Shown here: piece by piece, positions 1 through 64,000 of the stretch
Layout of the letters: the number at the start of each line of letters is the position of its first letter
Numbering within the stretch: the stretch's first letter is position 1
Source: Deltaproteobacteria bacterium
GTDB taxonomy: Bacteria > Myxococcota > Myxococcia > Myxococcales > SZAS-1
NCBI GenBank assembly: GCA_018266075.1
Contig: JAFEBB010000010.1
Span: forward strand, 1 to 64,000
Length of the DNA: 64,000 bases
Direction of reading: 5' to 3'
Translations under genes and position numbers: made by a program
The notes under the pieces: model-generated
What the model saw: the letters and a program-made list of their open reading frames with translations, nothing else
What the model was told of the DNA's origin: nothing
Databases searched by the model: none

Positions 1-449
1 CCCGGGACGCGCGAGGGCCAACTCGGATCCCAAGCACGCGACGACGCGCCTCTGGGCAAGGGGCGGCTTCTTCGGCCTTGCTTCGAATCCGCGCATTCTC
101 GATCACGCGACGTCGGGGCGACCTGCCTGCTCCCGAGGAGATTCGAATTTTGTATTGATATGGAAGTACAAATAGCGTTCTTTGTAGGTCCATATGCTTA
201 CAGAATCCGAAGGCCGTCGGAGAGCCCCTCCCGCCCCGGGGCACGACGAGAAGCCGCCCCACGCCCAAGAAGCCAAACCCGTCGCCGATTTCGGATCCGT
301 GGATCCGATCGATCATCCCGTCGCCCGCACGGCCGAAGGCCGGCGCCCGTGGGCGCAACGAACCGCGCCCTTCAGGCCTTCGAAAGGTCCCGACGACACC
401 TCTCTGAAACATCGGAGGTGTCATACATCGTCGAATCGTCGTCCTCGCG
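1..449. other. Gene-poor left edge with AT-rich dyad
   Basis: I find no convincing coding frame here; the frames that stay open have random Arg/Pro/Ala-rich translations. The notable part is an AT-rich patch at about 141-195 in otherwise GC-rich DNA. It carries TTTGTA at 149-154, its inverse TACAAA at 167-172, and TTTGTA again at 181-186, an arrangement that resembles an operator or promoter. Two GGATCC words lie at 293-298 and 301-306. The left end could hold the tail of a gene starting outside the window, but nothing supports that. Confidence 0.4.
149..186. promoter_or_regulatory. Putative operator: TTTGTA/TACAAA dyad
   Basis: TTTGTA (149-154) and TACAAA (167-172) form a 6-bp inverted repeat with a 12-bp spacer, and a third half-site lies at 181-186. 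The AT-rich setting fits a regulated promoter. No good -35/-10 pair with 16-18 bp spacing is visible. The nearest downstream gene is the small lipoprotein at 450, about 260 bp away, so the target is uncertain. Confidence 0.25.
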
Positions 450-776
450 TTGGTGCTCGCCGGCTGTGGCGGCTCGTCGGGAAGCTCGGGCGCCTCGGGC
501 GCCACCTGCCCCGACGGCGGCACCATCGACACCTACGCCAACTTCGGCTCGGGCTTGATGACCAGCCAATGCACCCGCTGCCACGGCGCGAGCGACAGCG
601 AAGGCGGCATCCAGCTCGACACCCAGGCGCGCGTGCAAGCCCACATCGCCGAGATCGATCGCCAAGCCGCGGCCGGCCCCAACGGCACCAACACAGCCAT
701 GCCGCAGGGCGGCACCGCCCCGACCGACGACGAGCGCACGCGCCTCGGCGAGTGGCTCGCCTGCGGCGCGAATTAG
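450..776 (+). CDS. Small cytochrome c-like lipoprotein
   Basis: The product is about 108 residues and begins with a lipobox-like LVLAGC, followed by a Gly/Ser-rich linker, so export and lipidation are likely. A single haem-binding motif CTRCH lies near residue 42, and a Met in the segment TAMPQGG could be the sixth haem ligand. This suggests a mono-haem periplasmic electron carrier or a cytochrome-like domain. The first usable start is TTG at 450, which leaves almost no n-region. In-frame codons from 423 would read IHRRIVVLA, a better signal peptide, just after a GGAGG at 414-418, but the first codon there is ATA. The start is therefore unresolved. The gene converges on the HEAT-repeat gene and their stop codons overlap. 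Confidence 0.6.
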   Translation: MVLAGCGGSSGSSGASGATCPDGGTIDTYANFGSGLMTSQCTRCHGASDSEGGIQLDTQARVQAHIAEIDRQAAAGPNGTNTAMPQGGTAPTDDERTRLGEWLACGAN

Positions 777-2386
777 CCAGCGAGCAGCGCGAGCTTGTTC
801 TTGGCGGCCTTGCCCAGCTTGGTGCGCCCGCTGCGCTCGGCGATGCCCTCGAGCAGCGCCACGCCCAGGCTGCGCAGCTCCGGCACGTGCTGCTCGCAGA
901 AGTGGAAGCCCACGTAGTAGCGCCGCTCCTCGTCGATCTGCTTGTCCGACTCGAGCGCCTTCACGATGCCGTAGCCGCGATCCGCCAGGAACTGCAGCTC
1001 CGAGAGCGCGGGGTCGCGCTGCCGCGCGCGCGGGTGCGGATCCAGGTTCGAGTGCAGGAGCTGGAGCCGCGCGTAGGCCCAGCGGTCGTCGGGCTCGGCC
1101 ACGCTCGAGCGCGCGAGCGCGGCGAAGAGCGGCTCCGCGCGCGCGGGATCCTTCTTGGCCAAGCCCTTCGCGGCCGAACGCAGCGCCTCGCCCCAACCCT
1201 CGGGATCGATCTCGCGCAGCGGATCCAGCTTGCGGCGCCCGAGCCCGGCGCTCTCGGGCAGGTCGTGCGTGGCCGCCTTGAGCAACGCCGCCTGCTCCTT
1301 CTTGCCCAGCGACTTCGCCAGCGGCTGCAGCGCCTCGGCGAGCACCTGGGCGCCGGTCTCGTCGTCGGCCTCGGCGAGCGCCTTCGCCAGGATCTGCGCG
1401 CCCTCGGGCAGCGCGGCCAGCGCGCGCGCCGCCGCCTGGGCCCGCGCGCGATCGCTCGACTGCGCCACCGGCGCCAGGGTCTTGGCCGCGATGTCGCCGC
1501 CCAGCGAGCCCAGCTTGGCGATCACCCACAGCGCGAGCTCGGCGTTCGGGTGCTTGGCGAGCTCCGCGAGATCCGCCGCCGCGCTGGCGTCGAGGGGAAT
1601 CACCGTGAGCGTGTCGCGCGACGCGCGGGCCACCAGCGCCTCGCCGTCGGTGAGCAGGTCGATGAGCTTTCGCAGGATCTTCTTGCCCGCGCCCTCGCGC
1701 AGGCCGAAGCGCAGCGCGGTCACCGCCTCCACGCGCACCAGCGGCGGACGGCGCACGCCCAGGAAGTCGAACAGCGTGTCGGTGCTCTCCTCCAGCTCCA
1801 GGTAGCCCAGCATCTTGATGGCCGCGCGCGTGGCTACCTCGTCGTGGAGCGTGCCCTTCTTGGAGAGGAACTTCTCGAGCTGGCCCTTCATCACCTTGCG
1901 GTCGGCCTCGGACGCGTTCTTCGCCTCCGCGCGCACGCTCAGCGCGACCTTGTTCGCGGCGTCGAAGGGCTGGCCGAGCAGGCCCTCGAGGGTCATCTCG
2001 AAGCCGAGCTTGCCGCCCACGCTGGGCAGGAGCTGCGAGAGCGCGGCCCGGACCTCGGGCGTCGCGCCCTCCAGCCGCTCGCGGATCGCCGGCAGCGCCT
2101 CAGGCCCGAGCTCGGCGATCGCGGTGCGCGCGGCCTGGGCCACCTCGCCGCCGCGGTCGAGCGCATCGAGCAAGGTCGTCAACGCCTTCGCCGAGCCGCA
2201 GCGGCCCAGCGCGAGCACCGCCGGCCGCGCGAACGCCTCCGAGCTCTCCTTGGCCATCTGCAACAGCGCCTGGACCGTCGCCGGGTTCTTCGTCCGCAGC
2301 TCGCCCAGCACCACCGCCGCGGCGATGCGCTTGTGCGAGTCCTGCTTGGGGTCGAGGAGCTCCGTGATGTGCGCGATCGGATCCAT
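773..2386 (-). CDS. HEAT-repeat protein
   Basis: This soluble protein of 537 residues begins MDPIAHITELLDPKQDSHKR and is built almost entirely of Ala/Leu-rich helical hairpins of the HEAT/PBS-lyase type. Examples are the units around VLGELRTKNPATVQALL, VLALGRCGSAKALTTLLDAL and ALRFGLREGAGKKILRKLI. Such solenoids act as protein-binding scaffolds; no catalytic motif or signal peptide is seen. I chose the ATG at 2384-2386. The reading frame stays open for another 1.4 kb upstream, but that part runs antisense through the Cys-rich lipoprotein gene and reads as low-complexity sequence. The stop overlaps the stop of the convergent cytochrome-like gene. The partner protein cannot be inferred from context. 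Confidence 0.8.
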   Translation of the reverse strand: MDPIAHITELLDPKQDSHKRIAAAVVLGELRTKNPATVQALLQMAKESSEAFARPAVLALGRCGSAKALTTLLDALDRGGEVAQAARTAIAELGPEALPAIRERLEGATPEVRAALSQLLPSVGGKLGFEMTLEGLLGQPFDAANKVALSVRAEAKNASEADRKVMKGQLEKFLSKKGTLHDEVATRAAIKMLGYLELEESTDTLFDFLGVRRPPLVRVEAVTALRFGLREGAGKKILRKLIDLLTDGEALVARASRDTLTVIPLDASAAADLAELAKHPNAELALWVIAKLGSLGGDIAAKTLAPVAQSSDRARAQAAARALAALPEGAQILAKALAEADDETGAQVLAEALQPLAKSLGKKEQAALLKAATHDLPESAGLGRRKLDPLREIDPEGWGEALRSAAKGLAKKDPARAEPLFAALARSSVAEPDDRWAYARLQLLHSNLDPHPRARQRDPALSELQFLADRGYGIVKALESDKQIDEERRYYVGFHFCEQHVPELRSLGVALLEGIAERSGRTKLGKAAKNKLALLAG

Positions 2387-2442
2387 GTCCGTTCCTGGTG
2401 GCTGGTGGCGGATCCGAACGGATCCGCGCTCTGGGAACCCGA

Positions 2443-4443
2443 CTACGGGTAGCAGATTCCGGGGTTGAGGCCGGGCTCGGTGCCGCCGAAGGTGTCGCAG
2501 GTCACCGGGCCGAGGCACTCGGGCGCGCCGATGCTGCCCGGCGCCGCGTTGCACACCTGGTAGCACTGCTGGGCGATGCCGCCGTCCGGGTAGCGCGTGC
2601 TGTTGGCCGCGTTGAGGCAGAGCTCGTCGCTGGCGCAGCCGCCGGAGCCCAGCGCGCCGAAGCCCTCGCACGCGCCGCCGACGGGCACGCTGCCATTGCC
2701 CACGCAGAGCCCAAAGATGCCGCCGTCGGCATCCGGGATGGGCTCGCAGGTGCCGTCGCCCGCGTCCAGGCGGGTGCAGGGGCCGTAGTAGCCGGCGTCC
2801 GAGGGGTTGGGGCCGCCGCAGAGGTCGTACTCGCAGGTGCCGGCGGACGTGCAGCGCGTGTAGGAGAGCGAGCAGCCCGCCGTGGTGGCGCACTTCTGCA
2901 AGCAGTACCCGGCGCCGCCCGGGTTGGGCTCGCAGACGTAGCCCGACGCGCACGCGGGCGCGCTCCCCGGCCCGTTGCAGGGCTCGTAGTCCTCCGGGAG
3001 ACGGCAGTGGCCGGTGTTGTAGTCGCAGACCGTGGCCCCGCTGGGATTGCCGCTGCAGTCGCTGGTGGGGTTGCCCGTGGCGTCGATGCAGCCGCACACG
3101 TACGCCGTGCTCCCGTTGGCGGTGTTGTAGCTCTGGCAGGTCTCGCCCCAGCTGCAGCCCAGCGTGCGGCAGTCCTGGACGGCGCAGATCCCCGGCCCGG
3201 GCACGCAGGCCAGGCCGCCGTTGGGGATGGGCTCGCAGGTCCAGCCCGGGTTGGCGCAGCCGCCGTTGGCGGTGCAGCCCAGCGAGCACGACTCCGTCCC
3301 GTCGGAGAGGTTCACGCAGAACCGACCCACGCTGCAGTTGTGCGCGGCGTCGCAGCTCTGGCAGGTGCCGCTGGAGGTGGTGCCGCTGGTGCCCGAGGTG
3401 CCGGTGCTGAAGGTGCCGCTCGTGCCCGTGGTGGTGGTGCCGATGGTGCCGATGGTCCCCGAGGTGCCGGTGGTGCCCGGGCAGCCGCCGTTGGGAACGC
3501 AGCCGAACACGCTGGTGGTGCCGTTGAAGATCTGCTCGCAGGTCGCGTTCGGATCCAGGCAGCCGCCGTTGATGCAGGGCACGGTGCAGAAGGGCGGGCC
3601 GGCGTTGCGGACCAGGCAGTACCCGCCCGGCACGCAGTCCGTGTCCCGGCTGCAGGGCGCGCACTCGCCGAAGCCGGTGGTGCCCGAGGTGCCGGTGGTG
3701 AAGGTGCCGGTCGTTCCCGTGCTGGTGCTGAAGGTGCCGCTGGTGCCGGTGGTGAAGTTCCCCGTGGTGTTGCCGCTGCACGTGAAGCTCGAGGGGAAGC
3801 AGCCCGAGCGGCCGCGGAGGTGGAAGCAGGTCGAGTTCGGGTCGCTGCAGGTGTCACCGGGGCCGCAGGGCGCCGAGCACTCGGACTGGCCGCTCAGCGG
3901 ATCCGGCACGCAGTAGCCGCCGGGCGCGCAGTCGACGTCCTGCTGGCAGGGCGCGCACTCGCCGCCCGTTCCGCCCGTGGTCCCGACGGTGCCCACGGTG
4001 CCGGTCGTGCTCTGCGGCGGGCAGATGCACGCGCCCGTGCGGAAATCGCAGGTGGTGACCGGAGCGCAAACGCTGTCGTTGCTGCACCAGTTCGGGTCGT
4101 CGCAGAACGGGCCAGGACCGGTGACGGTGTTGCAGAAGCCGCTCGCGCACTGGCTGCCGTCGACGCAGGGCGCGCAGATGGGGAGCCCGCCGGTGGTGGT
4201 GCCCGTGGTGGTGCCGATGGTCCCCACGGTCCCCACCGTGCCCACGGTCCCCGTGGTCCCGACGCTCGACGTGCCGCTCGTGCCCGTGGTCTCCGTGCCC
4301 GTGCCGCTCGAGGCGCTGGCGGAGTGGCCGCTCCCGGAGCTGCCCGACGACGGGTGGGTGCCCTGCGGAAAGCCCGTGAGCTCGCTTCGCGCGCAGGCGA
4401 AGCAGGCCAGGGCGGCCGCGGCGAGAAGGTGGTGGCGACGCAT
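2443..4443 (-). CDS. Cys-rich, Thr/Gly-linker surface lipoprotein
   Basis: This predicted exported protein of 666 residues has an N-terminal MRRHHLLAAAALACFACARS, probably a signal peptide with a lipidation Cys near residue 17, though the lipobox is not canonical. The body alternates low-complexity Thr-Gly-Thr/Ser linkers with Cys-rich modules. These modules resemble APC(V/S/Q)xDxDCxxGxYC and recur at least four times, giving an EGF- or disulfide-knot-like appearance. The last third is Cys-rich without the linkers. This architecture is typical of large myxobacterial surface lipoproteins of unknown role. The repeats are protein linkers and Cys modules, not DNA repeats with constant spacers. 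No enzymatic motif is visible. Confidence 0.75.
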   Translation of the reverse strand: MRRHHLLAAAALACFACARSELTGFPQGTHPSSGSSGSGHSASASSGTGTETTGTSGTSSVGTTGTVGTVGTVGTIGTTTGTTTGGLPICAPCVDGSQCASGFCNTVTGPGPFCDDPNWCSNDSVCAPVTTCDFRTGACICPPQSTTGTVGTVGTTGGTGGECAPCQQDVDCAPGGYCVPDPLSGQSECSAPCGPGDTCSDPNSTCFHLRGRSGCFPSSFTCSGNTTGNFTTGTSGTFSTSTGTTGTFTTGTSGTTGFGECAPCSRDTDCVPGGYCLVRNAGPPFCTVPCINGGCLDPNATCEQIFNGTTSVFGCVPNGGCPGTTGTSGTIGTIGTTTTGTSGTFSTGTSGTSGTTSSGTCQSCDAAHNCSVGRFCVNLSDGTESCSLGCTANGGCANPGWTCEPIPNGGLACVPGPGICAVQDCRTLGCSWGETCQSYNTANGSTAYVCGCIDATGNPTSDCSGNPSGATVCDYNTGHCRLPEDYEPCNGPGSAPACASGYVCEPNPGGAGYCLQKCATTAGCSLSYTRCTSAGTCEYDLCGGPNPSDAGYYGPCTRLDAGDGTCEPIPDADGGIFGLCVGNGSVPVGGACEGFGALGSGGCASDELCLNAANSTRYPDGGIAQQCYQVCNAAPGSIGAPECLGPVTCDTFGGTEPGLNPGICYP

Positions 4444-4575
4444 GCAGGGCTTCCGGAGGCTGTTGGGCGCCGATTAGACACGCAAAAGGCGCCCTCCAGG
4501 CAAGCGAGCCGCCCTTTCCGGCGGACGTCGGCGAGCGCACCTTGAGCCCCAGAGCACCAGCCTCCTGGGGATGCC

Positions 4576-4929
4576 ATGGCCGACACCAGCGTGATCAAGG
4601 TCAGCTCGCAGCGCTCGCCGCACGGCGAGATGGGGCAGAAGTACCTGGCCAGCGGGATCAGCCTGGCCATGCGGCTCTGGGAAAACGAAGCGCCCGGGCC
4701 GCGTCAGAAGTCGGTGCGCCGGCCGTACGAGACCGTGGGCTACGTGCTGCGCGGCAAGGCCGAGCTCCACCTCGAGGGCGGCCAGATGATCGTCCTCAAT
4801 CCCGGCGACTCGTGGGTGGTGCCCAAGGACGAAGAGCACGCCTACCGCATCCTCGAGACGTTCACCGCCATCGAGGCCACTCACCCGCCCGCGCAGATGC
4901 ACGATCGCGACGCGAGCGCGAGGGCGTAG
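4576..4929 (+). CDS. Cupin-fold protein
   Basis: This small single-domain protein of 117 residues has a clear cupin core. GYVLRGKAELHLEGGQ gives motif 1's Gly-rich turn (about residues 56-71), and LNPGDSWVVPKDEEHAY gives motif 2. The classical HxH metal ligands of motif 1 are absent; the aligned positions read PYET. Only the motif 2 His (EEHAY) is retained. Metal binding may therefore differ from that of typical cupins, or be lost. It could be a small-molecule binding protein or an isomerase-like cupin. The gene stands alone on the plus strand, and its ATG follows a divergent start region shared with the Cys-rich lipoprotein gene. Confidence 0.75.
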   Translation: MADTSVIKVSSQRSPHGEMGQKYLASGISLAMRLWENEAPGPRQKSVRRPYETVGYVLRGKAELHLEGGQMIVLNPGDSWVVPKDEEHAYRILETFTAIEATHPPAQMHDRDASARA

Positions 4930-5261
4930 TCGACGCCCAATCCTGGCCCGTGGCCCGTTCGGAGTGGATCCAATCGGATCCACCCAATCGCGGGTCGTGG
5001 GTCGTGGGTCGTTCGGTGATGCCCAGTCTTGAGATTCCGAAGCGGTGAACGCCGCGGTCGGCCGAACGACCCACGGACCACGATCGGGCATCTGCTTTGA
5101 TCCAAGTTGGAACGACGCTCGCTTGCCTGTGGGGCTGGCACACCAGGCGACCGATGCGCACCTGTTCTCGAGGAATGGCGTCCAGGGGCAACCGTTGTCG
5201 GTTGCGCGCCCGCTCGCAATTCCCCAAGGGGCGAATTTCCTGTGCTAATCAGCCCGCTGCC
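4930..5261. other. Intergenic region with long inverted repeat
   Basis: No gene is supported in this 332-bp gap. It contains a GGATCC pair at 4966-4981. It also has an imperfect 22-bp inverted repeat at 4995-5016 and 5062-5083 (20 of 22 positions match, 45-nt loop). The left arm has the internal direct repeat GTCGTGG. No T-run follows, so this does not look like an intrinsic terminator. The promoter of the downstream lipoprotein operon should lie between 5090 and 5261. Confidence 0.5.
4995..5083. repeat. Imperfect 22-bp inverted repeat
   Basis: The arms at 4995-5016 and 5062-5083 are complementary at 20 of 22 positions, with a loop of 45 nt. The GTGGGTCGTTCGG portion pairs perfectly. The structure could be an RNA hairpin, a protein-binding site, or the remnant of a small mobile element. 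No other copy was noticed in this window. Confidence 0.55.
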
Positions 5262-7316
5262 ATGAAACGGTCCCTCGCGCTCTTCTCGCTGGCAGCATTC
5301 ACCCTGGCCTGTCCCAAGGCCACGGGCGGCCAGACCAACGCCGCCAACGCCCAGGCCCACGCCGAGCTCCAGGCCGCTCAGGAAAAGGCCAAGACCGGCG
5401 ACCCCGAGGCCCAGAAGGAGCTGGAGCGGCTCCAGTCGCAGTACGCCAACACCGACGTCGCCGCCGACGCCGCCTTCGAAGAGGCCGAGCTCCAGTTCCA
5501 GAAGAAGGACTACGCCGCCGCGCGCGATCGCTACCGCGCCCTGCTCCAGCAGTACCCGCTCTTCTCCAAGTCGGATCTGGCGAAGTACCACCTCGGCCTC
5601 TCCGCGCTTCAGCTCGGGGACGCCAAGGAAGCCCTCGACACCATCGCCCCGCTCTACGACCACCTCCCCGCCGACCAGAAGCCCGAGGCCGCCGCCGCGC
5701 TGAGCAAGGCCGCTCAGGCCAGCCACAACTGGGGCCAGGCGGTGCGCTTCCTCGCCGAGGGCGAGGCGGGTGTCACGGATCCGGCGGCGCGCGCGCAGAT
5801 CGATCAGCAGCTCTACGATCTCGTCGACGCCGAGGTGCCGCAGCTCGAGGTGGCCAAGCTCGCCCAGGAGCTGCAGCCCTCGAGCCCCGCGTACGCGCTG
5901 GTGCTCTTCAAGCTCGCGCGCATCGACTTCCACCTCCACGACTGGGACGCCCTCAAGCAGACGCTCACCACCCTCCAGCAGAACGCGCCCAACAACCCCT
6001 TCGCGGCCGATGCGCAGAAGCTCCTCGAGCGCGCCGGCCGCCGCGACCAGGTGAAGCCCAACGCCGTGGGCGTGCTCTTGCCGCTCTCCGGCCGCTACCA
6101 GCGCTTCGGCGAGAGCGCGCTCGCGGGCATCAAGCTCGCGCTCGAGGGCTCGGGCGTGGAGTTGGTGGTCAAGGACACCAAGGGCGAGCCCGACGAGGCC
6201 AAGAAGGCCGTGCAGGAGCTGGTGCTCGACGATCAGGTGATCGCCGTGATCGGGCCCATCGTCTCCACCGAGGCCCAGGCCGCGGCCGTCGACGCCGACG
6301 AATTGGGCGTCCCCATCATCGCCCTCTCGCGCGAGGAGAGCCTCACCGACCGCGGGCCGTACGTGTTCCGCAGCATGCTCACCAACAGCGCCCAGGCCCG
6401 CGCGCTGGTGAACTACGCCGCCGACGTGCGCGGCTTCAAGAGCTTCGGCGTGCTCTACCCCTCCATCCCCTACGGCCAGGAGCTGGCCAACGACTTCTGG
6501 GACGGCGTGCTGGCCAAGGGCGGCGAGGTGACCGGCGCCGAGAGCTACGCCCACGACCAGACCACGTTCAGCCCCATCGTGAAGCGCCTGGTGGGCCGCG
6601 AGTTCCTCACCGACCGCATCGACTACATGCAGCAGGCGCGCGCCATCAACGAGAGCGCGATGACGCCGTACCAGAAGAAGAACGCCTTCGAGAAGCTGAA
6701 GAAGGGCCTGCCGCCGGTCATCGACTTCCAGGCGCTCTTCATCCCCGACACCGCGAAGAACGTCTCCCTCATCGCGCCGGCGCTGGCCGTGGAGGACATG
6801 GTCACCAACGGCTGCGACAAGAAGGACATGGAGCGCATCGGCAAGACCATGGGCCTGAAGACGCCCCAGGAGCTGAAGCAGATGAAGACGGTGCTCCTCC
6901 TCGGCGCCAACGGCTGGGACAACACCGAGGAGATCACCCAGCGCGCGGGCAAGTTCGTGGACTGCTCGGTGTTCGTCGACGGCTTCTACCCGGGCAGCGC
7001 GCGCCCCTCGACGGGCAAGTTCGTGAAGGCCTTCACCGACAGCGCCGGTCACACGCCCGACATGATCAGCGCCTACGCCTTCGACGCGGGCCTCGCGGTG
7101 AAGCAGCTCGTCGCCAAGGAAAGGCCCCAGACGCGCGACGCCTTCCGCGACGCGCTCGGCAAGGTGAAGAACCTCCCCGGCGCCGGTGGGCCCGTCACGG
7201 CCAACGGTCGCGAGCTCGAGCACCCGCTGTTCTTCATCACCGTGGAGCGCCACGGAGACGACAGGATCCTCAAGGAGTTTGATCCGGCGGCCGAGGCCGC
7301 CAAAGCCGGTGGGTGA
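5262..7316 (+). CDS. Lipoprotein, PBP-activator/substrate-binding type
   Basis: This 684-residue lipoprotein begins MKRSLALFSLAAFTLAC, with the lipobox at TLAC. Residues from about 60 to 260 form TPR-like helical repeats (EEAELQFQKKDYAAARDRYR and the following units). From about residue 265 a type I periplasmic-binding fold follows. It opens with AVGVLLPLSGRYQRFGE and includes VIAVIGPIVSTEAQA and the hinge-like FGVLYPSIPYGQELA. The TPR plus Peripla_BP_6 order is that of the LpoA/LppC family, which activates cell-wall synthases at the outer membrane. A ligand-binding role is also possible. The start was chosen for its signal peptide. The stop TGA overlaps the ATG of the WD40 lipoprotein gene, so the two are probably translationally coupled. 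Confidence 0.8.
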   Translation: MKRSLALFSLAAFTLACPKATGGQTNAANAQAHAELQAAQEKAKTGDPEAQKELERLQSQYANTDVAADAAFEEAELQFQKKDYAAARDRYRALLQQYPLFSKSDLAKYHLGLSALQLGDAKEALDTIAPLYDHLPADQKPEAAAALSKAAQASHNWGQAVRFLAEGEAGVTDPAARAQIDQQLYDLVDAEVPQLEVAKLAQELQPSSPAYALVLFKLARIDFHLHDWDALKQTLTTLQQNAPNNPFAADAQKLLERAGRRDQVKPNAVGVLLPLSGRYQRFGESALAGIKLALEGSGVELVVKDTKGEPDEAKKAVQELVLDDQVIAVIGPIVSTEAQAAAVDADELGVPIIALSREESLTDRGPYVFRSMLTNSAQARALVNYAADVRGFKSFGVLYPSIPYGQELANDFWDGVLAKGGEVTGAESYAHDQTTFSPIVKRLVGREFLTDRIDYMQQARAINESAMTPYQKKNAFEKLKKGLPPVIDFQALFIPDTAKNVSLIAPALAVEDMVTNGCDKKDMERIGKTMGLKTPQELKQMKTVLLLGANGWDNTEEITQRAGKFVDCSVFVDGFYPGSARPSTGKFVKAFTDSAGHTPDMISAYAFDAGLAVKQLVAKERPQTRDAFRDALGKVKNLPGAGGPVTANGRELEHPLFFITVERHGDDRILKEFDPAAEAAKAGG

Positions 7317-8947
7317 TGTGCATGTCGAAGCGATCGGGCCAAAGGTTTGGGGTTGGGGGTTGGGGGCTGGGGGTTGGTCTGGTTGCGGCCGCGCTTGCGG
7401 GGTGTGCTCACACCGCGCAGGGCGACTACTCGAGCCAGCTCGCGAACAAGCCGCGGGCGTACGTGGGCGGCACGCTCACCGGCGCGGTGGTGATGTCCAC
7501 CATGCATCGCCGTGACTTCGTGTACGCGATCGACGTGGACGGGTCGGGCAGGCGCGCCGCCTTCACCCACCTCGCGCCGCGCGTCTTCCGCCTGGATCTG
7601 CGCGGCGGCACCGACCTCACGAAGCTGCCAGATCCACCGCCGCAGCTCGCCGACGCCGAGATCTGCTCCAACGAGTTCGACCCCGAGGGCCTCGCGTTCT
7701 CGCCCGACGGCACCATGGTCGCCGTGGCCGCGCGCGACGCCGCGGTGCGCATCTTCGATCTCAAGGGCAACCTGCTCCGCCAGACCTTCCTCGAGGAGCC
7801 GCTCGCCTCGCTGGCCTGGTCGCCCGACGGCAAGTACCTCGTGGCGGGCTCCGAGCACGGCCTGCTCACCGTCCTCAACGCGGCGGACCTGAGCTTCGGC
7901 TTCGACCTCCGCGCCCACCAGGACGCCGCCCGCGAGCTCGCCTTCGCCGACGACGGCACGCTCTGGAGCGGCGGCTGGGACAAGATCGTCCGGAGCTTCA
8001 AGATCGCCGTCGAGCAGCGCCAGATCACCGAGGTGCGGCTGCACGCCGATCGCAAGTCCGGGCTGACCTCGATCCACGGCATCGTGAACAACAAGGCGCC
8101 CGTTTCGCTCACGCTGGATGAGCGCAACGCGCTGGTGACGCTCTCGCCCGAGGCCGCGGTGAAGTCGGGCATCGACCCTGCGTTCTTGAAGGACCGCGTG
8201 GAGCAGCTCACGCCCGGCGGCACCGTGGAGCTGCCCGTGGCCAAGGACCAGACGCTCACCTTCAAGAACTTCGTCATCCCGCACGTCGACGTGGCCATCT
8301 GCGAGACCTGCCAGCCGCAGGGTGTGGACGGCGTGCTGGGCAAGGCGTTCGCCGAGCGCTTCGCGACCTCGCTCGACGAGGCGAACAAGGAAGTGATCAT
8401 TCGTCTCAAGGACCCCGCCGCGGGCCCGAACCTCGCGGTGCCCGCGCTGCAGCCCGGCGCGCGCTGGGCCCTCGACGGCTTCGTGAACGACCTCACCGTG
8501 AGCCGCGACGGCACCCGCCTCGGCGTGGCCATGAACGAGACCAAGGCCGAGCGCACCCTGGCCCTCTACAAGCGCGAGAAGGCCGGCGAGGACGAGCCGG
8601 TCGCCCCGGGCAACGTCTCGGCCATCGTGGACGCCACCACCGGCAAGATCCTCGAGAAGCACAACCTGCACCACGGCATCGTCTCGACCGCGGCCATCTC
8701 GCCGGACGGCAAGTCCCTCGCCAGCGGCGGCTGGGACAAGAAGCTGTTCCTCTTCACCGGCAGCGACACGCCGCTCGCGACGTTCAACTACGGCTGGAGC
8801 GTGCGCAAGGTGCGCTTCTCGCCCGACGGCCGGCTGCTCGCGGTGGCCGCGTGGACCCCGCAGAACGCGCGCAACGCCGACTCGGACCCGGCCGCGCAGT
8901 TGATCCAGTTGATCTACGGAGACGCCAAGGTCTTTGAAGTCCACTAG
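7316..8947 (+). CDS. WD40 lipoprotein with retropepsin-like insert
   Basis: This 543-residue protein has a signal peptide ending in LAAALAGC-type lipobox sequence (VAAALAGCAHT). WD40/YVTN-like blades appear at about residues 120-230 (FSPDGTMVAVAARDAAVRIFD, LAWSPDGKYLVAG, LWSGGWDKIVRSF). More blades lie near the C-terminus (ISPDGKSLASGGWDKKLFLF, VRFSPDGRLLAVAAW). Between them, about residues 245-365, is a segment resembling a retropepsin-type aspartic protease. It has LTLDERNALVTLSPEAA where a D-T/S-G active site is expected, and VDGVLGKAFAERFATSLDEA, which matches the conserved flap-end GxLGxxFL region. The catalytic triad is changed to D-E-R, so activity is doubtful. ATG 7316 overlaps the preceding TGA; ATG 7322 is an alternative. 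The signal-peptide codons contain four G-tracts. Confidence 0.75.
   Translation: MCMSKRSGQRFGVGGWGLGVGLVAAALAGCAHTAQGDYSSQLANKPRAYVGGTLTGAVVMSTMHRRDFVYAIDVDGSGRRAAFTHLAPRVFRLDLRGGTDLTKLPDPPPQLADAEICSNEFDPEGLAFSPDGTMVAVAARDAAVRIFDLKGNLLRQTFLEEPLASLAWSPDGKYLVAGSEHGLLTVLNAADLSFGFDLRAHQDAARELAFADDGTLWSGGWDKIVRSFKIAVEQRQITEVRLHADRKSGLTSIHGIVNNKAPVSLTLDERNALVTLSPEAAVKSGIDPAFLKDRVEQLTPGGTVELPVAKDQTLTFKNFVIPHVDVAICETCQPQGVDGVLGKAFAERFATSLDEANKEVIIRLKDPAAGPNLAVPALQPGARWALDGFVNDLTVSRDGTRLGVAMNETKAERTLALYKREKAGEDEPVAPGNVSAIVDATTGKILEKHNLHHGIVSTAAISPDGKSLASGGWDKKLFLFTGSDTPLATFNYGWSVRKVRFSPDGRLLAVAAWTPQNARNADSDPAAQLIQLIYGDAKVFEVH
7349..7373 (+). repeat. G-quadruplex-type motif in signal-peptide codons
   Basis: G-runs of 4, 5, 5 and 5 lie at 7349-7352, 7355-7359, 7362-7366 and 7369-7373, separated by two-base TT or CT spacers, so the period is 7 nt. 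The run is on the coding strand, about 30 nt inside the WD40 lipoprotein gene, and could fold as a G-quadruplex in DNA or mRNA near the translation start. The period is not a multiple of three, yet the frame stays open. Confidence 0.7.
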
Positions 8948-9264
8948 ACATCGGCGAAGAGGCCGACACCCAGGAAGTAGAAGATGACGAGCCCCAGGAG
9001 CGCGCGCCCCCAGCCGCGCTTCCAGAACGGGCCCTTGTTCTGGAACGGGACGATCACCAGCGACACGGCCATCGCGAAGAACGCCAGCCAGATGAGCCAG
9101 AGCGCCACGTGGGCCAGCGCGCCGAGGATCTTGTCGGTGAGGTGGTCGATCGACGCGAGGCCCTTGGGCCCGCCCACGAGGTAGGCCGCGAAGCCGACCA
9201 CGGCGAGGATGCCGGTGACCACGAACCACGCGCGCACCAGCGGCTGTCGACCATAAGCCGCCAT
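8944..9264 (-). CDS. Small three-helix membrane protein
   Basis: This 106-residue protein is mostly hydrophobic, with three predicted membrane segments. They are AWFVVTGILAVVGFAAYLVG (about residues 12-31), LAHVALWLIWLAFFAMAV (about 49-70) and LLGLVIFYFLGVGLF near the C-terminus. A basic loop (QNKGPFWKRGW) separates the last two. I do not recognise a family with confidence. The stop overlaps the stop of the convergent WD40 lipoprotein gene. Its ATG lies 2 nt past the end of the upstream MYXO-CTERM gene on the same strand, so the two are probably one transcript. A role at the inner membrane is the only safe inference. Confidence 0.75.
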   Translation of the reverse strand: MAAYGRQPLVRAWFVVTGILAVVGFAAYLVGGPKGLASIDHLTDKILGALAHVALWLIWLAFFAMAVSLVIVPFQNKGPFWKRGWGRALLGLVIFYFLGVGLFADV

Positions 9265-9266
9265 GC

Positions 9267-11264
9267 TCAGCGCTTCCGCCGCCCGACGAGCGCCAGCGCG
9301 CCCAGGCAGACCGCGAGGAGCGAAGCGTCCGTGGAGCCCGCGCCGCAGCCGCAGCCGCTGCTGGTGACGTTGTGGCTGCCCGTGGTGCTGCCGCTCGCCG
9401 ACGCGCCGTGGCTCCCGCTGCTTCCGCTCGATGCGCCGCTGGTGCCGCCCGTGGTGCCCGTGCCCGTCGAGCCGCCGCCAGTGGTGCCGGTGGCCGTGGT
9501 GACGTGGCCCGCATCCGGCGCGACGCAGTGGCCGTGCGAGCAGACCTCCGCCGAGGGGCACTCGACGCCCACGCAGCCGGGATCCTTGCAGGTGCCGTCG
9601 GCGGGATCGCACGCGTCGCCGGCCGGGCACGCCACCTGGGTGCAGAGCGGCACGCAGCCCTGGCCCTCGAGGCACTTCTGGTCGAGCGGACACACCACCG
9701 ACGCGGTGCACTGCGCCGAGCACTGGCCGGTCGCGGGATCGCACTGCTGGCCGCTGGGGCAGCTCAGGCCCTGGCAGTTGGGCGCCACGCACTGGTTGGT
9801 GCCGCCGACGTCGCACAACGTGCCCGGCTGGTTGGCGCAGCCCACGCCTGGAGCGAAGCACGAGCACGGCGGCTGGCAGGTGCCGGCGGCGCAGGTCTGG
9901 CCGGGCGGGCAGGTGATGTTCTGGCAGGGATCCACGCAGAGGCCGGTCTCGCAGGTCTGACCGACCGGACAGACCACGCCGTCGCACGAGGGCACGCACG
10001 CGCCGGCGGTGCAGGTGGAGCCCGCCGGGCAGCTCGCAGCCGTGCAGTCCTGGGGCACGCAGAGCTGGCCCAGGCTGGTGCTCGCGCAGGTGGAGCCCTG
10101 CGGGCAGGTGGTGAGCTCGCCCGAGGCGTCGCACTTGTTGAGGCACTGGTGCTGGTAGCACTCGGTGGCGCCGGCACAGCTGCCGGGCACGCCGTCGCAG
10201 TTCAGGTCCGGCGAGTCGCAGGTCTCGGGCGCGCCCGGGTGCACGTTGGGATCGTTGTCGTTGCAGTCGCAGACGGAGGGCGCGCCGGGGCAGTTGCAGT
10301 CCACGAAGTGGTCGCCGTCGGCGTCGGGGCACACCGCCGCGCCGCCCTCGGTGAGGCCGGCCACCGCGTCGAGCTCGGCCTCCTGCGAGTCGTACCCGCA
10401 GGCCGGGAAGTCCAGGCCGTCATTGCCCGCCACGACCGACGCGTAGCGGAAGGTGATGCCGCATGGCAGCGAGAACACCTGGGTGAACGAGTCGTCCTCC
10501 ACGGCGTAGTCGGCGGTGTCGCCGCAGGCGCTGTGGCCCGTGGGATCCGGCGCGCGCGTGTTGAACCAACCCCAGGTGTAGATCTTGGAGAGCACCGCGC
10601 GGTTCCACTTCTGCGGATCCACGCCGTCGGTGGCGGGGTGGAGCACCTCGTCGGTGGCGTAGGGGTTGTCGGTGAGGAAGACGGTGTACTCGAGCGACTC
10701 GCACGGCTGCGGGCCGTGATCGTTCTCCGCGAAGATGGCCACCCGGTTCGACGGCCCGCCCAGATCGAAGACCAGGCCTTCCCACGGATCGTAGAGCCCC
10801 GGCGTGCCGTCCGGCGCGCAGTTCGCCGAGCCGAAGACCGGGCAGTACACCCCGCTGCCGTTGTCGTGGAGGCTGTCGTCGAGCAGGCGGCAGGGCTGCC
10901 AGGAGAGGTGATCCGGCGCGGCCAGGTATTGCTGCGCGGTGGCGTAGTCGTTGTTCACCGTGGCGCAGCTGTAGCCGGGCGGGCAGTCATACGGCGCGGC
11001 GTCCACCGTGGCGCAGGCGTCGAAGTTGGTGACGTCGCCGCACTGGGGCCAGTTGTTGATGAGCTTGCCGTAGACCGGAAGCTGGGTGCCGTCGCGGCCG
11101 TTGGCGTCGCGGAAGATGTCGTTGACCACCGTGCCCGCAGACTGAATCGCGTCGATGCAGGCCTGCGTGGACGTGGGCGGGTTCGAGTCGCAGACGCCCG
11201 TCGACGCGCGCGCGGTGGAGGCCAGGGCGAGCACGCTCGCGGCCAGGAGGATTCGGTGTGTCAT
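9267..11264 (-). CDS. MYXO-CTERM Cys-rich secreted protein, MopE-like motif
   Basis: This 665-residue protein has a classical signal peptide (MTHRILLAASVLALASTARA). The first half (about residues 20-310) is a unique domain without Cys repeats. At about residues 312-350 comes a calcium/metal-type Asp-rich segment, with DADGDHFVDC followed by CDCNDNDPNVHPGAPETCD, matching the MopE-type metal-binding motif. The second half has tandem Cys-rich units of the form CPxGxxCxxGxC. A Thr/Gly/Ser-rich linker precedes the terminal tail SGCGCGAGSTDASLLAVCLG, a hydrophobic stretch and GRRKR. That tail is the MYXO-CTERM sorting signal, which directs surface anchoring in Myxococcota and is the best taxonomic marker in the window. 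The small membrane protein gene follows immediately. Confidence 0.9.
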   Translation of the reverse strand: MTHRILLAASVLALASTARASTGVCDSNPPTSTQACIDAIQSAGTVVNDIFRDANGRDGTQLPVYGKLINNWPQCGDVTNFDACATVDAAPYDCPPGYSCATVNNDYATAQQYLAAPDHLSWQPCRLLDDSLHDNGSGVYCPVFGSANCAPDGTPGLYDPWEGLVFDLGGPSNRVAIFAENDHGPQPCESLEYTVFLTDNPYATDEVLHPATDGVDPQKWNRAVLSKIYTWGWFNTRAPDPTGHSACGDTADYAVEDDSFTQVFSLPCGITFRYASVVAGNDGLDFPACGYDSQEAELDAVAGLTEGGAAVCPDADGDHFVDCNCPGAPSVCDCNDNDPNVHPGAPETCDSPDLNCDGVPGSCAGATECYQHQCLNKCDASGELTTCPQGSTCASTSLGQLCVPQDCTAASCPAGSTCTAGACVPSCDGVVCPVGQTCETGLCVDPCQNITCPPGQTCAAGTCQPPCSCFAPGVGCANQPGTLCDVGGTNQCVAPNCQGLSCPSGQQCDPATGQCSAQCTASVVCPLDQKCLEGQGCVPLCTQVACPAGDACDPADGTCKDPGCVGVECPSAEVCSHGHCVAPDAGHVTTATGTTGGGSTGTGTTGGTSGASSGSSGSHGASASGSTTGSHNVTSSGCGCGAGSTDASLLAVCLGALALVGRRKR

Positions 11265-11291
11265 GCCTTCCCAGGCTACACCGATCCGCGG

Positions 11292-11684
11292 TCAGCGTTC
11301 CGGCAGCACGTAGTCGAGCTCATAGAAGTGGCTGCCATCCGGCTCAATGACGATGTTCATGGTCCCCGAGATGCCCGCGAGCGCGCCCGTGCCCGAGTCA
11401 GGAACCACGATCACCCGAAGCGAGTCGCGACCGCGATCCATCAAGCCCTGGTGGACGAGCACGAACGTCCCTGCGCGGCCTTGCAGCGTCGCGGTGACGC
11501 GCTCCACCGCCACGTAGGCCGCTGAGTTTTCGATCTCGGTGCGCGCGGCGATCATCTGCCCGCGGCTCGTGCCCTCGAGCGGGCCGTGGAAGCGCTTGTC
11601 GAGCCCGAGGCGACCAAATCCGCCCCACTCCTCTTCCTCGCCAATCGGCTTCAACTCCACATCGAACGGACCGCGCACGCGCAT
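11292..11684 (-). CDS. DUF3224 family protein
   Basis: This 130-residue cytoplasmic protein begins MRVRGPFDVELKPIGEEEEW. It has the all-beta pattern of the DUF3224 family: LDKRFHGPLEGTSRGQMIAA, AAYVAVERVTATLQGRAGTF, VVPDSGTGALAGISGTMNI and a C-terminal HFYELDY. These proteins adopt a small allene-oxide-cyclase-like barrel; their biochemical role is not established. The start at 11684 fits the family length. A longer in-frame extension upstream would cross the divergent AraC promoter region. The gene is divergent from the AraC-type regulator at 11761, a common arrangement for a regulator and its target. Confidence 0.85.
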   Translation of the reverse strand: MRVRGPFDVELKPIGEEEEWGGFGRLGLDKRFHGPLEGTSRGQMIAARTEIENSAAYVAVERVTATLQGRAGTFVLVHQGLMDRGRDSLRVIVVPDSGTGALAGISGTMNIVIEPDGSHFYELDYVLPER

Positions 11685-11733
11685 GCTTGCTCCCCGGTTG
11701 CGCGGGCAATCTCCCATCTGCGCGCGGCCGCGT

Positions 11734-11739
11734 ATTGTA
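11734..11739 (-). promoter_or_regulatory. Possible -10 box for the DUF3224 gene
   Basis: Read on the minus strand this is TACAAT, one mismatch from the sigma-70 -10 consensus, 49 bp upstream of the DUF3224 start in the 76-bp divergent intergenic region. The -35 region is not convincing. A GGGGAG Shine-Dalgarno-like sequence precedes the ATG. Confidence 0.3.
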
Positions 11740-11760
11740 CGAACGCGACGCGAGCGCACG

Positions 11761-12561
11761 ATGGCCACCCGCACCACATGGAAATCGCGAGGCGTGCTGA
11801 ACGGCACGGCGCTGCGGCGCGACTCGCCGCCCGGTCGCTACCTGCCCGAGCCGCCGCTCGACGGCTTCGTGGAGCACTTCTGGACCGTCGCGTGGAACCT
11901 CGATGCGCCCATCGTTCGCGAGACGCTGCCGCATCCGTCGGTGCACCTCATCGTGGAAGCCGGACGCTCGGGGCTGACCGGCCCGTTCACGCGGCGCTTC
12001 ACGCGAAGGCTCGAGGGCCGCGGACGCGTGCTGGGCATCAAGTTCTTGCCGGGCGGCTTTCGACCTTTCTGGAAGCGATCGATCTCGAGCCTCGCGAACC
12101 GCGTGCTGCCGCTGGGCGAGGCGTTCGGACGCGCCGGCGAGACCTTCGAAACGGACATCCTCGCTTGCGGCGACGACGAGCCCGCGCTCCTCGCGCGCGC
12201 CGAGCAGTTCTTGCTCGCGCGACTGCCGCCGCCCGACGCGCAGGCGCAGCTCGCGCGCTCGCTCGTGGCGCGGATCCGCGCGGATCCGACGCTGCTCCGA
12301 ACCGAGACGCTCGCGGATCAGGCGGGCTTGAGCGTGCGCGCGCTGCAGCGGCTCTTCAGCGGGTACGTGGGCGTGAGCCCGAAGTGGGTGATTCAGCGCT
12401 ACCGCCTGCACGAGGCGATGGAGCGGCTCGAGTCGGGCGCAGCGCGCGATCTTCCGGCGCTGGCACAGGAGCTCGGCTACTTCGACCAGGCGCACTTCAG
12501 CCGCGCCTTCAAGGCGCTGCTCGGACGCAGCCCGGGAAGCTACGCGCGCGAATCCAAGTGA
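11761..12561 (+). CDS. AraC-family transcriptional regulator
   Basis: This 266-residue regulator has an N-terminal sensor of the DUF6597 type (about residues 15-130; conserved YLPEPPLDGFVEHFW and the RVLGIKFLPGGFRPF region). A C-terminal AraC double helix-turn-helix follows (about residues 180-262). The first helix pair is ETLADQAGLSVRALQRLF and the second is LPALAQELGYFDQAHFSRAF, ending in the family signature GRSPGSYA. It probably responds to a small ligand and may control the divergent DUF3224 gene. The ATG at 11761 gives the usual family length; the frame stays open upstream but without family resemblance. The last 22 nt overlap the end of the convergent AlkZ-like gene. Confidence 0.85.
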   Translation: MATRTTWKSRGVLNGTALRRDSPPGRYLPEPPLDGFVEHFWTVAWNLDAPIVRETLPHPSVHLIVEAGRSGLTGPFTRRFTRRLEGRGRVLGIKFLPGGFRPFWKRSISSLANRVLPLGEAFGRAGETFETDILACGDDEPALLARAEQFLLARLPPPDAQAQLARSLVARIRADPTLLRTETLADQAGLSVRALQRLFSGYVGVSPKWVIQRYRLHEAMERLESGAARDLPALAQELGYFDQAHFSRAFKALLGRSPGSYARESK

Positions 12562-13586
12562 GCGTCGTGGCGTGACACGGCGTCGTCGACGGCCACGCGC
12601 TCCTTGGCGCTCAGCGCGCGGAACAACTTGGGCACGGCCTTCTCGCGCACGCGCTTCCAGGTGCCCACGATCCGCCCATCGACGACGACCGTGTGCTGGA
12701 AGAGCGGATTCGCGCGTGCGTCGAGGTGCTTGTGGTGCTGGGCGTCGAGCAGGCCCTCGCGCTCGGCGTAGGCCACGATGTACTCGTCGTAGTTCGGCAA
12801 GAGCAGCGCGTGCGGCGAACGGATCCGCGCGGATCCGATTTCGCCGTCGAAGAAGAGCAGGCGATCGTCGCGCTCGAGCAGTTCGAGCTTGGGGCGCACC
12901 GACTCCAGCGCCGCGCGCGCCTGCCCCATGGGCAGCCCGGACCACCACGCGAAGTCCTGCAAGCTCGCCGGCCCGTGGCTCGTGAAGAATCGGTGCGCCA
13001 GCTCTGCGAGCGCCGCGTCGCGAGACAGCCGCGCCTTCGGGACGCGCTCGTCGAGGCGCGCATACGTCTGGTGCTTGCCTCGCAAGCCGCCGCTGCAGAT
13101 CAGCTGCGCGATCTCTGCGCTCATGAGCAGGTGACCCATGCGCACGCCGTCGCCGACACGAAGCCCGCGCTGCTCGAGCGCATCGACCAGCTCCGCGCGC
13201 GTGAGCTGCTTGCCTTCCAGGATTCGCGCGAACGCGTCGTCGGTCTTGGCGAGCAGCTTGGCGTCGACGTCGAGCTTGCGCAGGTAGGGCGCCATGGCCG
13301 CGCGGATCTGTGGCGCGCTCAGCTCCAGCATCCAGCGCAGATCCGCAGGCGCCACGAGGTGCCACGTGGGACGCAGCACGTGCGTGCGGATCACGCGGCC
13401 CTCAGCGAGCGCGCGATCGACGTCGCCGGCTGATGCGCTCGACCGTTGAACGACGGCCCAGCGCGCGCCCGGATAGTCCTGGGCCTGCACCGCGCCCAGC
13501 CGCTCGACCACGCGCTCCGGGCTCGCCAGCGGTTCCACCAGGTGCTGCGCGCGCAGCCGCCGCTGCAGGACGGCGTCGATGGACAT
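12540..13586 (-). CDS. AlkZ-like winged-helix DNA glycosylase (HTH_42)
   Basis: This 348-residue protein belongs to the winged-helix HTH_42/AlkZ superfamily. The catalytic QxQ motif is present as Q34-A-Q36 in GAVQAQDYPGARWAV. Other family landmarks are THVLRPTWHLVAPADLRWML and the downstream SAEIAQLICSG. Family members excise bulky or crosslinked alkylated bases, for example in self-resistance to azinomycin, or repair interstrand crosslinks. Which branch this one belongs to cannot be decided by eye. No biosynthetic gene cluster is adjacent, so a general repair role is more likely than antibiotic self-resistance. It is convergent with the AraC gene (22-nt overlap). It lies 21 nt downstream of the VWA gene on the same strand, so cotranscription is plausible. 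Confidence 0.8.
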   Translation of the reverse strand: MSIDAVLQRRLRAQHLVEPLASPERVVERLGAVQAQDYPGARWAVVQRSSASAGDVDRALAEGRVIRTHVLRPTWHLVAPADLRWMLELSAPQIRAAMAPYLRKLDVDAKLLAKTDDAFARILEGKQLTRAELVDALEQRGLRVGDGVRMGHLLMSAEIAQLICSGGLRGKHQTYARLDERVPKARLSRDAALAELAHRFFTSHGPASLQDFAWWSGLPMGQARAALESVRPKLELLERDDRLLFFDGEIGSARIRSPHALLLPNYDEYIVAYAEREGLLDAQHHKHLDARANPLFQHTVVVDGRIVGTWKRVREKAVPKLFRALSAKERVAVDDAVSRHDAHLDSRA

Positions 13587-13604
13587 GTTAACCGTCCCGT
13601 TAAC
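13587..13604. promoter_or_regulatory. Paired GTTAAC words before AlkZ-like start
   Basis: Two GTTAAC palindromes (13587-13592 and 13599-13604) flank CGTCCC directly upstream of the AlkZ-like ATG, inside the 21-bp gap to the VWA gene stop. Their centres are 12 bp apart. This could be an operator, or could simply arise from the spacing of stop and start codons. Confidence 0.25.
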
Positions 13605-13607
13605 GAA

Positions 13608-15887
13608 CTAGAGGAAGCCCCAGCGCCGCCGCAGCGCCCACTCGGCGCCGAGCGCGAGCACGAGGAGGATCAGCGGCCAGGGCTTGTCCCAGATGGGCAG
13701 ATCCTTGCGCGAGCCCACCTCCACGACCTCGGGCTCCTGCAGCGGCAGATCCGGGACGCCGCTGCTGGGCAGCGCCATCGTCTTTCCGCCGGTGACCTCC
13801 GCCAGCTCCTGCAACAATCGCGGGCGCGGCGCAGCGTCGGCGAGCTCGGGGCCCGCGGCGCGCACGGCCACCGCGTCCGACGCCTCGCTCGGCTCGCCCG
13901 GCCCGATCTGCGCGCGGGCGATGAGCTTGTACGGCCCGGCGGCGAGCGAGCCGAAGTCCACGCGCGCGGTGCCGTCGGGGCCCGTGGTGCTCTGGCGCTC
14001 CGCGACGACACGCCCCTCGTCGACCTGAATCGCGGCGGCGTAGACCTTGGCGCCCACGGCAGGTCCGTAGTCGGGCTGGCGGACGGTGATCGTTCCCTGC
14101 ACCAGGTCGCCCGGCTCGACCATCGCGCGATCCGCCTGGATCCGCAGCGTGGTGAGATCCGGATCCTTCACCAGCCAGCGCAGCGCCTGGGTCCAGAGCT
14201 TGTCGTAGGCGCGCGCGGGCGTGCCGTTGGCAGCGGCGGGGAGCGTCCAGCTCCAGAGGCCGTCGGTCATGAGCGCCAGGCTGCGGCCGCGGCCGAACTC
14301 GCCCAGCGCCAGCACGGGAAGCTGCGTGCCCGACTGCTCCATCAGCACCTGCGCGCCCGCGCGCGCGTGGGTGACGTTCAAGCCGGGCAGCTGCGGGAGC
14401 TCGCCGTAGAGCTTCTGGTTGCCCTCGACGCTCGGCGCGAGCTGCGTGACCGGGTGCCGCGCGCCCTGCTCGGTGAGGTGCACAGAAAAAGCCTCGGGCT
14501 TGGCGGGCACGCCGTCGAACTCGACGGGCAGGATGTCGGCGAGCTCGGTGTCGTTGTAGTGGCCGTCGCCGAAGGAGTTCTCGCCGCCGATCATCGCGAA
14601 CGCGCCGCCCTCGAGCACGTAGTCGCGGATGTCGGGCAGGAACTGGTCCACCTGGTTCGCGTAGGCGCGATCCTTGTGCGCGAAGTTCTGGAAGATGACC
14701 ACGTCGAAGGTCTTGAGCTGGTCGTGGAAGATCTCGCGCACCGGGAAGGGGATGAGCGAGAGCTCGTTCTCGCTGGCGTGGGTGTTGTCGGTGGAGCTGC
14801 GCAAGATGAAGAAGCTGACGAGATCCACGTTCGGATCCTGCTTGAGCAAGCCGCGCAGGAAGCGCTCGTCCCAGCTCGGCCGGCCGACCACGAGCAGCAC
14901 GCGCATGCGATCGCGGATCACCTTGAGCACGAACGATCGGCTGTTGTTGGCGGTGACGGCCTCGCCCGGAAGGACGGGCACGCTCACCGTGTAGACGAAC
15001 TGGCCCGTCTGATCCGGCGCGAAGGAGAACTGCACCGGGTACTTCTCCTGGCCGCTGGTGAGATGAAGCGGCTGGGTGGCGACGACCTTTCCCTCGCGCT
15101 TGAGCACCACATCGATGTTCTGGCTGCCCACGCCGCGCGCGTGGATCTCGGCGTCCACGGTGACGGTGTTGCGCACGAAGGCGAAGTCGTCGACGGCGAC
15201 TTTTTCCACCGCGAGGTCCTTCAAGCTGCCCTCGCCCACGATGAGGCTCGACACCGGGACGCCCAGGCCCTTGAGCTCCGCTTTGGCTGCGGGCGTGAGG
15301 CCCTCGGCGAGGCTCTGGTTGTCGGCGCCGTCGGTGACGAGGACGATGCCCGAGAGCTTGCGGCCCGCGGTCGCGCCCTGCCCTTCGGCCGCGGCGCGAA
15401 TGGCGCCGAGCAGATCCGTGCGGCCGCCCTTCGCATCGAGCGGACCCGCAAGCCGGCCGAGATCGCTGGGCACGACTTCACGATCGAAGAGCGCGGCCTC
15501 GATGGAGAAGCGCGACTCGAGGTTTCGCCAGTCGGGCAGGCTCGCGGCGAAGTACTTCGACACGGCCTCGGCGCGTGCGGGCCCGCCCTCGCTCACCGGA
15601 AAGCCCATCGAGGCCGAGCGATCCACGAGCACGGCCAGGCGGTTCTTCACGCGCATGGTCTGCAGCAGGCGCACGCCGGGCTCGAGCAGCAGGAATGCGG
15701 CGGAGAGCATGGAGATCGTGCGCAGCGCGAGGAGCGTCCAGCGCCGCGCGCGCTTGGGCTCGCGACGCAGCCCGCGCTGGGCCAGCGCCACGCCCGCCAC
15801 CGCGCCGAGCAGCAGCAGCACCAGCGCCCACACCGGCAGCGGCGAGAGCGAGACCAGCCGCCAGGCGTTGTAGTCCGAAGAGTTCAC
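13608..15887 (-). CDS. VWA-domain membrane protein with GATase-like domain
   Basis: This 759-residue protein has two N-terminal membrane helices (about residues 15-75). A von Willebrand factor A domain follows with the metal-site motif DRSAS near residue 89 (LAVLVDRSASMGF) and the later GIVLVTDGADNQSL. The middle part (about residues 330-560) looks like a class I glutamine-amidotransferase-fold domain: VLLVVGRPSWDERF, DVVIFQNFAHKD and GGAFAMIGGENSFGDG. A beta-rich segment and a C-terminal membrane helix (WPLILLVLALGAEWAL) close the protein. This layout is known for BatA/DUF58-associated membrane proteins in bacterial MoxR-type operons. It lies 35 nt downstream of the DUF4159 gene, the usual partner in such clusters. 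Its function is probably in envelope integrity or chaperoning. Confidence 0.85.
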   Translation of the reverse strand: MNSSDYNAWRLVSLSPLPVWALVLLLLGAVAGVALAQRGLRREPKRARRWTLLALRTISMLSAAFLLLEPGVRLLQTMRVKNRLAVLVDRSASMGFPVSEGGPARAEAVSKYFAASLPDWRNLESRFSIEAALFDREVVPSDLGRLAGPLDAKGGRTDLLGAIRAAAEGQGATAGRKLSGIVLVTDGADNQSLAEGLTPAAKAELKGLGVPVSSLIVGEGSLKDLAVEKVAVDDFAFVRNTVTVDAEIHARGVGSQNIDVVLKREGKVVATQPLHLTSGQEKYPVQFSFAPDQTGQFVYTVSVPVLPGEAVTANNSRSFVLKVIRDRMRVLLVVGRPSWDERFLRGLLKQDPNVDLVSFFILRSSTDNTHASENELSLIPFPVREIFHDQLKTFDVVIFQNFAHKDRAYANQVDQFLPDIRDYVLEGGAFAMIGGENSFGDGHYNDTELADILPVEFDGVPAKPEAFSVHLTEQGARHPVTQLAPSVEGNQKLYGELPQLPGLNVTHARAGAQVLMEQSGTQLPVLALGEFGRGRSLALMTDGLWSWTLPAAANGTPARAYDKLWTQALRWLVKDPDLTTLRIQADRAMVEPGDLVQGTITVRQPDYGPAVGAKVYAAAIQVDEGRVVAERQSTTGPDGTARVDFGSLAAGPYKLIARAQIGPGEPSEASDAVAVRAAGPELADAAPRPRLLQELAEVTGGKTMALPSSGVPDLPLQEPEVVEVGSRKDLPIWDKPWPLILLVLALGAEWALRRRWGFL

Positions 15888-15922
15888 GGCGCGCGTCGGC
15901 TCGATTCAGGGGAGGCAGTGCT

Positions 15923-16669
15923 TCATCGACGGCGGCTCATGATGAACTTGAGGTGGACGGCGTCGTCTTTGTAGTCGAGGCAGAGCGCGTACATCACCAG
16001 GTTCACACCGGTGCGGATGGCGTACTCGCGCTGGTTCTCGCCGCCGGGCGTGACGTCGAACTCCCAGTCGCCGCGGTCGTCGCGGCTCCAGGCGCCGGCC
16101 ATGTCGTTGCGCGAGTACATCACCGCCGCGCGCTTGCCGACCTTCGCCATCTCCAGCGTCGGCGACTCCAGCACCCGGCCCGACGGGTGATCGAGCAGGT
16201 AGAACGTCTTGTAGACCACGTGCTCCTGCGGCACCGGCGCGAGCTCGCTCTGCGGCAGCACGCGGGCCAGCTCGCGGCGGAAGCTCTGGTCGAAGTCGGG
16301 GCGCGAGGGGTCGTTCGATTCGGCGAGCAGGAAGCCGCCGTACGTGAGGTAGCGACGCAGGTTGGCGACCTCGGCGTCGGTGAGCGGCGGCAGCGCTCCC
16401 TCGCTCCCCAGGTAGACGAACGGGCTCTTGAAGAGCTCGCGATCAGCGAGCGAGACGGTGCGGACCGCAGGCAGCACCTCGACGCTCGTGCGGGAGCTCA
16501 CCTCCCAGGCGAGCCGGCGCAGGCCGTTGGTGCGGCTGTCCCAGGTGCCGCCATGCTTGGCGAGCGCGGGCTGGAAGAGCGAGACCTCGCCGAAGGCGCG
16601 GGCGCGCGCGGGCCAGAGCGCACCGGCGCCCGCGAGCAATCCGAGCTGGAGGAAATCCCGGCGGCGCAT
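15923..16669 (-). CDS. DUF4159 protein with Tat signal
   Basis: This 248-residue protein begins MRRRDFLQLGLLAGAGALWP. The twin-arginine RRRDFLQ motif and hydrophobic stretch indicate Tat export, ending near ARAFG. The mature part matches the DUF4159 pattern: a solvent-facing domain with PFVYLGSEGALPPLTDAEV, LRRYLTYGGFLLAESNDPS and FDQSFRRELARVLPQSEL. It ends with ALCLDYKDDAVHLKFIMSRR. These proteins sit beside VWA/BatA and GATase-like membrane proteins in MoxR-type loci, as here. The start at 16669 was chosen because it gives the Tat signal. Upstream lies a 9-bp hairpin (16682-16706) and then the RAYT element. Confidence 0.85.
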   Translation of the reverse strand: MRRRDFLQLGLLAGAGALWPARARAFGEVSLFQPALAKHGGTWDSRTNGLRRLAWEVSSRTSVEVLPAVRTVSLADRELFKSPFVYLGSEGALPPLTDAEVANLRRYLTYGGFLLAESNDPSRPDFDQSFRRELARVLPQSELAPVPQEHVVYKTFYLLDHPSGRVLESPTLEMAKVGKRAAVMYSRNDMAGAWSRDDRGDWEFDVTPGGENQREYAIRTGVNLVMYALCLDYKDDAVHLKFIMSRRR

Positions 16670-16681
16670 GGAGTTGGCGGT

Positions 16682-16706
16682 GAGAACCGGGGAACAGCCG
16701 GTTCTC
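16682..16706. promoter_or_regulatory. 9-bp hairpin in DUF4159 5' leader
   Basis: GAGAACCGG at 16682-16690 pairs with CCGGTTCTC at 16698-16706 across a 7-nt loop, only 12 bp upstream of the DUF4159 ATG. No T-run follows on either strand. It may be an operator dyad or an RNA hairpin near the ribosome-binding site. Confidence 0.4.
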
Positions 16707-16757
16707 CCTGCCATTCCGGACATTTTGCGGTCGGGGCGACCAGGCAGCAACCCAGAT

Positions 16758-17267
16758 TCAACCACTTCGGTCGGCGTTAGAAACGCCTCCTACATCCACC
16801 ACGAGGGTGTGTCGGGCGGAGGAGTGCGGATAGTCCTCGGGTTTCGTCACCAGACCGGCTCGAATGGGATTCAATCGAACGTAGTCCACCGCTACTTGGA
16901 GGCCCGCTTCGTCTCGGATCACGCGATCGTGGAAGCTCTCTTGCCAGAGCCGGCCTTCGGATCCTCGAAGTCGATTGATCCGCAGCCCTGAGAATTGCTT
17001 CCACGACTTCATCACCGTCCGAATGTTGTGTGGCGCCTGGCATTGAATGACGAGATGCACGTGATCGGGCATGACCACGTACGCATGGATTCGTGCACGC
17101 CCCATACGATGAAGCCACCCAAGCGATTCGACCACCAGGTCTGCCTCGCTCACAGAGAGCGCCTGGAAGCGATTCTCGAGGCAGGTCGTCACGAGGTGAA
17201 TCAGCCCGGGCCGATACCATCGCCCTCTGCGCAGACTGCGCTTCCCACTTCGGTCATCAACGAACAT
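16758..17267 (-). CDS. REP-associated tyrosine transposase (RAYT)
   Basis: This 169-residue protein belongs to the Y1/IS200-like HUH superfamily. It shows LIHLVTTCLENRFQAL, the HUH metal-binding motif HVHLVI (VVMPDHVHLVIQC, near residue 64), a WKQFSGLRINRL segment, and WQESFHDRVIRDEAGL. The catalytic Tyr is expected in VDYVRLNPIRAGLV. RAYTs recognise and move short REP palindromes and are usually single-copy and host-tamed. I chose ATG 17267, whose product fits the family. The frame stays open to about 17405, but that extension would cross the right repeat. An upstream terminator-like hairpin (17328-17373) would block read-through into the gene. The matching REP copies at 18782-19695 and 61625-61650 are probable substrates. 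Confidence 0.85.
   Translation of the reverse strand: MFVDDRSGKRSLRRGRWYRPGLIHLVTTCLENRFQALSVSEADLVVESLGWLHRMGRARIHAYVVMPDHVHLVIQCQAPHNIRTVMKSWKQFSGLRINRLRGSEGRLWQESFHDRVIRDEAGLQVAVDYVRLNPIRAGLVTKPEDYPHSSARHTLVVDVGGVSNADRSG
16769..16804 (-). repeat. Left REP-type terminal repeat of RAYT element
   Basis: This is the inverse of 17280-17315 with one mismatch. It contains a GGCG/CGCC stem and the GTAGGAGGCG word that parallels GTGGGAGGCG in the dispersed REPs. It encodes the residues LVVDVGGVSNADR near the C-terminus of the transposase. Confidence 0.8.
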
Positions 17268-17279
17268 GCCTTCGCCTCT

Positions 17280-17315
17280 TCGTGGTGGATGTAGGAGGCG
17301 TTTCCAACGCCGACC
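17280..17315 (+). repeat. Right REP-type terminal repeat of RAYT element
   Basis: This is the 36-bp inverse partner of 16769-16804. The core is GGCGTTTCCAACGCC, a 6-bp stem with a 3-nt loop. The dispersed copies carry GGCGCTTCCCAGCGCC, so the stem differs by compensatory changes (C to T paired with G to A). Confidence 0.8.
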
Positions 17316-17327
17316 GGAACCCTCGCG

Positions 17328-17373
17328 AAAAAAAGAACGCCGCCGGCCGCGTCCCCCCGACGCGACCGGCGGC
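17328..17373 (-). terminator. Intrinsic terminator-like hairpin (minus strand)
   Basis: The stem GCCGCCGG (17339-17346) pairs with CCGGCGGC (17366-17373). Six more base pairs lie inside, with one C-A mismatch and a 5-nt C-rich loop. On the minus strand the hairpin is followed after 4 nt by seven T residues (complement of 17328-17334). No CDS lies immediately upstream on that strand. It may insulate the RAYT gene or end a small RNA. Confidence 0.55.
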
Positions 17374-17562
17374 ATCCCGCTTCCGCTCGACAGGCCCCCT
17401 CCCACGCCCCACCCGCGCGCCCGTCGAACAGCTGCTCAGCGGACCCAACCCGTCGCCACCCGTCCCGACCGCTGATGGACACCCGTAAAGCAGCCTGCGT
17501 GCCAGCAAGGAACGTAGCGATATTGCTTGAGAGAGCTTCTTCGACACGAAAGCCATGTCCGC

Positions 17563-17586
17563 CCCGCGATCGCGCGCGATCGCGGG
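17563..17586. promoter_or_regulatory. Perfect 24-bp palindrome with two GCGATCGC cores
   Basis: The segment 17563-17586 is identical to its reverse complement and contains two GCGATCGC octamers separated by GC. It lies 100 bp upstream of the preferred wecB start and could be an operator. It overlaps the upstream open part of the wecB frame. Confidence 0.4.
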
Positions 17587-17685
17587 ACGGTCACCCCCGA
17601 ACGGGAGCAAACGCGCGGCACCGCCGTCGACACCAAGCCTGCGGCGCTCTACAACCAGCGCCCACCGCTCCCCGGACGGGTCCCC

Positions 17686-18792
17686 ATGGCCGACAAGAAG
17701 TGGATCCTGCACGTCTGCGGCGCGCGCCCGAACTTCATGAAGGTCGCGCCCATCTGGGCCGCCATCGCCGCGCGCGACAAGCTGGGCCAGAAGCTGCTCC
17801 ACACCGGCCAGCACTACGACGAGAAGATGAGCGACGTGTTCTTCGCCGAGCTCGGCCTGCCCGTTCCCGACATCTCGCTCGGCGTGGGCTCGGGCACGCA
17901 GGCGGAGCAGACCGGCAAGGTGATGGTGGCGCTGGAGAAGGTGGTGGCCGAGCAGCGGCCGGATCTCATCTCCGTGGTGGGCGACGTGAACAGCACGCTC
18001 GCGGCCGCGCTGGTGGCGGCGAAGGCGTGCATTCCCATCGCGCACGTGGAGGCCGGCTTGCGCAGCTTCGATCGCGCGATGCCCGAAGAAGTGAACCGCG
18101 TCGTCGTGGATCGGCTCTCGGATCTCCTGCTCACGCCCTCGGCGGATGGCGACGAGAACCTGCGCCGCGAGGGCGTGGATGCCTCGCGCATCGTGCGCGT
18201 GGGCAACGTGATGATCGATACCCTGCGCAAGAACCTGCCCGCAGCGCAGGCTCGGCCGATCTTGCGCGAGCTCGGGTTGAACGCGGGCGGCTACGCGTTG
18301 TGCACGCTGCACCGGCCGTCGAATGTGGACGACGCGGCGGTGCTCGGACGGATCCTCGATGCGCTCGGCGCCATCTCGCAGAAGCTGCCCCTCTTGTTTC
18401 CGGTGCACCCGCGCACGCGGAAGATGCTGGGCGCGTTCGACGCGAAGCTGAAGGCGTGGCCGCAGCTCCGGCTGTGCGAGCCGCTCGGGTACCTCGATTT
18501 TCTGGCGCTCACCAGCCAGGCCAAGCTGGTGCTCACCGACTCGGGCGGCTTGCAGGAAGAGACCACCGCGCTCGGCGTGCCGTGCTTGACCGTGCGCGAG
18601 AACACCGAGCGCCCGGCGACGGTGACCGAGGGCACGAACACCATCGTGGGAACGGATCCCAAGCGGATCGTGGCCGAAGCGGAGGCCGTGCTCGCCGGAC
18701 GCGGGAAGGCCGGGCGCGTGCCCGAGCTGTGGGATGGGAAGACGGCCGAGCGGATTGCAGAGACGTATGAGCAGTTCTTGGGTCGGCGCTAG
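17686..18792 (+). CDS. wecB: UDP-GlcNAc 2-epimerase (non-hydrolysing)
   Basis: This 368-residue enzyme interconverts UDP-GlcNAc and UDP-ManNAc for surface polysaccharide synthesis in the cytoplasm. Family landmarks are complete: VCGARPNFMKVAPIW at the N-terminus, LLHTGQHYDEKMSDVF, VVGDVNSTLAAAL, HVEAGLRSFDRAMPEE, TLHRPSNVDD and LTDSGGLQEETTALG. The ATG at 17686 (MADKKW) gives the standard length. An in-frame extension to 17527 lacks similarity. The stop codon lies inside a REP palindrome (18782-18807). The gene stands apart from the main polysaccharide block. It feeds HexNAc precursors together with the dehydrogenase/epimerase pair at 21500-23830. Confidence 0.93.
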   Translation: MADKKWILHVCGARPNFMKVAPIWAAIAARDKLGQKLLHTGQHYDEKMSDVFFAELGLPVPDISLGVGSGTQAEQTGKVMVALEKVVAEQRPDLISVVGDVNSTLAAALVAAKACIPIAHVEAGLRSFDRAMPEEVNRVVVDRLSDLLLTPSADGDENLRREGVDASRIVRVGNVMIDTLRKNLPAAQARPILRELGLNAGGYALCTLHRPSNVDDAAVLGRILDALGAISQKLPLLFPVHPRTRKMLGAFDAKLKAWPQLRLCEPLGYLDFLALTSQAKLVLTDSGGLQEETTALGVPCLTVRENTERPATVTEGTNTIVGTDPKRIVAEAEAVLAGRGKAGRVPELWDGKTAERIAETYEQFLGRR

Positions 18793-18807
18793 GAAGCGCC
18801 TCCCACA
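18782..18807 (-). repeat. REP palindrome overlapping wecB stop
   Basis: GTCGGCGCTAGGAAGCGCC followed by TCCCACA, in minus orientation. The TAG inside it serves as the wecB stop codon. It forms an inverted pair with the copy at 18855. Confidence 0.75.
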
Positions 18808-18854
18808 AACCCGGGTTCACCACTCGTCGTCGACCCACTTGGTGGACTGAGTTT

Positions 18855-18879
18855 TGTGGGAGGCGCTTCCCAGCGCCGA
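18855..18879 (+). repeat. REP palindrome
   Basis: TGTGGGAGGCGCTTCCCAGC followed by GCCGA. The core stem is GGCGCT/AGCGCC with loop TCCC. It is inverted relative to 18782-18807, giving a two-REP (BIME-like) unit after wecB. Confidence 0.8.
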
Positions 18880-18886
18880 TTCACTC

Positions 18887-18903
18887 GGAAGCGCTTCCCA
18901 CAA
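18887..18903 (-). repeat. Truncated REP palindrome
   Basis: GGAAGCGCTTCCCACAA lacks the outer GTCGGCGCT arm and has one change from the other copies. GGAAGCGCTTCC is itself a perfect 12-bp palindrome. It appears to be a decayed copy. Confidence 0.6.
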
Positions 18904-18924
18904 CAGCCCGGGTGAATTGGATCC

Positions 18925-18949
18925 TGTGGGAGGCGCTTCCAGCGCCGAC
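18925..18949 (+). repeat. REP palindrome at 3' end of NTase gene
   Basis: TGTGGGAGGCGCTTCCAGCG followed by CCGAC; it has one C fewer in the loop than its siblings. It ends 3 bp before the stop of the nucleotidyltransferase gene. Its left flank (TGGATCC) is shared with the copy at 19670. Confidence 0.75.
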
Positions 18950-18952
18950 AAC

Positions 18953-19579
18953 TCACAACTTGCGCTTCGGCGCGGTACGAGCCGGGTGCGCGCGCACGTG
19001 CCGCACCACCGTGATGAAGTACTTCGCGTACTCGCGCCCTGCTTCGTCCTGGAGCAGCCGCGAGACGCGGTTCACGTCGATCAAGCCCGAGCGGACCAAC
19101 TGCTCGACGTCGGCGCGCTGCTTGGCCTCGATGCCCGGGCTGTCGACGGCCGCCACCACCTTCATGGCCGTCAGGTTCTCCGGGCTCACCACCCGCACCT
19201 GCTTGCCGCGCACCCGCGCGCGGGCCGGGCTCGAGCAAGCCTCGAGGGAGATGGGATCGAACGCCACGAGAAGATCCACCTCGGTCCCCGTCTCGCGATC
19301 CGCGTAGACCAGGAGCGTGTCGAGGTCCTCGCGCAACACGAAGCGCGCGCCCATCTCCCGGACGAGGCGATCTTTCTCTTCCGGGTGGACCAAGACGTCG
19401 ATGTCCTCGGTGGCGCGCACCATCCCGTGGGCGCTCAGCGCCAGGGCTCCCGCAAAGGCGGTCCGACGCTTGCGGCCCAGCAGGCGCACGACCTCTTCGA
19501 AGGTGCTCCAATAGCCCCCTGGGCGCTCCCTGGTCACGAGACCCTCGAAGAACTGGATGGTGAGCTCGAGCCCGGACAT
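18953..19579 (-). CDS. AbiEii/MNT-like nucleotidyltransferase
   Basis: This 208-residue protein has a DNA polymerase beta-like nucleotidyltransferase core. AFAGALALSAHGMVRATEDIDVLV contains the D-x-D metal site (EDIDVLV, about residue 60). The third acidic residue lies in GTEVDLLVAFDP. A helical tail with LTAMKVVAAVD and KQRADVEQLVRSG resembles the AbiEii/DUF6036 group. Such enzymes include toxin components that nucleotidylate tRNA or protein, but no antitoxin gene is adjacent. I chose ATG 19579; an earlier in-frame ATG at 19621 would place the N-terminus inside a REP. The gene is bracketed by REP copies on both sides, and REP copies also flank the neighbouring HNH gene. Confidence 0.7.
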   Translation of the reverse strand: MSGLELTIQFFEGLVTRERPGGYWSTFEEVVRLLGRKRRTAFAGALALSAHGMVRATEDIDVLVHPEEKDRLVREMGARFVLREDLDTLLVYADRETGTEVDLLVAFDPISLEACSSPARARVRGKQVRVVSPENLTAMKVVAAVDSPGIEAKQRADVEQLVRSGLIDVNRVSRLLQDEAGREYAKYFITVVRHVRAHPARTAPKRKL

Positions 19580-19596
19580 CTGGCTCCATCCTAACC

Positions 19597-19622
19597 GTCG
19601 GCGCTGGGAAGCGCCTCCCACA
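19597..19622 (-). repeat. REP palindrome 5' of NTase gene
   Basis: GTCGGCGCTGGGAAGCGCCT followed by CCCACA, in minus orientation, 17 bp upstream of the nucleotidyltransferase start. It is a full-length copy with a perfect GGCGCT/AGCGCC stem. Confidence 0.8.
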
Positions 19623-19669
19623 CACCCACTTCACCAACTGGGTCACCTGCAAGTGGGTCACCTGGATCC

Positions 19670-19695
19670 TGTGGGAGGCGCTTCCCAGCGCCGAC
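19670..19695 (+). repeat. REP palindrome at 3' end of HNH gene
   Basis: TGTGGGAGGCGCTTCCCAGC followed by GCCGAC. Its last base is the first base of the HNH stop codon region. It forms an inverted pair with 19597-19622, and GGGTCACCTG direct repeats lie between them. Confidence 0.8.
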
Positions 19696-20186
19696 TATTT
19701 CCTTGGCAGCCGCTCAGTCATGAGCTGGCGCAGCGCCTGGCGGTCCTCGACCGAGAGCTGCTCGAACGGCTTCATCCGCTTCGCCACTTCGGCGAGCCAA
19801 CCGACGCTCACCCGGATCTGCTTCGCGAGCAGCGCGTGGAAGGTCGTGGTCGCATCGGCGAGCGCGGCCAGATTCGCCGACTGGAATGAGTCGAGGTGTC
19901 CGACCAGGAGGTGGTGGTTCTCGCCAGGCCGCGACGACTCGCTCTCGCAGAGCGTGATCAGGTTGCGATCGTCGAGCTCGAGGTCGGGACGCCCGAGCAG
20001 GATGCAGCAGTGAAACGGGAAGATGTGATGCACCTGCAGCGCGGCGTGAAGGTTCATCCCGGGTCCGCAGCAGACGCAGCGCGGCTGCCGCAAGAGGTGC
20101 GCACGCTCGACGCGCGGCCACTCGGGGCTCCGGACCAGACCGTGGCGCGCGGCCTCGGCCGCGCCGTGATCGATCTTCGATGACAT
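19695..20186 (-). CDS. HNH-type endonuclease-like protein
   Basis: This 163-residue protein has a recognisable HNH core. A zinc-knuckle-like CVCCG comes first, then ALQVHHIFPFHCC (paired His near residue 56), then LELDDRNLITLCESE with the central Asn. GENHHLLVGHLDSF supplies the final His. Such domains nick or cleave DNA, or bind it structurally. Two extra Cys (FHCC) and a C-terminal helical tail of about 60 residues are notable. The start at 20186 is the first ATG giving a compact protein. No methyltransferase, restriction or phage gene is adjacent, so the biological role is open. It is transcribed in the same direction as the NTase gene. Confidence 0.6.
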   Translation of the reverse strand: MSSKIDHGAAEAARHGLVRSPEWPRVERAHLLRQPRCVCCGPGMNLHAALQVHHIFPFHCCILLGRPDLELDDRNLITLCESESSRPGENHHLLVGHLDSFQSANLAALADATTTFHALLAKQIRVSVGWLAEVAKRMKPFEQLSVEDRQALRQLMTERLPRK

Positions 20187-20255
20187 GGCGATCTCCTGGC
20201 GCAACGGGAGCGCCGCGGGCCGAGCGAGCAACCTCGACCCGCGGCTCCCCCAACC

Positions 20256-20819
20256 TCACGCCGCACCCGCCTTCACCGGCGGCACGGGCGCCGCCGCCGA
20301 GCTCGCATCCGGCGCGTCGTTCGCCGCCGGCGCGGACACCACCGGCGAGGCCACGGTGATGGTGGGCTCCCCCTCCGCCTTCACGGCCTGCTTCTGCCGC
20401 GAGCCCATCGTGTGCCGCAGCCGCCGCGTCTCCTGCAGCTTGGTCTTGCGCTGCAGGCGCTCCTCGGCGCTCATCGGCGCCGGCTGCTTGCGCAGGGCGA
20501 TGCCGAACTTCGCCAGCACCGCCGTGTCGCCGCCGAAGTAGGCCTTGAGCCCGCCGTCGAGCTGCGTGACGAAGGTCTCCGTGGCCTGCGCCTGCGCGTC
20601 GCGATCCGCCACCGCCTTGCGATACTCCTCGCGGCGCTGATCGACCTGCTCGTACATCGCGAGCAGCGTCTCCAGCTTCGCCTGGAGCTTGGCCTGGTCG
20701 TACGTCACCCCCGCGATCACGAGCGTGGCCTTGCCCGAGAACGCGTCTTCGACCCCTTTGAGGCGGGCCGCGAGGAGCTGGTCGAATGCGCTCCCTCGGG
20801 CCCGATTGGCTGCAGCCAT
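20256..20819 (-). CDS. Hypothetical coiled-coil protein
   Basis: This 187-residue protein is soluble and I do not assign it to a family. The first 110 residues are helical with heptad-like spacing (YDQAKLQAKLETLLAMYEQV, QRREEYRKAVADRDAQAQA), followed by VTQLDGGLKAYFGGDTAVLA. A basic stretch (ERLQRKTKLQETRRLRHTM) precedes an Ala/Pro/Val-rich tail that looks disordered. The coding character is good: few rare codons and high GC at third positions. It begins about 680 bp from the next gene, across a region without genes. Its stop is 69 bp upstream of the HNH start on the same strand. Confidence 0.6.
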   Translation of the reverse strand: MAAANRARGSAFDQLLAARLKGVEDAFSGKATLVIAGVTYDQAKLQAKLETLLAMYEQVDQRREEYRKAVADRDAQAQATETFVTQLDGGLKAYFGGDTAVLAKFGIALRKQPAPMSAEERLQRKTKLQETRRLRHTMGSRQKQAVKAEGEPTITVASPVVSAPAANDAPDASSAAAPVPPVKAGAA

Positions 20820-21499
20820 GGCTGCCTCCGGTTGTGTTCACCCACAGTGAAGGCATCTGCCTGCTGCGGGTGCGTCGGGCGACATGCCCGACTGATTTCG
20901 GGGATTGCAGCGCGTGTGCCACGCGCAACGCTTGGAATGCGCGTTGGGCGATGCGCTCGCGCGCGGCTGGCGATCCGCATCGCGCGGCTGCATGGACGCA
21001 CACCGAGTGAAGTTGAACCTGCAGCGCGTGACGGGCGTCATGCGCCAACGCGAGCGCCTCGACAGCCAGGAGCGGTCGCGTCCTCGCCAACGCGGCGCTC
21101 GACTGCGCCTGATTGGCCAGCCCCTCTCGCGCGACGGCCGGCGGGTCAGCCCAGTGGATCGACGGGCCAGCCAAGCGGGCGCGCGGGCTCGCCCGTCGCG
21201 GATGCGCGTGAGCCACGCGCGCTGGCGCGTGGGCCAATCCGTTCGCCACGCGAGCCGATTTGGCGCGCTCGGGAGCCCAATGGGCCGGCGGCTCCGCCAG
21301 CGCGGTTGGGCCGCAGACCTCCAGGGCGCGCGGGCATGACCAGCCGGGACGGTCGGTGAACCCGTTTGGCAGAGCCGTACGCCAGTCGGGCAAGCGAGCG
21401 CGCGCATTGGGTCGACAGGCGCGCCAGGCATGGCCAGGCGGGGTGCAGCTCGGGCTGACGCGTCAGCCAAATTGGCCGAGGTGAAGATCGGAGCGGCGA
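20820..21499. other. 680-bp region without convincing gene, degenerate repeats
   Basis: Several frames stay open here on both strands, but all read as Arg/Pro/Trp-rich low complexity and none has a start signal or family resemblance. At the DNA level the words ATTGGCC, TTTGGC, TTGGGCC and their inverses recur about every 20-40 bp from roughly 20930 to 21480 (for example at 21111, 21233, 21259, 21305, 21364, 21405 and 21469). This suggests a degenerate tandem repeat, a structured RNA or a decayed element. Confidence 0.45.
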
Positions 21500-22507
21500 T
21501 CAGCGTCCGAAGTAGTCGCGGAACCAGGCCACGAAGCGCTTCACGCCTTCCTCCAGCGGCGTCGACGGCCGGAAGCCCACGTCGCGCTCGAGCTCCGAGG
21601 TGTCGGCGTTGGTGGCGTGCACGTCGCCAGGCTGCATGGGCAGGAAGTTTTTCACCGCCTTCTTGCCCAGCGCGGCCTCGAGCACCTCGATGAACCGCAG
21701 CACCTCCACCGGCTGGCTGTTGCCGATGTTGTAGATGCGGTACGGCGCGCTGCTGGTGGCCTCGTCGGGGTTGGCGCTCGACCACTTCGCATCCGGCGAC
21801 GCGGGGCGATCGAGCGTGCGGATCACGCCCTCGACGATGTCGTCGACGTACGTGAAGTCGCGCCAGAGGTGCCCCTCGTTGAAGACGTCGATCGGGCGGC
21901 CCTTGGAGATGGCGTCGGCGAAGAGCATGGGCGCCATGTCCGGCCGGCCCCAGGGGCCGTAGACCGTGAAGAAGCGCAGGCCCGTCGTGGGGATTCGGTA
22001 CAGGTGGCTGTACGAGTGGGCCATGAGCTCGTTCGCGCGCTTCGTCGCCGCGTAGAGGCTAACCGGGTGGCCGACCAAGTGGTGCTCGGAGAAAGGCGTG
22101 GTCGTATTGGCGCCGTAGACCGAGCTCGAGCTTGCGTAGACGAGATGTCGCACCTCGGCCTGGCGTGCTCCCTCGAGGATGTTGCCGAAGCCGACCAGGT
22201 TCGAGTCGATATAGGCCGCGGGGTTCTTGAGCGAGTAGCGGACGCCGACCTGCGCTGCGAGGTGGACCACCGCGGCAGGCTTCTTGGCGAAGAGCCGCGC
22301 CATGCCCTCGCGATCGGCGACGTCGAGCTGCTCGAAGGTGAAGCCCTTGCGACCTTCAATCCGGGCGAGGCGGGCGCGCTTGAGCGATGGGTCGTAGTAG
22401 GCGTTGAGGTTGTCGACGCCAACCACCTCGTCGCCGCGATCGAGCAGCCGCTCGGCGACGCGAGAGCCGATGAAGCCGGCGGCGCCTGTCAGCAGCACGT
22501 GCGTCAT
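21500..22507 (-). CDS. UDP-uronate 4-epimerase (SDR)
   Basis: This extended short-chain dehydrogenase of 335 residues has the NAD motif GAAGFIG (about residues 8-14), the active-site region YASSSSVYGA and YAATKRANE with the YxxxK pair. The stretch LRFFTVYGPWGRPDMAPMLF with WRDFTYVDDIVEG is characteristic of UDP-glucuronate 4-epimerases. It probably converts UDP-GlcA to UDP-GalA. Because it directly follows a UDP-GlcNAc dehydrogenase-type gene (9-nt gap), an N-acetylated uronic acid (as in TviC) is an equally good substrate. The product is a cytoplasmic precursor for the acidic sugar of the polysaccharide. Confidence 0.88.
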   Translation of the reverse strand: MTHVLLTGAAGFIGSRVAERLLDRGDEVVGVDNLNAYYDPSLKRARLARIEGRKGFTFEQLDVADREGMARLFAKKPAAVVHLAAQVGVRYSLKNPAAYIDSNLVGFGNILEGARQAEVRHLVYASSSSVYGANTTTPFSEHHLVGHPVSLYAATKRANELMAHSYSHLYRIPTTGLRFFTVYGPWGRPDMAPMLFADAISKGRPIDVFNEGHLWRDFTYVDDIVEGVIRTLDRPASPDAKWSSANPDEATSSAPYRIYNIGNSQPVEVLRFIEVLEAALGKKAVKNFLPMQPGDVHATNADTSELERDVGFRPSTPLEEGVKRFVAWFRDYFGR

Positions 22508-22516
22508 TGGAACTTC

Positions 22517-23830
22517 CTAGGCCTTCACCCAGGCGGTCCCGGATGGCGCCGGCGAGAGCGTATTGCGTGAATCGACGACGAGCTTCACGCCCGCGTAGAG
22601 CGCCGCGTCCTTGAACTGCTTGTGTGCGGTCGAGATAACGAGCGCGTCGAACCCTCGCAACGCCTCGTTGGTGCACGGCGTGGAGCTCATGCCCAGGTCG
22701 TACTTGCGCGTCTTGCGCGCCACCGGGAAGTACGGATCGCAGTACGCCACCTCGGCGCCGCGATCCTTGAGCAGCTCGATGATCTCGTAGCTCGGAGACT
22801 CACGGTCGTCGTCGATATCGGCTTTGTACGCCAGGCCGAGCACGCAGATCTTCGCGCCCTTGAGGCTCTTGCTCTGGTCGTTGAGCGCCGCCGCGGTCTT
22901 GTCGACCACGTAGTGCGGCATGTTCGTGTTCACCTCGCCCGCGAGGTGGATGAAGCGCGTCCAGACGCCGTACTCGGCCGCCTTCCACGAGAGGTAGAAC
23001 GGATCCAGCGGGATGCAGTGACCGCCGAGGCCGGGCCCCGGGTAGAACGGCGTGAAACCAAAAGGTTTCGTCTTCGCCGCCTCGATCACCTCCCAGACGT
23101 CGATGCCCATCTTGTCGAACGCGACCTTGAGCTCGTTCACCAGGGCGATGTTCACCGAGCGGTAGATGTTCTCGAGGAGCTTCGCGCTCTCGGCCACACG
23201 CGCATTCGAGACGGGGACGACCTTGTCGATCGCCGCCGAATAGAGCGCCACCGCCGCCTCGGTCGACGGCGAGTTGATGCCGCCCACGACCTTGGGGATG
23301 GTCTTGGTGGAAAAGCTCGCGTTGCCCGGGTCCTCGCGCTCGGGCGAGAAGGCGAGCAGGAAGTCGTCGGGGCACTTGAGGCCCGAGGTCGCAAGGATGG
23401 GCTGGACCTCTTCGTCGGTCGTGCCCGGGTAGGTGGTCGACTCGAGGATGACGAGCTGGCCCTTGCGGAGCCGCTTGGCGATCTCGCGCGCGGTCGCGTG
23501 GATGTAGCCGTTGTCTGGCTCGCGGTGCAGGCCGAGCGGCGTGGGCACGCAGATGATGATCGCGTCGGCGTCCTTGAGGCCATCGAAGTCGGCGCTGGCG
23601 ACGTAGCGGCCCGACTTCACCGCTTGGGCCACGCGCTCCTTGCCGATTTGCTTGATGTAGCTCTCGCCGCGGTTGATGGCCGCGACTTTGGCAGGATCGA
23701 CGTCGAAGCCGGAGACGCGGAAGCCGGCCTCGGCAAAGACGAGGCCGAGCGGGAGGCCGACGTAGCCCTGGCCGATGATGGCGATGCGGGCCGATTTGTC
23801 GGCGACCCGCTGGAGGATGGTGGCACCCAC
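22517..23830 (-). CDS. UDP-N-acetylglucosamine 6-dehydrogenase
   Basis: This nucleotide-sugar dehydrogenase of 437 residues matches the WbpA/TviB type more than the WecC type. It has an N-terminal Rossmann motif IIGQGYVGLPLGLVFAEAGF, then ICVPTPLG and LESTTYPGTTDEEV. Next come AFSPEREDPGN, KLLENIYRSVNIALVNELK, and the active-site Cys in GPGLGGHCIPLDPFYLSWKA (about residue 270). It oxidises UDP-GlcNAc (or UDP-ManNAc) at C6 using NAD. Upstream wecB and downstream epimerase genes place it in UDP-HexNAcA synthesis. The start follows a 339-bp divergent intergenic region shared with the Wzy-like gene. It forms a two-gene operon with the epimerase. Confidence 0.9.
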   Translation of the reverse strand: MGATILQRVADKSARIAIIGQGYVGLPLGLVFAEAGFRVSGFDVDPAKVAAINRGESYIKQIGKERVAQAVKSGRYVASADFDGLKDADAIIICVPTPLGLHREPDNGYIHATAREIAKRLRKGQLVILESTTYPGTTDEEVQPILATSGLKCPDDFLLAFSPEREDPGNASFSTKTIPKVVGGINSPSTEAAVALYSAAIDKVVPVSNARVAESAKLLENIYRSVNIALVNELKVAFDKMGIDVWEVIEAAKTKPFGFTPFYPGPGLGGHCIPLDPFYLSWKAAEYGVWTRFIHLAGEVNTNMPHYVVDKTAAALNDQSKSLKGAKICVLGLAYKADIDDDRESPSYEIIELLKDRGAEVAYCDPYFPVARKTRKYDLGMSSTPCTNEALRGFDALVISTAHKQFKDAALYAGVKLVVDSRNTLSPAPSGTAWVKA

Positions 23831-24169
23831 GGCTTCTCCGAGGAATGACGAGGACTTCCGGGGCCTACCCTAGGTCAGTGGGCGGGGACCGGGCAAATCG
23901 TTCAGCTCCACGACCTCTTGCTGTCCGCCTCTCGACGCCGAGCCGCGATTCGATTCGATGAATCGTCCGCGGGATTGGACGCACCAGACGGTCAGCACAC
24001 ACGTCGAGACGATCGAACTTCCACGTGATTGGCGCCTCGGCCCCATGCTGGTGTACACAGAGACGCCCGTGAACACTGCGAAATCCCGGTCGGACTCCCA
24101 GATGTTGGCTGTCGCCGGGTGCTGTTCCGCCGGGGTTCCCGCGGCTTGCGCGTCTTGGGGAGTCCCCTC
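23831..24169. other. Divergent promoter region, no gene seen
   Basis: This 339-bp gap separates the minus-strand sugar dehydrogenase from the plus-strand Wzy-like gene. It holds CGATTCGATTCGATGAATCG at about 23946-23965, a short dyad with internal repeat, and promoters for both directions are expected here. GGGGAGTCCCC at 24157-24167 overlaps the likely ribosome-binding site of the Wzy-like gene. Base composition becomes less GC-rich from about here on. Confidence 0.5.
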
Positions 24170-25489
24170 GTGACCGTTCTTCAAGCGCTCGCAGTCCTCA
24201 ACCTCGTCACGATCGCGCTCGCATTTGCAGAGCTGCGGCCGTCCACCTTCATCATCGCCGCCAACCTGGCCCTGGTGTGCCTGTCCATGCAGGACATCGC
24301 CTCCTTCGGAAGGCCACCTGCGCAGTCCTTCGTCCCCGAGAGTGTCTTCGCTGCCGAGAGCATCCAGTGCGCAATTTGGGTGCTGGCGATTCCGTCGGTC
24401 ATTGCCTTTGTGACCGCGCTAATCCCATATTCACAACGAACGCCCTCCAGTGAGTTCCCCAAGCTTCCGAAGCAGCTCCTCTGGGGTGCTTACATCTACT
24501 TCGGTGCGTACACACTCTCGATGAAGACGATCTTCGAGACGTCCTATGCGGCGAGCGACCAGATCGTCTTCAATCTCAACCTGGGCGGCGCCAACGCGCT
24601 CATCTTCAGCATCTTCATCTACGAAATAGCTCGACGCTCCATGCAGCGGCCCGAGCGCTCGATGCTCTATTTCGTAACTGTGACGCTGGTGGTTGCCGCC
24701 ACCCAGTTGTTCAAGGGCGCGACGGGGCTCGCTGCTGGAAATCTCATCACTGCATCTTTTCTGATCTTCTCAAGCAAACCGAAGTGGACGCGTGCCGTTC
24801 TTCTCGCTTCGACGATCCTGGCAAGTACCTTGGCTGCATACACCGTCCGAGGTGTTCGAACCCAAGTCTCCGACATTGGCTCCGCAGCCGTCTCCGAGCT
24901 TTACGCCCAGACGATTTCGTCGGGAGATGGGCCTTGGGCCTCAGGTCCGCTCTCACGGCTTCAGAGCGTCGGCAATGCGGTACAGAGCGCCACCCACGTT
25001 CTCGAGTGTGTGAGCCTCTACAACTCCGGAATCAGTCGCGAGTGGAGATCCACCTATGCCCCCATTGTCTACACTTTCGAGCCCTCATTCCTGTTGAATG
25101 TGTTCGACCTCACAAGACCGAAAGAAGCGGCCTGGGAGCTCTTCGAGTACTTCGTGCACGGCGGAGGCATCAATACCTTCGGCGAGTTCTACTGGAACGG
25201 CGGCTTCCTCTGCGTCGTCGTCATGTCTGGGCTCACGCTGTGGTTCGCATACCTGTGCGACACGCGCTTCCGCGACGACTACCGCTGGCTGATGCTCCAG
25301 TGCTGCTTCGCACCGGGTCTTCTCATGGGACTGGGCTATGGCTTCGCGCAGGTCTCTCGCGGATTCTTCAATGGTCTGATCGCGATTCTAGCCATTGCGC
25401 TCCTGAACAAGCGCGTTCGCGTCCGATTGGTACCCACCAGACCGGCGAATTCTCGAATGTCGAAGACTAATGAGGCTGCGGCCCCATGA
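24170..25489 (+). CDS. Wzy-like polysaccharide polymerase
   Basis: This integral membrane protein of about 439 residues has some 10-12 predicted helices. They include LQALAVLNLVTIALAFAEL, IWVLAIPSVIAFVTALI, LLWGAYIYFGAYTL, and C-terminal helices around CVVVMSGLTLWFAYLC and LIAILAIALLN. A large hydrophilic loop lies between about residues 245 and 345 (SDIGSAAVSELYAQTIS to VHGGGINTFGEFYWNGG). Large periplasmic loops and poor sequence conservation are typical of Wzy O-antigen/capsule polymerases. The GGxNTFxEFYWNGG segment recalls the oligosaccharide repeat-unit polymerase group. The GTG at 24170 follows a GGGGAG sequence, but the exact start is uncertain. ATGA overlap couples it to the next gene. 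Codon use is less GC-rich than in the flanks. Confidence 0.6.
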   Translation: MTVLQALAVLNLVTIALAFAELRPSTFIIAANLALVCLSMQDIASFGRPPAQSFVPESVFAAESIQCAIWVLAIPSVIAFVTALIPYSQRTPSSEFPKLPKQLLWGAYIYFGAYTLSMKTIFETSYAASDQIVFNLNLGGANALIFSIFIYEIARRSMQRPERSMLYFVTVTLVVAATQLFKGATGLAAGNLITASFLIFSSKPKWTRAVLLASTILASTLAAYTVRGVRTQVSDIGSAAVSELYAQTISSGDGPWASGPLSRLQSVGNAVQSATHVLECVSLYNSGISREWRSTYAPIVYTFEPSFLLNVFDLTRPKEAAWELFEYFVHGGGINTFGEFYWNGGFLCVVVMSGLTLWFAYLCDTRFRDDYRWLMLQCCFAPGLLMGLGYGFAQVSRGFFNGLIAILAIALLNKRVRVRLVPTRPANSRMSKTNEAAAP

Positions 25490-26784
25490 CATTCGAGCCG
25501 TTCCACCGTCGCCGCATTTCCTGGCTGGATCCGCGCATGGCCCCCGTCTTCATCGCCGCAGCGGTGATGGTGGCTACCTTCGCCATCTTTTGGCCAACGA
25601 CCCTCATCAACGGCGACGAGATCTCTTACGCGGGGCAAGCCCGAATGCTTGCCGCGCTGCACGTCGTCCCACGAGACGGCGATCCGTTCCCTGCGCCTCT
25701 GGGTACTGGCGGCGAAACCGTGAGGTACCCGCTCGGCCGGCCTGCGCTTCTCGCGCTTCCGTCCGTTCTCGGCTTCCGCTGGATGTACCTCGCACCGCTC
25801 ATCCTGCACATGATGGGTGTGCTCTCATTTGGGAGGATGCTGATCCGTCGCGACCTGCCGGGGCACCTGGCGCTGGTCTTTGCGTTTCATCCCGTGTTCT
25901 GGCCGTTCGCGCGAACGCTCATGTCTGACCTGCCGGCGGTGGTGGGTTTCATCGCAGCTATGGATGCCTGGGAGAACGAACAACCCGGTATGAGCGCGCT
26001 CGGCTTAGGCTGGGCCATCGCCGTACGTTCTGCCTCATTGTTCCCTGCTCTCGGCTTCATCCTCGCGGTCTCCGGTGCGCTCAGGAAACGGTCGCGCGAC
26101 GCAATGATTCTTGGGCTGGGATGTACGCTTGGCCTTCTCTTGGAGTTCGCTTCCACGGAGCTCATTCACGGTTCCATGACGTCGCGCTACTCCGATGCGG
26201 CCAGCGCTCTGCTGAGCCTGTCCAACGCACCTGAGAACCTGCTCCTCTATGCCGCCGGACTGATGCTGATTCCGCCTCTCCCCCTCCTTTGGCTGGCCGC
26301 AAGCCGACGGATTGAGCGCTGGGCAGCCGTAGCCGTTCCGTCAATCTCGTTCTTCATATTTTATGCATACCACGACAGCTCCACCCGACTTCTCGAGACC
26401 TTCCTGGGCGGTCAACGGCTGATCATGCCCGCCCATGCCGCGCTGCTTATGGCTACCTCCACCACGTGGGGCCACCTTCCGTTCTTGAAGTGGACGAAGC
26501 TGGTTTTCGTGTCGGCGGTTGCTGCCGGTTGGCTTGGTTGCTTTGCCGTGCAGCACCTCGAACTACGCTATGGCGTCGCCCGTGATGCGCTCGTCGCTTG
26601 TGAGGCTAAGGCGGTCTCCTACAATACAAACGCCAGCCGCGTGGCGCTCGCCACGGATGCCCAGACCTTTCACCTCATCGACGAGCGGGCGCCCCGAGCT
26701 GGAGACGAGGTCGTGATCATCTCGAGGGGGTCAACCGACAAACCAACCTCTCGACCGACCGTGGAACTACACTCTTCCTCATGA
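25486..26784 (+). CDS. GT-C-like membrane protein
   Basis: This 432-residue protein has about nine predicted membrane helices. The first periplasmic loop carries LINGDEISYAGQARML, where the DE pair after helix 1 matches the acidic motif of GT-C glycosyltransferases (ArnT/PMT-like, using polyprenyl-phosphate sugars). Further helices include MYLAPLILHMMGVLSF, LYAAGLMLIPPLPLLWLA and LVFVSAVAAGWLGCFAV, with a soluble C-terminal tail. It probably adds a side-branch sugar or modifies the glycan on the outer face of the membrane. The start overlaps the preceding stop (ATGA). A similarly organised protein is encoded at 43965-45398. No specific donor can be inferred. Confidence 0.6.
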   Translation: MTFEPFHRRRISWLDPRMAPVFIAAAVMVATFAIFWPTTLINGDEISYAGQARMLAALHVVPRDGDPFPAPLGTGGETVRYPLGRPALLALPSVLGFRWMYLAPLILHMMGVLSFGRMLIRRDLPGHLALVFAFHPVFWPFARTLMSDLPAVVGFIAAMDAWENEQPGMSALGLGWAIAVRSASLFPALGFILAVSGALRKRSRDAMILGLGCTLGLLLEFASTELIHGSMTSRYSDAASALLSLSNAPENLLLYAAGLMLIPPLPLLWLAASRRIERWAAVAVPSISFFIFYAYHDSSTRLLETFLGGQRLIMPAHAALLMATSTTWGHLPFLKWTKLVFVSAVAAGWLGCFAVQHLELRYGVARDALVACEAKAVSYNTNASRVALATDAQTFHLIDERAPRAGDEVVIISRGSTDKPTSRPTVELHSSS

Positions 26785-26897
26785 GCTCTCTGCGCGGAAG
26801 GACCGATGTGGAAAGTTTGGAGAATTCATGATCTTCGACCTCCGAGAGAATCGGCCGTCCTGCGCCTCCACGGGGCAGGCTTGCTCCCAAACCGATC

Positions 26898-26917
26898 TCT
26901 ATTGAGGTCTATTGAGG
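26898..26917. repeat. Perfect tandem 10-bp repeat before RBS
   Basis: TCTATTGAGG occurs twice in tandem, at 26898-26907 and 26908-26917, ending 10 bp before the ATG of the oxidoreductase gene. The GAGG in each copy may act as a Shine-Dalgarno element, so the ribosome-binding region looks duplicated. Confidence 0.6.
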
Positions 26918-26927
26918 ATTCCAGTCA

Positions 26928-27941
26928 ATGAGCTCGGAACTGAAAACAATAGGAATCGTGGGGGCCGGGGCGGTGGTGGAGCAATTGCATCTTCCTGCCC
27001 TGCAAACCCTCCCAAATGTGCAGGTCTCCTGGGTGCTCGACATCGATCCCGGGCGGGCGCAGCGCGTCGCGAGGATGTTCAAGGTCTCCAAGGTCCTCGA
27101 CGACCTCTCCCAAGCTCCTCCGACGTTTGCGGTCCTGGCTGCCACTCCCGTTGGATACCGCCGCCGAATCATCGAGACGCTCCTCGAGCGAGGCTCGCAC
27201 GTTCTTTCTGAGAAGCCATTCGCCGCGACTCTTCAAGATCACGACCAACTCGTGAGCGCCGCCCAGCGGGCTCACCTCCAGATTGGTGTGGGTTTGATGC
27301 GGCGCTGCTATCGCCCGACCATCATGGCGCGTGCGCTCGTTCAAAGTGGAGTACTTGGAGCCGTCCAAGAGGTCTATGCAGGAGAAGGCGGGAAGATGCG
27401 AGGCACCGGCAGAGCATCCAACTGGTATCAAACGAACCGGGAGGCCTCAGGTGGAGGAATTCTCATCGAGACAGGCTCTCACCTCCTCGACCAGGTAATC
27501 TCGATCTGCGGCGCATCCGACGCTGAGGTTGATGAGTTTAAGCATGTGAGCGTCGAGGACCTCGACTTCCACGTGGATCTGAAAGTCAACGCGAGGACGC
27601 CAACGGGAAGAGTCCCGATGCGATTTTCTCTTTCACGAATCCGAGAGATTGCGAATGGGATCTGGATCCGCTTCGAACGGGGAGCGGTACAGCTCGAGAC
27701 CTCGCCGGACGCGAGTGTGGTCCTCTTGGACAGTGATCGCCATCGCATCGGGACAGTCAACAACGACGTCGGCGCAACGAAGCCATTCCAGGCCTTTCGT
27801 GACGAATGGGCTGCGTTCCTCGAGCAATGCACGACCGGTCGCCAAGGTTCGATGTCGGCGCAAAGCGCCCGCCTGAGCACTCAGATCGTCGATGAGTGCT
27901 ACGCACGGCGACACGACGCGTCCACGGTGGAGTCACCATGA
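26928..27941 (+). CDS. Gfo/Idh/MocA-family oxidoreductase
   Basis: This 337-residue NAD(P)-dependent sugar oxidoreductase has an N-terminal Rossmann fold with GIVGAGAV (residues 9-16) and the family's EKP motif at residues 95-97 (LSEKPFAA). A C-terminal alpha/beta substrate domain includes GGGILIETGSHLLDQV, with the conserved His in the G-x-H position. Members act on nucleotide sugars, for example oxidising UDP-GlcNAcA at C3 (WlbA/WbpB) or reducing 3-keto sugars. The ATG at 26928 follows a duplicated TTGAGG. The stop overlaps the start of the SDR gene (ATGA), so the two form a coupled pair likely acting on the same sugar. The 143-bp gap upstream suggests its own promoter or a continuing transcript. 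Confidence 0.83.
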   Translation: MSSELKTIGIVGAGAVVEQLHLPALQTLPNVQVSWVLDIDPGRAQRVARMFKVSKVLDDLSQAPPTFAVLAATPVGYRRRIIETLLERGSHVLSEKPFAATLQDHDQLVSAAQRAHLQIGVGLMRRCYRPTIMARALVQSGVLGAVQEVYAGEGGKMRGTGRASNWYQTNREASGGGILIETGSHLLDQVISICGASDAEVDEFKHVSVEDLDFHVDLKVNARTPTGRVPMRFSLSRIREIANGIWIRFERGAVQLETSPDASVVLLDSDRHRIGTVNNDVGATKPFQAFRDEWAAFLEQCTTGRQGSMSAQSARLSTQIVDECYARRHDASTVESP

Positions 27942-29092
27942 AGCGAATCGCTGTCTTCGGGGCAACCGGTCAGGTTGGTCGAGCCATCATCTCAAGATGG
28001 GCCCGTTCACGAAACACGCAGATTGTCGCAATCGTGCGGAATGAATTCGGGGCGCTGGGTCTCAAGGGACTCCCCAATACCGAGATCCGCACGGGTGATC
28101 CGGCCAACGCGGATTCGGTTGCCGAGCTTCTCGAGGGCTGTGACGCCGTTCTCAACTCCGCGCTCGCCACAGGGCTCCCAAATCAATCACGTGCACTCAA
28201 CCGGGCAATGGTGGAGAACTCTGCCGAGGTCGCGCGCCGGGCAGGTCGGCTCAGAGCGTTCGTCCAACTCAGCTCTGTTGCGGTCTACGGCTTTCCAGTC
28301 GCAGAACGGAAAGGTGATTTCACGAGGCCTCAACCTGCAACCGGCTACGGGAGGGATAAACTCTACATTGAGGAGATTGTCCGCCGCTCCTTCACTTCAG
28401 ACAGCTGCCCAGGTCATGTCGTTCGCGTCGGCCATGTCCTGGGGCCTTATCAGGGCCACTCTCGAGGCATCATCGCGCAGCTCTTTGATCCTTCTTTTCA
28501 ACTACCGTTCGACGGAAGCAAGCCCTCGAATGCAATCCACGTGGACCACCTCGCGTTCGCGCTGCGCGCGCTGATCGATCAGCGAGGCTCCTCCAACTGC
28601 TTCAACGCGGTCGGGGACGGAAATCCGACGTGGCACCAGGTCTTCGAGGACCACGCACGCACCGTTGGCACGAAAATGCCCCGCTCCATGTCCCCCGAGG
28701 AGTCTTCACAAAGGCGTGCAGCAGAGCTCGCAAAGCTTCGTTCTTCGCGAATGGTTCAAGCAGCCCGGGACACGCTTCGTCCAGCGGTCTCGGCGTTTGT
28801 GAGCGCGTTCGCATCTTCACCGGCAATTCGCGACCTGGGCCACGAGGTGCTCGTTCGGGCCCCACGCTCGGCCGAGAGCGCCATCAAGCGCGCGTATACC
28901 TCGTGGTCTGCACGCGATCAGACCTCAGCGGTCTCTTCGTCACCTCAGACCGACGTTCCTCCCTGGTACTACTGGGATGGCGTGCCCGGACCCAATCTCC
29001 TCGAACGCTTCAACGTTCAGCAAGAGCTGACCGCTGCTGAAATCGAGAGTGATTTGAAAGCTTGGGCGAGCGCAATGGCCAATCCGCTCTGA
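27938..29092 (+). CDS. NAD-dependent epimerase/dehydratase (SDR)
   Basis: This extended SDR of 384 residues has the cofactor motif FGATGQVG (residues 7-14), the serine region QLSSVAVYG, and the Y137-x3-K141 catalytic pair in TGYGRDKLYIEE. VGHVLGPYQGHSRGI follows at the substrate side. The last 120 residues (from about 260) do not look like a standard epimerase and include PPWYYWDGVPGPNLLERF, so there is a C-terminal extension of unknown role. With the upstream Gfo/Idh/MocA enzyme it could make or modify a nucleotide-activated sugar, or a sugar already in the lipid-linked unit. It ends 12 bp before the stop of a convergent glycosyltransferase gene. Confidence 0.75.
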   Translation: MKRIAVFGATGQVGRAIISRWARSRNTQIVAIVRNEFGALGLKGLPNTEIRTGDPANADSVAELLEGCDAVLNSALATGLPNQSRALNRAMVENSAEVARRAGRLRAFVQLSSVAVYGFPVAERKGDFTRPQPATGYGRDKLYIEEIVRRSFTSDSCPGHVVRVGHVLGPYQGHSRGIIAQLFDPSFQLPFDGSKPSNAIHVDHLAFALRALIDQRGSSNCFNAVGDGNPTWHQVFEDHARTVGTKMPRSMSPEESSQRRAAELAKLRSSRMVQAARDTLRPAVSAFVSAFASSPAIRDLGHEVLVRAPRSAESAIKRAYTSWSARDQTSAVSSSPQTDVPPWYYWDGVPGPNLLERFNVQQELTAAEIESDLKAWASAMANPL

Positions 29093-29104
29093 CTCGCGCG
29101 CCGA

Positions 29105-30343
29105 TCAATCCACTTTCTCGGAGGCCGGCAGGATGCCGAGCGCCCGGAGCAATACGTGAAACCGATGCTGCCACTGGTGCTCACGAATGCATCGCGCTCT
29201 CGCCCGAGCGGCCATGGCGTCGGACTCGTCGCGGTTTCGAAGGTGGTGTCTGAGCAGGTCAATCAGCTCATCCAGCCCTCGATAGCACTGGATTTCGTGT
29301 CCCAGCTCAAAACAAGCCGCAAGGTCACTATTGTAAGTTGTGATATACACGCCCCTACCTACCGACGGGATTTCAAAGTCTCTTCCCTTCAAATTCGTGA
29401 GCCACTTTGAATAGTGCATGTCTCCGTGGCCGAGATTGACCCAGCACCGATTGAAAAAGAGACGCATTTCCGCATCATCGAGTGTGCGAGAGTCACTCCA
29501 ATTCATCCCAAAATGTGAGACTTTTATGCCCGCCTTCTGGAGCGCCCTTAGGAGCTCCGGGCGATAGCCGAAGTTGTTCCCGACAAACCCAACCTCGATA
29601 TCTCGAGCGACCTCCATGGGCTTGAACCAATCGACATTGACGCCCTCGGGAACGAAAAGCGCTTGCCCATCCTCTGCCCAGTACCAGGGCAGCACGTTGC
29701 TCGCGGAAGTCCACGCCAGGTCGACGTGCGGCGCAAATTGCTTCATTCCTGTGGATGGATCGCCTCGCTCAATCTCGTCCCACCAGTTTTTGTCATCGAA
29801 CGAGACGTTGACAATGGGGATGCCGACTTCATCTTTGATCCTTTGAATCGCCTCCGGCGTGATGTCGTAACCTAGGGCGTACGAAAGGAACCAGTCAACC
29901 GGACGCTCGCGGTGTGCCTTCTTCAGCGCCTCGAGCATTTGATTCATTACTTCCCGACGACGATCCAGGTGTCCCGAAGTTCTCGTGTGGAGCGACTTCA
30001 ACGTGAATCCGTGGCCTTCGTAGTCGAAGCGGGTGGTCGGCCCCAATGAGGGGAGCGCAGCGGCAATTTGATTTTGGTGCCACCAGTGCGAAGGGACATA
30101 TGCAAACGTGTGAATCTCTCCGAGCGGCCGCTTCTTCGGTGTGTATCCTCGGGCCTGGATCTTTCGAAGAGCTCGCGCGACATGTGCGGACGGCCGGTAC
30201 GCGTCGGGCGTCCCCTCCGTCGCAACCACATAGCGTTCCACACGAGCTCGATAGGTGTGATCGAACCAGAGCTCTTGCGCTAGGGCGTATGCAGCACGCC
30301 CCACCGGATTCGCCTGCAAGGCCTCCTTTACCCGCTCACGCAT
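29105..30343 (-). CDS. CgeB-type glycosyltransferase
   Basis: This 412-residue GT-B-type protein has a C-terminal domain matching the Glyco_trans_1_2/CgeB family. It contains VGFVGNNFGYRPELLRALQK, CWVNLGHGDMHYSKW, LKGRDFEIPSVGRGVYITTY and FELGHEIQCYRGLDELIDLL. The conserved R-x-FEIP-x-xG signature that positions the donor is intact. The N-terminal half (about residues 1-230) is the acceptor-side domain. No membrane helix is seen, so it probably acts at the cytoplasmic face of the membrane. It is divergent from the GT4 gene at 30488. A second CgeB-type enzyme is encoded at 39007-40059. Codon use is typical of the low-GC block. Confidence 0.8.
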   Translation of the reverse strand: MRERVKEALQANPVGRAAYALAQELWFDHTYRARVERYVVATEGTPDAYRPSAHVARALRKIQARGYTPKKRPLGEIHTFAYVPSHWWHQNQIAAALPSLGPTTRFDYEGHGFTLKSLHTRTSGHLDRRREVMNQMLEALKKAHRERPVDWFLSYALGYDITPEAIQRIKDEVGIPIVNVSFDDKNWWDEIERGDPSTGMKQFAPHVDLAWTSASNVLPWYWAEDGQALFVPEGVNVDWFKPMEVARDIEVGFVGNNFGYRPELLRALQKAGIKVSHFGMNWSDSRTLDDAEMRLFFNRCWVNLGHGDMHYSKWLTNLKGRDFEIPSVGRGVYITTYNSDLAACFELGHEIQCYRGLDELIDLLRHHLRNRDESDAMAARARARCIREHQWQHRFHVLLRALGILPASEKVD

Positions 30344-30487
30344 GTCGTCTACCTTCCTGACGGGAAACGTCCCGCCTTCTTACTACGCTCGCTCCGTGGA
30401 ATCAGCACGTACGAGCGGTTGCCTCTCGTGCCGAAATCCGAGTGAGTTCGTCGGCACTGAGGCCTCTTCGAGGAGCTGTGCCACGCG

Positions 30488-31693
30488 ATGAGAGTCCTGT
30501 TCATCTCTGATACCGAGACTCGAGGCGGAGCTGCCATCGCGGCCTCGCGCCTGGCTCGGGGTCTTTCCGAAGCAGGCGTCGAGGTTGAGCGCCTCTATGC
30601 CATCCGGAGCAGCGAGGCATACACGGAACCAGCGCCCTGGAGATCTTCATATGCGGGACTTCCTCGTGCGCTCGAAGTGGGCCTCAATGGCGTCGCCCGC
30701 CGAAACGTCGCAATCGCAAAGACCATGGCGCGCGAAGTGGCGACCAGGCACCTCCGTCAGGCCATTGAGAGCCGCTCCTTTGATATCCTTCACGTTCACG
30801 CCATTCACAATTCGAGCTGGAACCACAAGTCCCTCGCGAGTATCTCACCAGATTTGCCGACGGTCTGGACATTCCATGATTACTGGGGGTTCTCGCCGGA
30901 GTCCTACCTCTTCCGAGACGCCACGGGCCATGAGCGCCGGCTCAAACCGGATGGGGTGGATCGCCGACGTGCGATGGATGTCCGCAAGGCCTACTTCACC
31001 TCCCGGCGTCGGCTCGCCCTCGCTGGGAACAGCCGCGATACTTCGCGCCTCGCTTCGGCATCGCTTGGAATGGCTGTCGAGACAATTCCTTATGGGCTCC
31101 CACTCGACCTCTACAGACCGCTTGAGCGAACAGCCGCTCGCTCTGTGCTGGATCTTGCCAATAACTTCATCATTGGATTCTCGTCGGACCTCAATACGGA
31201 TCCGATCAAGGGAATGGGCGTGCTCAAGGAGGCGCTCTCCCGCCTTCCGGACGGCTTCGCTTCGGCGGTCGCCATGGGATCCGCTCGCGCCGGCGACGAG
31301 ATCGTCGGTTCGGTACCTCTTCGGACGCTCGGTCGCATTGACAACCCAAGACTCCAGTCGATTGTGTATTCCGCCGCGGATGTTTTCGTCGTGCCGTCAC
31401 TCGCGGAGGCAATGGGTCAAGTCGCCATGGAGGCCATCGCTTGTGGAACTCCCGTTGTGGCATCGGACGTCGGAGGCCTGCCCGATGCCGTCATCCCCGA
31501 TCGCTCGGGATGGCTGTTTCCTGCCGGAAATGTAGCGGCTCTTGCAGAGCGCCTCGACAAATTGATGCGCATGCCCGCCCATGCTCGCGATCTGCGAGGG
31601 ACATGCAGGCGGATGGCCGAGGAGAATTGGGCGATCTCACGGCAGGCGCATGACTATATTCGTCTCTACCAGCGACTTCTTTTTAGAAGCTGA
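30488..31693 (+). CDS. Glycosyltransferase family 4
   Basis: This 401-residue retaining GT-B glycosyltransferase has an N-terminal domain starting MRVLFISDTETRGGAAIAAS with the glycine-rich acceptor loop. DILHVHAIHNSSW and VWTFHDYWGFSPESY are typical of GT4 enzymes. The C-terminal donor domain ends with VVPSLAEAMGQVAMEAIACG, carrying the E-x7-E pair, then VVASDVGGLPDAV. It probably transfers one sugar of the repeat unit from a nucleotide donor; which one cannot be told from sequence. It is divergent from the CgeB-type gene (144-bp gap) and convergent with the methyltransferase at 31714 (20-bp gap). Confidence 0.88.
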   Translation: MRVLFISDTETRGGAAIAASRLARGLSEAGVEVERLYAIRSSEAYTEPAPWRSSYAGLPRALEVGLNGVARRNVAIAKTMAREVATRHLRQAIESRSFDILHVHAIHNSSWNHKSLASISPDLPTVWTFHDYWGFSPESYLFRDATGHERRLKPDGVDRRRAMDVRKAYFTSRRRLALAGNSRDTSRLASASLGMAVETIPYGLPLDLYRPLERTAARSVLDLANNFIIGFSSDLNTDPIKGMGVLKEALSRLPDGFASAVAMGSARAGDEIVGSVPLRTLGRIDNPRLQSIVYSAADVFVVPSLAEAMGQVAMEAIACGTPVVASDVGGLPDAVIPDRSGWLFPAGNVAALAERLDKLMRMPAHARDLRGTCRRMAEENWAISRQAHDYIRLYQRLLFRS

Positions 31694-31713
31694 TCATCGT
31701 CCAGGTGATACTG

Positions 31714-32421
31714 CTAAGTTCGAATGAGCTTCCTCAGCTTCCGCCGAGCTCCCCAGAAGGCCTGCTTGAGACCGACCCGGGCTGTCCGAATACCCTGCTC
31801 GAAGAGTTCGTCACTTTGACGCGCGGCATCCTCCGCACGTACATACTCGATCAGCCATCGTCGATGGTCGGAGGGAACTGCCATCAGAATGTCGTCGCGA
31901 ATGACAGTGAAATAACGACGATCAGAGAGCAATGGGCCACTCATGAGCTCGCGGATTGATGGCCAAATCTCATAGTTGTGAGGTGCGCCCGGTGGCGACA
32001 GGAACAGCCGTGCATCATCGACGAACACGAAGTGCGCCAACGGGGACTCGCCAATAAACCTTAGCTCGTCAGTAAGAGGGCATTCATCCTGAGAACCGTG
32101 TGTCTCGGCGCTCCCGCACCAGTGGGCGTCCAGCCAAAACACCGCAGGCCCCTTGAGCGTCGGCACGAGCTCGCGCAGGAAGCTTCGCGTATCAGTATTT
32201 CGAATGGTGATGTTCGTCCGAGCAGAGAGGCGAGCAGTCGTCTGCGCATAGATCTCGGGCTGAGCTTCGACGGAGTACACCTTTGAGAATATGCCCGATG
32301 CCCACTCCGTGGTCTGTCCACGGAACGTTCCGGTCTCGACGAACGTCTCAACCTTGAATGCATTGTGGAGCTCGGTGATGAGCCTCCTTGGCGCACCGTA
32401 GTAGATCATTCCCATGGCCAT
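31714..32421 (-). CDS. SAM-dependent methyltransferase-like protein
   Basis: This protein of about 235 residues has a Rossmann-type methyltransferase core. FVETGTFRGQTTEWAS (about residue 26) serves as the SAM-binding glycine motif. VYSVEAQPEIYAQTTARL is the acidic second strand, and the third is FWLDAHWCGSAETHG, followed by FVFVDDARLFL. DAHW with nearby His/Asp resembles the metal-type O-methyltransferases seen in sugar and polysaccharide clusters. It could methylate a sugar hydroxyl or carboxyl. Several in-frame ATGs cluster at 32407-32421; I use the outermost. The FkbM-type gene lies 55 bp upstream on the same strand. Confidence 0.7.
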   Translation of the reverse strand: MAMGMIYYGAPRRLITELHNAFKVETFVETGTFRGQTTEWASGIFSKVYSVEAQPEIYAQTTARLSARTNITIRNTDTRSFLRELVPTLKGPAVFWLDAHWCGSAETHGSQDECPLTDELRFIGESPLAHFVFVDDARLFLSPPGAPHNYEIWPSIRELMSGPLLSDRRYFTVIRDDILMAVPSDHRRWLIEYVRAEDAARQSDELFEQGIRTARVGLKQAFWGARRKLRKLIRT

Positions 32422-32476
32422 TCCATTTCTCGCTCGAGGAGCACTTCTCGAGAGTGATCTCAAGTCTTCTCAAGCA

Positions 32477-33208
32477 TCACACGCCGATTGCAACGAAGAT
32501 TCCATCAACCTGCAACAATTGACCGGTCTTCTGGTCTGCAAACCCAGGCTCGATGGACACGAGACCAAATCCCGATCGCTGTAGACGGTCCACAATTTCG
32601 GTAAACATCGACTGTCCCTCATAAAGAGGAACCAGCGAGAGCTCGCACTCCAGCGCTCGAACGCGGCTCAGTGTTTCGGCGGCCCCGTCGAGGACCTGTC
32701 CCTCGAGTCCCTGCACGTCGATCTTGAGGTACAAGCGCTCGAACTGCTTGCGCAGATCGACAGTCAGCTCGTCGAGGGTATCCATCGGGACCTGCTCCAC
32801 GCGCGTGTACTTCGAGTCCGGCGCGTTGGCGAGGTGCTTGCTCAGCATGGGAAGCATCGAGCTGCTGAAGGAGTTGCCGGCAACGTTCAAAGATACGGTG
32901 CCCGCCTCCCGCCCAACGGCGCTCCGAACTGCCCTCCACGCCCCGTCGTTTCGAGCGCGCGTCGAGAGGGCAGCGAAGGCGTCGCCCAGCGGCTCGAAAG
33001 AGACCACCTGGCCGCGGTACCCGTCAGTGCGTAGCGCCGAGACGTATTGGCCGATGTTGGCACCCACGTCGACCACGAGATCGACGCCCTGGCTCTGGAT
33101 CAACCGCAGCCGACGCTGATTGACCGACCTGGTCGGTTCGTATCGGACGAGGTCGACGCCCAACCGCCGGGTCAGGGTTCGCACCGCTTTCGCGACGTTG
33201 GTCAGCAT
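32477..33208 (-). CDS. FkbM-family methyltransferase
   Basis: This 243-residue enzyme has the FkbM hallmarks. LVVDVGANIGQYVSALR carries the SAM-binding motif (about residues 45-60), VVSFEPLGDAFAAL the second acidic strand, and SSSMLPML and VPMDTLDEL follow. LYLKIDVQGLEGQVLDGA is the conserved K-I-D-x-x-G-x-E segment. FkbM enzymes O-methylate hydroxyls of polyketides and surface sugars. The start at 33208 was chosen because it overlaps the end of the upstream gene by 7 nt and gives the family length. An extension to 33274 reads as shadow sequence. It probably decorates the repeat unit made by the neighbouring glycosyltransferases. Confidence 0.88.
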   Translation of the reverse strand: MLTNVAKAVRTLTRRLGVDLVRYEPTRSVNQRRLRLIQSQGVDLVVDVGANIGQYVSALRTDGYRGQVVSFEPLGDAFAALSTRARNDGAWRAVRSAVGREAGTVSLNVAGNSFSSSMLPMLSKHLANAPDSKYTRVEQVPMDTLDELTVDLRKQFERLYLKIDVQGLEGQVLDGAAETLSRVRALECELSLVPLYEGQSMFTEIVDRLQRSGFGLVSIEPGFADQKTGQLLQVDGIFVAIGV

Positions 33209-34089
33209 GCGTTTGCCTCGGAGCTCTTCAGATTCGAGCGGGTCGTCCAGTCCGGCTCGACCGCGATGTGGCAAGAGGTATTGTGAAGCCCCTTGAGTTT
33301 TTCGTAGTCAAGAACCTCGCCACTGAGAAACCGACTATTCAATTCGCCTGGCGAGCCACCCGCGTGCGGATACTGCGACTGCGTATCCACACGATTGAGC
33401 ACAAGGTTCACGAGCCTAGACTCGGGGTAGCAGACCACTCGGCGCCCTGGTAGCGGGTTGCGGAGCATAACGGACTCGATGTGCGTGACGTGTGAGAACT
33501 CGGGCAGCGCGCTGAAGTAGGGCACGAATTGGTCATGGCGAAAGATGTAACCATCAATGAACATCGCACCTGCCCAGTCACCCTTCGGGTAGGGATATCC
33601 AGTAGCCGCGCGGGCCAACCTCAACCAGCGACTGGTCGGGCTGCGGTAGTCCCACGTGAGGTCGTCGTCGAGGGGCGGGCACGTCTCGGCCAGATTGAGC
33701 GGCTGGCAGAAACTGACCCGCGGGTTTAGGCGCAACGAGACGGACACCACATCCTGCTGGCGGCGCAGCACGTTGAAGGGATGGTCCGTCCATGCGACCG
33801 GTCGAATAATGACGATGTCGTCTGTGAAGAAGGTGAAGAACTCCCTGCGCTCACGCTCCACGAGCGAGGCGATCTGCGCCTTGATGGGTCGATCTTTTAC
33901 CTGCAGAGAGAGCTCCACCTCCGGGTGCAAGCTCCGGAAGCGTTCGTACCCCTCTCCGAATCCCGAATTGCTGGCCGCGTAGAGCACGGCAATCGACAGG
34001 GACGACTGCTCTCGAATCTGCTCCTTGAGGCTGCGAACCAGGAGCTCCAACTGAGCCGGGCGGTCCTTCGAAAATATCACCGCGCGCAT
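33202..34089 (-). CDS. GT-A-type glycosyltransferase-like protein
   Basis: This 295-residue protein begins MRAVIFSKDRPAQLELLVRS, the opening strand and loop of a GT-A/GT2-like fold. It has FFTFFTDDIVIIRP with an acidic DD pair where the metal/nucleotide-binding DxD is expected. LNPRVSFCQPLNLA and GDWAGAMFIDGYIFRHDQF follow, the latter near the usual acceptor and catalytic region. It does not match a standard GT2 over its full length, so it is best called glycosyltransferase-like. It is the first gene of a three-gene minus-strand group with the two methyltransferases. Its 3' end overlaps the FkbM start. Confidence 0.65.
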   Translation of the reverse strand: MRAVIFSKDRPAQLELLVRSLKEQIREQSSLSIAVLYAASNSGFGEGYERFRSLHPEVELSLQVKDRPIKAQIASLVERERREFFTFFTDDIVIIRPVAWTDHPFNVLRRQQDVVSVSLRLNPRVSFCQPLNLAETCPPLDDDLTWDYRSPTSRWLRLARAATGYPYPKGDWAGAMFIDGYIFRHDQFVPYFSALPEFSHVTHIESVMLRNPLPGRRVVCYPESRLVNLVLNRVDTQSQYPHAGGSPGELNSRFLSGEVLDYEKLKGLHNTSCHIAVEPDWTTRSNLKSSEANAC

Positions 34090-34133
34090 GGTTCACCCAC
34101 CTCACGAACTCCTATCAAGTTCAACCACTCGAT

Positions 34134-35738
34134 TCAGAGCGCTCTCGATTCCTTCCGGATCGGGAAACGGCTGAGCAGCTTTGACATCAGAACCTGACGC
34201 CCACCTGGCTCCAACGAGAAGGCCAGTGCCAAGTGGGCGATTCCGACGAGCGCACACTTGCCGATGAAGGAAGACCACCGAAGCGCGTGGGGAAGATACA
34301 CCGCCTCGACGAACGCGAGGGCCATGGAAATGATGACCACGGGCATGCCCGTCAGCTGAAGTCGCTGGCCCTCCCGCCCGCGAATTTGCACGCGATGGTT
34401 GACTAGCGCGCCGTAGATGAGGAGTGAGCCCACCGAGATCGTCGCAGAGGCCGCAGGCAGGCCGTAGGAGCCCAGCAGCACCAGGGCCACATACATGAGG
34501 GGCAACCGGACGATTGCCTCGCCCGTAGCGAGCCAGGCGGCCTCTCGAATGGCGCCCGTGGATGTCAACACGATTGAAAGCAAGAACTCACGCGCTCCCA
34601 GGACGCCCGCGAGGCCCAGGGCGATATTGAGTACGGCACCGCCGTAGTTCGATGGGCCCACCCAGAGGTGCACGAAGTCCTCGTTGATGGCGAGGAGCGC
34701 GGGAATCGACCCGGCAACGATGAGAGACCAAAGCCCGAGCAACTGCCTCGTTGGCCGCACCGCCTGGCTCTCCCCGCGCTCACCCACGAAGTGCGAGAGG
34801 CCGCTGAGCACCGCATTCGCGATTGGGTTTACGAAGTTCATCGCAACGCGAAGGATTCGATCGGTGAGTGCGTAGGCGGTCGCCGCCGCCGGGCTGATGA
34901 TTCCGGAGACGAGAGCAACTTCGATATTGGATGCAATCTGAAGCACGATTCGGCTGAGCGTCGTGGGCAAGATCGTAGTGATCAGCTCCCGAATCTCGGT
35001 TCGCGTAGTGCTTGGCCGAGGCAGCCCCAGCCGCCTCCACAATGCAGTCGTCCAGATCATTGCAATCATCAAATTGCAAACCACGCCCGCCAACGACCCG
35101 ATGCCGAGCGCGATGACACCTCGGCCGAGCAACAACGTCACGACGATGACCACGGTCTCCATGATCTGGCCGGTCAGTCGAGCGACGGCGCCAATCTCCG
35201 CGCGTTGCCATGCACCCGTAATTGCCAAGACGTTCGCCGAAAAGATCGAACCGGCCGCTCCTAGCGCGGTGAGCGCAAAGGTCGTCGCCAGCGCGCCGTG
35301 GGAAGCCTCCGGCGCCCGAACGACGCGCGGAATGAAGGGGGCAATCGCGATTCCACACAGCACCATCACCGCGCAGATGGTGGCGATCAGGATCAGACCT
35401 GCACCGCTGGTCTGAAGGAAGCCGCGGCGGTCTCCGGCTCCCCAACGCTGCGCGAGACGCTGCGAGACGACGGAGCTGATGCCCACATCGAAGAGGCTCA
35501 GCATTCCCACCACGTTAGCCGACGCGAGCCAGCCTCCGTAGACATCCACCCCAAAGCGGCTGAGATAGAGCGGAACCAAAATGATTCCGCGAACGATGGT
35601 CATCACCGCGCCGACGTAGCTCGCCGCGAGAGCCACCGCAGCCGACCGGGTGCGGCCCGCGGGCTTCTCCGCGAAGGCCGGTTCCGGCGCCGGCGGCGTG
35701 ACGCTTTCCGCGGCGCCCTTTCGCAGTTCTGGCTGCAT
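34134..35738 (-). CDS. wzx: Wzx-type lipid-linked oligosaccharide flippase
   Basis: This 534-residue integral membrane protein of the MATE/MOP polysaccharide-transport group has about 12-14 helices. They include AVALAASYVGAVMTIVRGII, GMLSLFDVGISSVVSQRLAQ, GLILIATICAVMVLCGIAIA, VIALGIGSLAGVVCNLMIAM and IALGLAGVLGAREFLLSIVL. The GxLSLFDxG segment and paired charged residues in helices are characteristic of O-antigen flippases. It should move undecaprenyl-PP-linked repeat units across the inner membrane before Wzy polymerises them. A basic, disordered N-terminus of about 30 residues precedes helix 1. It is divergent from the acyltransferase gene (219-bp gap). The symbol is by function; Wzx sequences are poorly conserved. 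Confidence 0.82.
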   Translation of the reverse strand: MQPELRKGAAESVTPPAPEPAFAEKPAGRTRSAAVALAASYVGAVMTIVRGIILVPLYLSRFGVDVYGGWLASANVVGMLSLFDVGISSVVSQRLAQRWGAGDRRGFLQTSGAGLILIATICAVMVLCGIAIAPFIPRVVRAPEASHGALATTFALTALGAAGSIFSANVLAITGAWQRAEIGAVARLTGQIMETVVIVVTLLLGRGVIALGIGSLAGVVCNLMIAMIWTTALWRRLGLPRPSTTRTEIRELITTILPTTLSRIVLQIASNIEVALVSGIISPAAATAYALTDRILRVAMNFVNPIANAVLSGLSHFVGERGESQAVRPTRQLLGLWSLIVAGSIPALLAINEDFVHLWVGPSNYGGAVLNIALGLAGVLGAREFLLSIVLTSTGAIREAAWLATGEAIVRLPLMYVALVLLGSYGLPAASATISVGSLLIYGALVNHRVQIRGREGQRLQLTGMPVVIISMALAFVEAVYLPHALRWSSFIGKCALVGIAHLALAFSLEPGGRQVLMSKLLSRFPIRKESRAL

Positions 35739-35957
35739 CAGGGTCTCGTGACGGGTGTACCAGAGTTGGCCGCGCAGGCCAATGGGATCACCGGGTTACG
35801 CTGGGCGTGTCGACCGCTCGCGAGCGCGCGGCTCCGCCTTGCGCCGCGTCCGACCTCCGCTATGCTACGGCCGCTCAGTTGCTCGGTGCCGCTCGGCCGA
35901 CGCCAGGCCGCTCGGTTGGCACTCCGGCTCCCGCAAACTGGCAGATTGCAGGACCGA

Positions 35958-36611
35958 ATGAAGAAGCGGCTCGTCATCTGGGGTGCCTCAGGCCACGCCC
36001 GCGTGGTCGCGGACATCGCCATGCTGAGTGGCGACTTCGACCTCGCGGGATTCATCGACGATCGCACGCCCGAGCGCAGGGGCGAGGCCTTCTGTGGCGC
36101 GCAGGTGCTGGGCGGCCGCGAGGTGCTCCCGGGTCTCGCGTCGGCCGGGGTGTCCCATGGGTTGCTTGCCTTTGGAGACTGCACTGCGCGGGTTGCCTTG
36201 GGCGCGGTGCTTCGCTCACACGGCCTCGAGCTTGCGGTCGCGGTTCACCCGTCGGCGGTCGTCGCTTCCGATGTTCGGCTCGGAGCCGGGACCGTGGTCG
36301 CGGCCAATGCGGTCATAAATCCCAATGCCACAATCGGCGAGAACGTCATTGTGAATACTTCGGCGGTTGTGGAGCACGATTGTGTGATTGGGGAGGGAGC
36401 GCACATCGCGCCAGGCGCCCGGCTTGCGGGCCGGGTTCAGGTCGGGGCGCGCGCTTGGGTCGGACTGGGCGCGCTCGTGATCGAAGATCGCCGCATTGGG
36501 GCCGACAGCTTCATCGGCGCCGGAGCCGTGGTCGTCGAACACATTCCGGACAACGTCGTGGCTTTCGGCGTGCCCGCGACAGTGCGGCGCGCCAACGGAC
36601 GTTCAGCGTAG
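35958..36611 (+). CDS. PglD/VioB-like sugar N-acyltransferase
   Basis: This 217-residue protein combines an N-terminal Rossmann-like nucleotide-sugar domain (KKRLVIWGASGHARVVADIA) with a C-terminal left-handed beta-helix. Hexapeptide turns include VVAANAVINPNATIGENVIV and RIGADSFIGAGAVVVEHIP. The catalytic His lies in VVEHDCVIGEGAHIAPGA. This is the architecture of PglD, NeuD and PerB, which acetylate an amino group on UDP- or dTDP-amino sugars with acetyl-CoA. The aminotransferase gene 29 bp downstream supplies the expected amino-sugar substrate. I chose ATG 35958; the frame stays open much further upstream, but only as antisense to wzx. Confidence 0.88.
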   Translation: MKKRLVIWGASGHARVVADIAMLSGDFDLAGFIDDRTPERRGEAFCGAQVLGGREVLPGLASAGVSHGLLAFGDCTARVALGAVLRSHGLELAVAVHPSAVVASDVRLGAGTVVAANAVINPNATIGENVIVNTSAVVEHDCVIGEGAHIAPGARLAGRVQVGARAWVGLGALVIEDRRIGADSFIGAGAVVVEHIPDNVVAFGVPATVRRANGRSA

Positions 36612-36640
36612 GCTGCTTCGGAAAGCGAAACCCGTGACGC

Positions 36641-37870
36641 ATGGACTCCTCTGCTCCAAGCCGGATCAAGCGAGCCCCTGAAGACCTGGCCATTCTGGGT
36701 GGCCCACGCGCCTTTGATGACCGGGTGGTGCTTGGTCAGCCGAACATCGGCGATCGCGCTAAGCTCCACGCCCGGCTTGACGCCATCCTGGATTCCAAGT
36801 GGCTGACGAACGTCGGCCCCAAGGTTCAGGAGCTGGAGAAGCGCTTGGCGCAATACCTCGGTGTCGAGCACTGCATTACGGTCTGCAATGCCACCATTGG
36901 GCTTCAGATGGTGGCCCGGGCCTGCTTTCGACCCGGCGGCGAGGTGATCGCGCCCTCCTTCACCTTCGTCGCGACGTGCCACGCACTCTCGTGGACGGGG
37001 TACTCACCCGTTTTCGGCGATGTCTCACCACAGACGCACAACCTCGACCCCGCGAGCGTCGAGTCCCTCATTTGCGAGAACACCGCTGGGATCCTCGCCG
37101 TTCACCTCTGGGGTCGGCCCGCGCAGGTCGAGGAACTAGAGCGTATCGCCAAGCGCCACAAGCTCCCACTCGTCTTCGACGCTGCGCATGCGTTCGCTTG
37201 TACCCACCGCGGGAAGCAGGTCGGAAACTTCGGAGACGCCGAAGTCCTGAGCTTTCACGCAACTAAGTTCTTCAACTCGTTTGAAGGCGGCGCCATCGTC
37301 ACCCACGACGGAGCGCTCGCAGCGAAGCTCCGGCTTATGAGGAACTTTGGCTTCTCGTCACAAGATCTCTCGACGATCGTGGGCACCAACGGGAAGATGA
37401 GCGAGATCTCCGCGGCGATGGGGCTGGGCTCCCTCGACATCATTGAGTCAACCATCGAGAAAAACCGCCGCAACCAGGAAGAGTATCGAAAGCAGCTCGA
37501 CAACATCCCAGGCATGACCGTCGTGAACTTCGAGTCGAGCGAAAAGCACAACTTTCAATATGTCGTCCTCGAGGTCGACGAGAAGACCGCCAGAGTTAGC
37601 CGGGACCTCCTGAAGCAAGTGCTGGAGGCCGAGAACGTCTTCGGGCGCGCCTACTTCTCGATTGGCTGCCACGAGATGGCCCCGTACGCCGGCTCGACTG
37701 CGGTTCGTATTCCGCTCAGCGAGTCAGAGCGACTCTCCAAGCGAATCTATGTCCTGCCCAATGGCTCGGCGGTCGATCGCGACCGCATCGCCGCGATCGG
37801 TTCGGTCATTCGGCAAGCGGTCGTCGGTGCCGAGCAGCTTCGACACTTGGCGCGTCCGTCGGTTGGGTAG
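36641..37870 (+). CDS. DegT/DnrJ/EryC1/StrS sugar aminotransferase
   Basis: This 409-residue PLP-dependent sugar aminotransferase has its internal-aldimine Lys at K209 in LSFHATKFFNSFEGG. The pyridine-contacting Asp is D180 in LVFDAAHAFA. GQPNIGDR, WLTNVGPKVQELE and CNATIGLQM are family landmarks. The FHATKFFNxFEGG form resembles C4-aminotransferases acting on dTDP-4-keto-6-deoxyglucose (VioA/DesI type). With RmlA, RmlB and the adjacent acyltransferase it could make dTDP-4-acylamino-4,6-dideoxyglucose. The donor and C3/C4 specificity are inference. The next gene begins directly after its stop. Confidence 0.88.
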   Translation: MDSSAPSRIKRAPEDLAILGGPRAFDDRVVLGQPNIGDRAKLHARLDAILDSKWLTNVGPKVQELEKRLAQYLGVEHCITVCNATIGLQMVARACFRPGGEVIAPSFTFVATCHALSWTGYSPVFGDVSPQTHNLDPASVESLICENTAGILAVHLWGRPAQVEELERIAKRHKLPLVFDAAHAFACTHRGKQVGNFGDAEVLSFHATKFFNSFEGGAIVTHDGALAAKLRLMRNFGFSSQDLSTIVGTNGKMSEISAAMGLGSLDIIESTIEKNRRNQEEYRKQLDNIPGMTVVNFESSEKHNFQYVVLEVDEKTARVSRDLLKQVLEAENVFGRAYFSIGCHEMAPYAGSTAVRIPLSESERLSKRIYVLPNGSAVDRDRIAAIGSVIRQAVVGAEQLRHLARPSVG

Positions 37871-39010
37871 ATGAGCACTCGCGGTCCCTCAGGGCTTCGG
37901 CGCCGGCTGCTCTTCTTGAGCAATATGCCTGCGCCTTACCAGGTGAAGCTCTGCGAGGCGCTGCAGCTTCACTTCGACGCGCAGTTCTGGTTCTACACGG
38001 ACCTAGAGCCAGGTCGGCCGGACTTCTGGCGGGTCACGTTGGGTGACAAGTGCCGGATTCTCACTCCGGTCCTCGGCAAGAAACGGCGACGCTACGTCGC
38101 CCCGCTTCTGCAGCTCGAACTCGGCCGCTTTGATCCTGACATCGTCATGCTCGGCGGCGCGACAATTCCTTCCAATTACTTCGCGTACCGCTGGGCCAAG
38201 AAGCACGACCGTCGAACCATCCTCTTCACGGAGCTGAGCCGAGACAAGACCGGCGAGGCCCGGCCCCCAGGGCTTCTCTGGCGACTGCTCAAGCGCGCCT
38301 ATCTCGGCTTGGATGCCATCTTCACGTCTTCCGCCGAAGCAGCGGCTCAATTCCGAGACTCGCTCCAATTCGGCGACAGGGTGTTCCCAGCTCAATATCC
38401 GGCCGACATCGCCCAACACTTCTCGCATCAGCGACGTGGCGCCCGATCAAGCTACCGCGTCCTGTTCCCGAATCGGCTGATTGAAATATACAACCCTATC
38501 TTCGCAATTGAATGTTTCGCTGAACTCACCAGGCGTCATCCCAATACGAGACTTGTGATGAATGCCGAAGGCCCGCTACTCGAGGAGTGCCGGCGCCAGG
38601 TCAGCAAGAGTGGACTCGACGACAAGGTCGAGTTCCTCGACGCGATTCAGCGATGGGACGATCTTCCTGCCGTCTACGAGAGGAGCGACATCCTCTTTCT
38701 CCCGGCGCTTTTCAGCGGGGGAAACCTGTCAATCCTCGAAGGGATGGCTTCGGGCATGGGAACCGTCATCAGCGACCGGGTCCTGGGTACTGGGAAGCTG
38801 GTGACGGATGGCCAGAATGGCTTCGTCCGGCGCGTCGACCTGACGGAGATGGTTGATGCGCTTTCGAAGTACATCGAGGAGCCCGAGCTTCTCGGACTTC
38901 ACGGTGACGCAGCCCGCGTCACGGCTCGACCGTTTTCGGTAGAGGCAACTGCACAAATGTACTCAGACCTGATCTCCAGCCACGTGCTTAGGGATTCTGC
39001 TCCGAAATGA
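37871..39010 (+). CDS. Glycosyltransferase family 4
   Basis: This 379-residue GT-B protein starts LLFLSNMPAPYQVKLCEALQ, a common opening of GT4 enzymes of surface polysaccharides. VLFPNRLIEIYNPIFAIECF starts the donor domain and VEFLDAIQRWDDLPAVYERS precedes it at the hinge. ILFLPALFSGGNLSILEGMA replaces the usual E-x7-E region: the first Glu is absent (FSGGNLS) and only the second (ILEGMASG) is retained. Such changes occur in some GT4 members, but the exact mechanism is unclear. The ATG directly follows the aminotransferase stop with no gap. Its stop overlaps the next gene by four bases, so a coupled block of aminotransferase and two glycosyltransferases is likely. Confidence 0.83.
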   Translation: MSTRGPSGLRRRLLFLSNMPAPYQVKLCEALQLHFDAQFWFYTDLEPGRPDFWRVTLGDKCRILTPVLGKKRRRYVAPLLQLELGRFDPDIVMLGGATIPSNYFAYRWAKKHDRRTILFTELSRDKTGEARPPGLLWRLLKRAYLGLDAIFTSSAEAAAQFRDSLQFGDRVFPAQYPADIAQHFSHQRRGARSSYRVLFPNRLIEIYNPIFAIECFAELTRRHPNTRLVMNAEGPLLEECRRQVSKSGLDDKVEFLDAIQRWDDLPAVYERSDILFLPALFSGGNLSILEGMASGMGTVISDRVLGTGKLVTDGQNGFVRRVDLTEMVDALSKYIEEPELLGLHGDAARVTARPFSVEATAQMYSDLISSHVLRDSAPK

Positions 39011-40059
39011 GATTCCTCCTCGCCGAGTACTGGCACACGCATATCTATGCGGAGCCGTTCTTCCAGCGGTTCCCCGAGCTGGGCGTGGAGGTCGAGGCCT
39101 TTCGCGGGCAGCAGTTCTTCCTCTCGGACGCCAAGCCGCTGCGTCTCCTCCGGCGCGCCGAGGACAAGTTTCGCTTCGGGCCTGCGGTTCTCGAGCTCAA
39201 TGCCTCGCTGGTCGATCGCGTGCGCCGGACCCGACCGGATGTGGTCTTCGTCTTTCGCGGCGAGCACGTCTTGCCCTCCACGCTCGCCCGGATCAAGAAG
39301 CTCGGGAGCCATGTCATCGGATGGCATAACGATGACCCGCTGAGCGATCGCTATCCCTCTTACGTATGGCGACACTTTCTACGCGGCATTCCAAACTACG
39401 ATCATCTCTTCGCTTACCGGCATACCAATTTGGAGGCGTTTCGCGCACGCGGCTGCCCACGCGTGAGCCTGTTGCGCTCGTTCTACTTGAGGCAGCTCAA
39501 CCACGTCGTGACCGGCGAGATCTCCACCGCCTTTCGCTCTGACGTGAGCTTCATCGGCCACTGGGAGAACGACGGCCGAGACGCCTACATCGGTGCATTG
39601 TTGAATGAGCCGGGGATCGACTTCCGGCTCTGGGGAACACTCTGGGATCGCTCGGCCTGCGCAGCAGCGCTGGCTGCGCGGTTCGGAGCAGTCCGGCCTC
39701 TCTACAAGGCCGACTACAACCTGGCGCTCAACGGTACGCGCATCGCCATCGCGTTCTTGTCAAAGCTGAACCATGACACGTACACGCGGCGCTGCTTCGA
39801 GATCCCTGCTGCCGGCACATTCATGCTATCGGAATACACCGACGACCTCGCGTCGATGTTCGAGCCGGGAAAAGAAGCGGAGTACTTCCGCAGCTCAGAA
39901 GAGCTCCTAGAGAAGGTACGCTTCTACCTTGGGCACGACGATGCACGGCGCCGAATCGCCGAAGCCGGCCGAGCGCGCCTTCTTCGCGACGGCCACGAGG
40001 CGGCCGATCGCGCGAGACAGGTGCTCGAGACAGTGAAGCGGGACCTCGGCTGCACCTAA
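39007..40059 (+). CDS. CgeB-type glycosyltransferase
   Basis: This 350-residue protein belongs to the same CgeB/Glyco_trans_1_2 group as the product of 29105-30343. Landmarks are VIGWHNDDPLSDRYPSYVW, VSFIGHWENDGRDAYIGAL, ALNGTRIAIAFLSKLNHDTY and RRCFEIPAAGTFMLSEYTDD. The last is the R-x-FEIP-x-xG donor signature, followed by FEPGKEAEYFRSSEELLEKV. The domain order is acceptor domain first, donor domain from about residue 175. The ATG overlaps the preceding stop (ATGA). It is the last plus-strand gene before convergent rmlA. The two CgeB-type enzymes are not close copies, so they probably transfer different sugars. Confidence 0.85.
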   Translation: MRFLLAEYWHTHIYAEPFFQRFPELGVEVEAFRGQQFFLSDAKPLRLLRRAEDKFRFGPAVLELNASLVDRVRRTRPDVVFVFRGEHVLPSTLARIKKLGSHVIGWHNDDPLSDRYPSYVWRHFLRGIPNYDHLFAYRHTNLEAFRARGCPRVSLLRSFYLRQLNHVVTGEISTAFRSDVSFIGHWENDGRDAYIGALLNEPGIDFRLWGTLWDRSACAAALAARFGAVRPLYKADYNLALNGTRIAIAFLSKLNHDTYTRRCFEIPAAGTFMLSEYTDDLASMFEPGKEAEYFRSSEELLEKVRFYLGHDDARRRIAEAGRARLLRDGHEAADRARQVLETVKRDLGCT

Positions 40060-40071
40060 GGTTAGCGTCCT

Positions 40072-40977
40072 TCAGCGCAGTCCTTCAGCGCGCTCCTCGG
40101 CAACGATTCGCAACAGGTACTCGCCGTAGCCAGCCTTCTTCATCGGCGCCGCGAGCCGCTCGAGGTCCTCCAGCGTGATCCAGCCCATTCGGTAGGCAAT
40201 CTCCTCGAGGCACGCAACTTTCAATCCCTGCCGCTCTTCGATGGTCTGGATGAAGGTCGAGGCCTGCACCAGGGCTTCGTGCGTGCCCGTGTCGAGCCAT
40301 GCAATGCCGCGGCCCATTCGCTCCACCTGCAGCGTGCCCTGCGCGAGATAGGCGCGGTTTACGTCGGTAATCTCAAGTTCACCGCGCGACGAGGGCTTGA
40401 GCGTGCGCGCTATATCGACGACCTGGTTGTCGTAAAAGTAGAGGCCGGTCACAGCGAACGAAGAACGTGGCTTGCTGGGCTTCTCCTCGATAGAAACCGC
40501 CCTGCCCTCACGATCAAAGTCGACCACGCCGTACCGCTCGGGATCTCGGACTTGATAGGCGAATACTGTCGCCCCGCTCCCACGCTGGGCCGCACGACGC
40601 AGATACGTGTGAAGACCGTGGCCGTAGAAGATATTGTCACCGAGCGCGAGCGAGACTGGACCTTTTCCGATGAACTCCTTGCCGATGATGAAGGCCTGCG
40701 CAAGCCCGTCGGGAGACGGCTGGACTGCATACTGAATATCAATTCCGAAGAGCTTTCCGTCACCAAGCAAGCGACGAAAAGACTCCTGGTCCTGCGGCGT
40801 GGTGATAACCAGAACGTCCCGAATCCCCGCGAGCATCAACGTCGAGAGCGGGTAGTAGATCAGCGGCTTGTCGTAGATCGGCAGGAGCTGCTTCGAGACG
40901 GACCGCGTAATCGGATAGAGCCTCGTTCCCGAACCGCCCGCGAGGATGATGCCCTTCATCTTCGTGCTGACGGTCAT
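40072..40977 (-). CDS. rmlA: Glucose-1-phosphate thymidylyltransferase
   Basis: This 301-residue enzyme makes dTDP-glucose from glucose-1-phosphate and dTTP. The nucleotide-binding motif is [20 protein letters not shown] and the uridylyl/thymidylyl site is [35 protein letters not shown] carries the metal Asp, and [20 protein letters not shown] and [15 protein letters not shown] are also typical. The ATG at 40977 overlaps the rmlB stop (ATGA), which decides the start. It is the third gene of the asnB-rmlB-rmlA minus-strand operon. rmlC and rmlD are not in the window, so dTDP-rhamnose cannot be made from these genes alone; an amino-6-deoxyhexose branch is the local alternative. Confidence 0.95.
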
Positions 40978-42080
40978 GACGCCTTCCCTGCTGCAGCCGG
41001 CTCCAGTCCGAGTCGGCGCCGGTCGTAGTTGTCCTTTTGAATGGCCTCGCACCAGCGCCGGTTCTCCACGTACCAGCGAATGGTGCGCGAAAGACCCTGC
41101 TCGAATTCATGCTCCGGCTTCCAGCCCAGCTCCGCGCGGATCTTGGTGGCATCGATGGCGTAGCGCCGGTCGTGCCCTGGCCGATCCGCGACAAACTTCC
41201 TGAGGCCCACGTAGCTGGCGATACCTGCAGCCTTCAACGCAGCGTTCTGCGCCGCAGGCACCACCTGCTCGAGTTCCGCACAAAGCCTGTCCACGATCGT
41301 CAGGTTGGTGCGCTCGTTTCCGCCGCCGATGTTATACTTTTCGCCGAGTCGGCCCCGCTCGAGCACGGCCAGAATGCCCTCGCAGTGGTCCTCCACATAG
41401 AGCCAGTCGCGAATATTGAGTCCATCACCGTAGATGGGCAGCGACTTCCCCTCGAGCGCGTTGAGGATCATCAACGGGATCAGCTTCTCGGGGAACTGGT
41501 GTGGCCCATAGTTGTTCGAGCAATTCGTTATCAGGACCGGCATGCCGAATGTTGAGAAGTACGAGCGGACGATGTGATCGGCGCTCGCCTTCGACGCCGC
41601 GTAAGGCGAATTCGGCGCGTAGGGCGTGGTCTCCGAGAAGAGTCCGGTCGAGCCGAGCGTGCCGTAGACCTCGTCGGTCGAGACGTGCAGGAACCGGAAG
41701 CGCCTCTGCTCCTCAGCGTCGAGCGTCTTGTGAAACTCGCGAGCGGCGTCGACGAGCTCGAACGCGCCCAATGCGTTCGTGCGAATGAACGCGCGCGGCC
41801 CATCAATGGAGCGGTCCACGTGGGTCTCGGCTGCCAGGTTCAACAGCGCGCGCGGACGGTGCATGCGAATCGCCTCGTCCACGGCGCGTCGGTCGGCGAT
41901 GTCGACCTTGCAGAAGGTGAATCGTGGATCGCGCTCGAGGCCCTCGAGATTGTGCAGACTGCCGGCGTAGGTGAGCTTGTCGATGACCACCACGCGCGCG
42001 TCAGTCTTCTTCAACAAGAGCCGCACCAGATTCGACCCGATGAAGCCTGCGCCGCCGGTGACGATGATGGACTCGCTCAC
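40974..42080 (-). CDS. rmlB: dTDP-glucose 4,6-dehydratase
   Basis: This 368-residue extended SDR converts dTDP-glucose to dTDP-4-keto-6-deoxyglucose. Motifs are [15 protein letters not shown] at the NAD site, [15 protein letters not shown], the catalytic STDEVYG, the Tyr/Lys pair in [10 protein letters not shown], and [29 protein letters not shown] and [13 protein letters not shown] are dehydratase-specific. Both ends overlap neighbouring genes by four bases (rmlA start and asnB stop), so the three genes form one operon. Its keto-sugar product is the expected substrate of the aminotransferase at 36641-37870. An unusual extended C-terminus ends PAAAGKAS. Confidence 0.95.
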
Positions 42081-43873
42081 GCCTTGCTCCCGAACTCACG
42101 CGCCCACGATTCCATCGCGAGCAATGCCCAAACCTGGTGTGCGTTTCCTCTGCCCTCGTTCAACCTCTCGAGTGTCGCGTCGAGGCCTTCGGTACTCAAC
42201 CACTGCCGTACGCGCGCACCCGGCGATGAGAGCAGATCCGCGACCATTCCCCGCAGCGGCCCCTTGAGCCACGCATCCACAGGACTCCCAAAGCCTCGCT
42301 TCGGCCGATCGAGAATCTCCGGCGGCAGCAGATCGCGCATGGCCGCAACGAGCCCACGCTTGCCGCGGGTTGCGTCCTGCTTTGCGCCGATGGGAAGCGG
42401 AATCGCGAGCTCGGCCAGGTGGTGATCGAGCATCGGGCTCCGCGACTCGAGGCTCGCGCGCATCGACGCGGTGTCCACCTTGAAGAGCAGGTCGTCAGGC
42501 AAGTACGTCTGCAGATCGAAAGCGATCGCCGAGTCGGCATCACTCGGCAGCTCCGGCCCGAGCTCGGCGGTTCTCGACAATCCGAGCAACGCCTCGCGCT
42601 CGCCCGGAGAAAACACTTCAATCATGGCGCGCGCCCGCGCCGCGCCACGCGCGCCAATTGCCGCGGCGCCGCGTCGAACCGTCGAGCGCCGGGGAAACTG
42701 GGGGAGCTTCTCGACAAGCTCCGCAGCCCGCTCCACAAAGGGGACGTGCGGCAGCTTGAGCACGTCTCGATACTTGCCGTAGCCCGCGAAAAGCTCATCG
42801 CCGCCGTCGCCGGTGAGCACGACCTTGGAGTGCTTGGCCACTTCGCGGCAGATCGCAACCGTAGGCACCGAGCTCGAGTCACCAAAGGGCTCGCTGTACG
42901 CCGCGAAGGCGTGTCGCGTCAGTTCCTCAACGCCGTCGGTAATCAGGATCTGCTGATGCTCGGTCTTGTAGCGCTCCGCCACCGCACGCGCGAACGGCAG
43001 CTCGTCGTCCGCCATGCCAAAGCCGACCGAGAACGTGCGCACCGGCTTGCTGAGCTCGCGGGCCATCAGCGCCACGACGCTCGCGGAGTCGAGACCGCCA
43101 GAGAGCATTGCGGCAACTGGCACGTCGCTGCGCAGCTGCAGGCGCACCGCCTCCTCGAGCGCCGCCCGCAACTCCGGCACCGCGTCGCTCTGACCCTTGC
43201 GCGTGCCCGGCACCGGCGGCTGCCAGTAGCGCTGAATGCGGACGCCCTTCGCATCCGCAATCAGCAGGTGACCTGCGGGCAGCTTCTTCGCGCCCGCGTA
43301 GATGCTGCGCGGAGCGGGAATGTAGAGCAGCTCCAGGTAGTCGCTCAGCGCGTCGCGATCGATTGCGCCGTCGACGAACCCAGCCGCGACGAGCGCGCGC
43401 AGCTCCGACGCAAACGCGAGTGTGCCATTGCGCTCGGCGTACACGAGTGGCTTTTCACCAAACCGATCGCGCGCGATGAGCAGCCGCTGCTGCTTCGCAT
43501 CCCAGAGCGCGAACGCGAACATGCCGCGCAGCTTCTCGACCATCCGGTCGCCGAGATCCTCGTAGAGGTGCACAAGCACCTCGGTGTCGCTCTGGGTCTC
43601 GAGCTTGTGGTGCGCGCGCAGCTCCTCGCGAAGCTCCTTGTAATTGTAGATCTCGCCGTTGAGTACGACGGCGACGGTCTTGTCCTCGTTGAAGATCGGC
43701 TGCTCGCCGGTCGCCAGGTCGATGATCGCCAGCCGTCGGTGGCCGAGCGCAACGGCACCACCGTCGTAGAAGCCATCGCCATCAGGCCCGCGGTGCGCGA
43801 GCGCAGCGGTCATCGTGCGGACCGCTTCGAGGTTCGCGCGTGGGAAGGCTATGTGGCCGGAGATGCCGCACAT
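42077..43873 (-). CDS. asnB: Asparagine synthase-like amidotransferase (1st copy)
   Basis: This 598-residue glutamine-hydrolysing protein has its nucleophile Cys2 (MCGISGH) and class II GATase landmarks LAHRGPDGDGFY, LNGEIYNYKELR and SDTEVLVHLYED. The C-terminal synthetase domain has the PP-loop SGGLDSASVVALM and LTGDGGDELFAGYGKY. Within polysaccharide loci these proteins are thought to amidate uronic-acid carboxyls or other sugar acids rather than make free asparagine. The uronate-forming genes at 21500-23830 fit that idea, but this is inference. The gene leads the operon with rmlB and rmlA. It is divergent from a GT-C-like gene (91-bp gap). A second, distinct copy is at 46608-48470. Confidence 0.9.
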   Translation of the reverse strand: MCGISGHIAFPRANLEAVRTMTAALAHRGPDGDGFYDGGAVALGHRRLAIIDLATGEQPIFNEDKTVAVVLNGEIYNYKELREELRAHHKLETQSDTEVLVHLYEDLGDRMVEKLRGMFAFALWDAKQQRLLIARDRFGEKPLVYAERNGTLAFASELRALVAAGFVDGAIDRDALSDYLELLYIPAPRSIYAGAKKLPAGHLLIADAKGVRIQRYWQPPVPGTRKGQSDAVPELRAALEEAVRLQLRSDVPVAAMLSGGLDSASVVALMARELSKPVRTFSVGFGMADDELPFARAVAERYKTEHQQILITDGVEELTRHAFAAYSEPFGDSSSVPTVAICREVAKHSKVVLTGDGGDELFAGYGKYRDVLKLPHVPFVERAAELVEKLPQFPRRSTVRRGAAAIGARGAARARAMIEVFSPGEREALLGLSRTAELGPELPSDADSAIAFDLQTYLPDDLLFKVDTASMRASLESRSPMLDHHLAELAIPLPIGAKQDATRGKRGLVAAMRDLLPPEILDRPKRGFGSPVDAWLKGPLRGMVADLLSSPGARVRQWLSTEGLDATLERLNEGRGNAHQVWALLAMESWAREFGSKA

Positions 43874-43964
43874 GGGTCAAGTGGGTGGGAGGCAGCCTCG
43901 CTTGAATTCAGCGGCGACTCAACTGCACCAGTCCTGGCTGGAGGTCGTGCTACAAGCGCTAGCG

Positions 43965-45398
43965 ATGCAGATGTCTCGAAGCTCCGAGCGCCTCTGGTTT
44001 GCGCTTCCCCTGGTCGCATACCTGGGCTTGCTTGCGGTGTTCCCCGCCCCTGCGTTCGTGGTGAGCGACGAGAACTCCTACGTCTCGGAGGCGGTCGCCC
44101 TCGCAAGCGGTCACTTCAGGATTGTGAAGGCCGAGCCCTTCAGCGCCGCCACGGCGGAGAAACCGGCGAGCACGTACCCCATCGGAACATCGCTGATGCA
44201 GGTACCGTTCGTCTGGCTGTTCGGCTGGCGCGCGGCCATCTGGAGCTCCGCGCTCTGCCTGATCGGGACGGTGCTCCTCACCGCCCGCATGCTCGCTCGA
44301 CTGGGTCTGGCGCCTGAGTTCTCGCTCCTGCTCATGCTCAACCCGGTCGCGCTGGTCATGGGACGAATCGGGATGAGCGACGTCCCCAGCATGTTCGTGG
44401 TGACGTGCGGCCTCTCCTTGCTCGTCGCCGACCACCTCGGCGTCGGGCGGGCCTTCCTGGGCGGCCTTTGCGGTGGCTTGAGCACACTTTGGCGCGAGAC
44501 GAACATCCTCGTCATCGCGCCATTCGTCGCTGGCGCCACCTTGCGCCGCGAACGCACCGCGGTGCCGATGATTGTTGGGATGGCGCTGGGGCTGGCGATC
44601 CGCGGGGCCGTGGCTGCATGGCTGTTCGGCTCTCCCCTCTTCGTGCGCGACTCGGGCTACGGCTTCTCGCCAGCTTCGATCGCCCACCACCTACCGCTCT
44701 ATCTCTTCGCCATGACGGTCTTTATCCCAGGCGGTCTCCTCGCCGTGGCGAAGTACCGCGGCCCACGTCGAGTGGAGGTTCTCGGAGCAGTCCTCGGATT
44801 CTTCCTCTTCTACTGCGCATACAACTACGCGGCAGACGAGAGCGGAGGGGTCAAACAACTCATCCTCGGTCCGCGTTACCTCCTCCCGATCACCCCGCTC
44901 CTTGCCCTTGTGATCGCCGCCGTGGTCCAGGCGAGTCCGCGGCCCCGACTCGTGAATTCACTGCCATTGCTGTTTCGTAGCTTGGCGGTGGCGCTCGTCG
45001 CCGCAGCGGCCGTAGCGCAGGTCGGCGTTAGAAACTTCGGACGCACCCAGGCGGTACTGGTCGCCGCGATCTACGCACACACGCCCGATGACGCCTCGGT
45101 TCTCACCAATGCTACTGCGACGGGAAAGCTGTTCTCCCAAGTCTACGGCCGGAGGAATGTGTTCGAGTTGGGAGAAGCGAAGCCTGAAGAGGTGGCGCGA
45201 ATTCGGGACCTACACGCGCCCCTCTACCTCGCGACACTCGAGCGACCAGGGACGGCCTACTTCGACGCCAACCGCGTCAAGGTTCGCAACGAGCTCGATG
45301 ATCTCTCGCGCCGGTGCAGGCTGGTCCCGATCGACACCATTGAGAACGACCGCGCCGAGCGGCTTAGCATCGTGAAGGTCGAGACTTGTCTCCCCTAA
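43965..45398 (+). CDS. GT-C-like membrane protein
   Basis: This 477-residue polytopic protein has about ten predicted helices. It starts RLWFALPLVAYLGLLAVFPA, and the first loop has VVSDENSYVSEAVAL. The DEN acidic pair is equivalent to the GDEISY motif of the protein at 25486-26784, suggesting a polyprenyl-phosphate-dependent GT-C sugar transferase. Other helices are IWSSALCLIGTVLLTARML, FLGGLCGGLSTLW, and SLAVALVAAAAVAQVGV. A soluble C-terminal domain of about 100 residues follows. The ATG at 43965 (or 43971) is the first that gives a membrane-start protein. Base composition still resembles the low-GC block. No sugar specificity can be inferred. Confidence 0.65.
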   Translation: MQMSRSSERLWFALPLVAYLGLLAVFPAPAFVVSDENSYVSEAVALASGHFRIVKAEPFSAATAEKPASTYPIGTSLMQVPFVWLFGWRAAIWSSALCLIGTVLLTARMLARLGLAPEFSLLLMLNPVALVMGRIGMSDVPSMFVVTCGLSLLVADHLGVGRAFLGGLCGGLSTLWRETNILVIAPFVAGATLRRERTAVPMIVGMALGLAIRGAVAAWLFGSPLFVRDSGYGFSPASIAHHLPLYLFAMTVFIPGGLLAVAKYRGPRRVEVLGAVLGFFLFYCAYNYAADESGGVKQLILGPRYLLPITPLLALVIAAVVQASPRPRLVNSLPLLFRSLAVALVAAAAVAQVGVRNFGRTQAVLVAAIYAHTPDDASVLTNATATGKLFSQVYGRRNVFELGEAKPEEVARIRDLHAPLYLATLERPGTAYFDANRVKVRNELDDLSRRCRLVPIDTIENDRAERLSIVKVETCLP

Positions 45399-45459
45399 CG
45401 GCACTGACGGCTCGTCTTGAGCGGTCCAACCTGCACCGGTACTGTCAGCTGGACTCCCG

Positions 45460-46605
45460 ATGAAGGTTCTGATCAACGCCCTCTCCGCACGCCTCGGCGG
45501 CGGCATCACCGTCCTCCGCAACCTCATGCCGGCGCTCGCCGACGTGGACGGCGGGGCGCACGAGTACACCGTCCTCGGCCGCGCCGAGACCCGCGAGTCC
45601 TTCCGCTTCGACTCCTCCCACGTGACTGTCACCACCTCTCCCTTCGCCGAGCGCTCGGGCGCCACCCGGCTCGGCTGGGAGCAGCTCGTCCTCCCCACTC
45701 AACTCGCCCTCGACCAGGCCGACGTCCTCTTCTCGCCTGCCAACCTGGCCGTGCTCGCCTGCCCCAAACCTCAAGTTTTGATGTTCCAGAACATGGCGCC
45801 CTTCGACGACGACGTGCTCGCGCGCACCGACGGCAGCCGCCGCCTTCGCCTGCGCGCCCTCCGCACGCTCGGCGACGTGAGCGCCCGAGCCGCCGATCGC
45901 GTGGTCTTCATCTCCGACTTCGCCCGCCGCGAGATCAGCAGCCAACTGCGCATCCCGGCGAGCAAGTGCTCGCGCGCCTACCTGGGGCGCGACCCGGCGT
46001 TCACGCCGGCCGCCAAGGGCAGCGCCGCGCCGATTCTCGAGAAGCTCGGCGTGCGCGGTCGTTACCTGCTCAGCGTGTCGCAGTTCTACCACTACAAGAA
46101 CTTCACCGAGCTCGTGGTCGGCTTCGCGCGCGCGCTCCCCGGGCTGCCCAGCGACGTGAAGCTGGTCATCGCCGGCGCCGAACACGAGCGCGACTACGCC
46201 GACGCCGTTCGCGCGACGATCGCCCGCGAGCGCGTGGGCGATCGCGTGGTGCTCGCCGGCCAGGTGCCCTACGCGCAGCTCCCTGGCCTCTACGCCTCCG
46301 CCGAGCTCTTCCTCTTCCCGAGCACCTGCGAGAACTTCCCCAACATCCTCGTAGAAGGCCTGGCGTCAGGCGTGCCCACGCTCTCTTCCGGGCTTGGCCC
46401 GATGCCCGAGATCGCGGGTGAAGGAGCCATGTACTTCGATCCTTTTACCCCCGACGAGATCGCTGCACTCATTTTGCGCCACTGGCACGATTCGTCGGCC
46501 TCGCGCGCGCTCGCTGAACGCGGAATCGCGCAGGCCGCACGGTACTCGTGGCAGGCGACCGCGAGGGCCCTGCTCACCGCTTTCGAAGAGGCAGCAGCGC
46601 GCTAA
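45460..46605 (+). CDS. Glycosyltransferase family 4
   Basis: This 381-residue GT4 enzyme begins MKVLINALSARLGGGITVLR, with the glycine-rich acceptor loop. VLFSPANLAVLACPKPQVLM and VVFISDFARREI precede the donor domain (LLSVSQFYHYKNFTELVVGF). The E-x7-E-type region is FLFPSTCENFPNILVEGLAS, followed by GVPTLSSGLGPMPEIAGEG. It probably adds one repeat-unit residue. GC content rises sharply from this gene onward, marking the right edge of the lower-GC block. It heads a tightly packed operon: the asnB start is 2 nt downstream of its stop. Confidence 0.9.
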   Translation: MKVLINALSARLGGGITVLRNLMPALADVDGGAHEYTVLGRAETRESFRFDSSHVTVTTSPFAERSGATRLGWEQLVLPTQLALDQADVLFSPANLAVLACPKPQVLMFQNMAPFDDDVLARTDGSRRLRLRALRTLGDVSARAADRVVFISDFARREISSQLRIPASKCSRAYLGRDPAFTPAAKGSAAPILEKLGVRGRYLLSVSQFYHYKNFTELVVGFARALPGLPSDVKLVIAGAEHERDYADAVRATIARERVGDRVVLAGQVPYAQLPGLYASAELFLFPSTCENFPNILVEGLASGVPTLSSGLGPMPEIAGEGAMYFDPFTPDEIAALILRHWHDSSASRALAERGIAQAARYSWQATARALLTAFEEAAAR

Positions 46606-46607
46606 CC

Positions 46608-48470
46608 ATGTGCGGCATCGTCGGTCAGATCGGGTCCAAGCCCACCGAGCTCGCTCCCGCGCTGGACGCGATCCACCACCGCGGCCCCGACGACCGCGGC
46701 ACCTGGCGCGGCCGCGCCGGAGAGCAGACCGTCGACCTCGGCTTCGTTCGCCTGGCGATCCTCGACCTCTCGCCCGCCGGTCACCAGCCCATGCCCAGCG
46801 CCGACGGCTCGGTGTGGCTCACCTTCAACGGCGAGATCTACAACTACCGCGAGCTGCGCGACGAGCTCCGCGCCGCGGGCCACACCTTCAAGAGCGAGAG
46901 CGACAGCGAGACCATCCTCTACGCCTACCAGCAGTACGGCGAGGCGTTCGTGCAGCGGCTGCGCGGCATGTTCGCGCTCGCGCTCTGGGACGCGAAGCGC
47001 GAGAAGCTGGTGCTCGCGCGCGACCGGCTGGGCATCAAGCCGCTGCTCTATTCGCAGCACGGCGGGCGTCTCGCGTGGGCGTCGGAAGCGAAGGGGCTGC
47101 TGAAGCTCGGCGTCCCGCGCACGCTCAACCGCGACGCCCTGCACGACTACCTGCGCTACCTCTACGTACCGCCGCCGAAGTCGATCTTCGCGGAGATTCA
47201 CCGGCTCGAGCCGGGCCACATGCTCGTCTGGGAGCGCGGACAGCTTCGAAACGAGCGCTACTGGTCGATCACCCGCGCGCCCGAAGAACGCGATGAAGCG
47301 ACCGTGATCGCGCAGCTCCGTCAGCTCCTGGAAGAGACCGTGCGCCAGCACCTGGCGAGCGACGTGCCGCTCGGCGCGTTCCTCTCCGGCGGCCTGGACA
47401 GCTCCACGCTCGTGGCCCTGATGGCGCGCCACACGCCGGGCAAGGTGAAGACGTTCTGCATGACCTTCGGCGACGGCGAGGAGCTCTACGACGAGCGCCA
47501 GTACGCGCGCGCCGTCGCGCAGCACTTCGGCACCGAGCACACCGAAATCCCGGTGAAGCCGAACCTCGTGGAGCTCTTGCCGCAGATGGTGCGCCACTTC
47601 GACGAGCCTTTCGGAAATCCCACGGCGCTGCTCGTCTACCTGCTCTCGCAAGAGACGCGGAAGCACGTGACGGTGGCGCTCGCGGGCGACGGCGGCGACG
47701 AGGTGTTCCTCGGCTATCCGCGCTACCAGGGCGCGTGGCTCGCGTCGCGCTATCGCGTCGCGCCGCGGATGCTGCGACACGCGCTCGGCGATCTCTCGAG
47801 CCTCATCCACGACTCCACCCGCGGCAACCACTCGCTGCGCCGCGCGCGCGAGTTCCTCTCCACGGGCGAGCTGCCGCTCGAGGAGATGTACGAGAACTGG
47901 ATCGGCTACTTCACCGAAGCGGAGATCCGGACGCTGCTGCGGCAGGCGACGGCCCAAACCCATTCGCAGCTCGCGCCGCTCTTCGCCGAAGCCACCGGCA
48001 CCGAGTTCGTGGATCGCGCCGCGCAGGTCGACCTGCGCTCATTCCTGCCTGGCAACCTGCTCCGCTACACCGACGCGATGAGCATGGCGCACTCGCTCGA
48101 AGTCCGCGTGCCGTTCTGCGATCACCGGCTCGTCGAGTTCCTCGCCGCGCTGCCGGCGTCGCAGAAGATGCCGCGGCTGGAGATGAAGGCGCTGCTCAAG
48201 AAGGCGATGGCCAAAGAGCTCCCGCCGATGGTGCGCGAGCGCAAGAAGCTCGGGTTCAATCCGCCCATGGGAATCTGGCTCAACCGCGAGCTCGCTCCCC
48301 TGGTGGACGAGCACCTCTCGCCCGCGCGGCTCGAGCGCGAAGGGTTCTTTGATCCGGGACTGGTCTCGGAGATGATGGCCGCGCACCGCAAGGGTACGCG
48401 CGACTTCTCGCTGCACATCTGGTCGCTGCTGGTGTTCCAGACGTGGCTGGGGCTGTACCAGGGAGCGTGA
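46608..48470 (+). CDS. asnB: Asparagine synthase-like amidotransferase (2nd copy)
   Basis: This 620-residue protein has N-terminal Cys2 (MCGIVGQIG), IHHRGPDDRGTWRG, FNGEIYNYRELRDELRAAGH and ESDSETILYAYQQ in the glutaminase domain. The synthetase domain has LSGGLDSSTLVALMARH and LAGDGGDEVFLGYPRYQG. It differs clearly from the 42077-43873 copy in length and in most of its residues. Copies of this kind sit in capsule and exopolysaccharide operons beside a fused oxidoreductase and a heparinase-family protein, exactly as here. It may amidate a sugar carboxylate in the same pathway. The start is set by MCGIVG; the next gene starts 1 nt after its stop. Confidence 0.9.
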   Translation: MCGIVGQIGSKPTELAPALDAIHHRGPDDRGTWRGRAGEQTVDLGFVRLAILDLSPAGHQPMPSADGSVWLTFNGEIYNYRELRDELRAAGHTFKSESDSETILYAYQQYGEAFVQRLRGMFALALWDAKREKLVLARDRLGIKPLLYSQHGGRLAWASEAKGLLKLGVPRTLNRDALHDYLRYLYVPPPKSIFAEIHRLEPGHMLVWERGQLRNERYWSITRAPEERDEATVIAQLRQLLEETVRQHLASDVPLGAFLSGGLDSSTLVALMARHTPGKVKTFCMTFGDGEELYDERQYARAVAQHFGTEHTEIPVKPNLVELLPQMVRHFDEPFGNPTALLVYLLSQETRKHVTVALAGDGGDEVFLGYPRYQGAWLASRYRVAPRMLRHALGDLSSLIHDSTRGNHSLRRAREFLSTGELPLEEMYENWIGYFTEAEIRTLLRQATAQTHSQLAPLFAEATGTEFVDRAAQVDLRSFLPGNLLRYTDAMSMAHSLEVRVPFCDHRLVEFLAALPASQKMPRLEMKALLKKAMAKELPPMVRERKKLGFNPPMGIWLNRELAPLVDEHLSPARLEREGFFDPGLVSEMMAAHRKGTRDFSLHIWSLLVFQTWLGLYQGA

Positions 48471-48471
48471 C

Positions 48472-50622
48472 GTGAAGCAGGTCCTCCAGTCGTACCGCAC
48501 CGGCGTGCTGCGCGTCGCCGAAGTGCCCGCGCCCGGCGTCGAGCCCGGCAGCGTCCTCGTCCAGACCTCGGCCTCGCTGGTGTCCGTGGGCACCGAGCGC
48601 ATGACCGTGGAGCTCGCCAAGAAGTCGCTCGTCGGCAAGGCGCGCGAGCGGCCCGATCTCGTGAAGAAGGTCGTCGACCGCGTGCAGCGCGACGGCCTGG
48701 TGACCACCGCTGGCGCCGTCTTCAACAAGCTCGATTCGCCGATTCCGCTCGGCTACTCGTGCGTCGGCAAGATCATCGCCGTCGGCGAGGGCGTGAGCGG
48801 GCTCTCCGTGGGCGATCGCGTCGCCTGCGCGGGCGCGAAGGTCGCCAACCACGCCGAGGTGAACCTCGTCCCGGTGAACTTGTGCGCCGCGGTTCCGACC
48901 GACGTCGACGACGAGGCCGCGGCCTTCGTGACCGTCGGCGCCATCGCGCTGCAAGGCGTCCGAACCGCCGTGCCCACGCTCGGCGAGAGCTTCGCCGTCA
49001 TCGGCCTCGGCTTGCTGGGCCAGCTCGCTGCTCAGCTCCTGCGCGCGAATGGCTGCAAGGTGATCGGGATCGATCTGGATCCGAAGAAGGTCGAGCTCGC
49101 CAAGACGCTCGGCGCCGATGCCGCCGTCACCCGCGACGCCGACGTGCTCCAGACCGTGCTCCAGCACACCGGCGGCCGCGGCGTCGACGGCGTGATCATC
49201 ACCGCGGCCACGAGCAGCAACGATCCCGTCGAGCTCGCGGGCGAGCTGTGCCGCGATCGCGGACGCGTGGTCGTCGTCGGCGCAGTGAAGATGGAGGTGC
49301 CGCGCCGGCCCTACTACGACAAGGAGCTCAGCTTCTTCCAGAGCCGCTCCTACGGCCCGGGTCGCTACGATCCCGCGTACGAAGATCAGGGCCACGACTA
49401 TCCCATCGGCTACGTGCGCTGGACCGAGCAGCGCAACATGAGCGCGTTCCTCGAGCAGTGCGCGCGCGGGGCCGTCAAAGTCGCGCCGCTCATTTCGCAC
49501 CGCTTCGAGATCGCCAAAGCCGAAGACGCCTACGCGCTCATCACCGGCGGCGGCGAGCCGCTCGGCGTGCTGCTCACCTATCCCGAGCAGGCTGTCGCGC
49601 CGACGCGCACGGTGAATATCTCGCCCGCACGCAGCTCGAGTGGCGCGCCGCGGATTGGCTTCATCGGCGCGGGTGCGTTTGCGTCGGGCGTGCTGGTGCC
49701 GGCGCTCGCGGGCGCGGGCGCGGAGCTGGTGAACATCGCCTCGGCGCGCGGCTTCTCGGCGCGCCACCTCGCCGAGCGCCACGGCTTCCAGAAGTGCAGC
49801 ACCGACGCCGACGAGCTCCTTCGCGACAAGGACGTCGACGCCGTCTTCATCGCCACGCGCCACAACCTGCACGCCAAGCAGACCATCGCCGCGTTCGAAG
49901 CGGGCAAGCATGTGTTCGTGGAGAAGCCGCTCGCGCTCACCGAAGAAGAGCTGGCGGCGATCCTCCAGGTGCAGCGCGAGTCCGGGAAGCTCTTGGCTGT
50001 GGGCTTCAACCGCCGCTTCGCGCCGCTCTCGATCGAGCTCCGCGACTTCGTGCGCGCGCGCAACTCGCCGCTGGTGATGCACTACCGCGTGAACGCGGGC
50101 GTCATCCCCAACGACTTGTGGATCCAGGATCCGAAGATCGGCGGCGGCCGGATCATCGGCGAGCTCTGCCACTTCGTGGATCTCTGCGCGTTCCTCGCCG
50201 ACGAGCCGCCCATCGAGGTCTTCGCGCACGGCGTGAGCCCGCACGGCGGCGCGCGCAGCGACGACAACGTGAACGTCTCGCTCCGCTTCGCCGACGGAAG
50301 CATCGCCACGATCGCGTACGTCGCCACGGGCGACACCTCCGCGGGCAAGGAGCAGCTCGAGGTGCTCGGCGGGGGCATGCACGCCGTGCTCGACGACTTC
50401 CGCGAGCTCAACCTACGCCGCGGCGGCAAGAAGACGCGCAGCCGCAAGCTCGTTCAGGACAAGGGCCACAAGGCCGGCGTGCGTGCGTTCATCGACGCCG
50501 TCCGCTCGGGGCTTGGTCCGCCCATTCCGGTTCGCACGTTGGCCGCGACGACGCGCGCGACGTTCGGTGCCGTGCGCGCGCTCGAGTCGGGCCAGCCCGT
50601 GGCCATCCCGCTCGAGCCGTGA
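48472..50622 (+). CDS. Fused ADH-like/Gfo-Idh-MocA bi-domain oxidoreductase
   Basis: This 716-residue fusion starts with a medium-chain dehydrogenase domain (about 1-375). It has GYSCVGKIIAVGEGVSGLSV, GDRVACAG, the Rossmann motif VIGLGLLGQLAAQLL and VIGIDLDPKKVELAK. The catalytic zinc Cys of classical ADHs is replaced (SVGTERM instead of C-x-G-T/S-D), so zinc binding is doubtful. A second domain from about residue 393 is a Gfo/Idh/MocA oxidoreductase (RIGFIGAGAFASGVL, EKP in FVEKPLAL near 482, GGGRIIGELCHFVDLC). The GTG start follows the asnB stop by 1 nt and the stop overlaps the next GTG. Two NAD(P) sites in one chain suggest sequential or redox-neutral chemistry on one sugar; the substrate is unknown. 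Confidence 0.85.
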   Translation: MKQVLQSYRTGVLRVAEVPAPGVEPGSVLVQTSASLVSVGTERMTVELAKKSLVGKARERPDLVKKVVDRVQRDGLVTTAGAVFNKLDSPIPLGYSCVGKIIAVGEGVSGLSVGDRVACAGAKVANHAEVNLVPVNLCAAVPTDVDDEAAAFVTVGAIALQGVRTAVPTLGESFAVIGLGLLGQLAAQLLRANGCKVIGIDLDPKKVELAKTLGADAAVTRDADVLQTVLQHTGGRGVDGVIITAATSSNDPVELAGELCRDRGRVVVVGAVKMEVPRRPYYDKELSFFQSRSYGPGRYDPAYEDQGHDYPIGYVRWTEQRNMSAFLEQCARGAVKVAPLISHRFEIAKAEDAYALITGGGEPLGVLLTYPEQAVAPTRTVNISPARSSSGAPRIGFIGAGAFASGVLVPALAGAGAELVNIASARGFSARHLAERHGFQKCSTDADELLRDKDVDAVFIATRHNLHAKQTIAAFEAGKHVFVEKPLALTEEELAAILQVQRESGKLLAVGFNRRFAPLSIELRDFVRARNSPLVMHYRVNAGVIPNDLWIQDPKIGGGRIIGELCHFVDLCAFLADEPPIEVFAHGVSPHGGARSDDNVNVSLRFADGSIATIAYVATGDTSAGKEQLEVLGGGMHAVLDDFRELNLRRGGKKTRSRKLVQDKGHKAGVRAFIDAVRSGLGPPIPVRTLAATTRATFGAVRALESGQPVAIPLEP

Positions 50623-52340
50623 CCTCGCTCGGCACACTGCTGCGCACCCTGCGCCACCTCTCGCCGGAGCAGGTGATCCGGCGCGCGGTGCACGAGGTGC
50701 GGCAGCGCGTCGAGCCGCATGCGGGCCCCGCGACGCGCCTGCTCTACGCGCCCGTTCCTGAAGCGAAGTGCGTCGTCTCGCTTGGAAAGCCGGCGGAGCT
50801 GAGCGAGGAGCGCGTGATCGTCGAGCGCTGGCAGCGCGGCGTGGTGGAGATCCACGGCGTTGAACGCGCGCGCGACGACTGGAGCAACGCGGAGATGTCG
50901 CGGCTCTGGCGGTACGAGCGGCAGTACCACCGCGAGCTGCCGGCGCTGGCCATGCTCGCTCCCGACGACGCGCGCGCGCTGGTGCAGAGCTGGCTCGCCG
51001 CGTGTCCGCCGCTCGGTCGCGACGCGTGGGAGCCGTATCCCGTCGCGCGGCGGATCTTGAATTGGTCGCTCGCGCTCGCGCTGAATCCCGCACTCGAGCC
51101 CGAGCTCGCGCCCCACCTCGCGGGCCAGGTGCGCTGGCTCGCGAACCACCTCGAGCGGCACCTGCTGGGCAACCACCTGCTCTGCGATCTCTGCGCGCTC
51201 GTCGCCGGCGCGTCCACGCTCGAGTTTTCCGACAGCGACGCGATTCTGAAACGTGCGTTGGATGGCCTCGCGCACGAGCTTCCGAAGCAGCTTCTCGCAG
51301 ATGGCGGCTACGCCGAGCGCACGGCGCAGTACCACGCGATCGTGCTCGACGATGCGCTCCTGGCCGCGACGCTCGCGACACAGCGAGGCGTCGAGCTGCC
51401 TGCTTCGCTGCGAAATGCTCTCGAAGCGATGACGCGTTGGCTCTCGGTGGTGCGCCGCGCCGATGGCAGCGTGCCGTACCTCAACGACGCCGCGCCGGGC
51501 TCGATCCCGAATCTGGATCGCGTGCTGTCGCGCGCGCACGCGCTCGGGATCTCGACGACGCCCAAAGGCCACGCCGCGACCGAGCTCTCGCAGACCGGTT
51601 GGAGCATCGTTCGTCGAGGCGCGCACGAGCTGCTCTTCGAGCACGGACCCATTGGCCCCGACGAGCAGCCTGGCCATGGCCACTCCGACGGGCTCTCGTT
51701 CGAGCTCATTTGGGACGGCGAGCGCGTCGTCGAAGACACGGGCACCACGAGCTACGTCGCAGATGCGGTCCGCCACCACGAACGCTCGGCCACGGCGCAC
51801 GCGTCGATCACCGTGGACGGACAGAGCCCCGACGAGCTCTGGGCCGCCTTCCGCGTGGGCGCGCGCGCGACGATCTCCGGCGAAGCTGCGCGGCTCCTCG
51901 AGGACGACGTGTGGTCGCTGCGCGGTTCGCTGCTCGCGCCGCAAGGCTGGCGACATGAGCGCGGCCTGATCTTCTGGCCCGGTCGCGCGCTGGTGATCCT
52001 CGACGTCGTCGAAGGCACCACGGGCCACGCCCTCGCGCACCTTCCGCTCGCGCCGGGTTGGAGCTGGCACGGCTCCTCGCTGCGCCGCGGTGAACGCGAG
52101 CTTCAGCTGCACACACTGCTCGGCATGTCGATCGATGCCATCGATGGCTGGGTGAGCGCCGGCTTTGGCAAGAAGCTGCCGCGAACCACGCTTCGTTTTC
52201 AGGCAGATCTCTCGGGCCGCATCGCCGTGGTCCTCGCGGCGCCGGGCGCGATGGGCGCGCTCGAGAAGAACGGCTGTGTCATCGAGCATGCAGGCGAGCG
52301 TCGCCACGTGGTGCTCGATGCGCGCGGCCTGCCCACGTAG
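50619..52340 (+). CDS. Heparinase II/III-family protein
   Basis: This 573-residue protein matches the heparinase II/III family. It has an N-terminal alpha-barrel part (RLWRYERQYHRELPALAML, ILNWSLALALNPALEPEL, HLLGNHLLCDLCALVAGAST) and a C-terminal beta domain with EQPGHGHSDGLSFELIWDGE (about residue 350). That segment contains the catalytic-type His, and VVEDTGTTSY follows. No signal peptide is apparent, unlike secreted lyases, which points to a cytoplasmic or unusual role within polysaccharide synthesis. The GTG start overlaps the preceding TGA (GTGA), which decides the start. The glycosyltransferase gene follows after 15 nt. It could cleave or epimerise uronic-acid linkages, or have lost lyase activity. 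Confidence 0.82.
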   Translation: MTSLGTLLRTLRHLSPEQVIRRAVHEVRQRVEPHAGPATRLLYAPVPEAKCVVSLGKPAELSEERVIVERWQRGVVEIHGVERARDDWSNAEMSRLWRYERQYHRELPALAMLAPDDARALVQSWLAACPPLGRDAWEPYPVARRILNWSLALALNPALEPELAPHLAGQVRWLANHLERHLLGNHLLCDLCALVAGASTLEFSDSDAILKRALDGLAHELPKQLLADGGYAERTAQYHAIVLDDALLAATLATQRGVELPASLRNALEAMTRWLSVVRRADGSVPYLNDAAPGSIPNLDRVLSRAHALGISTTPKGHAATELSQTGWSIVRRGAHELLFEHGPIGPDEQPGHGHSDGLSFELIWDGERVVEDTGTTSYVADAVRHHERSATAHASITVDGQSPDELWAAFRVGARATISGEAARLLEDDVWSLRGSLLAPQGWRHERGLIFWPGRALVILDVVEGTTGHALAHLPLAPGWSWHGSSLRRGERELQLHTLLGMSIDAIDGWVSAGFGKKLPRTTLRFQADLSGRIAVVLAAPGAMGALEKNGCVIEHAGERRHVVLDARGLPT

Positions 52341-52355
52341 AAAGCCCGCGCGCGC

Positions 52356-53612
52356 ATGAAGATCCTCTACCTCAGCCAGTACTTTCCGCCGGAGATGGGC
52401 GCGCCCGCCGCGCGCGTGCACGAGTTCTCGCGCGCGTGGGCCGAGCTCGGCCACGACGTCACCGTACTCACGGGATTTCCGAATCACCCGACCGGGATCA
52501 TTCCGCCGGAGTACCGCGGCGAGCTCGTGCGTCGCGAGGTCGTCGACGGCATCAAGGTGGTCCGCGCGCCCATCTACGCCGCGGCCAACAAGGGCAAGGT
52601 CCGTCGCGCCCTCAACTACTTCTCGTTCGGCGCGAGCGCGGCCAGCATCGGTCCGTTGCTCGTCGAGCGGCCCGACGTCCTCGTCGCCACCTCGCCGCAA
52701 TTCCTGGCGGCCGTGGCTGGGTACTGGCTCTCGAAGCTCAAGCGCGTGCCCTGGGTGTTCGAGGTGCGCGATCTCTGGCCGCGAAGCATCGTCGAGGTCG
52801 GCGCGATGACCGCCGACAACCCCGTCATCAAGGGACTCGAGCAGGCCGAGCGCTTCCTGTATCGCCACGCGGATCACATCGTCGCGGTCACGCACTCGTT
52901 TGTCGACGAGATCGCGGCGCACGGCATCGATCGCTCGCGCATCTCCGTGGTCACCAATGGCGTGGACACCGAGCTCTTCCAGCCGCGCCCGCGCGACGCC
53001 GCACGCAAGCAGCTCGGCCTCGGCGAGGAATTTCTCGCCACGTACATCGGCACGCACGGCATGGCCCACGGGCTGGGCACGGTGCTCGACGCCGCCGCGC
53101 TCCTCCGCGACAAGCCCGTGCAATTCCTCCTCGTGGGCGAAGGCGCGGAGAAGGCCAACCTCAAGGCGCGCGCGCAGAAAGAAGGCCTGCGCAACGTGAC
53201 CTTCTGGGATCAGATCCCGCGCGATCAGGTGGCGCAGGTGATCGCCGCGACGGATCTCTGCCTGGTGCTGCTGCGCGACCTGCCGCTCTTCCGCACCGTG
53301 ATCCCGTCGAAGATCTTCGAGTACCTCGGCGCCGCGCGGCCCATCCTCACCACCGTCGACGGCGAGTCGCGCAAGATCCTCGACGCCTCGCGCGCCGGCA
53401 TCTTCTCGCCGCCCGAGAACGCCGAGGCGCTCGCGCGCAACATCTCCGAGCTCGCCGCGCAGCCTGATCGGCTCACCCAGATGGGCAAGCTCGGACGCGA
53501 GTTCGTGGTGGCGCACTACTCGCGCACCGCGCTCGCCGAGCGCTACGCCCAGATCCTGGCCGAGGTGGCGCAGGGCCGCGACGTGCCGGCTGGCGTCGCC
53601 CTGGGCTTGTGA
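52356..53612 (+). CDS. Glycosyltransferase family 4, WbuB-like
   Basis: This 418-residue GT4 enzyme has the WbuB/colanic-acid type N-terminus (ILYLSQYFPPEMGAPAARVH, VTVLTGFPNHPTG). It also has VFEVRDLWPRSIVEVGAM, VVTNGVDTELFQPRP and VGEGAEKANLKARAQKEGL. DLCLVLLRDLPLFRTVIPSK with FEYLGAARPIL forms the donor-side signature in place of the usual E-x7-E. The WbuB type often transfers an amino-deoxyhexose such as FucNAc or a related residue. It is the last gene of the operon starting at 45460. The WecA-like gene follows after 180 bp with its own ribosome-binding site. Confidence 0.88.
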   Translation: MKILYLSQYFPPEMGAPAARVHEFSRAWAELGHDVTVLTGFPNHPTGIIPPEYRGELVRREVVDGIKVVRAPIYAAANKGKVRRALNYFSFGASAASIGPLLVERPDVLVATSPQFLAAVAGYWLSKLKRVPWVFEVRDLWPRSIVEVGAMTADNPVIKGLEQAERFLYRHADHIVAVTHSFVDEIAAHGIDRSRISVVTNGVDTELFQPRPRDAARKQLGLGEEFLATYIGTHGMAHGLGTVLDAAALLRDKPVQFLLVGEGAEKANLKARAQKEGLRNVTFWDQIPRDQVAQVIAATDLCLVLLRDLPLFRTVIPSKIFEYLGAARPILTTVDGESRKILDASRAGIFSPPENAEALARNISELAAQPDRLTQMGKLGREFVVAHYSRTALAERYAQILAEVAQGRDVPAGVALGL

Positions 53613-53777
53613 CGGGCCTGCAAATTCACGGCTGTATGGCCCTTGCACGCCGGCACCATGTTCGCGCCCCGAGCCAGTTGTGCTTGAATGACCTGCATCG
53701 TGCAGTGCGTTAGTTCGTTGAATGAAGAGCGCCTGACGCAGCACCGACGCAAGTGGGCCGCGCGCGGGTGAATCCGT

Positions 53778-53785
53778 AAGAGGGG
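53778..53785 (+). promoter_or_regulatory. Strong ribosome-binding site of wecA-like gene
   Basis: AAGAGGGG lies 7 nt before the ATG at 53793, the clearest Shine-Dalgarno sequence among the larger genes here. It confirms the start and suggests efficient translation independent of the upstream operon. Confidence 0.55.
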
Positions 53786-53792
53786 TCGTTCG

Positions 53793-55256
53793 ATGTTGAC
53801 GTACGTCGTGGCGTTCGGGCTGGCCTTCGCCATCGCCACCGCGCTCACGCCCGTCGTCCGCAACCTCGCGCTGCGCTACGGCCTCGTGGACGCGCGCTCG
53901 TCGCGCAAGGTGCACGAGAAGCCCATCCCCCGGCTCGGCGGCCTGGCCATCGTCATCGGCTTCTACGCGCCGCTCGTGGGCCTGGCCATCTACCACAACT
54001 CGATCTCGCAGCTGCTCTACGCCGATCGTCTCCGCGTGGCGGGCTTCTTCGCGGGCGGCATCTTCATCGCAGCGCTCGGCCTCTACGACGACCTGAAGGG
54101 CGCCAACGCGCGGCAGAAGTTCGCGGCGCAGTTCATCGTCGCGGCGGTGATGTACGCGCTCGGCTTCCACGTCGATGCCATCGCCAACCCCTTCGGCAGC
54201 CCGCTGCAGTTCGGCGTCCTCGGCTTTCCGATCACGCTCGTGTGGATCGTAGGCGTGATCAACGCGCTCAACCTGATCGACGGCCTAGACGGCCTCGCCT
54301 CGGGCGTGGCGTTCTTCGCGGTGGCCACCAACTTCCTGGTCGCGTTCGTGCGCGGCGACATCCTCATGAGCTTGCTCATGGTGGCCCTCGCCGGCGCGAT
54401 CCTCGGTTTCTTGCTCTTCAACTTCAACCCGGCGTCGATCTTCATGGGCGACACGGGGAGCATGTTCCTGGGCTTCATCCTGGCCACGAGCTCCATCGTC
54501 ACGTCGCAGAAGGGCGCGACGGCGGTGGCCATGCTGGTGCCCATCCTCGCGCTCGGCCTGCCGATCATGGACACGCTGCTGGCCATGCTCCGCCGCTTCA
54601 TCACCGGCCGGCCCATGTTCAGCGCCGACAAAGAGCACATCCACCACAAGCTGATGGCGCTGGGCTACACGCACCGGCGCGCCGTGCTGGGCATGTACGT
54701 GATCTGCGTGTTCTTCACGCTCGCGAGCCTGGGGATCATGTTCGCGAACGCGCCGCAGGCCGCGCTGATCCTCGCGGTGGTGGGCGCGGTGGTCTTCGTG
54801 CTCATGCGCCGGCTGGGCTACCTCGACCTGCAGCGCGTCGCCGAGGTGGGCGTCACGCGGCGCAAGAATCTCGCGGTGCGCTCCGCCATCAACAGCATCA
54901 GCGAGCAGCTCCGGAACGCCGCCAACGCCGAGGCCATCTGGGCGTCGGTGCAGGCCATCGGCGAGCCGCTCGCGGTGACCATGCTGGAGCTCAAGCTGCT
55001 CACGCCGGGGAGCGAGTCCAAGGGCTTCACCCTGAGCCGAAGCCCGTTGTCGCCGCGTGCCATCGAGGCCGTGGTGCCGGTGGAGGCCGATGGCGTGTCG
55101 CACGGCGAGCTGCGCGCGTGCTGGACCGACGGTCGCAACGAGATCGGCCGCGACGATGAGCTCGCGCTGGAGCTGCTCGCGGATCACATCCGCCAAGCCG
55201 CCAAGCGCATCGAGACGGAGCGCGAGGGCAAGCCGCTGCGGCTCGTGGTTCGCTGA
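53793..55256 (+). CDS. WecA/MraY-type glycan-1-P transferase with C-terminal extension
   Basis: This polyprenyl-phosphate HexNAc-1-phosphate transferase begins glycan assembly on undecaprenyl phosphate. Landmarks over the first about 340 residues are SSRKVHEKPIPRLGGLAIVI, LGLYDDLKGANARQKFAAQF (Asp pair near residue 97), INALNLIDGLDGLASG, FMGDTGSMFLGFIL and the HIHHKL motif near residue 282 that binds the sugar nucleotide. Roughly ten or eleven membrane helices are present. Residues from about 345 to 487 form an extra soluble domain (RKNLAVRSAINSISEQLRNA and VTMLELKLLTPGSESKGF). It resembles a small GAF/PAS-like regulatory or binding module absent from standard WecA. It probably starts the repeat unit. 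Confidence 0.88.
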   Translation: MLTYVVAFGLAFAIATALTPVVRNLALRYGLVDARSSRKVHEKPIPRLGGLAIVIGFYAPLVGLAIYHNSISQLLYADRLRVAGFFAGGIFIAALGLYDDLKGANARQKFAAQFIVAAVMYALGFHVDAIANPFGSPLQFGVLGFPITLVWIVGVINALNLIDGLDGLASGVAFFAVATNFLVAFVRGDILMSLLMVALAGAILGFLLFNFNPASIFMGDTGSMFLGFILATSSIVTSQKGATAVAMLVPILALGLPIMDTLLAMLRRFITGRPMFSADKEHIHHKLMALGYTHRRAVLGMYVICVFFTLASLGIMFANAPQAALILAVVGAVVFVLMRRLGYLDLQRVAEVGVTRRKNLAVRSAINSISEQLRNAANAEAIWASVQAIGEPLAVTMLELKLLTPGSESKGFTLSRSPLSPRAIEAVVPVEADGVSHGELRACWTDGRNEIGRDDELALELLADHIRQAAKRIETEREGKPLRLVVR

Positions 55257-56282
55257 TCAGCGCTTCACGCGACGAAGCGCGCTTCTCCAGCTCGCCGACA
55301 TCACCCGCACCGCGAAGTACGCCGCGCCACGCGCGCGCGAGTCGCTCCAGACCGCGTCCGAGGCGAGGTTGAGCACCGACTCGAGCGCAGTCTGCGGAAC
55401 CTCCACAGCCCAGCTCCGCGGCAAGATCCGCGTGTCTCGCGACGCCGAGCGCCGCCAGGCCGCGGGCATGTCCTGCGCGGGAAAGCCAACGCGCTCCTCA
55501 GCCGCGAGCAGTGCCGCGCCCACCGCGCGCCGAGCGCGAATGGCACGCGTCCGAAACTCCAGCGCGTCCCAGTCGAGCGGCGCCAGACGCGCGAGCATCT
55601 TGAGATCCAAGAGCCACAACTCGCGCTCGAGGTTGTGACCCGCGGCGTGCAGCGCCAGGAAGATCAATTCGTCGATCGGATCCGCGACGCGCACGCGCAG
55701 CTCGAGCAACTCCTGGACGCGCGCGCGCATGAAGAGCGCCTCGGAGGGAAACCGCGTGGCCACGCGCGACGAGGGCCGCTGGTGCAGCTCCACCAGCAGT
55801 CCTCGAAAGTGTAGGCCGAGGTGGTGGTGGTAGCGCTCGAAGAAGCCGCGATTCTCGGCGTACTCGGGGCTGAGCTCGGCGCCCGCGGCCTCGAGCGCGG
55901 CCATCGCGCGCTGCAGATCGCTTTCGTGCACGAGCACGTCCACGTCCGACGTGGGACGCAGCGTGAAGTCCCCGTAGAGCCGCGCGGCGAGCACCGGCCC
56001 CTTGAGCGGCAGCGCGGCCACGCCCGCGGCCTCGAGCGTCTTGAGCACGACCTTGAGCGCCGAGAGCACGCGAATGCCCTGTGCCGCCTGGGCGCGATGC
56101 AGGTCGCGCACGCTTGGCAACACGCCGAGCTGCGAGGCGACGAGCACGCCCACGCCGTTGTTGCGCGCGAGCTCCCAGAAGCCGGGCAGCTCGAGATCGA
56201 TCTCCGTCGTCGGACGATCGGGAAACGCGCGCAGACACGCGCGGAGCTGCTCCAGCGCGTGCGGCGGCGGCGCTGGCGCCAT
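55257..56282 (-). CDS. Nucleotidyltransferase-family protein (intact D-x-D)
   Basis: This 341-residue protein of the NTP_transf_5-type family is often found in polysaccharide and carbohydrate clusters. LPLKGPVLAARLYGDFTLRP leads into TSDVDVLVHESDLQRAM, with D-V-D forming the metal site of the polymerase-beta-like fold. GLHFRGLLVELHQRPS supplies the third acidic position. The remainder is helical with FLALHAAGHNLERELWLLDL. Its substrate is not known; transfer of a nucleotidyl or phosphosugar group is the family expectation. It lies 5 bp downstream of the fucose-synthase gene and shares that transcript. A paralogue lacking the acidic motif is encoded at 62082-63050. Confidence 0.75.
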   Translation of the reverse strand: MAPAPPPHALEQLRACLRAFPDRPTTEIDLELPGFWELARNNGVGVLVASQLGVLPSVRDLHRAQAAQGIRVLSALKVVLKTLEAAGVAALPLKGPVLAARLYGDFTLRPTSDVDVLVHESDLQRAMAALEAAGAELSPEYAENRGFFERYHHHLGLHFRGLLVELHQRPSSRVATRFPSEALFMRARVQELLELRVRVADPIDELIFLALHAAGHNLERELWLLDLKMLARLAPLDWDALEFRTRAIRARRAVGAALLAAEERVGFPAQDMPAAWRRSASRDTRILPRSWAVEVPQTALESVLNLASDAVWSDSRARGAAYFAVRVMSASWRSALRRVKR

Positions 56283-56287
56283 CCGCC

Positions 56288-57328
<1,041 letters not shown>

Positions 57329-57330
57329 TC

Positions 57331-60300
57331 ATGCGCTGGCGAATTGCAACCCTGGCGTGCTGCGCCCTCGCGCTCGGCTGCGGCCGAACGTTCAACGCGC
57401 CCAACGAGTCCAACCAGCCGCTGCAGGCCCTCGCCTCGCCGCCCACGGTGGCCCCGCTCGGCACGGCCACGATCACCATCACCGGCGGCCACGGGAATGT
57501 GCAGGCCCGCCTCGACGACGGCGACAAGCTCAGCGGCCCCGCGGCGTCGATTGCGCCCGGCCCCGACGCGCGGACCTTCGTGTACACCGCAGGCGACCAG
57601 GGCGGCGTGGCCGACACGGTGCGGATCACCGACGAGGGCTCGGGGAACGTGCCGGTGGTAATCAACGTGAGCGCGGCGCTCGCGGTCTCACCTGCGTTCT
57701 TGAACATCGGCCCCGGGCAGCAGTTCCCGCTCACCATCTCGGGCGGGCACAAGGACTACTGCCTGAGCCTCACCGCCGAGCCCGGAAGCGGCTGCGCGGA
57801 TCCGGATCCGAGCGAGGCCTGTGGCCGAGGCACCACCACCTGCACCGACGGCGGCAGCGCGGCGTGCATCGACGGCGATGGCACCCTGCACGCGGCGCGC
57901 TGCGGTCCGCAGGTGCTCACCGCGCACGTGCGCGACCAGAACCACGCGCAGGCGCAGGCGGTGGCAAACGTGGGGAGCTCGCTGACGGTGGAGCCACCCG
58001 AGCTCACCCTCGTGCCGGGCGCGTCGGAGCGATTGGCGGTCTTTGGAGGCGTCGCGCCGTATCACTTCAGCCTTCAGGCAAGGGGCAACCTGAGCAATGG
58101 CTCCATCGATCCCGACGGCACGTACCACTCGGGCCAGAACCCGCTCGTCGATGACTGGATCGAAATCGACGACTCGGCGGGGAACTCCGCAGCGGTGGTC
58201 GCGCACGTCACCACCCCCACGTTCCAGATTCAGACCCGCGACTGGATGTGGGTGCTCAATGCCGACTTCAACGGGGACAGCATTGCCGACACGGTGATCT
58301 TCTCGGTTGCATTCGACGGCCAGCACCTGGCGCGGGTGACCAGCTTCTTCGGCGACTTCGGCGGGCCTCGGGCAGGTCCTGTGTTCGAGGTCTCGTCGTG
58401 CGGCTTCAATTCGCAGGGCATTCCCTTGGCGGTGGACCTCGACGGCGATTCGCGCGCGGACATCGTGTTGCCCCTGCCGTCGACCGATGGCTCGGTGCTC
58501 GGGACTGGCCTGGGCTTGATGGTGCTCAAGGGCCGTGCGGACAGCAGCTTCGACACGGTGGGCCCGGTGGCCGTGCCCACCACGAGCGAGCAATTCCCGG
58601 GCGGTGTCTCCTACGTGCGCAGCGGCGCGCAGAACCTCATCGCCATCCCCGAGCTCGAGGGCACGCCCCACCAGATGCTGCTCCTCCGCCTCGATCCCCA
58701 GGCCGGCCTGGTGGACGCCGGCGCCGTCCCCTTGCCCAGCCAGGCAGACCGCTACACGCAGTGGATCCCCGGCACGCCCGACAGCCAGCTCATGCCGCAG
58801 TACTACCTGTTCGAACCCAACGCAGACTCCACCACCAACTGCGGCGCGAGCTCGGTGGCGTTCATCCCCGAGACACTCAACCTCCCCGACGGCGGCCTGC
58901 AAACCGCACCCGACGGCGGCCTGATGCTGACCTCGGGCTCACCCATCTGCCTGCCGCGGCCGCTCGCGCCGGGCAATGGCGTCGTGTACGACCCGGTCGA
59001 GATGATCCCCACCGACATCCACGGCTCCGACGCCGTGGATCTGGTCTACGCCGCCGCAGATCGAAACAACGCCGAATCTCAAAACGGCACCCTGGTGGCG
59101 GCCAAGGACGACGGCCTTGGCTATCGGCCCGGGGTGCACGCTCTGGGGCCGCAGAACCTGGTGATGGTGGTGGGGCAGGAGAACAAGACGCACGCCGAGT
59201 TCGATGTGACCTACCCTGGCTCGGGCCAGGCTTCCCAGCGGCTCATCCTCGCTCCCGACGGCGGGATCGTCAGCCTGGCGCCGGCGCTGCCCAGCGGGAC
59301 CATCGCCGTCGGGGTGGGCGACTTCGACTATGACGGCGAGGCAGATCGTCTCGCCATCGACTCCAATGGCGTGACCACCTTCCTTCACGAGTCGATCACC
59401 GGCGACTTCGGCCTCGGACACACCCGCGTCATCCCCGCGCAGGCCCAGTTCGCGATCGCGCCCGACGTGAATGGAGATGGCATCGCCGACTTCTTCGTCC
59501 TGGGCGAGGACGGCGGCTCCATCCTCTGGGGCACGCCGACCAGCGATGGACTGGCCGTGGGACCGTCGTTCGGGCCCATCGATGCGCAGTTCTTCATCGC
59601 CGCGCCGGGCGGCCTGGTCGCCGTGAACACGGAGCCCGACGGCAACACCTTGCTCGGCTGGTTCAACGCCAACGTCGATGGCGGGGCTGCGACCGCGCAG
59701 CGCATTCCCACGCAGTACTCGGTCAACGAGATCTACGGCCTGGACAACTTGCGCGCGGGAGGCGTCGTGGATGGCGGCGACCTCGCCCTCACATTCGTCG
59801 ATCCCGCGGGCGGGCCGGATCAGGAGCTCATCGCGACGGTGGAGGGCGACGGCGGCGTGAGCTTCAACGACGTCTCGGCTGCGCTCGCGGGCTCGAGCGA
59901 CCTCGTGGTGGCGACGTTCGTGGGAGGCCCTGCCTCCGGCGCCGATGGCCTCTGGGCGCTCCGCCAGGCAGCCGACGGGAGCAACTACGTGGAGCTTCAC
60001 CCGGCCTCGGGGACGGGCCTGAGCGCCACGCCCTCTGCCACGGTGCAGCTCGACTATTCCTATTCGCCCGGCAGCGTGAACCCGGCGAGCTTCTCGGCCA
60101 CGCCGGGCGGACCGCGCGATCACCTGGCGATCATCGGCTACGACGACCCCTCCAATTGCGGCGACGCCGAGCTGTACATCATCGACACGCAGCACCCGGG
60201 CAATCCTCAAGTGGGAAATGCCACGCTCGCGTGCATGAACGGCCCGTTTTCGGCTCAGGTCGTGGCCTCGGATCTCGACGGCGACGGACGAACGGATCTC

Positions 60301-60531
60301 TTGGGCTTCGACGGCCAGAGCATCTTCGTGATGTGGCAGAACCCGGACGGCACCTTCAGCGAAGACGATGACCTGTATGACGAGCTGCAGCGCCGCACCC
60401 AGACCTTGGACAACATGGCCCCGACCTTCGGCGACTTCGATGGCGACGGCCTGATGGATATCGCGCTGGTGTCGCCCGACTCCACCGAGGTCGACCTGAT
60501 CCACAACCAGGGCAACCGCCAGTTCTGGTAA
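57331..60531 (+). CDS. VCBS/FG-GAP-repeat lipoprotein
   Basis: This 1066-residue exported protein has a signal peptide ending in the lipobox LALGC. Ig-like beta-sandwich segments (about residues 40-300) lead into a long series of FG-GAP/VCBS motifs. Calcium-type loops are seen at [45 protein letters not shown] and DFDGDGLMD, spaced 60-200 residues apart and giving at least six propeller blades. Such proteins bind carbohydrate or act in adhesion on the cell surface. It separates the fcl and gmd genes in opposite orientation and may recognise the fucosylated polysaccharide, which is inference. It converges on gmd with a 12-bp gap. Confidence 0.85.
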
Positions 60532-60543
60532 CCGTCGCGCGGC

Positions 60544-61551
60544 TCAGCGCTTGCCGTGGGAGCCGAACTTCTCGCGCTCCACCTCGGCCACGTCGGCCTC
60601 CACCATCATCTTCACCAGCTGCTTGAAGCCCACCTTCGGCTTCCAGCCCAGCTTCTGCTTGGCCTTGGTGGCGTCGCCGAGGAGCAGGTCCACCTCCGCG
60701 GGGCGGAAGTAGCGCGGGTCGATCTCCACGTGCTTCTTCCAGTCGCGGCCGAGCAGCGCGAAGCTCTCGTCGAGGAACTCGCGCACCGAGTGGGTCTCGC
60801 CGGTGGCGATGACGTAGTCCTCGGGCTTGTCCTGCTGGAGCATGAGCCACATGGCCTCGACATAATCGCCGGCGAAGCCCCAGTCGCGCTTGGCGTCGAG
60901 GTTGCCCAGGAAGAGCTTGTCCTGGAGCCCGTGGTGGATGCGCGCCAGCGCGCGGGTGATCTTGCGGGTGACGAACGTCTCGCCGCGGCGCGGGCTCTCG
61001 TGGTTGAAGAGGATGCCGTTCGACGCGTGCAGGTTGTAGCTCTCGCGGTAGTTGACGGTGATCCAGTACGCGTAGGCCTTGGCGCAGGCGTAGGGCGAGC
61101 GCGGGTAGAACGGCGTCTTCTCCGTCTGCGGCGTCTCCACCACCTTGCCGTACAGCTCGCTGGAGCTGGCCTGGTAGAAGCGCGGCTGCAGGCCCACGTC
61201 GCGAATGGCTTCCAGCAGGCGCACGGCGCCGAGCGCGTCCACGTCGGCGGTGTACTCGGGCACGTCGAAGCTCACGCGCACGTGGCTCTGGGCGCCGAGG
61301 TTGTAGATCTCGTCGGGGCGGACGTCGCGGAGGATCTTGTTGAGCGCGCTGCCGTCGGAGAGATCGCCGTGGATGAGGCGCAGGCGCGCGTTGCTCTCGT
61401 GCGGATCGCGGTAGACGTGATCGATGCGGTGGGTGTTGAAGGTCGAGGCGCGACGGATGATGCCGTAGACCTCGTAGCCCTTCTCCAGGAGCAGCTCCGC
61501 GAGGTAGCTGCCGTCCTGTCCGGTGATGCCGGTGATGAGCGCTTTCTTCAT
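60544..61551 (-). CDS. gmd: GDP-mannose 4,6-dehydratase
   Basis: This 335-residue SDR converts GDP-mannose to GDP-4-keto-6-deoxymannose, the first step to GDP-fucose and related sugars. It has the NAD-binding [20 protein letters not shown] (diagnostic for Gmd), [39 protein letters not shown], the serine region [10 protein letters not shown], and the Tyr/Lys pair in [30 protein letters not shown] and [14 protein letters not shown] are also characteristic. The start at 61551 (MKKALITG) is supported by the conserved N-terminus. No GDP-mannose pyrophosphorylase gene is present in the window. A REP copy lies 74 bp upstream. Confidence 0.95.
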
Positions 61552-61624
61552 GGTCGTCTTCCGCGATGGACGCTGGCCAATAGCACCGTTCGTGCGCCGA
61601 GAAAATCGAACCATTCACATGTGT

Positions 61625-61650
61625 TTGTGGGAGGCGCTTCCCAGCGCCGA
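61625..61650 (+). repeat. REP palindrome upstream of gmd
   Basis: TGTGGGAGGCGCTTCCCAGC followed by GCCGAT, identical in its stem to the copies at 18855 and 19670, about 42-44 kb away. It lies in the 136-bp gap between divergent gmd and the zinc-ribbon gene. Confidence 0.8.
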
Positions 61651-61687
61651 TTGGAACCGTCCGACCGATCTGGCGCACAATCGGTCC

Positions 61688-62044
61688 ATGGTCGAGGCCC
61701 CGGCCCCCACGCGCCACCGCTACACCCTCGGCGCTTGCCGGCGCTGCGGGGCCTTCGAGCTTCACCGCACCCAGGCGCGCACGCTGCTCCACAAGCTGGC
61801 CAAGCGGCTCACGCCGCTGGTGCCCATGCGCTGCCCCGCTTGCGGTACGCGGAGCCTGCGCTTCGCCTCGGCTGCAGCGGCCCGGCCTTCTCCGCCACCC
61901 GAGCGCGCGCAGACGGCGCCCATCCACAGTCGACGCGAGCGTCGCCGTCGTCGTCGCATGCGGCGGCGGCTGACCGCGGTGGCGTGGGTGGTGGGCTCGG
62001 CGGCCGTCGCGGCGGCGCTTGGCTACGTGGCCAGCATCGGTTGA
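61688..62044 (+). CDS. Zinc-ribbon protein with C-terminal membrane helix
   Basis: This small protein of 118 residues has two CxxC pairs (CRRCG and CPACG, about 32 residues apart) forming a likely zinc ribbon. A basic linker (HSRRERRRRRRMRRR) follows, then one C-terminal hydrophobic helix (LTAVAWVVGSAAVAAALGYV). It is probably a tail-anchored inner-membrane protein with a cytoplasmic ribbon. I do not recognise a named family. The ATG at 61688 is preferred because the sequence becomes conserved-looking from there. It is divergent from gmd across a 136-bp gap containing a REP, and the next gene starts 38 nt after its stop. Confidence 0.65.
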   Translation: MVEAPAPTRHRYTLGACRRCGAFELHRTQARTLLHKLAKRLTPLVPMRCPACGTRSLRFASAAAARPSPPPERAQTAPIHSRRERRRRRRMRRRLTAVAWVVGSAAVAAALGYVASIG

Positions 62045-62081
62045 GCCGGCGAGCCCGCCCGCTGCGCGCTATCTTGCGCGC

Positions 62082-63050
62082 ATGCTCGCGCCCGAAGCGC
62101 TGCTCCTGCACCTCTCCGAGTTCAAGCCCTCGCGGCCGAAGGCGAGCGCCGCGTCGTGGGAGGCGCTGAGCCAGCTCGCGCCCATGCACGGGCTCGCGCC
62201 GCTCATCGCCTACAACCTCGAGTACCGGCTCGGTGGCGCGGGCGCACCGCAGGTGGTCCGCGACGTGCTGCTCAGCCACTACCAGGGCTCGCTCGCGGAC
62301 AACGTCTTCAAGTTCGTGAATCTGAAGAAGGCGCTCGCGGAGTGCGCCGACGCGCAGGTGATCCTCCTCGAGGCCGCGGCGTTTGCCGACTCGCTCTACC
62401 CGCACGTCGCGTTCCGGCCGGCGTCGGAGCTGCGCCTGCTGGTGCGGCACGCGGAGCTCGAGAAGGTGAAGCACGGCTTGGGCGCGGCAGGCTACGGGCC
62501 GACGCCGGATCCGGATCCGCTGGGCGGGGTCGCGGTGGTGACCGACGAGCGCACGCGCATCGTGATTCACACGCGGCTCTTCCCCGACGCGCGCGCGGCC
62601 GAAGAGGCCGGGCTCTGGCAGCGTGCCCTGCCCTCGCGCGCGTTCGGGGTGAACGCGCGTCGACCGGCGGCCGAGGACGCGCTGCTCTCCGCGGTGCTCT
62701 TGCAAGCGCGCCAGGCCTTCGACGTGCCGTTGATCCAGACGCTCGATCTTCGCGAGCTCGTGCGCGGCGCCCCGGATCTCGGCGGGCCTTACTCGCAGCC
62801 GCTCGACGCCAAGCTCGTGCTCGAGCGGGCGGCGACGCTCAAGCTCGAGCGCGCGCTCTGGACGGCCATGGAGCTGCTCGGCGTGCTCTTCCCCGTCGAT
62901 CGCGAGCGCGCGCAGGCGTGGCAGCCGCCGATCCGGAAGGCGAGCCAGGCGCTCTTGCGGAAGATCGTCGTCGCACCGCTGCAGGATCTCGCGCGCACGC
63001 GGGCGCCACGCGGACTGGATCGGCTCAGGGCGCTGCTGGCGGGCGGCTGA
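62082..63050 (+). CDS. Nucleotidyltransferase-like protein, degenerate active site
   Basis: This 322-residue protein resembles the product of 55257-56282 over its length. The equivalent of that protein's RPTSDVDVLVHESDLQ reads RPASELRLLVRHAELE here, so both metal-binding Asp residues of D-x-D are lost. The N-terminal helical part (LAPLIAYNLEYRLGGAG, FVNLKKALAECADAQVILLE) and downstream HTRLFPDARAAEEAGLWQRA are kept. This suggests a pseudoenzyme or a protein with another function. An ATG at 62082 gives family length. The end overlaps the convergent cysteine desulfurase gene by 26 bp. The gene is high-GC and intact, so it is not a simple decayed copy. Confidence 0.65.
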   Translation: MLAPEALLLHLSEFKPSRPKASAASWEALSQLAPMHGLAPLIAYNLEYRLGGAGAPQVVRDVLLSHYQGSLADNVFKFVNLKKALAECADAQVILLEAAAFADSLYPHVAFRPASELRLLVRHAELEKVKHGLGAAGYGPTPDPDPLGGVAVVTDERTRIVIHTRLFPDARAAEEAGLWQRALPSRAFGVNARRPAAEDALLSAVLLQARQAFDVPLIQTLDLRELVRGAPDLGGPYSQPLDAKLVLERAATLKLERALWTAMELLGVLFPVDRERAQAWQPPIRKASQALLRKIVVAPLQDLARTRAPRGLDRLRALLAGG

Positions 63051-64000
63051 GCCGAACCGCGTGACCGATGCGTCGAGCGGCCTCGTCGACTTCGGCCTCC
63101 GTCGTCAGGCGGCTCAGCGAGAGTCGAATCGCACCCAGGCCGACGTCGGGCTTCGCGCCCATGGCCTTGAGCGTCAGCGACATCTCCGGCGAGCCCGCGT
63201 GGCACGCTGCGCCCGTCGACGCGGCCACGCCCTCCAGCTTCTCCACCAGCTCGTAACCGAGCACGCCCGGGAACGAGACGTTCAGCGTGTTCGGCAGCCG
63301 CAGCGTCGGATGCCCGTTGAGCACGACGCTGGGAACTTCGCCACGCAGCTTCTCGAACAGCCGATCGCGAAGCAGGGTCATGCGCGCGGCGTCGTCGGCC
63401 TGGCGCTGCAGCGCGAGCTCGCAAGCGCGCCCCAGCCCCACAATCAGCGCCGCCGGATGCGTCCCCGAGCGCAACCCGTGCTCGTGACCTGCGCCGTGCA
63501 CCAGCGGCTCGAGCTCGAGCCCGCGCTTCACGTACAGCGCGCCAATTCCCTGCGGCCCACAGAACTTGTGCGCCGCGAGCGCGCAGAGATCCGCGCCGAG
63601 CTCGGATACGCGCACTGGCAGCTTGCCCACGCTCTGCGCCGCGTCGCAGTGCACGAGCGCGCCGCGGGTGTGCGCGCGCGCGGCGAGCGCGGCCACGTCC
63701 TGCACCGTTCCCACTTCGTTGTTCGCGTGCTGGATGCAGACGAGCAGCGTGTCGTCGCGCAGCGCGGCCGAGAACGCGGCGGCGTCGATGCGCGCCTGGC
63801 CATCCACGGGCACCGTCGTCGAGCTGAACCCGAGCCGCTGCAGGAATCTCACCGCGGCCGAGACCGCCAGGTGCTCCACCGCGCTCATCACCAGGTGCTT
63901 GCGCTGCGTGGCCCGGAAGGCGAGCCCCTTGATGGACAGGTTGTTCGCCTCGCTGCCGCCGCTGGTGAAGATCACCTCGCCCGGGTCGCAGCCCCAGAGC
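63025..64000 (-). CDS. Cysteine desulfurase, N-terminus outside window
   Basis: This class V aminotransferase-fold PLP enzyme releases sulfur from cysteine for Fe-S or thio-cofactor assembly. The visible part runs from LWGCDPGEVIFTSGGSEANN to the end. It contains SAVEHLAV, HCDAAQSVGKL with the PLP Asp, the Schiff-base Lys in AAHKFCGPQGIGALYV, and LRSGTHPAALIVG. The catalytic Cys is in STGAACHAGS, in a short loop rather than the long IscS loop, so it may be closer to the SufS/NifS-like short-loop group. The N-terminal residues lie beyond 64000, so this is a partial gene. It converges on the degenerate nucleotidyltransferase-like gene (26-bp overlap). Confidence 0.9.
   Translation of the reverse strand, partial: LWGCDPGEVIFTSGGSEANNLSIKGLAFRATQRKHLVMSAVEHLAVSAAVRFLQRLGFSSTTVPVDGQARIDAAAFSAALRDDTLLVCIQHANNEVGTVQDVAALAARAHTRGALVHCDAAQSVGKLPVRVSELGADLCALAAHKFCGPQGIGALYVKRGLELEPLVHGAGHEHGLRSGTHPAALIVGLGRACELALQRQADDAARMTLLRDRLFEKLRGEVPSVVLNGHPTLRLPNTLNVSFPGVLGYELVEKLEGVAASTGAACHAGSPEMSLTLKAMGAKPDVGLGAIRLSLSRLTTEAEVDEAARRIGHAVRLSRPPAAP

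Follow-up and report, generated by a model that had tools for sequence, protein, structure and literature searches.

The window analyzed here, a stretch of 64,000 nucleotides, carries a gene for a REP-associated tyrosine transposase (RAYT) between two inverted hairpin-bearing repeats. Related REP hairpins, single or in inverted pairs (REPINs), lie nearby and at one distant position. The features are as follows.

16758..17267, minus strand: RAYT (TnpA_REP) coding sequence, 169 amino acids from ATG, with the HUH motif HVH and, within YVRLNP, the catalytic Tyr129
16768..16804, minus strand: left terminal inverted repeat, a subfamily B REP; core 16770-16794, stem GGCGTT/AACGCC, GTAG tag
17280..17316, plus strand: right terminal inverted repeat, a subfamily B REP; core 17290-17314
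18782..18807, minus strand: subfamily A REP, left half of REPIN 18782-18880; a T-loop variant that gives a TAG stop to the upstream epimerase gene
18855..18880, plus strand: subfamily A REP, right half of REPIN 18782-18880
18887..18901, minus strand: degenerate REP GTGGGAAGCGCTTCC (GTGGGAAGCGCTTCCGAG...), 3' stem half lost
18925..18949, plus strand: subfamily A REP with a 3-nt loop
19597..19622, minus strand: subfamily A REP, left half of REPIN 19597-19695
19670..19695, plus strand: subfamily A REP, right half of REPIN 19597-19695; the minus-strand gene at 19695 ends in a TAG whose G is the first G of this REP (gene strand)
61626..61651, plus strand: subfamily A REP, singleton

A gene for an AbiEii-like nucleotidyltransferase (Pfam PF08843; 18953-19579, minus strand) sits between the pair of REP clusters closest to the RAYT.

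The assignment of the gene as a RAYT, made previously in a sequence-only reading, is confirmed by the match of its product to NCBIfam model NF047646 (REP_Tyr_transpos), which scores 120.4 bits with a cut-off of 80. The IS200 model scores 35 bits, under its cut-off of 55, and Pfam Y1_Tnp matches weakly. In an alignment with 14 homologues, residues H69, H71, Y129, N133, and P134 are invariant, and thus the HVH motif and candidate catalytic tyrosine of a Y1 transposase, both noted in that reading, are upheld. An AlphaFold2 model of the protein (mean pLDDT 85.7) finds its top Foldseek match in 4er8 (E 8e-11), the Escherichia coli RAYT in complex with a REP hairpin, which is also the nearest solved chain by sequence in a phmmer search. 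The two proteins share the Y1 fold and aligned HUH-region and Y---NP motifs, with Tyr129 falling on the Tyr of YIYINP in the phmmer alignment, but they are only about 23% identical. Their REPs differ as well, in that the E. coli stems are bulged whereas the stems described here are perfect and 6 bp long, as in the group 3 REPs of PMC8266576. The last ~12 codons of the gene cross the left repeat, and the C-terminal residues that they encode are predicted to be disordered. The GC3 of the RAYT gene is 0.65, compared with 0.92-0.94 for neighboring genes, and this atypical composition suggests a foreign origin.

Each terminal arm (16768-16804 and 17280-17316) spans 37 nt, one more than first claimed, and the two are 97% complementary with a single mismatch. 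Their pairing indicates that the proposed 547-bp unit is real, and each arm bears a GTAG hairpin. An IS200/IS605 insertion sequence, expected to be a multicopy unit with subterminal hairpins and without terminal inverted repeats, is disfavored, as the unit is single copy and has 37-bp inverted termini. A search of the 7.84-Mb assembly found one copy of the RAYT, although a second might have been missed because the assembly is in 166 contigs and is 96.6% complete. A Y1 gene on contig C28 was examined as a second mobilizer and set aside, being IS200-type with no REP flanks.

Seven occurrences of the hairpin pattern are found in the window, where shuffled sequences give an expectation of 0.00. 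Seven dispersed copies with the stem GGCGCT/AGCGCC, distinct from the GGCGTT/AACGCC of the RAYT ends, had been proposed. Both stems are as described, and six of the dispersed copies carry the full hairpin; the copy at 18887 is degenerate, and the last begins at 61626 rather than 61625.

Genome-wide, the exact hairpin pattern occurs 46 times, far above chance as judged by a reversed control that yields 0. About 72 cores are retrieved by a covariance model for which 18 variants were aligned (MAFFT, with N in the loop), and 57 of the 70 full cores are tagged GTGG or GTAG. The intergenic dispersal anticipated from the window holds for 67 of the 72 cores, even though coding sequence makes up ~87% of what was scanned; the remaining 5 overlap the edges of gene calls, which came from a simple codon-based caller trained on the window. 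The expected pairing is likewise evident: among 23 neighboring pairs of cores less than 200 bp apart, 17 have their GTRG heads inward and none has the reverse arrangement (binomial P about 1e-6). REPs in inward doublets are also better conserved than singlets (0.945 versus 0.868; permutation p 0.008).

Dense clusters of eight REPs, each in about 6.5 kb and comparable to the cluster beside the RAYT, are present at C40:12106-18586 and C18:40512-46335. Within the 17 REPINs the consensus is matched by the right member (by contig coordinate) in 15 and by the left in 7, and the exact hits fall 31 on the forward and 15 on the reverse strand; as contig orientation is expected to be arbitrary, both biases may be due to chance.

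In 28 of the 40 cases where a stop codon faces the REP tail, the tail end lies within 12 bp of that codon. All four standard-length REPs with T at the last loop position (18782 in the window; C5:51887, C47:45823, and C47:53153) are located at the 3' ends of genes. The T changes TGG to an in-frame TAG, and thus the REP donates the stop codon of the gene. In four other REPs, the window copy at 19670 included, the first G completes a TAG.

Folding gives the expected hairpin for single REPs and a long hairpin for REPINs (99 nt, -40 to -43 kcal/mol, z about -9 to -10). The sequence-only reading had described compensatory stem differences. These amount to one base pair within the window and extend to three genome-wide, with double-sided changes among the 18 variants at 3 of the 6 stem pairs (pair 2 GC/CG, pair 3 CG/GC, and pair 5 CG/TA). 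Pairing is possible in 95% of alignment cells compared with at most 55% in slid controls, a figure that leans towards the structure because loop gaps were partly placed by it. The pair 2 and pair 3 changes are already seen when just the ungapped 26-nt copies are considered.

The two REP subtypes proposed earlier, one at the RAYT termini and one dispersed, correspond to subfamilies that we term B and A. Copies of subfamily A (TGTGGGAGGCGCTTCCCAGCGCCGAC) are abundant and vary little, 32 of them being identical over 26 nt. Subfamily B, represented by the RAYT-end arm GTGGTGGATGTAGGAG, has about 14 complete copies and variable stems (GGCGTT, GGCGCT, GGGGCT, and GCGGCT, each with a matching partner); the arm GTGGTGGATG precedes TAGGAG. 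Matches to the B-arm pattern with one mismatch are about as frequent as in controls and therefore were counted only if a hairpin follows. The RAYT-end type is indeed present at other loci, with a hairpin identical to that of the RAYT ends at C85:30348 and about a dozen copies that have the same arm but other stems. Subfamily A shares the GTRGGAG-hairpin-GAC core with B. Nonetheless, A and the RAYT ends are not alike: A has a GTGG rather than GTAG tag, one different stem pair, and a different loop length, and it lacks the outer arm. Given these differences, we can only infer that the RAYT recognizes it. Two bridge forms are known: C27:54894 joins the RAYT (B) arm to the dispersed (A) stem, and thus makes A and B one superfamily, and C32:55107 combines an A core with the remnant of an arm.

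The REP family occurs in this genome alone out of 193 from the phylum. Single exact-pattern strays in two of the 192 others (G111 and G149) have no GTRG tag and were dismissed as chance. Searches of other contigs with the RAYT protein return distant homologues only (22-39% identity). Two RAYT homologues in other families of the same order have hairpins of their own. In G019 (L136) the RAYT homologue is accompanied by 29-bp inverted GTAG hairpins of different sequence, and in G082 (L147) by adjacent GTAG hairpins, with 38 matching hairpins in that genome. Compared with the system described here, the stems of both (GCGGGGC...CCCCGC) are entirely different, RAYT identity is about 32-43%, and there is no cross-occurrence of hairpins. 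With each of these genomes carrying distinct GTAG hairpins, RAYT-hairpin pairs look lineage-specific, as described in gammaproteobacteria (PMC2817692, PMC3733652). In one family of the order, four genomes (G029, G035, G044, and G047; L137-L145) have many NHVH-type Y1 homologues, several of them with flanking inverted repeats or tandem GGGGACAC-type motifs, and these resemble the published TIRYT elements (GGGG[AT][CG]A[CG]; PMC6006769).

The arrangement shares several features with gammaproteobacterial REPtrons (Nunvar 2010, PMC2817692; Di Nocera 2013, PMC3733652), namely a single RAYT between two inverted GTRG-tagged hairpins, copies scattered through intergenic space, stem variation that is compensatory, and several subfamilies of hairpin in each genome. 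It differs in its new hairpin sequence, its host in the Myxococcota, its modest copy number (about 72), and an abundant dispersed type (GTGG, no outer arm) that is unlike the RAYT-end type. Similarly, the REPINs of Pseudomonas fluorescens SBW25 (Bertels and Rainey 2011, PMC3116915) are inverted REP pairs with a variable spacer that form a long hairpin, and there too doublets are better conserved than singlets. Copies are far fewer in the present genome, where spacer length varies from 23 to 74 nt. A text search of the literature found no paper joining RAYT, REP sequences, and Myxococc, and the group goes unmentioned in two key surveys. Occurrence in the host lineage is nonetheless unsurprising, since GTAG repeats are reported in one of these surveys from all proteobacterial divisions, alpha to epsilon, and delta-proteobacteria are listed as carriers of TnpA_Y1 subclasses (PMC6006769).

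We conclude that the system is best explained as a REPtron, in which a single-copy RAYT lies between inverted REP hairpins and REPs and REPINs are spread through the genome, mobilization in trans included; we assign this reading a probability of roughly 0.8. In kind, such a REPtron/REPIN system is ordinary, and its repeat sequence is new and lineage-specific. RAYTs cut single-stranded DNA beside GTAG hairpins (PMC8266576), and REPtrons studied previously reportedly do not transpose whole (PMC6006769), which means that an empty site for the unit is not a requirement of this reading. By analogy with the family, the RAYT would bind the GTRG-tagged hairpin in single-stranded DNA, cleave beside it via Tyr129, and excise and re-insert REPINs of both subfamilies in trans. 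Many of the surviving insertions would lie just after stop codons. The ends of the RAYT belong to the sparser, more divergent subfamily B, and the recently expanded copies are A.

The dispersed copies were likely mobilized by the RAYT of the window, and most simply both A and B would be its substrates. We infer the link to A from the shared tag, hairpin position, and tail, the intermediate forms, and the finding of no other RAYT. A tentative extension, which we consider possible but on balance doubtful, is that one RAYT drives both subfamilies while the expanding A has drifted from the B termini, with recognition having shifted to an independent, parasite-like hairpin population.

It is also conceivable, though rather unlikely, that the RAYT serves B only and that A was spread by another RAYT, since lost or hidden in an assembly gap. 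A RAYT usually pairs with a single REP type (PMC6006769), and the two subfamilies are set apart by their tags, the lengths of their loops, and the outer arm, with B sparse and divergent next to the 32 identical A copies. However, intermediates link A and B, the 96.6% complete genome yielded no second RAYT, and in E. coli one RAYT serves three REP subtypes (PMC6006769; PMC8266576). Somewhat less probable still is a domesticated or dead RAYT remnant with a REP population that is now inert. The many decayed B copies would fit this explanation, as would the suggestion of foreign origin from GC3, but the open frame, the full set of intact catalytic residues, the confident predicted fold, the terminal repeats that are still 97% identical, and the 32 identical A cores all argue against it. 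A classical IS200-type element that moves whole, with dispersed hairpins that are unrelated terminators or host-selected, would account for the 28 of 40 tail-side stop codons within 12 bp but is highly improbable, because the RAYT is single copy and because the GTRGGAG tag and GAC tail shared outside the stem, the inverted doublets, and the absence from other genomes of the phylum are unexpected of host-selected terminators.

Seen as a REPtron, the locus extends the RAYT/REPIN system to a lineage for which no described REPs were found in the literature, and indicates that different families of an order have RAYT-hairpin pairs of their own. The contrast between A and B offers a natural case for learning which hairpin features a RAYT needs. 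In addition, the REPs of this genome both donate stop codons and act as landing sites for another element.

The latter is an unassembled, multicopy, insertion-sequence-like element that splits several B REPs at one point. Its left junction (GTGGTGGATGTAGGAG|CAACTGTAATC...) is found on C1, C8, C85, and C121, and its right junction (...CCCTATAAGCA|AGGGGCTTCC...) at C18:43863 and on C82, C91, C112, and C133. These loci are L123-L126 and L160-L164, and the interior of the element is missing from the assembly. The IS110 transposase at C10:74551 was a candidate for the REP-targeting element, but the junction ends were not found nearby. AG is apparently duplicated at the insertion, and this AG repeat together with the REP target recalls ISPpu9 of the IS110/IS492 family (PMC8450116).

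Follow-up and report, generated by a model that had tools for sequence, protein, structure and literature searches.

PL12 enzymes are secreted and degradative. The heparinase II/III-fold protein studied here, Hep, has the Hepar_II_III N and C domains of the PL12 heparinase III structures (4MMH, 4FNV and 5JMD), a common fold over about 490–500 residues and the same catalytic Asn/Tyr/His. It differs from them in that it is only 15–18% identical, has no signal peptide and is encoded in a biosynthetic locus. Human DS-epi1 is known to resemble bacterial lyases in both fold and active site (PMC8006597). Its structure (6HZN) has in common with Hep the fold, a tyrosine that serves as the base and another conserved tyrosine. 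DS-epi1 is a biosynthetic enzyme that acts on uronate at the polymer level, in the Golgi and on chondroitin, and its His205 is probably replaced by Asn in Hep.

In Vibrio vulnificus YJ016, single deletion of either VV0357 (zinc-binding dehydrogenase) or VV0358 (heparinase III-like) abolishes the capsule (PMC6037467). These two genes have consecutive locus tags, are described as a zinc-binding dehydrogenase and a heparinase II/III-like protein (pfam07940) and lie near a capsule locus (PMC6037467); they recall hep and its neighbour bi, which encodes a bi-domain oxidoreductase fusing an MDR and a Gfo/Idh/MocA part. VV0357 is, however, predicted by Phyre2 in that study to have two transmembrane helices, which does not fit Bi. 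From the likeness of these descriptions, rather than of the sequences, we infer that VV0357 and VV0358 belong to the same families as Bi and Hep. The initial annotation had called the reaction undescribed to its knowledge, and this still holds, for V. vulnificus too. The module itself is not wholly undescribed, since a capsule-essential pair described alike is on record (PMC6037467). No paper naming the bi-hep pair as a module was found in the open-licence PMC literature searched.

AsnB-type genes are already known from surface-polysaccharide loci (PMC3684757; PMC9012009), and wbpS-annotated genes of the R. gelatinosus psc1 cluster turned up in a biofilm screen (PMC3684757). The asnB product of our locus resembles the WbpS-type amidotransferases in being an AsnB-like protein that retains the cysteine of the glutaminase and the ATP site and is encoded among polysaccharide genes; the module differs from these systems in that asnB is no constant partner of bi-hep. 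A close annotated arrangement is on a Parabacteroides distasonis plasmid (NZ_OY725823.1), where two overlapping genes named by NCBI "bi-domain-containing oxidoreductase" and "alginate lyase family protein" are followed by wecC, wecB and a GT4 gene; unlike our locus it has no asnB, and it is annotated by name only. The V. cholerae NRT36S capsule locus and the V. parahaemolyticus K loci were considered as structure-solved precedents and set aside, no heparinase being reported in them. Halobacterium Agl32 was likewise rejected as a heparinase-fold precedent, as it has a different fold (PMC13308652).

Organisation of the locus

The window, i.e. the whole 64,000-nucleotide stretch analysed, contains the following genes around and upstream of the module:

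21500..22507 (-): GalE/TviC-like nucleotide-sugar epimerase adjoining the 6-dehydrogenase gene (TIGR01179 147 bits, TviC model 119 bits, all under cut-off)
22517..23830 (-): nucleotide-sugar 6-dehydrogenase (TIGR03026 430 bits, cut-off 190)
45460..46605 (+): GT4-type glycosyltransferase (Pfam Glycos_transf_1, E 1.1e-20), ending 2 nt 5' of asnB
46608..48470 (+): asnB, AsnB-type glutamine amidotransferase (ATG start, MCGIVG...; Asn_synthase E 9e-104)
48472..50622 (+): bi, MDR and Gfo/Idh/MocA fusion (GTG start; ADH_N/ADH_zinc_N and GFO_IDH_MocA)
50619..52340 (+): hep, heparinase II/III-fold enzyme (GTG start; Hepar_II_III_N and C)
52356..53612 (+): GT4 glycosyltransferase, WcaI-like (ATG start; PRK10307 187 bits, under the cut-off of 276)
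53793..55256 (+): WecA/MraY-type polyprenyl-phosphate sugar-1-phosphate transferase, 3' of the GT4 gene (Glycos_transf_4 E 1.8e-40)

The ORF coordinates bear out the initial description of four tightly packed genes: asnB, bi, hep and the GT4 gene are co-directional on the + strand with successive spacings of 1, −4 and 15 nt, the start of hep overlapping the 3' end of bi by 4 nt. The domains assigned to them were also all found, including GATase_6/7 beside Asn_synthase in the amidotransferase. The gene run is longer than first listed, with a GT4-type transferase gene on its 5' side and the WecA/MraY-type gene on its 3' side. Elsewhere in the window lie several more glycosyltransferase genes, a gene for a Polysacc_synt-family membrane protein, dTDP-sugar genes and the nucleotide-sugar 6-dehydrogenase gene; the window therefore carries a surface-polysaccharide locus. 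The 6-dehydrogenase, a source of UDP-uronate encoded about 27 kb from the module, is a possible precursor supplier.

G+C content is about 0.59–0.64 at 24000-42000 and about 0.69–0.71 on either flank, suggesting that this section of the polysaccharide locus came in by an acquisition of its own, apart from the asnB-bi-hep part. The region 36641-42080 probably encodes a dTDP-4-amino-6-deoxy sugar pathway: RmlA and RmlB exceed their TIGR cut-offs, and a DesI-like aminotransferase scores 508 bits (cut-off 650). A second AsnB-type amidotransferase gene (42077-43873, -) lies a few kb from asnB on the opposite strand, and an uncharacterised NTP_transf_5 nucleotidyltransferase gene (55257-56657, -) is convergent with the WecA-like gene.

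Features of the three proteins

The asnB product retains the Cys2 nucleophile (MCGIVG) and the ATP site LSGGLDSS, and scores above the TIGR01536 cut-off (494 bits, cut-off 267). The genome has six Asn_synthase matches of full or almost full length, this protein included. An identity as the XrtA/PEP-CTERM (exosortase) amidotransferase was ruled out (TIGR03108 513 bits, cut-off 817).

In its model (pLDDT 87.1), Bi is similar to sorbitol-type MDRs and to Gfo/Idh/MocA enzymes that act on sugars. At the two canonical zinc-ligand positions that were checked, the catalytic Cys/His ligands of MDR alcohol dehydrogenases are absent and replaced by Ser38 and Tyr95, which are invariant in all 44 Bi proteins. 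The Gfo/Idh/MocA Rossmann domain is recognised (PF01408, E 9.8e-26) and the motifs of this family (the EKP lysine and GGG..E..H..D) are kept, E484-K485-P486, H567 and D570, with them the catalytic Lys and His, being invariant (44/44). Residues 291-322 of the MDR domain (S.SYGPGRYD..YE..G.DYP...VR.T..RN) are strongly conserved in all Bi proteins and of low confidence in the model; they possibly form a substrate loop.

Both heparinase domains of Hep score over cut-off (Hepar_II_III_N, E 3.6e-14; Hepar_II_III_C, E 3.9e-33). Its AlphaFold model, with a mean pLDDT of 72.7 and low-confidence active-site loops, shows an alpha/alpha toroid and a beta-sandwich. Its structural matches are 4FNV, a heparinase III (Z 21.1, rmsd 4.2 over 502), 4MMI (Z 20.0, rmsd 6.9 over 493) and human DS-epi1 6HZN (Z 18.0, rmsd 4.2, 490 aligned). 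Ten residues, the metal histidines among them, are kept without exception across the 67 Hep sequences (Asn185, His186, Glu233, Tyr238, His353, His355, Tyr379, Arg385, His394 and Arg448). The catalytic Asn/Tyr/His correspond to N185/Y238/H353, aligned to 4MMH chain positions 216/270/400, which, with an offset of 24, we take to be the published PhHepIII catalytic residues Asn240/Tyr294/His424. A degenerate, inactive heparinase was ruled out by this conservation, and Hep is probably an active enzyme.

Asn185 presumably occupies the position, assigned via PL12, of the neutralising His of DS-epi1 (His205) and heparinase II. Against the DS-epi1 set His205/Tyr261/Tyr473, Hep has Tyr238 and the invariant Tyr379, with Asn185 probably standing where His205 would be. 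On this assignment every one of the 67 Hep proteins has Asn at the DS-epi1 His position, a feature of PL12 lyases, which makes the active site appear more lyase-like than epimerase-like.

The initial annotation had described a heparinase without a signal peptide. In agreement with this, a hydropathy test, which is not a signal-peptide predictor, found no N-terminal hydrophobic stretch either in the Hep of the window or in 63 of 63 homologues; a recurring motif of type YWHTLRYLKPVQ is seen there instead. By sequence, Hep is predicted to be a cytoplasmic protein.

Recurrence and linkage across genomes

Scanning with the fusion protein brought up relatives under the record titles Myxococcales/Deltaproteobacteria, Gammaproteobacteria, Bryobacterales (Acidobacteriota), Rhodothermaceae, Bacteroidota, Chloroflexi and Gemmatimonadales, several of them with a heparinase and a GT4 gene immediately 3' of bi. 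Among 146 genomes of the phylum to which the window belongs, strict thresholds gave bi in 12 and hep in 7. The hep genomes are a subset of the bi genomes (p ~3e-9 if genomes are taken as independent, which they are not fully), and the two genes are adjacent in all seven; bi occurs without hep in the other 5 of 12. Hep was further detected in 21/369 genomes of the gammaproteobacterial class sample, 11/247 of the Acidobacteriota sample and 26/296 of the Bacteroidota sample. The module was thus seen in Myxococcota, Gammaproteobacteria, Acidobacteriota, Bacteroidota and Rhodothermota, beyond close relatives, and its recurrence in unrelated phyla is more than chance. The outcome that the initial annotation would have taken as a refutation, absence from all but near relatives, thus did not occur.

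Neighbourhoods were compared for 66 hep loci; all counts are lower bounds because contig ends shorten some of them. A GT4 gene is present in 52 and lies immediately 3' of hep in 48. In 42 loci bi and hep are no more than 10 kb apart, with bi immediately 5' of hep in 30 and often overlapping it; the remaining 24 have hep without bi. WecB-type UDP-GlcNAc 2-epimerase genes (27/66), WecA-like genes (24/66) and UDP-sugar 6-dehydrogenase genes (10/66) also recur. With asnB in only 15 of the 66 loci, the trio of asnB, bi and hep proposed at first is not the conserved core; what is conserved is bi-hep-GT4, to which asnB is an optional addition. Genes in exactly the order asnB-bi-hep were found again in one locus of the Acidobacteriota sample (L143) and one of the gammaproteobacterial sample (L121). 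In some Bacteroidota-sample loci, WbuX-HisH-HisF and a Gfo-type dehydrogenase lie next to bi-wecB-hep-GT4-WecA-dehydrogenase. One gammaproteobacterial locus (L007) carries two divergent bi-hep pairs (831-5008 and 10001-13758), the second with a hep of distant type.

On an annotated E. coli plasmid, hep occurs with wecB-wecC and without bi. This plasmid (pCRE10.2, IncC, conjugative) carries wecB-wecC-DUF2837-polymerase-GT-hep-GT4 as a small polysaccharide cassette between IS26 copies, and its heparinase-like gene is also present on Enterobacter and Citrobacter plasmids. The hep tree, which has several long branches and is unsure in its details, requires the bi label to switch at least 10 times, in keeping with cassettes that are being shuffled; a bi-associated hep subfamily of single origin is not supported.

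Candidate functions of the module

The genes are best explained as a tailoring module within a surface-polysaccharide locus, probably one of the lipid-carrier type. The reading that we favour, although we give it slightly less than an even chance, is that a uronic acid on a lipid-linked repeat unit is tailored in the cytoplasm during assembly of the surface polysaccharide, most likely by C5-epimerisation. The WecA-like enzyme would prime the lipid carrier and the GT4 enzymes would add sugars. Bi would oxidise and/or re-reduce a sugar via a keto intermediate. Hep would then take the C5 proton from a uronic acid of the carrier-linked oligosaccharide at the cytoplasmic face, most likely epimerising it as DS-epi1 does. 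This would allow the following transferase to act, in many loci the GT4 encoded next to hep. Where present, AsnB would probably amidate the carboxyl group of the uronate, a role that has been proposed for WbpS-type enzymes. The neighbouring genes, such as the wecB-wecC pair that adjoins hep on the plasmids named above, point to HexNAc-uronic acids as the sugars concerned.

For an enzyme that appears cytoplasmic with its catalytic residues intact, it is sensible to expect chemistry at the C5 proton of a uronic acid, and the uronate-forming and lipid-carrier genes around hep point to such chemistry during assembly. Epimerisation is preferred to cleavage because the capsule loss in both V. vulnificus deletions fits a synthetic and not a degradative role (PMC6037467). 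The Asn found for the DS-epi1 His in all Hep proteins would count against an epimerase, and the separate occurrence of hep without bi (24/66 loci) and of bi without hep (5/12 genomes) indicates two separable steps, which weakens the favoured reading. The original proposal of one coupled pathway to an amidated or C-5/C-4 modified uronic sugar therefore stands in part: gene coupling, recurrence and plausible C5 chemistry speak for it, and amidation is at most an optional extra.

The lyase-like active site and the best fold match, both of PL12 type, would suit a true cytoplasmic lyase acting in quality control, cutting back or recycling lipid-linked chains with uronate whose assembly has stalled or gone wrong. 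AlgL is thought to do a comparable clean-up for alginate in the periplasm. We consider this unlikely for Hep, which has no signal peptide and is surrounded by glycosyltransferase genes, with no uronate-catabolism family found among its recurrent neighbours. A related degradative role was proposed by the authors of the V. vulnificus study, but it is not obvious that a strain lacking a mere clean-up enzyme would lose its capsule as reported there (PMC6037467). The genes might instead travel as a common cassette in mosaic loci and act on different residues of one glycan with no shared reaction. Polysaccharide loci do reshuffle, the hep tree implies 10 or more gains or losses of the linkage to bi, and each gene occurs without the other; conservation of the order bi-hep-GT4 across phyla and the co-occurrence within the phylum (under the assumption of independence given above) argue for joint selection, and we regard co-location as the main cause as unlikely. 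In a further scheme the two enzymes would act in turn on one residue: beta-elimination by Hep would leave a 4,5-unsaturated uronate, and the MDR domain, being zinc-free, would then reduce its activated double bond, so that a 4-deoxy-uronate or an altered chain end results. The adjacent and often overlapping genes would fit this scheme, as would Ser38 and Tyr95 in Bi; MDR enzymes that lack zinc are frequently ene-reductases. Such a dependence of one enzyme on the other agrees poorly with how commonly each gene occurs alone and with the changing bi label on the tree, and we regard it as highly improbable.

Epimerisation on the lipid-linked repeat unit, if correct, could make Hep a bacterial counterpart of DS-epi1. 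A cytoplasmic heparinase-fold epimerase paired with a zinc-free MDR-Gfo fusion would then form a widespread, unrecognised route to C5-epimerised (e.g. L-gulo/L-ido) uronic acids, a broader proposal that we put forward as rather doubtful. Heparinase-fold proteins are almost always taken as secreted degraders. A conserved cytoplasmic branch within coat-building loci, with its catalytic residues intact and an oxidoreductase as recurrent partner, would represent a biosynthetic use of this fold in bacteria. It could account for the origin of certain unusual uronic acids found in O-antigens and capsules, an origin that would become directly testable in non-pathogenic hosts.
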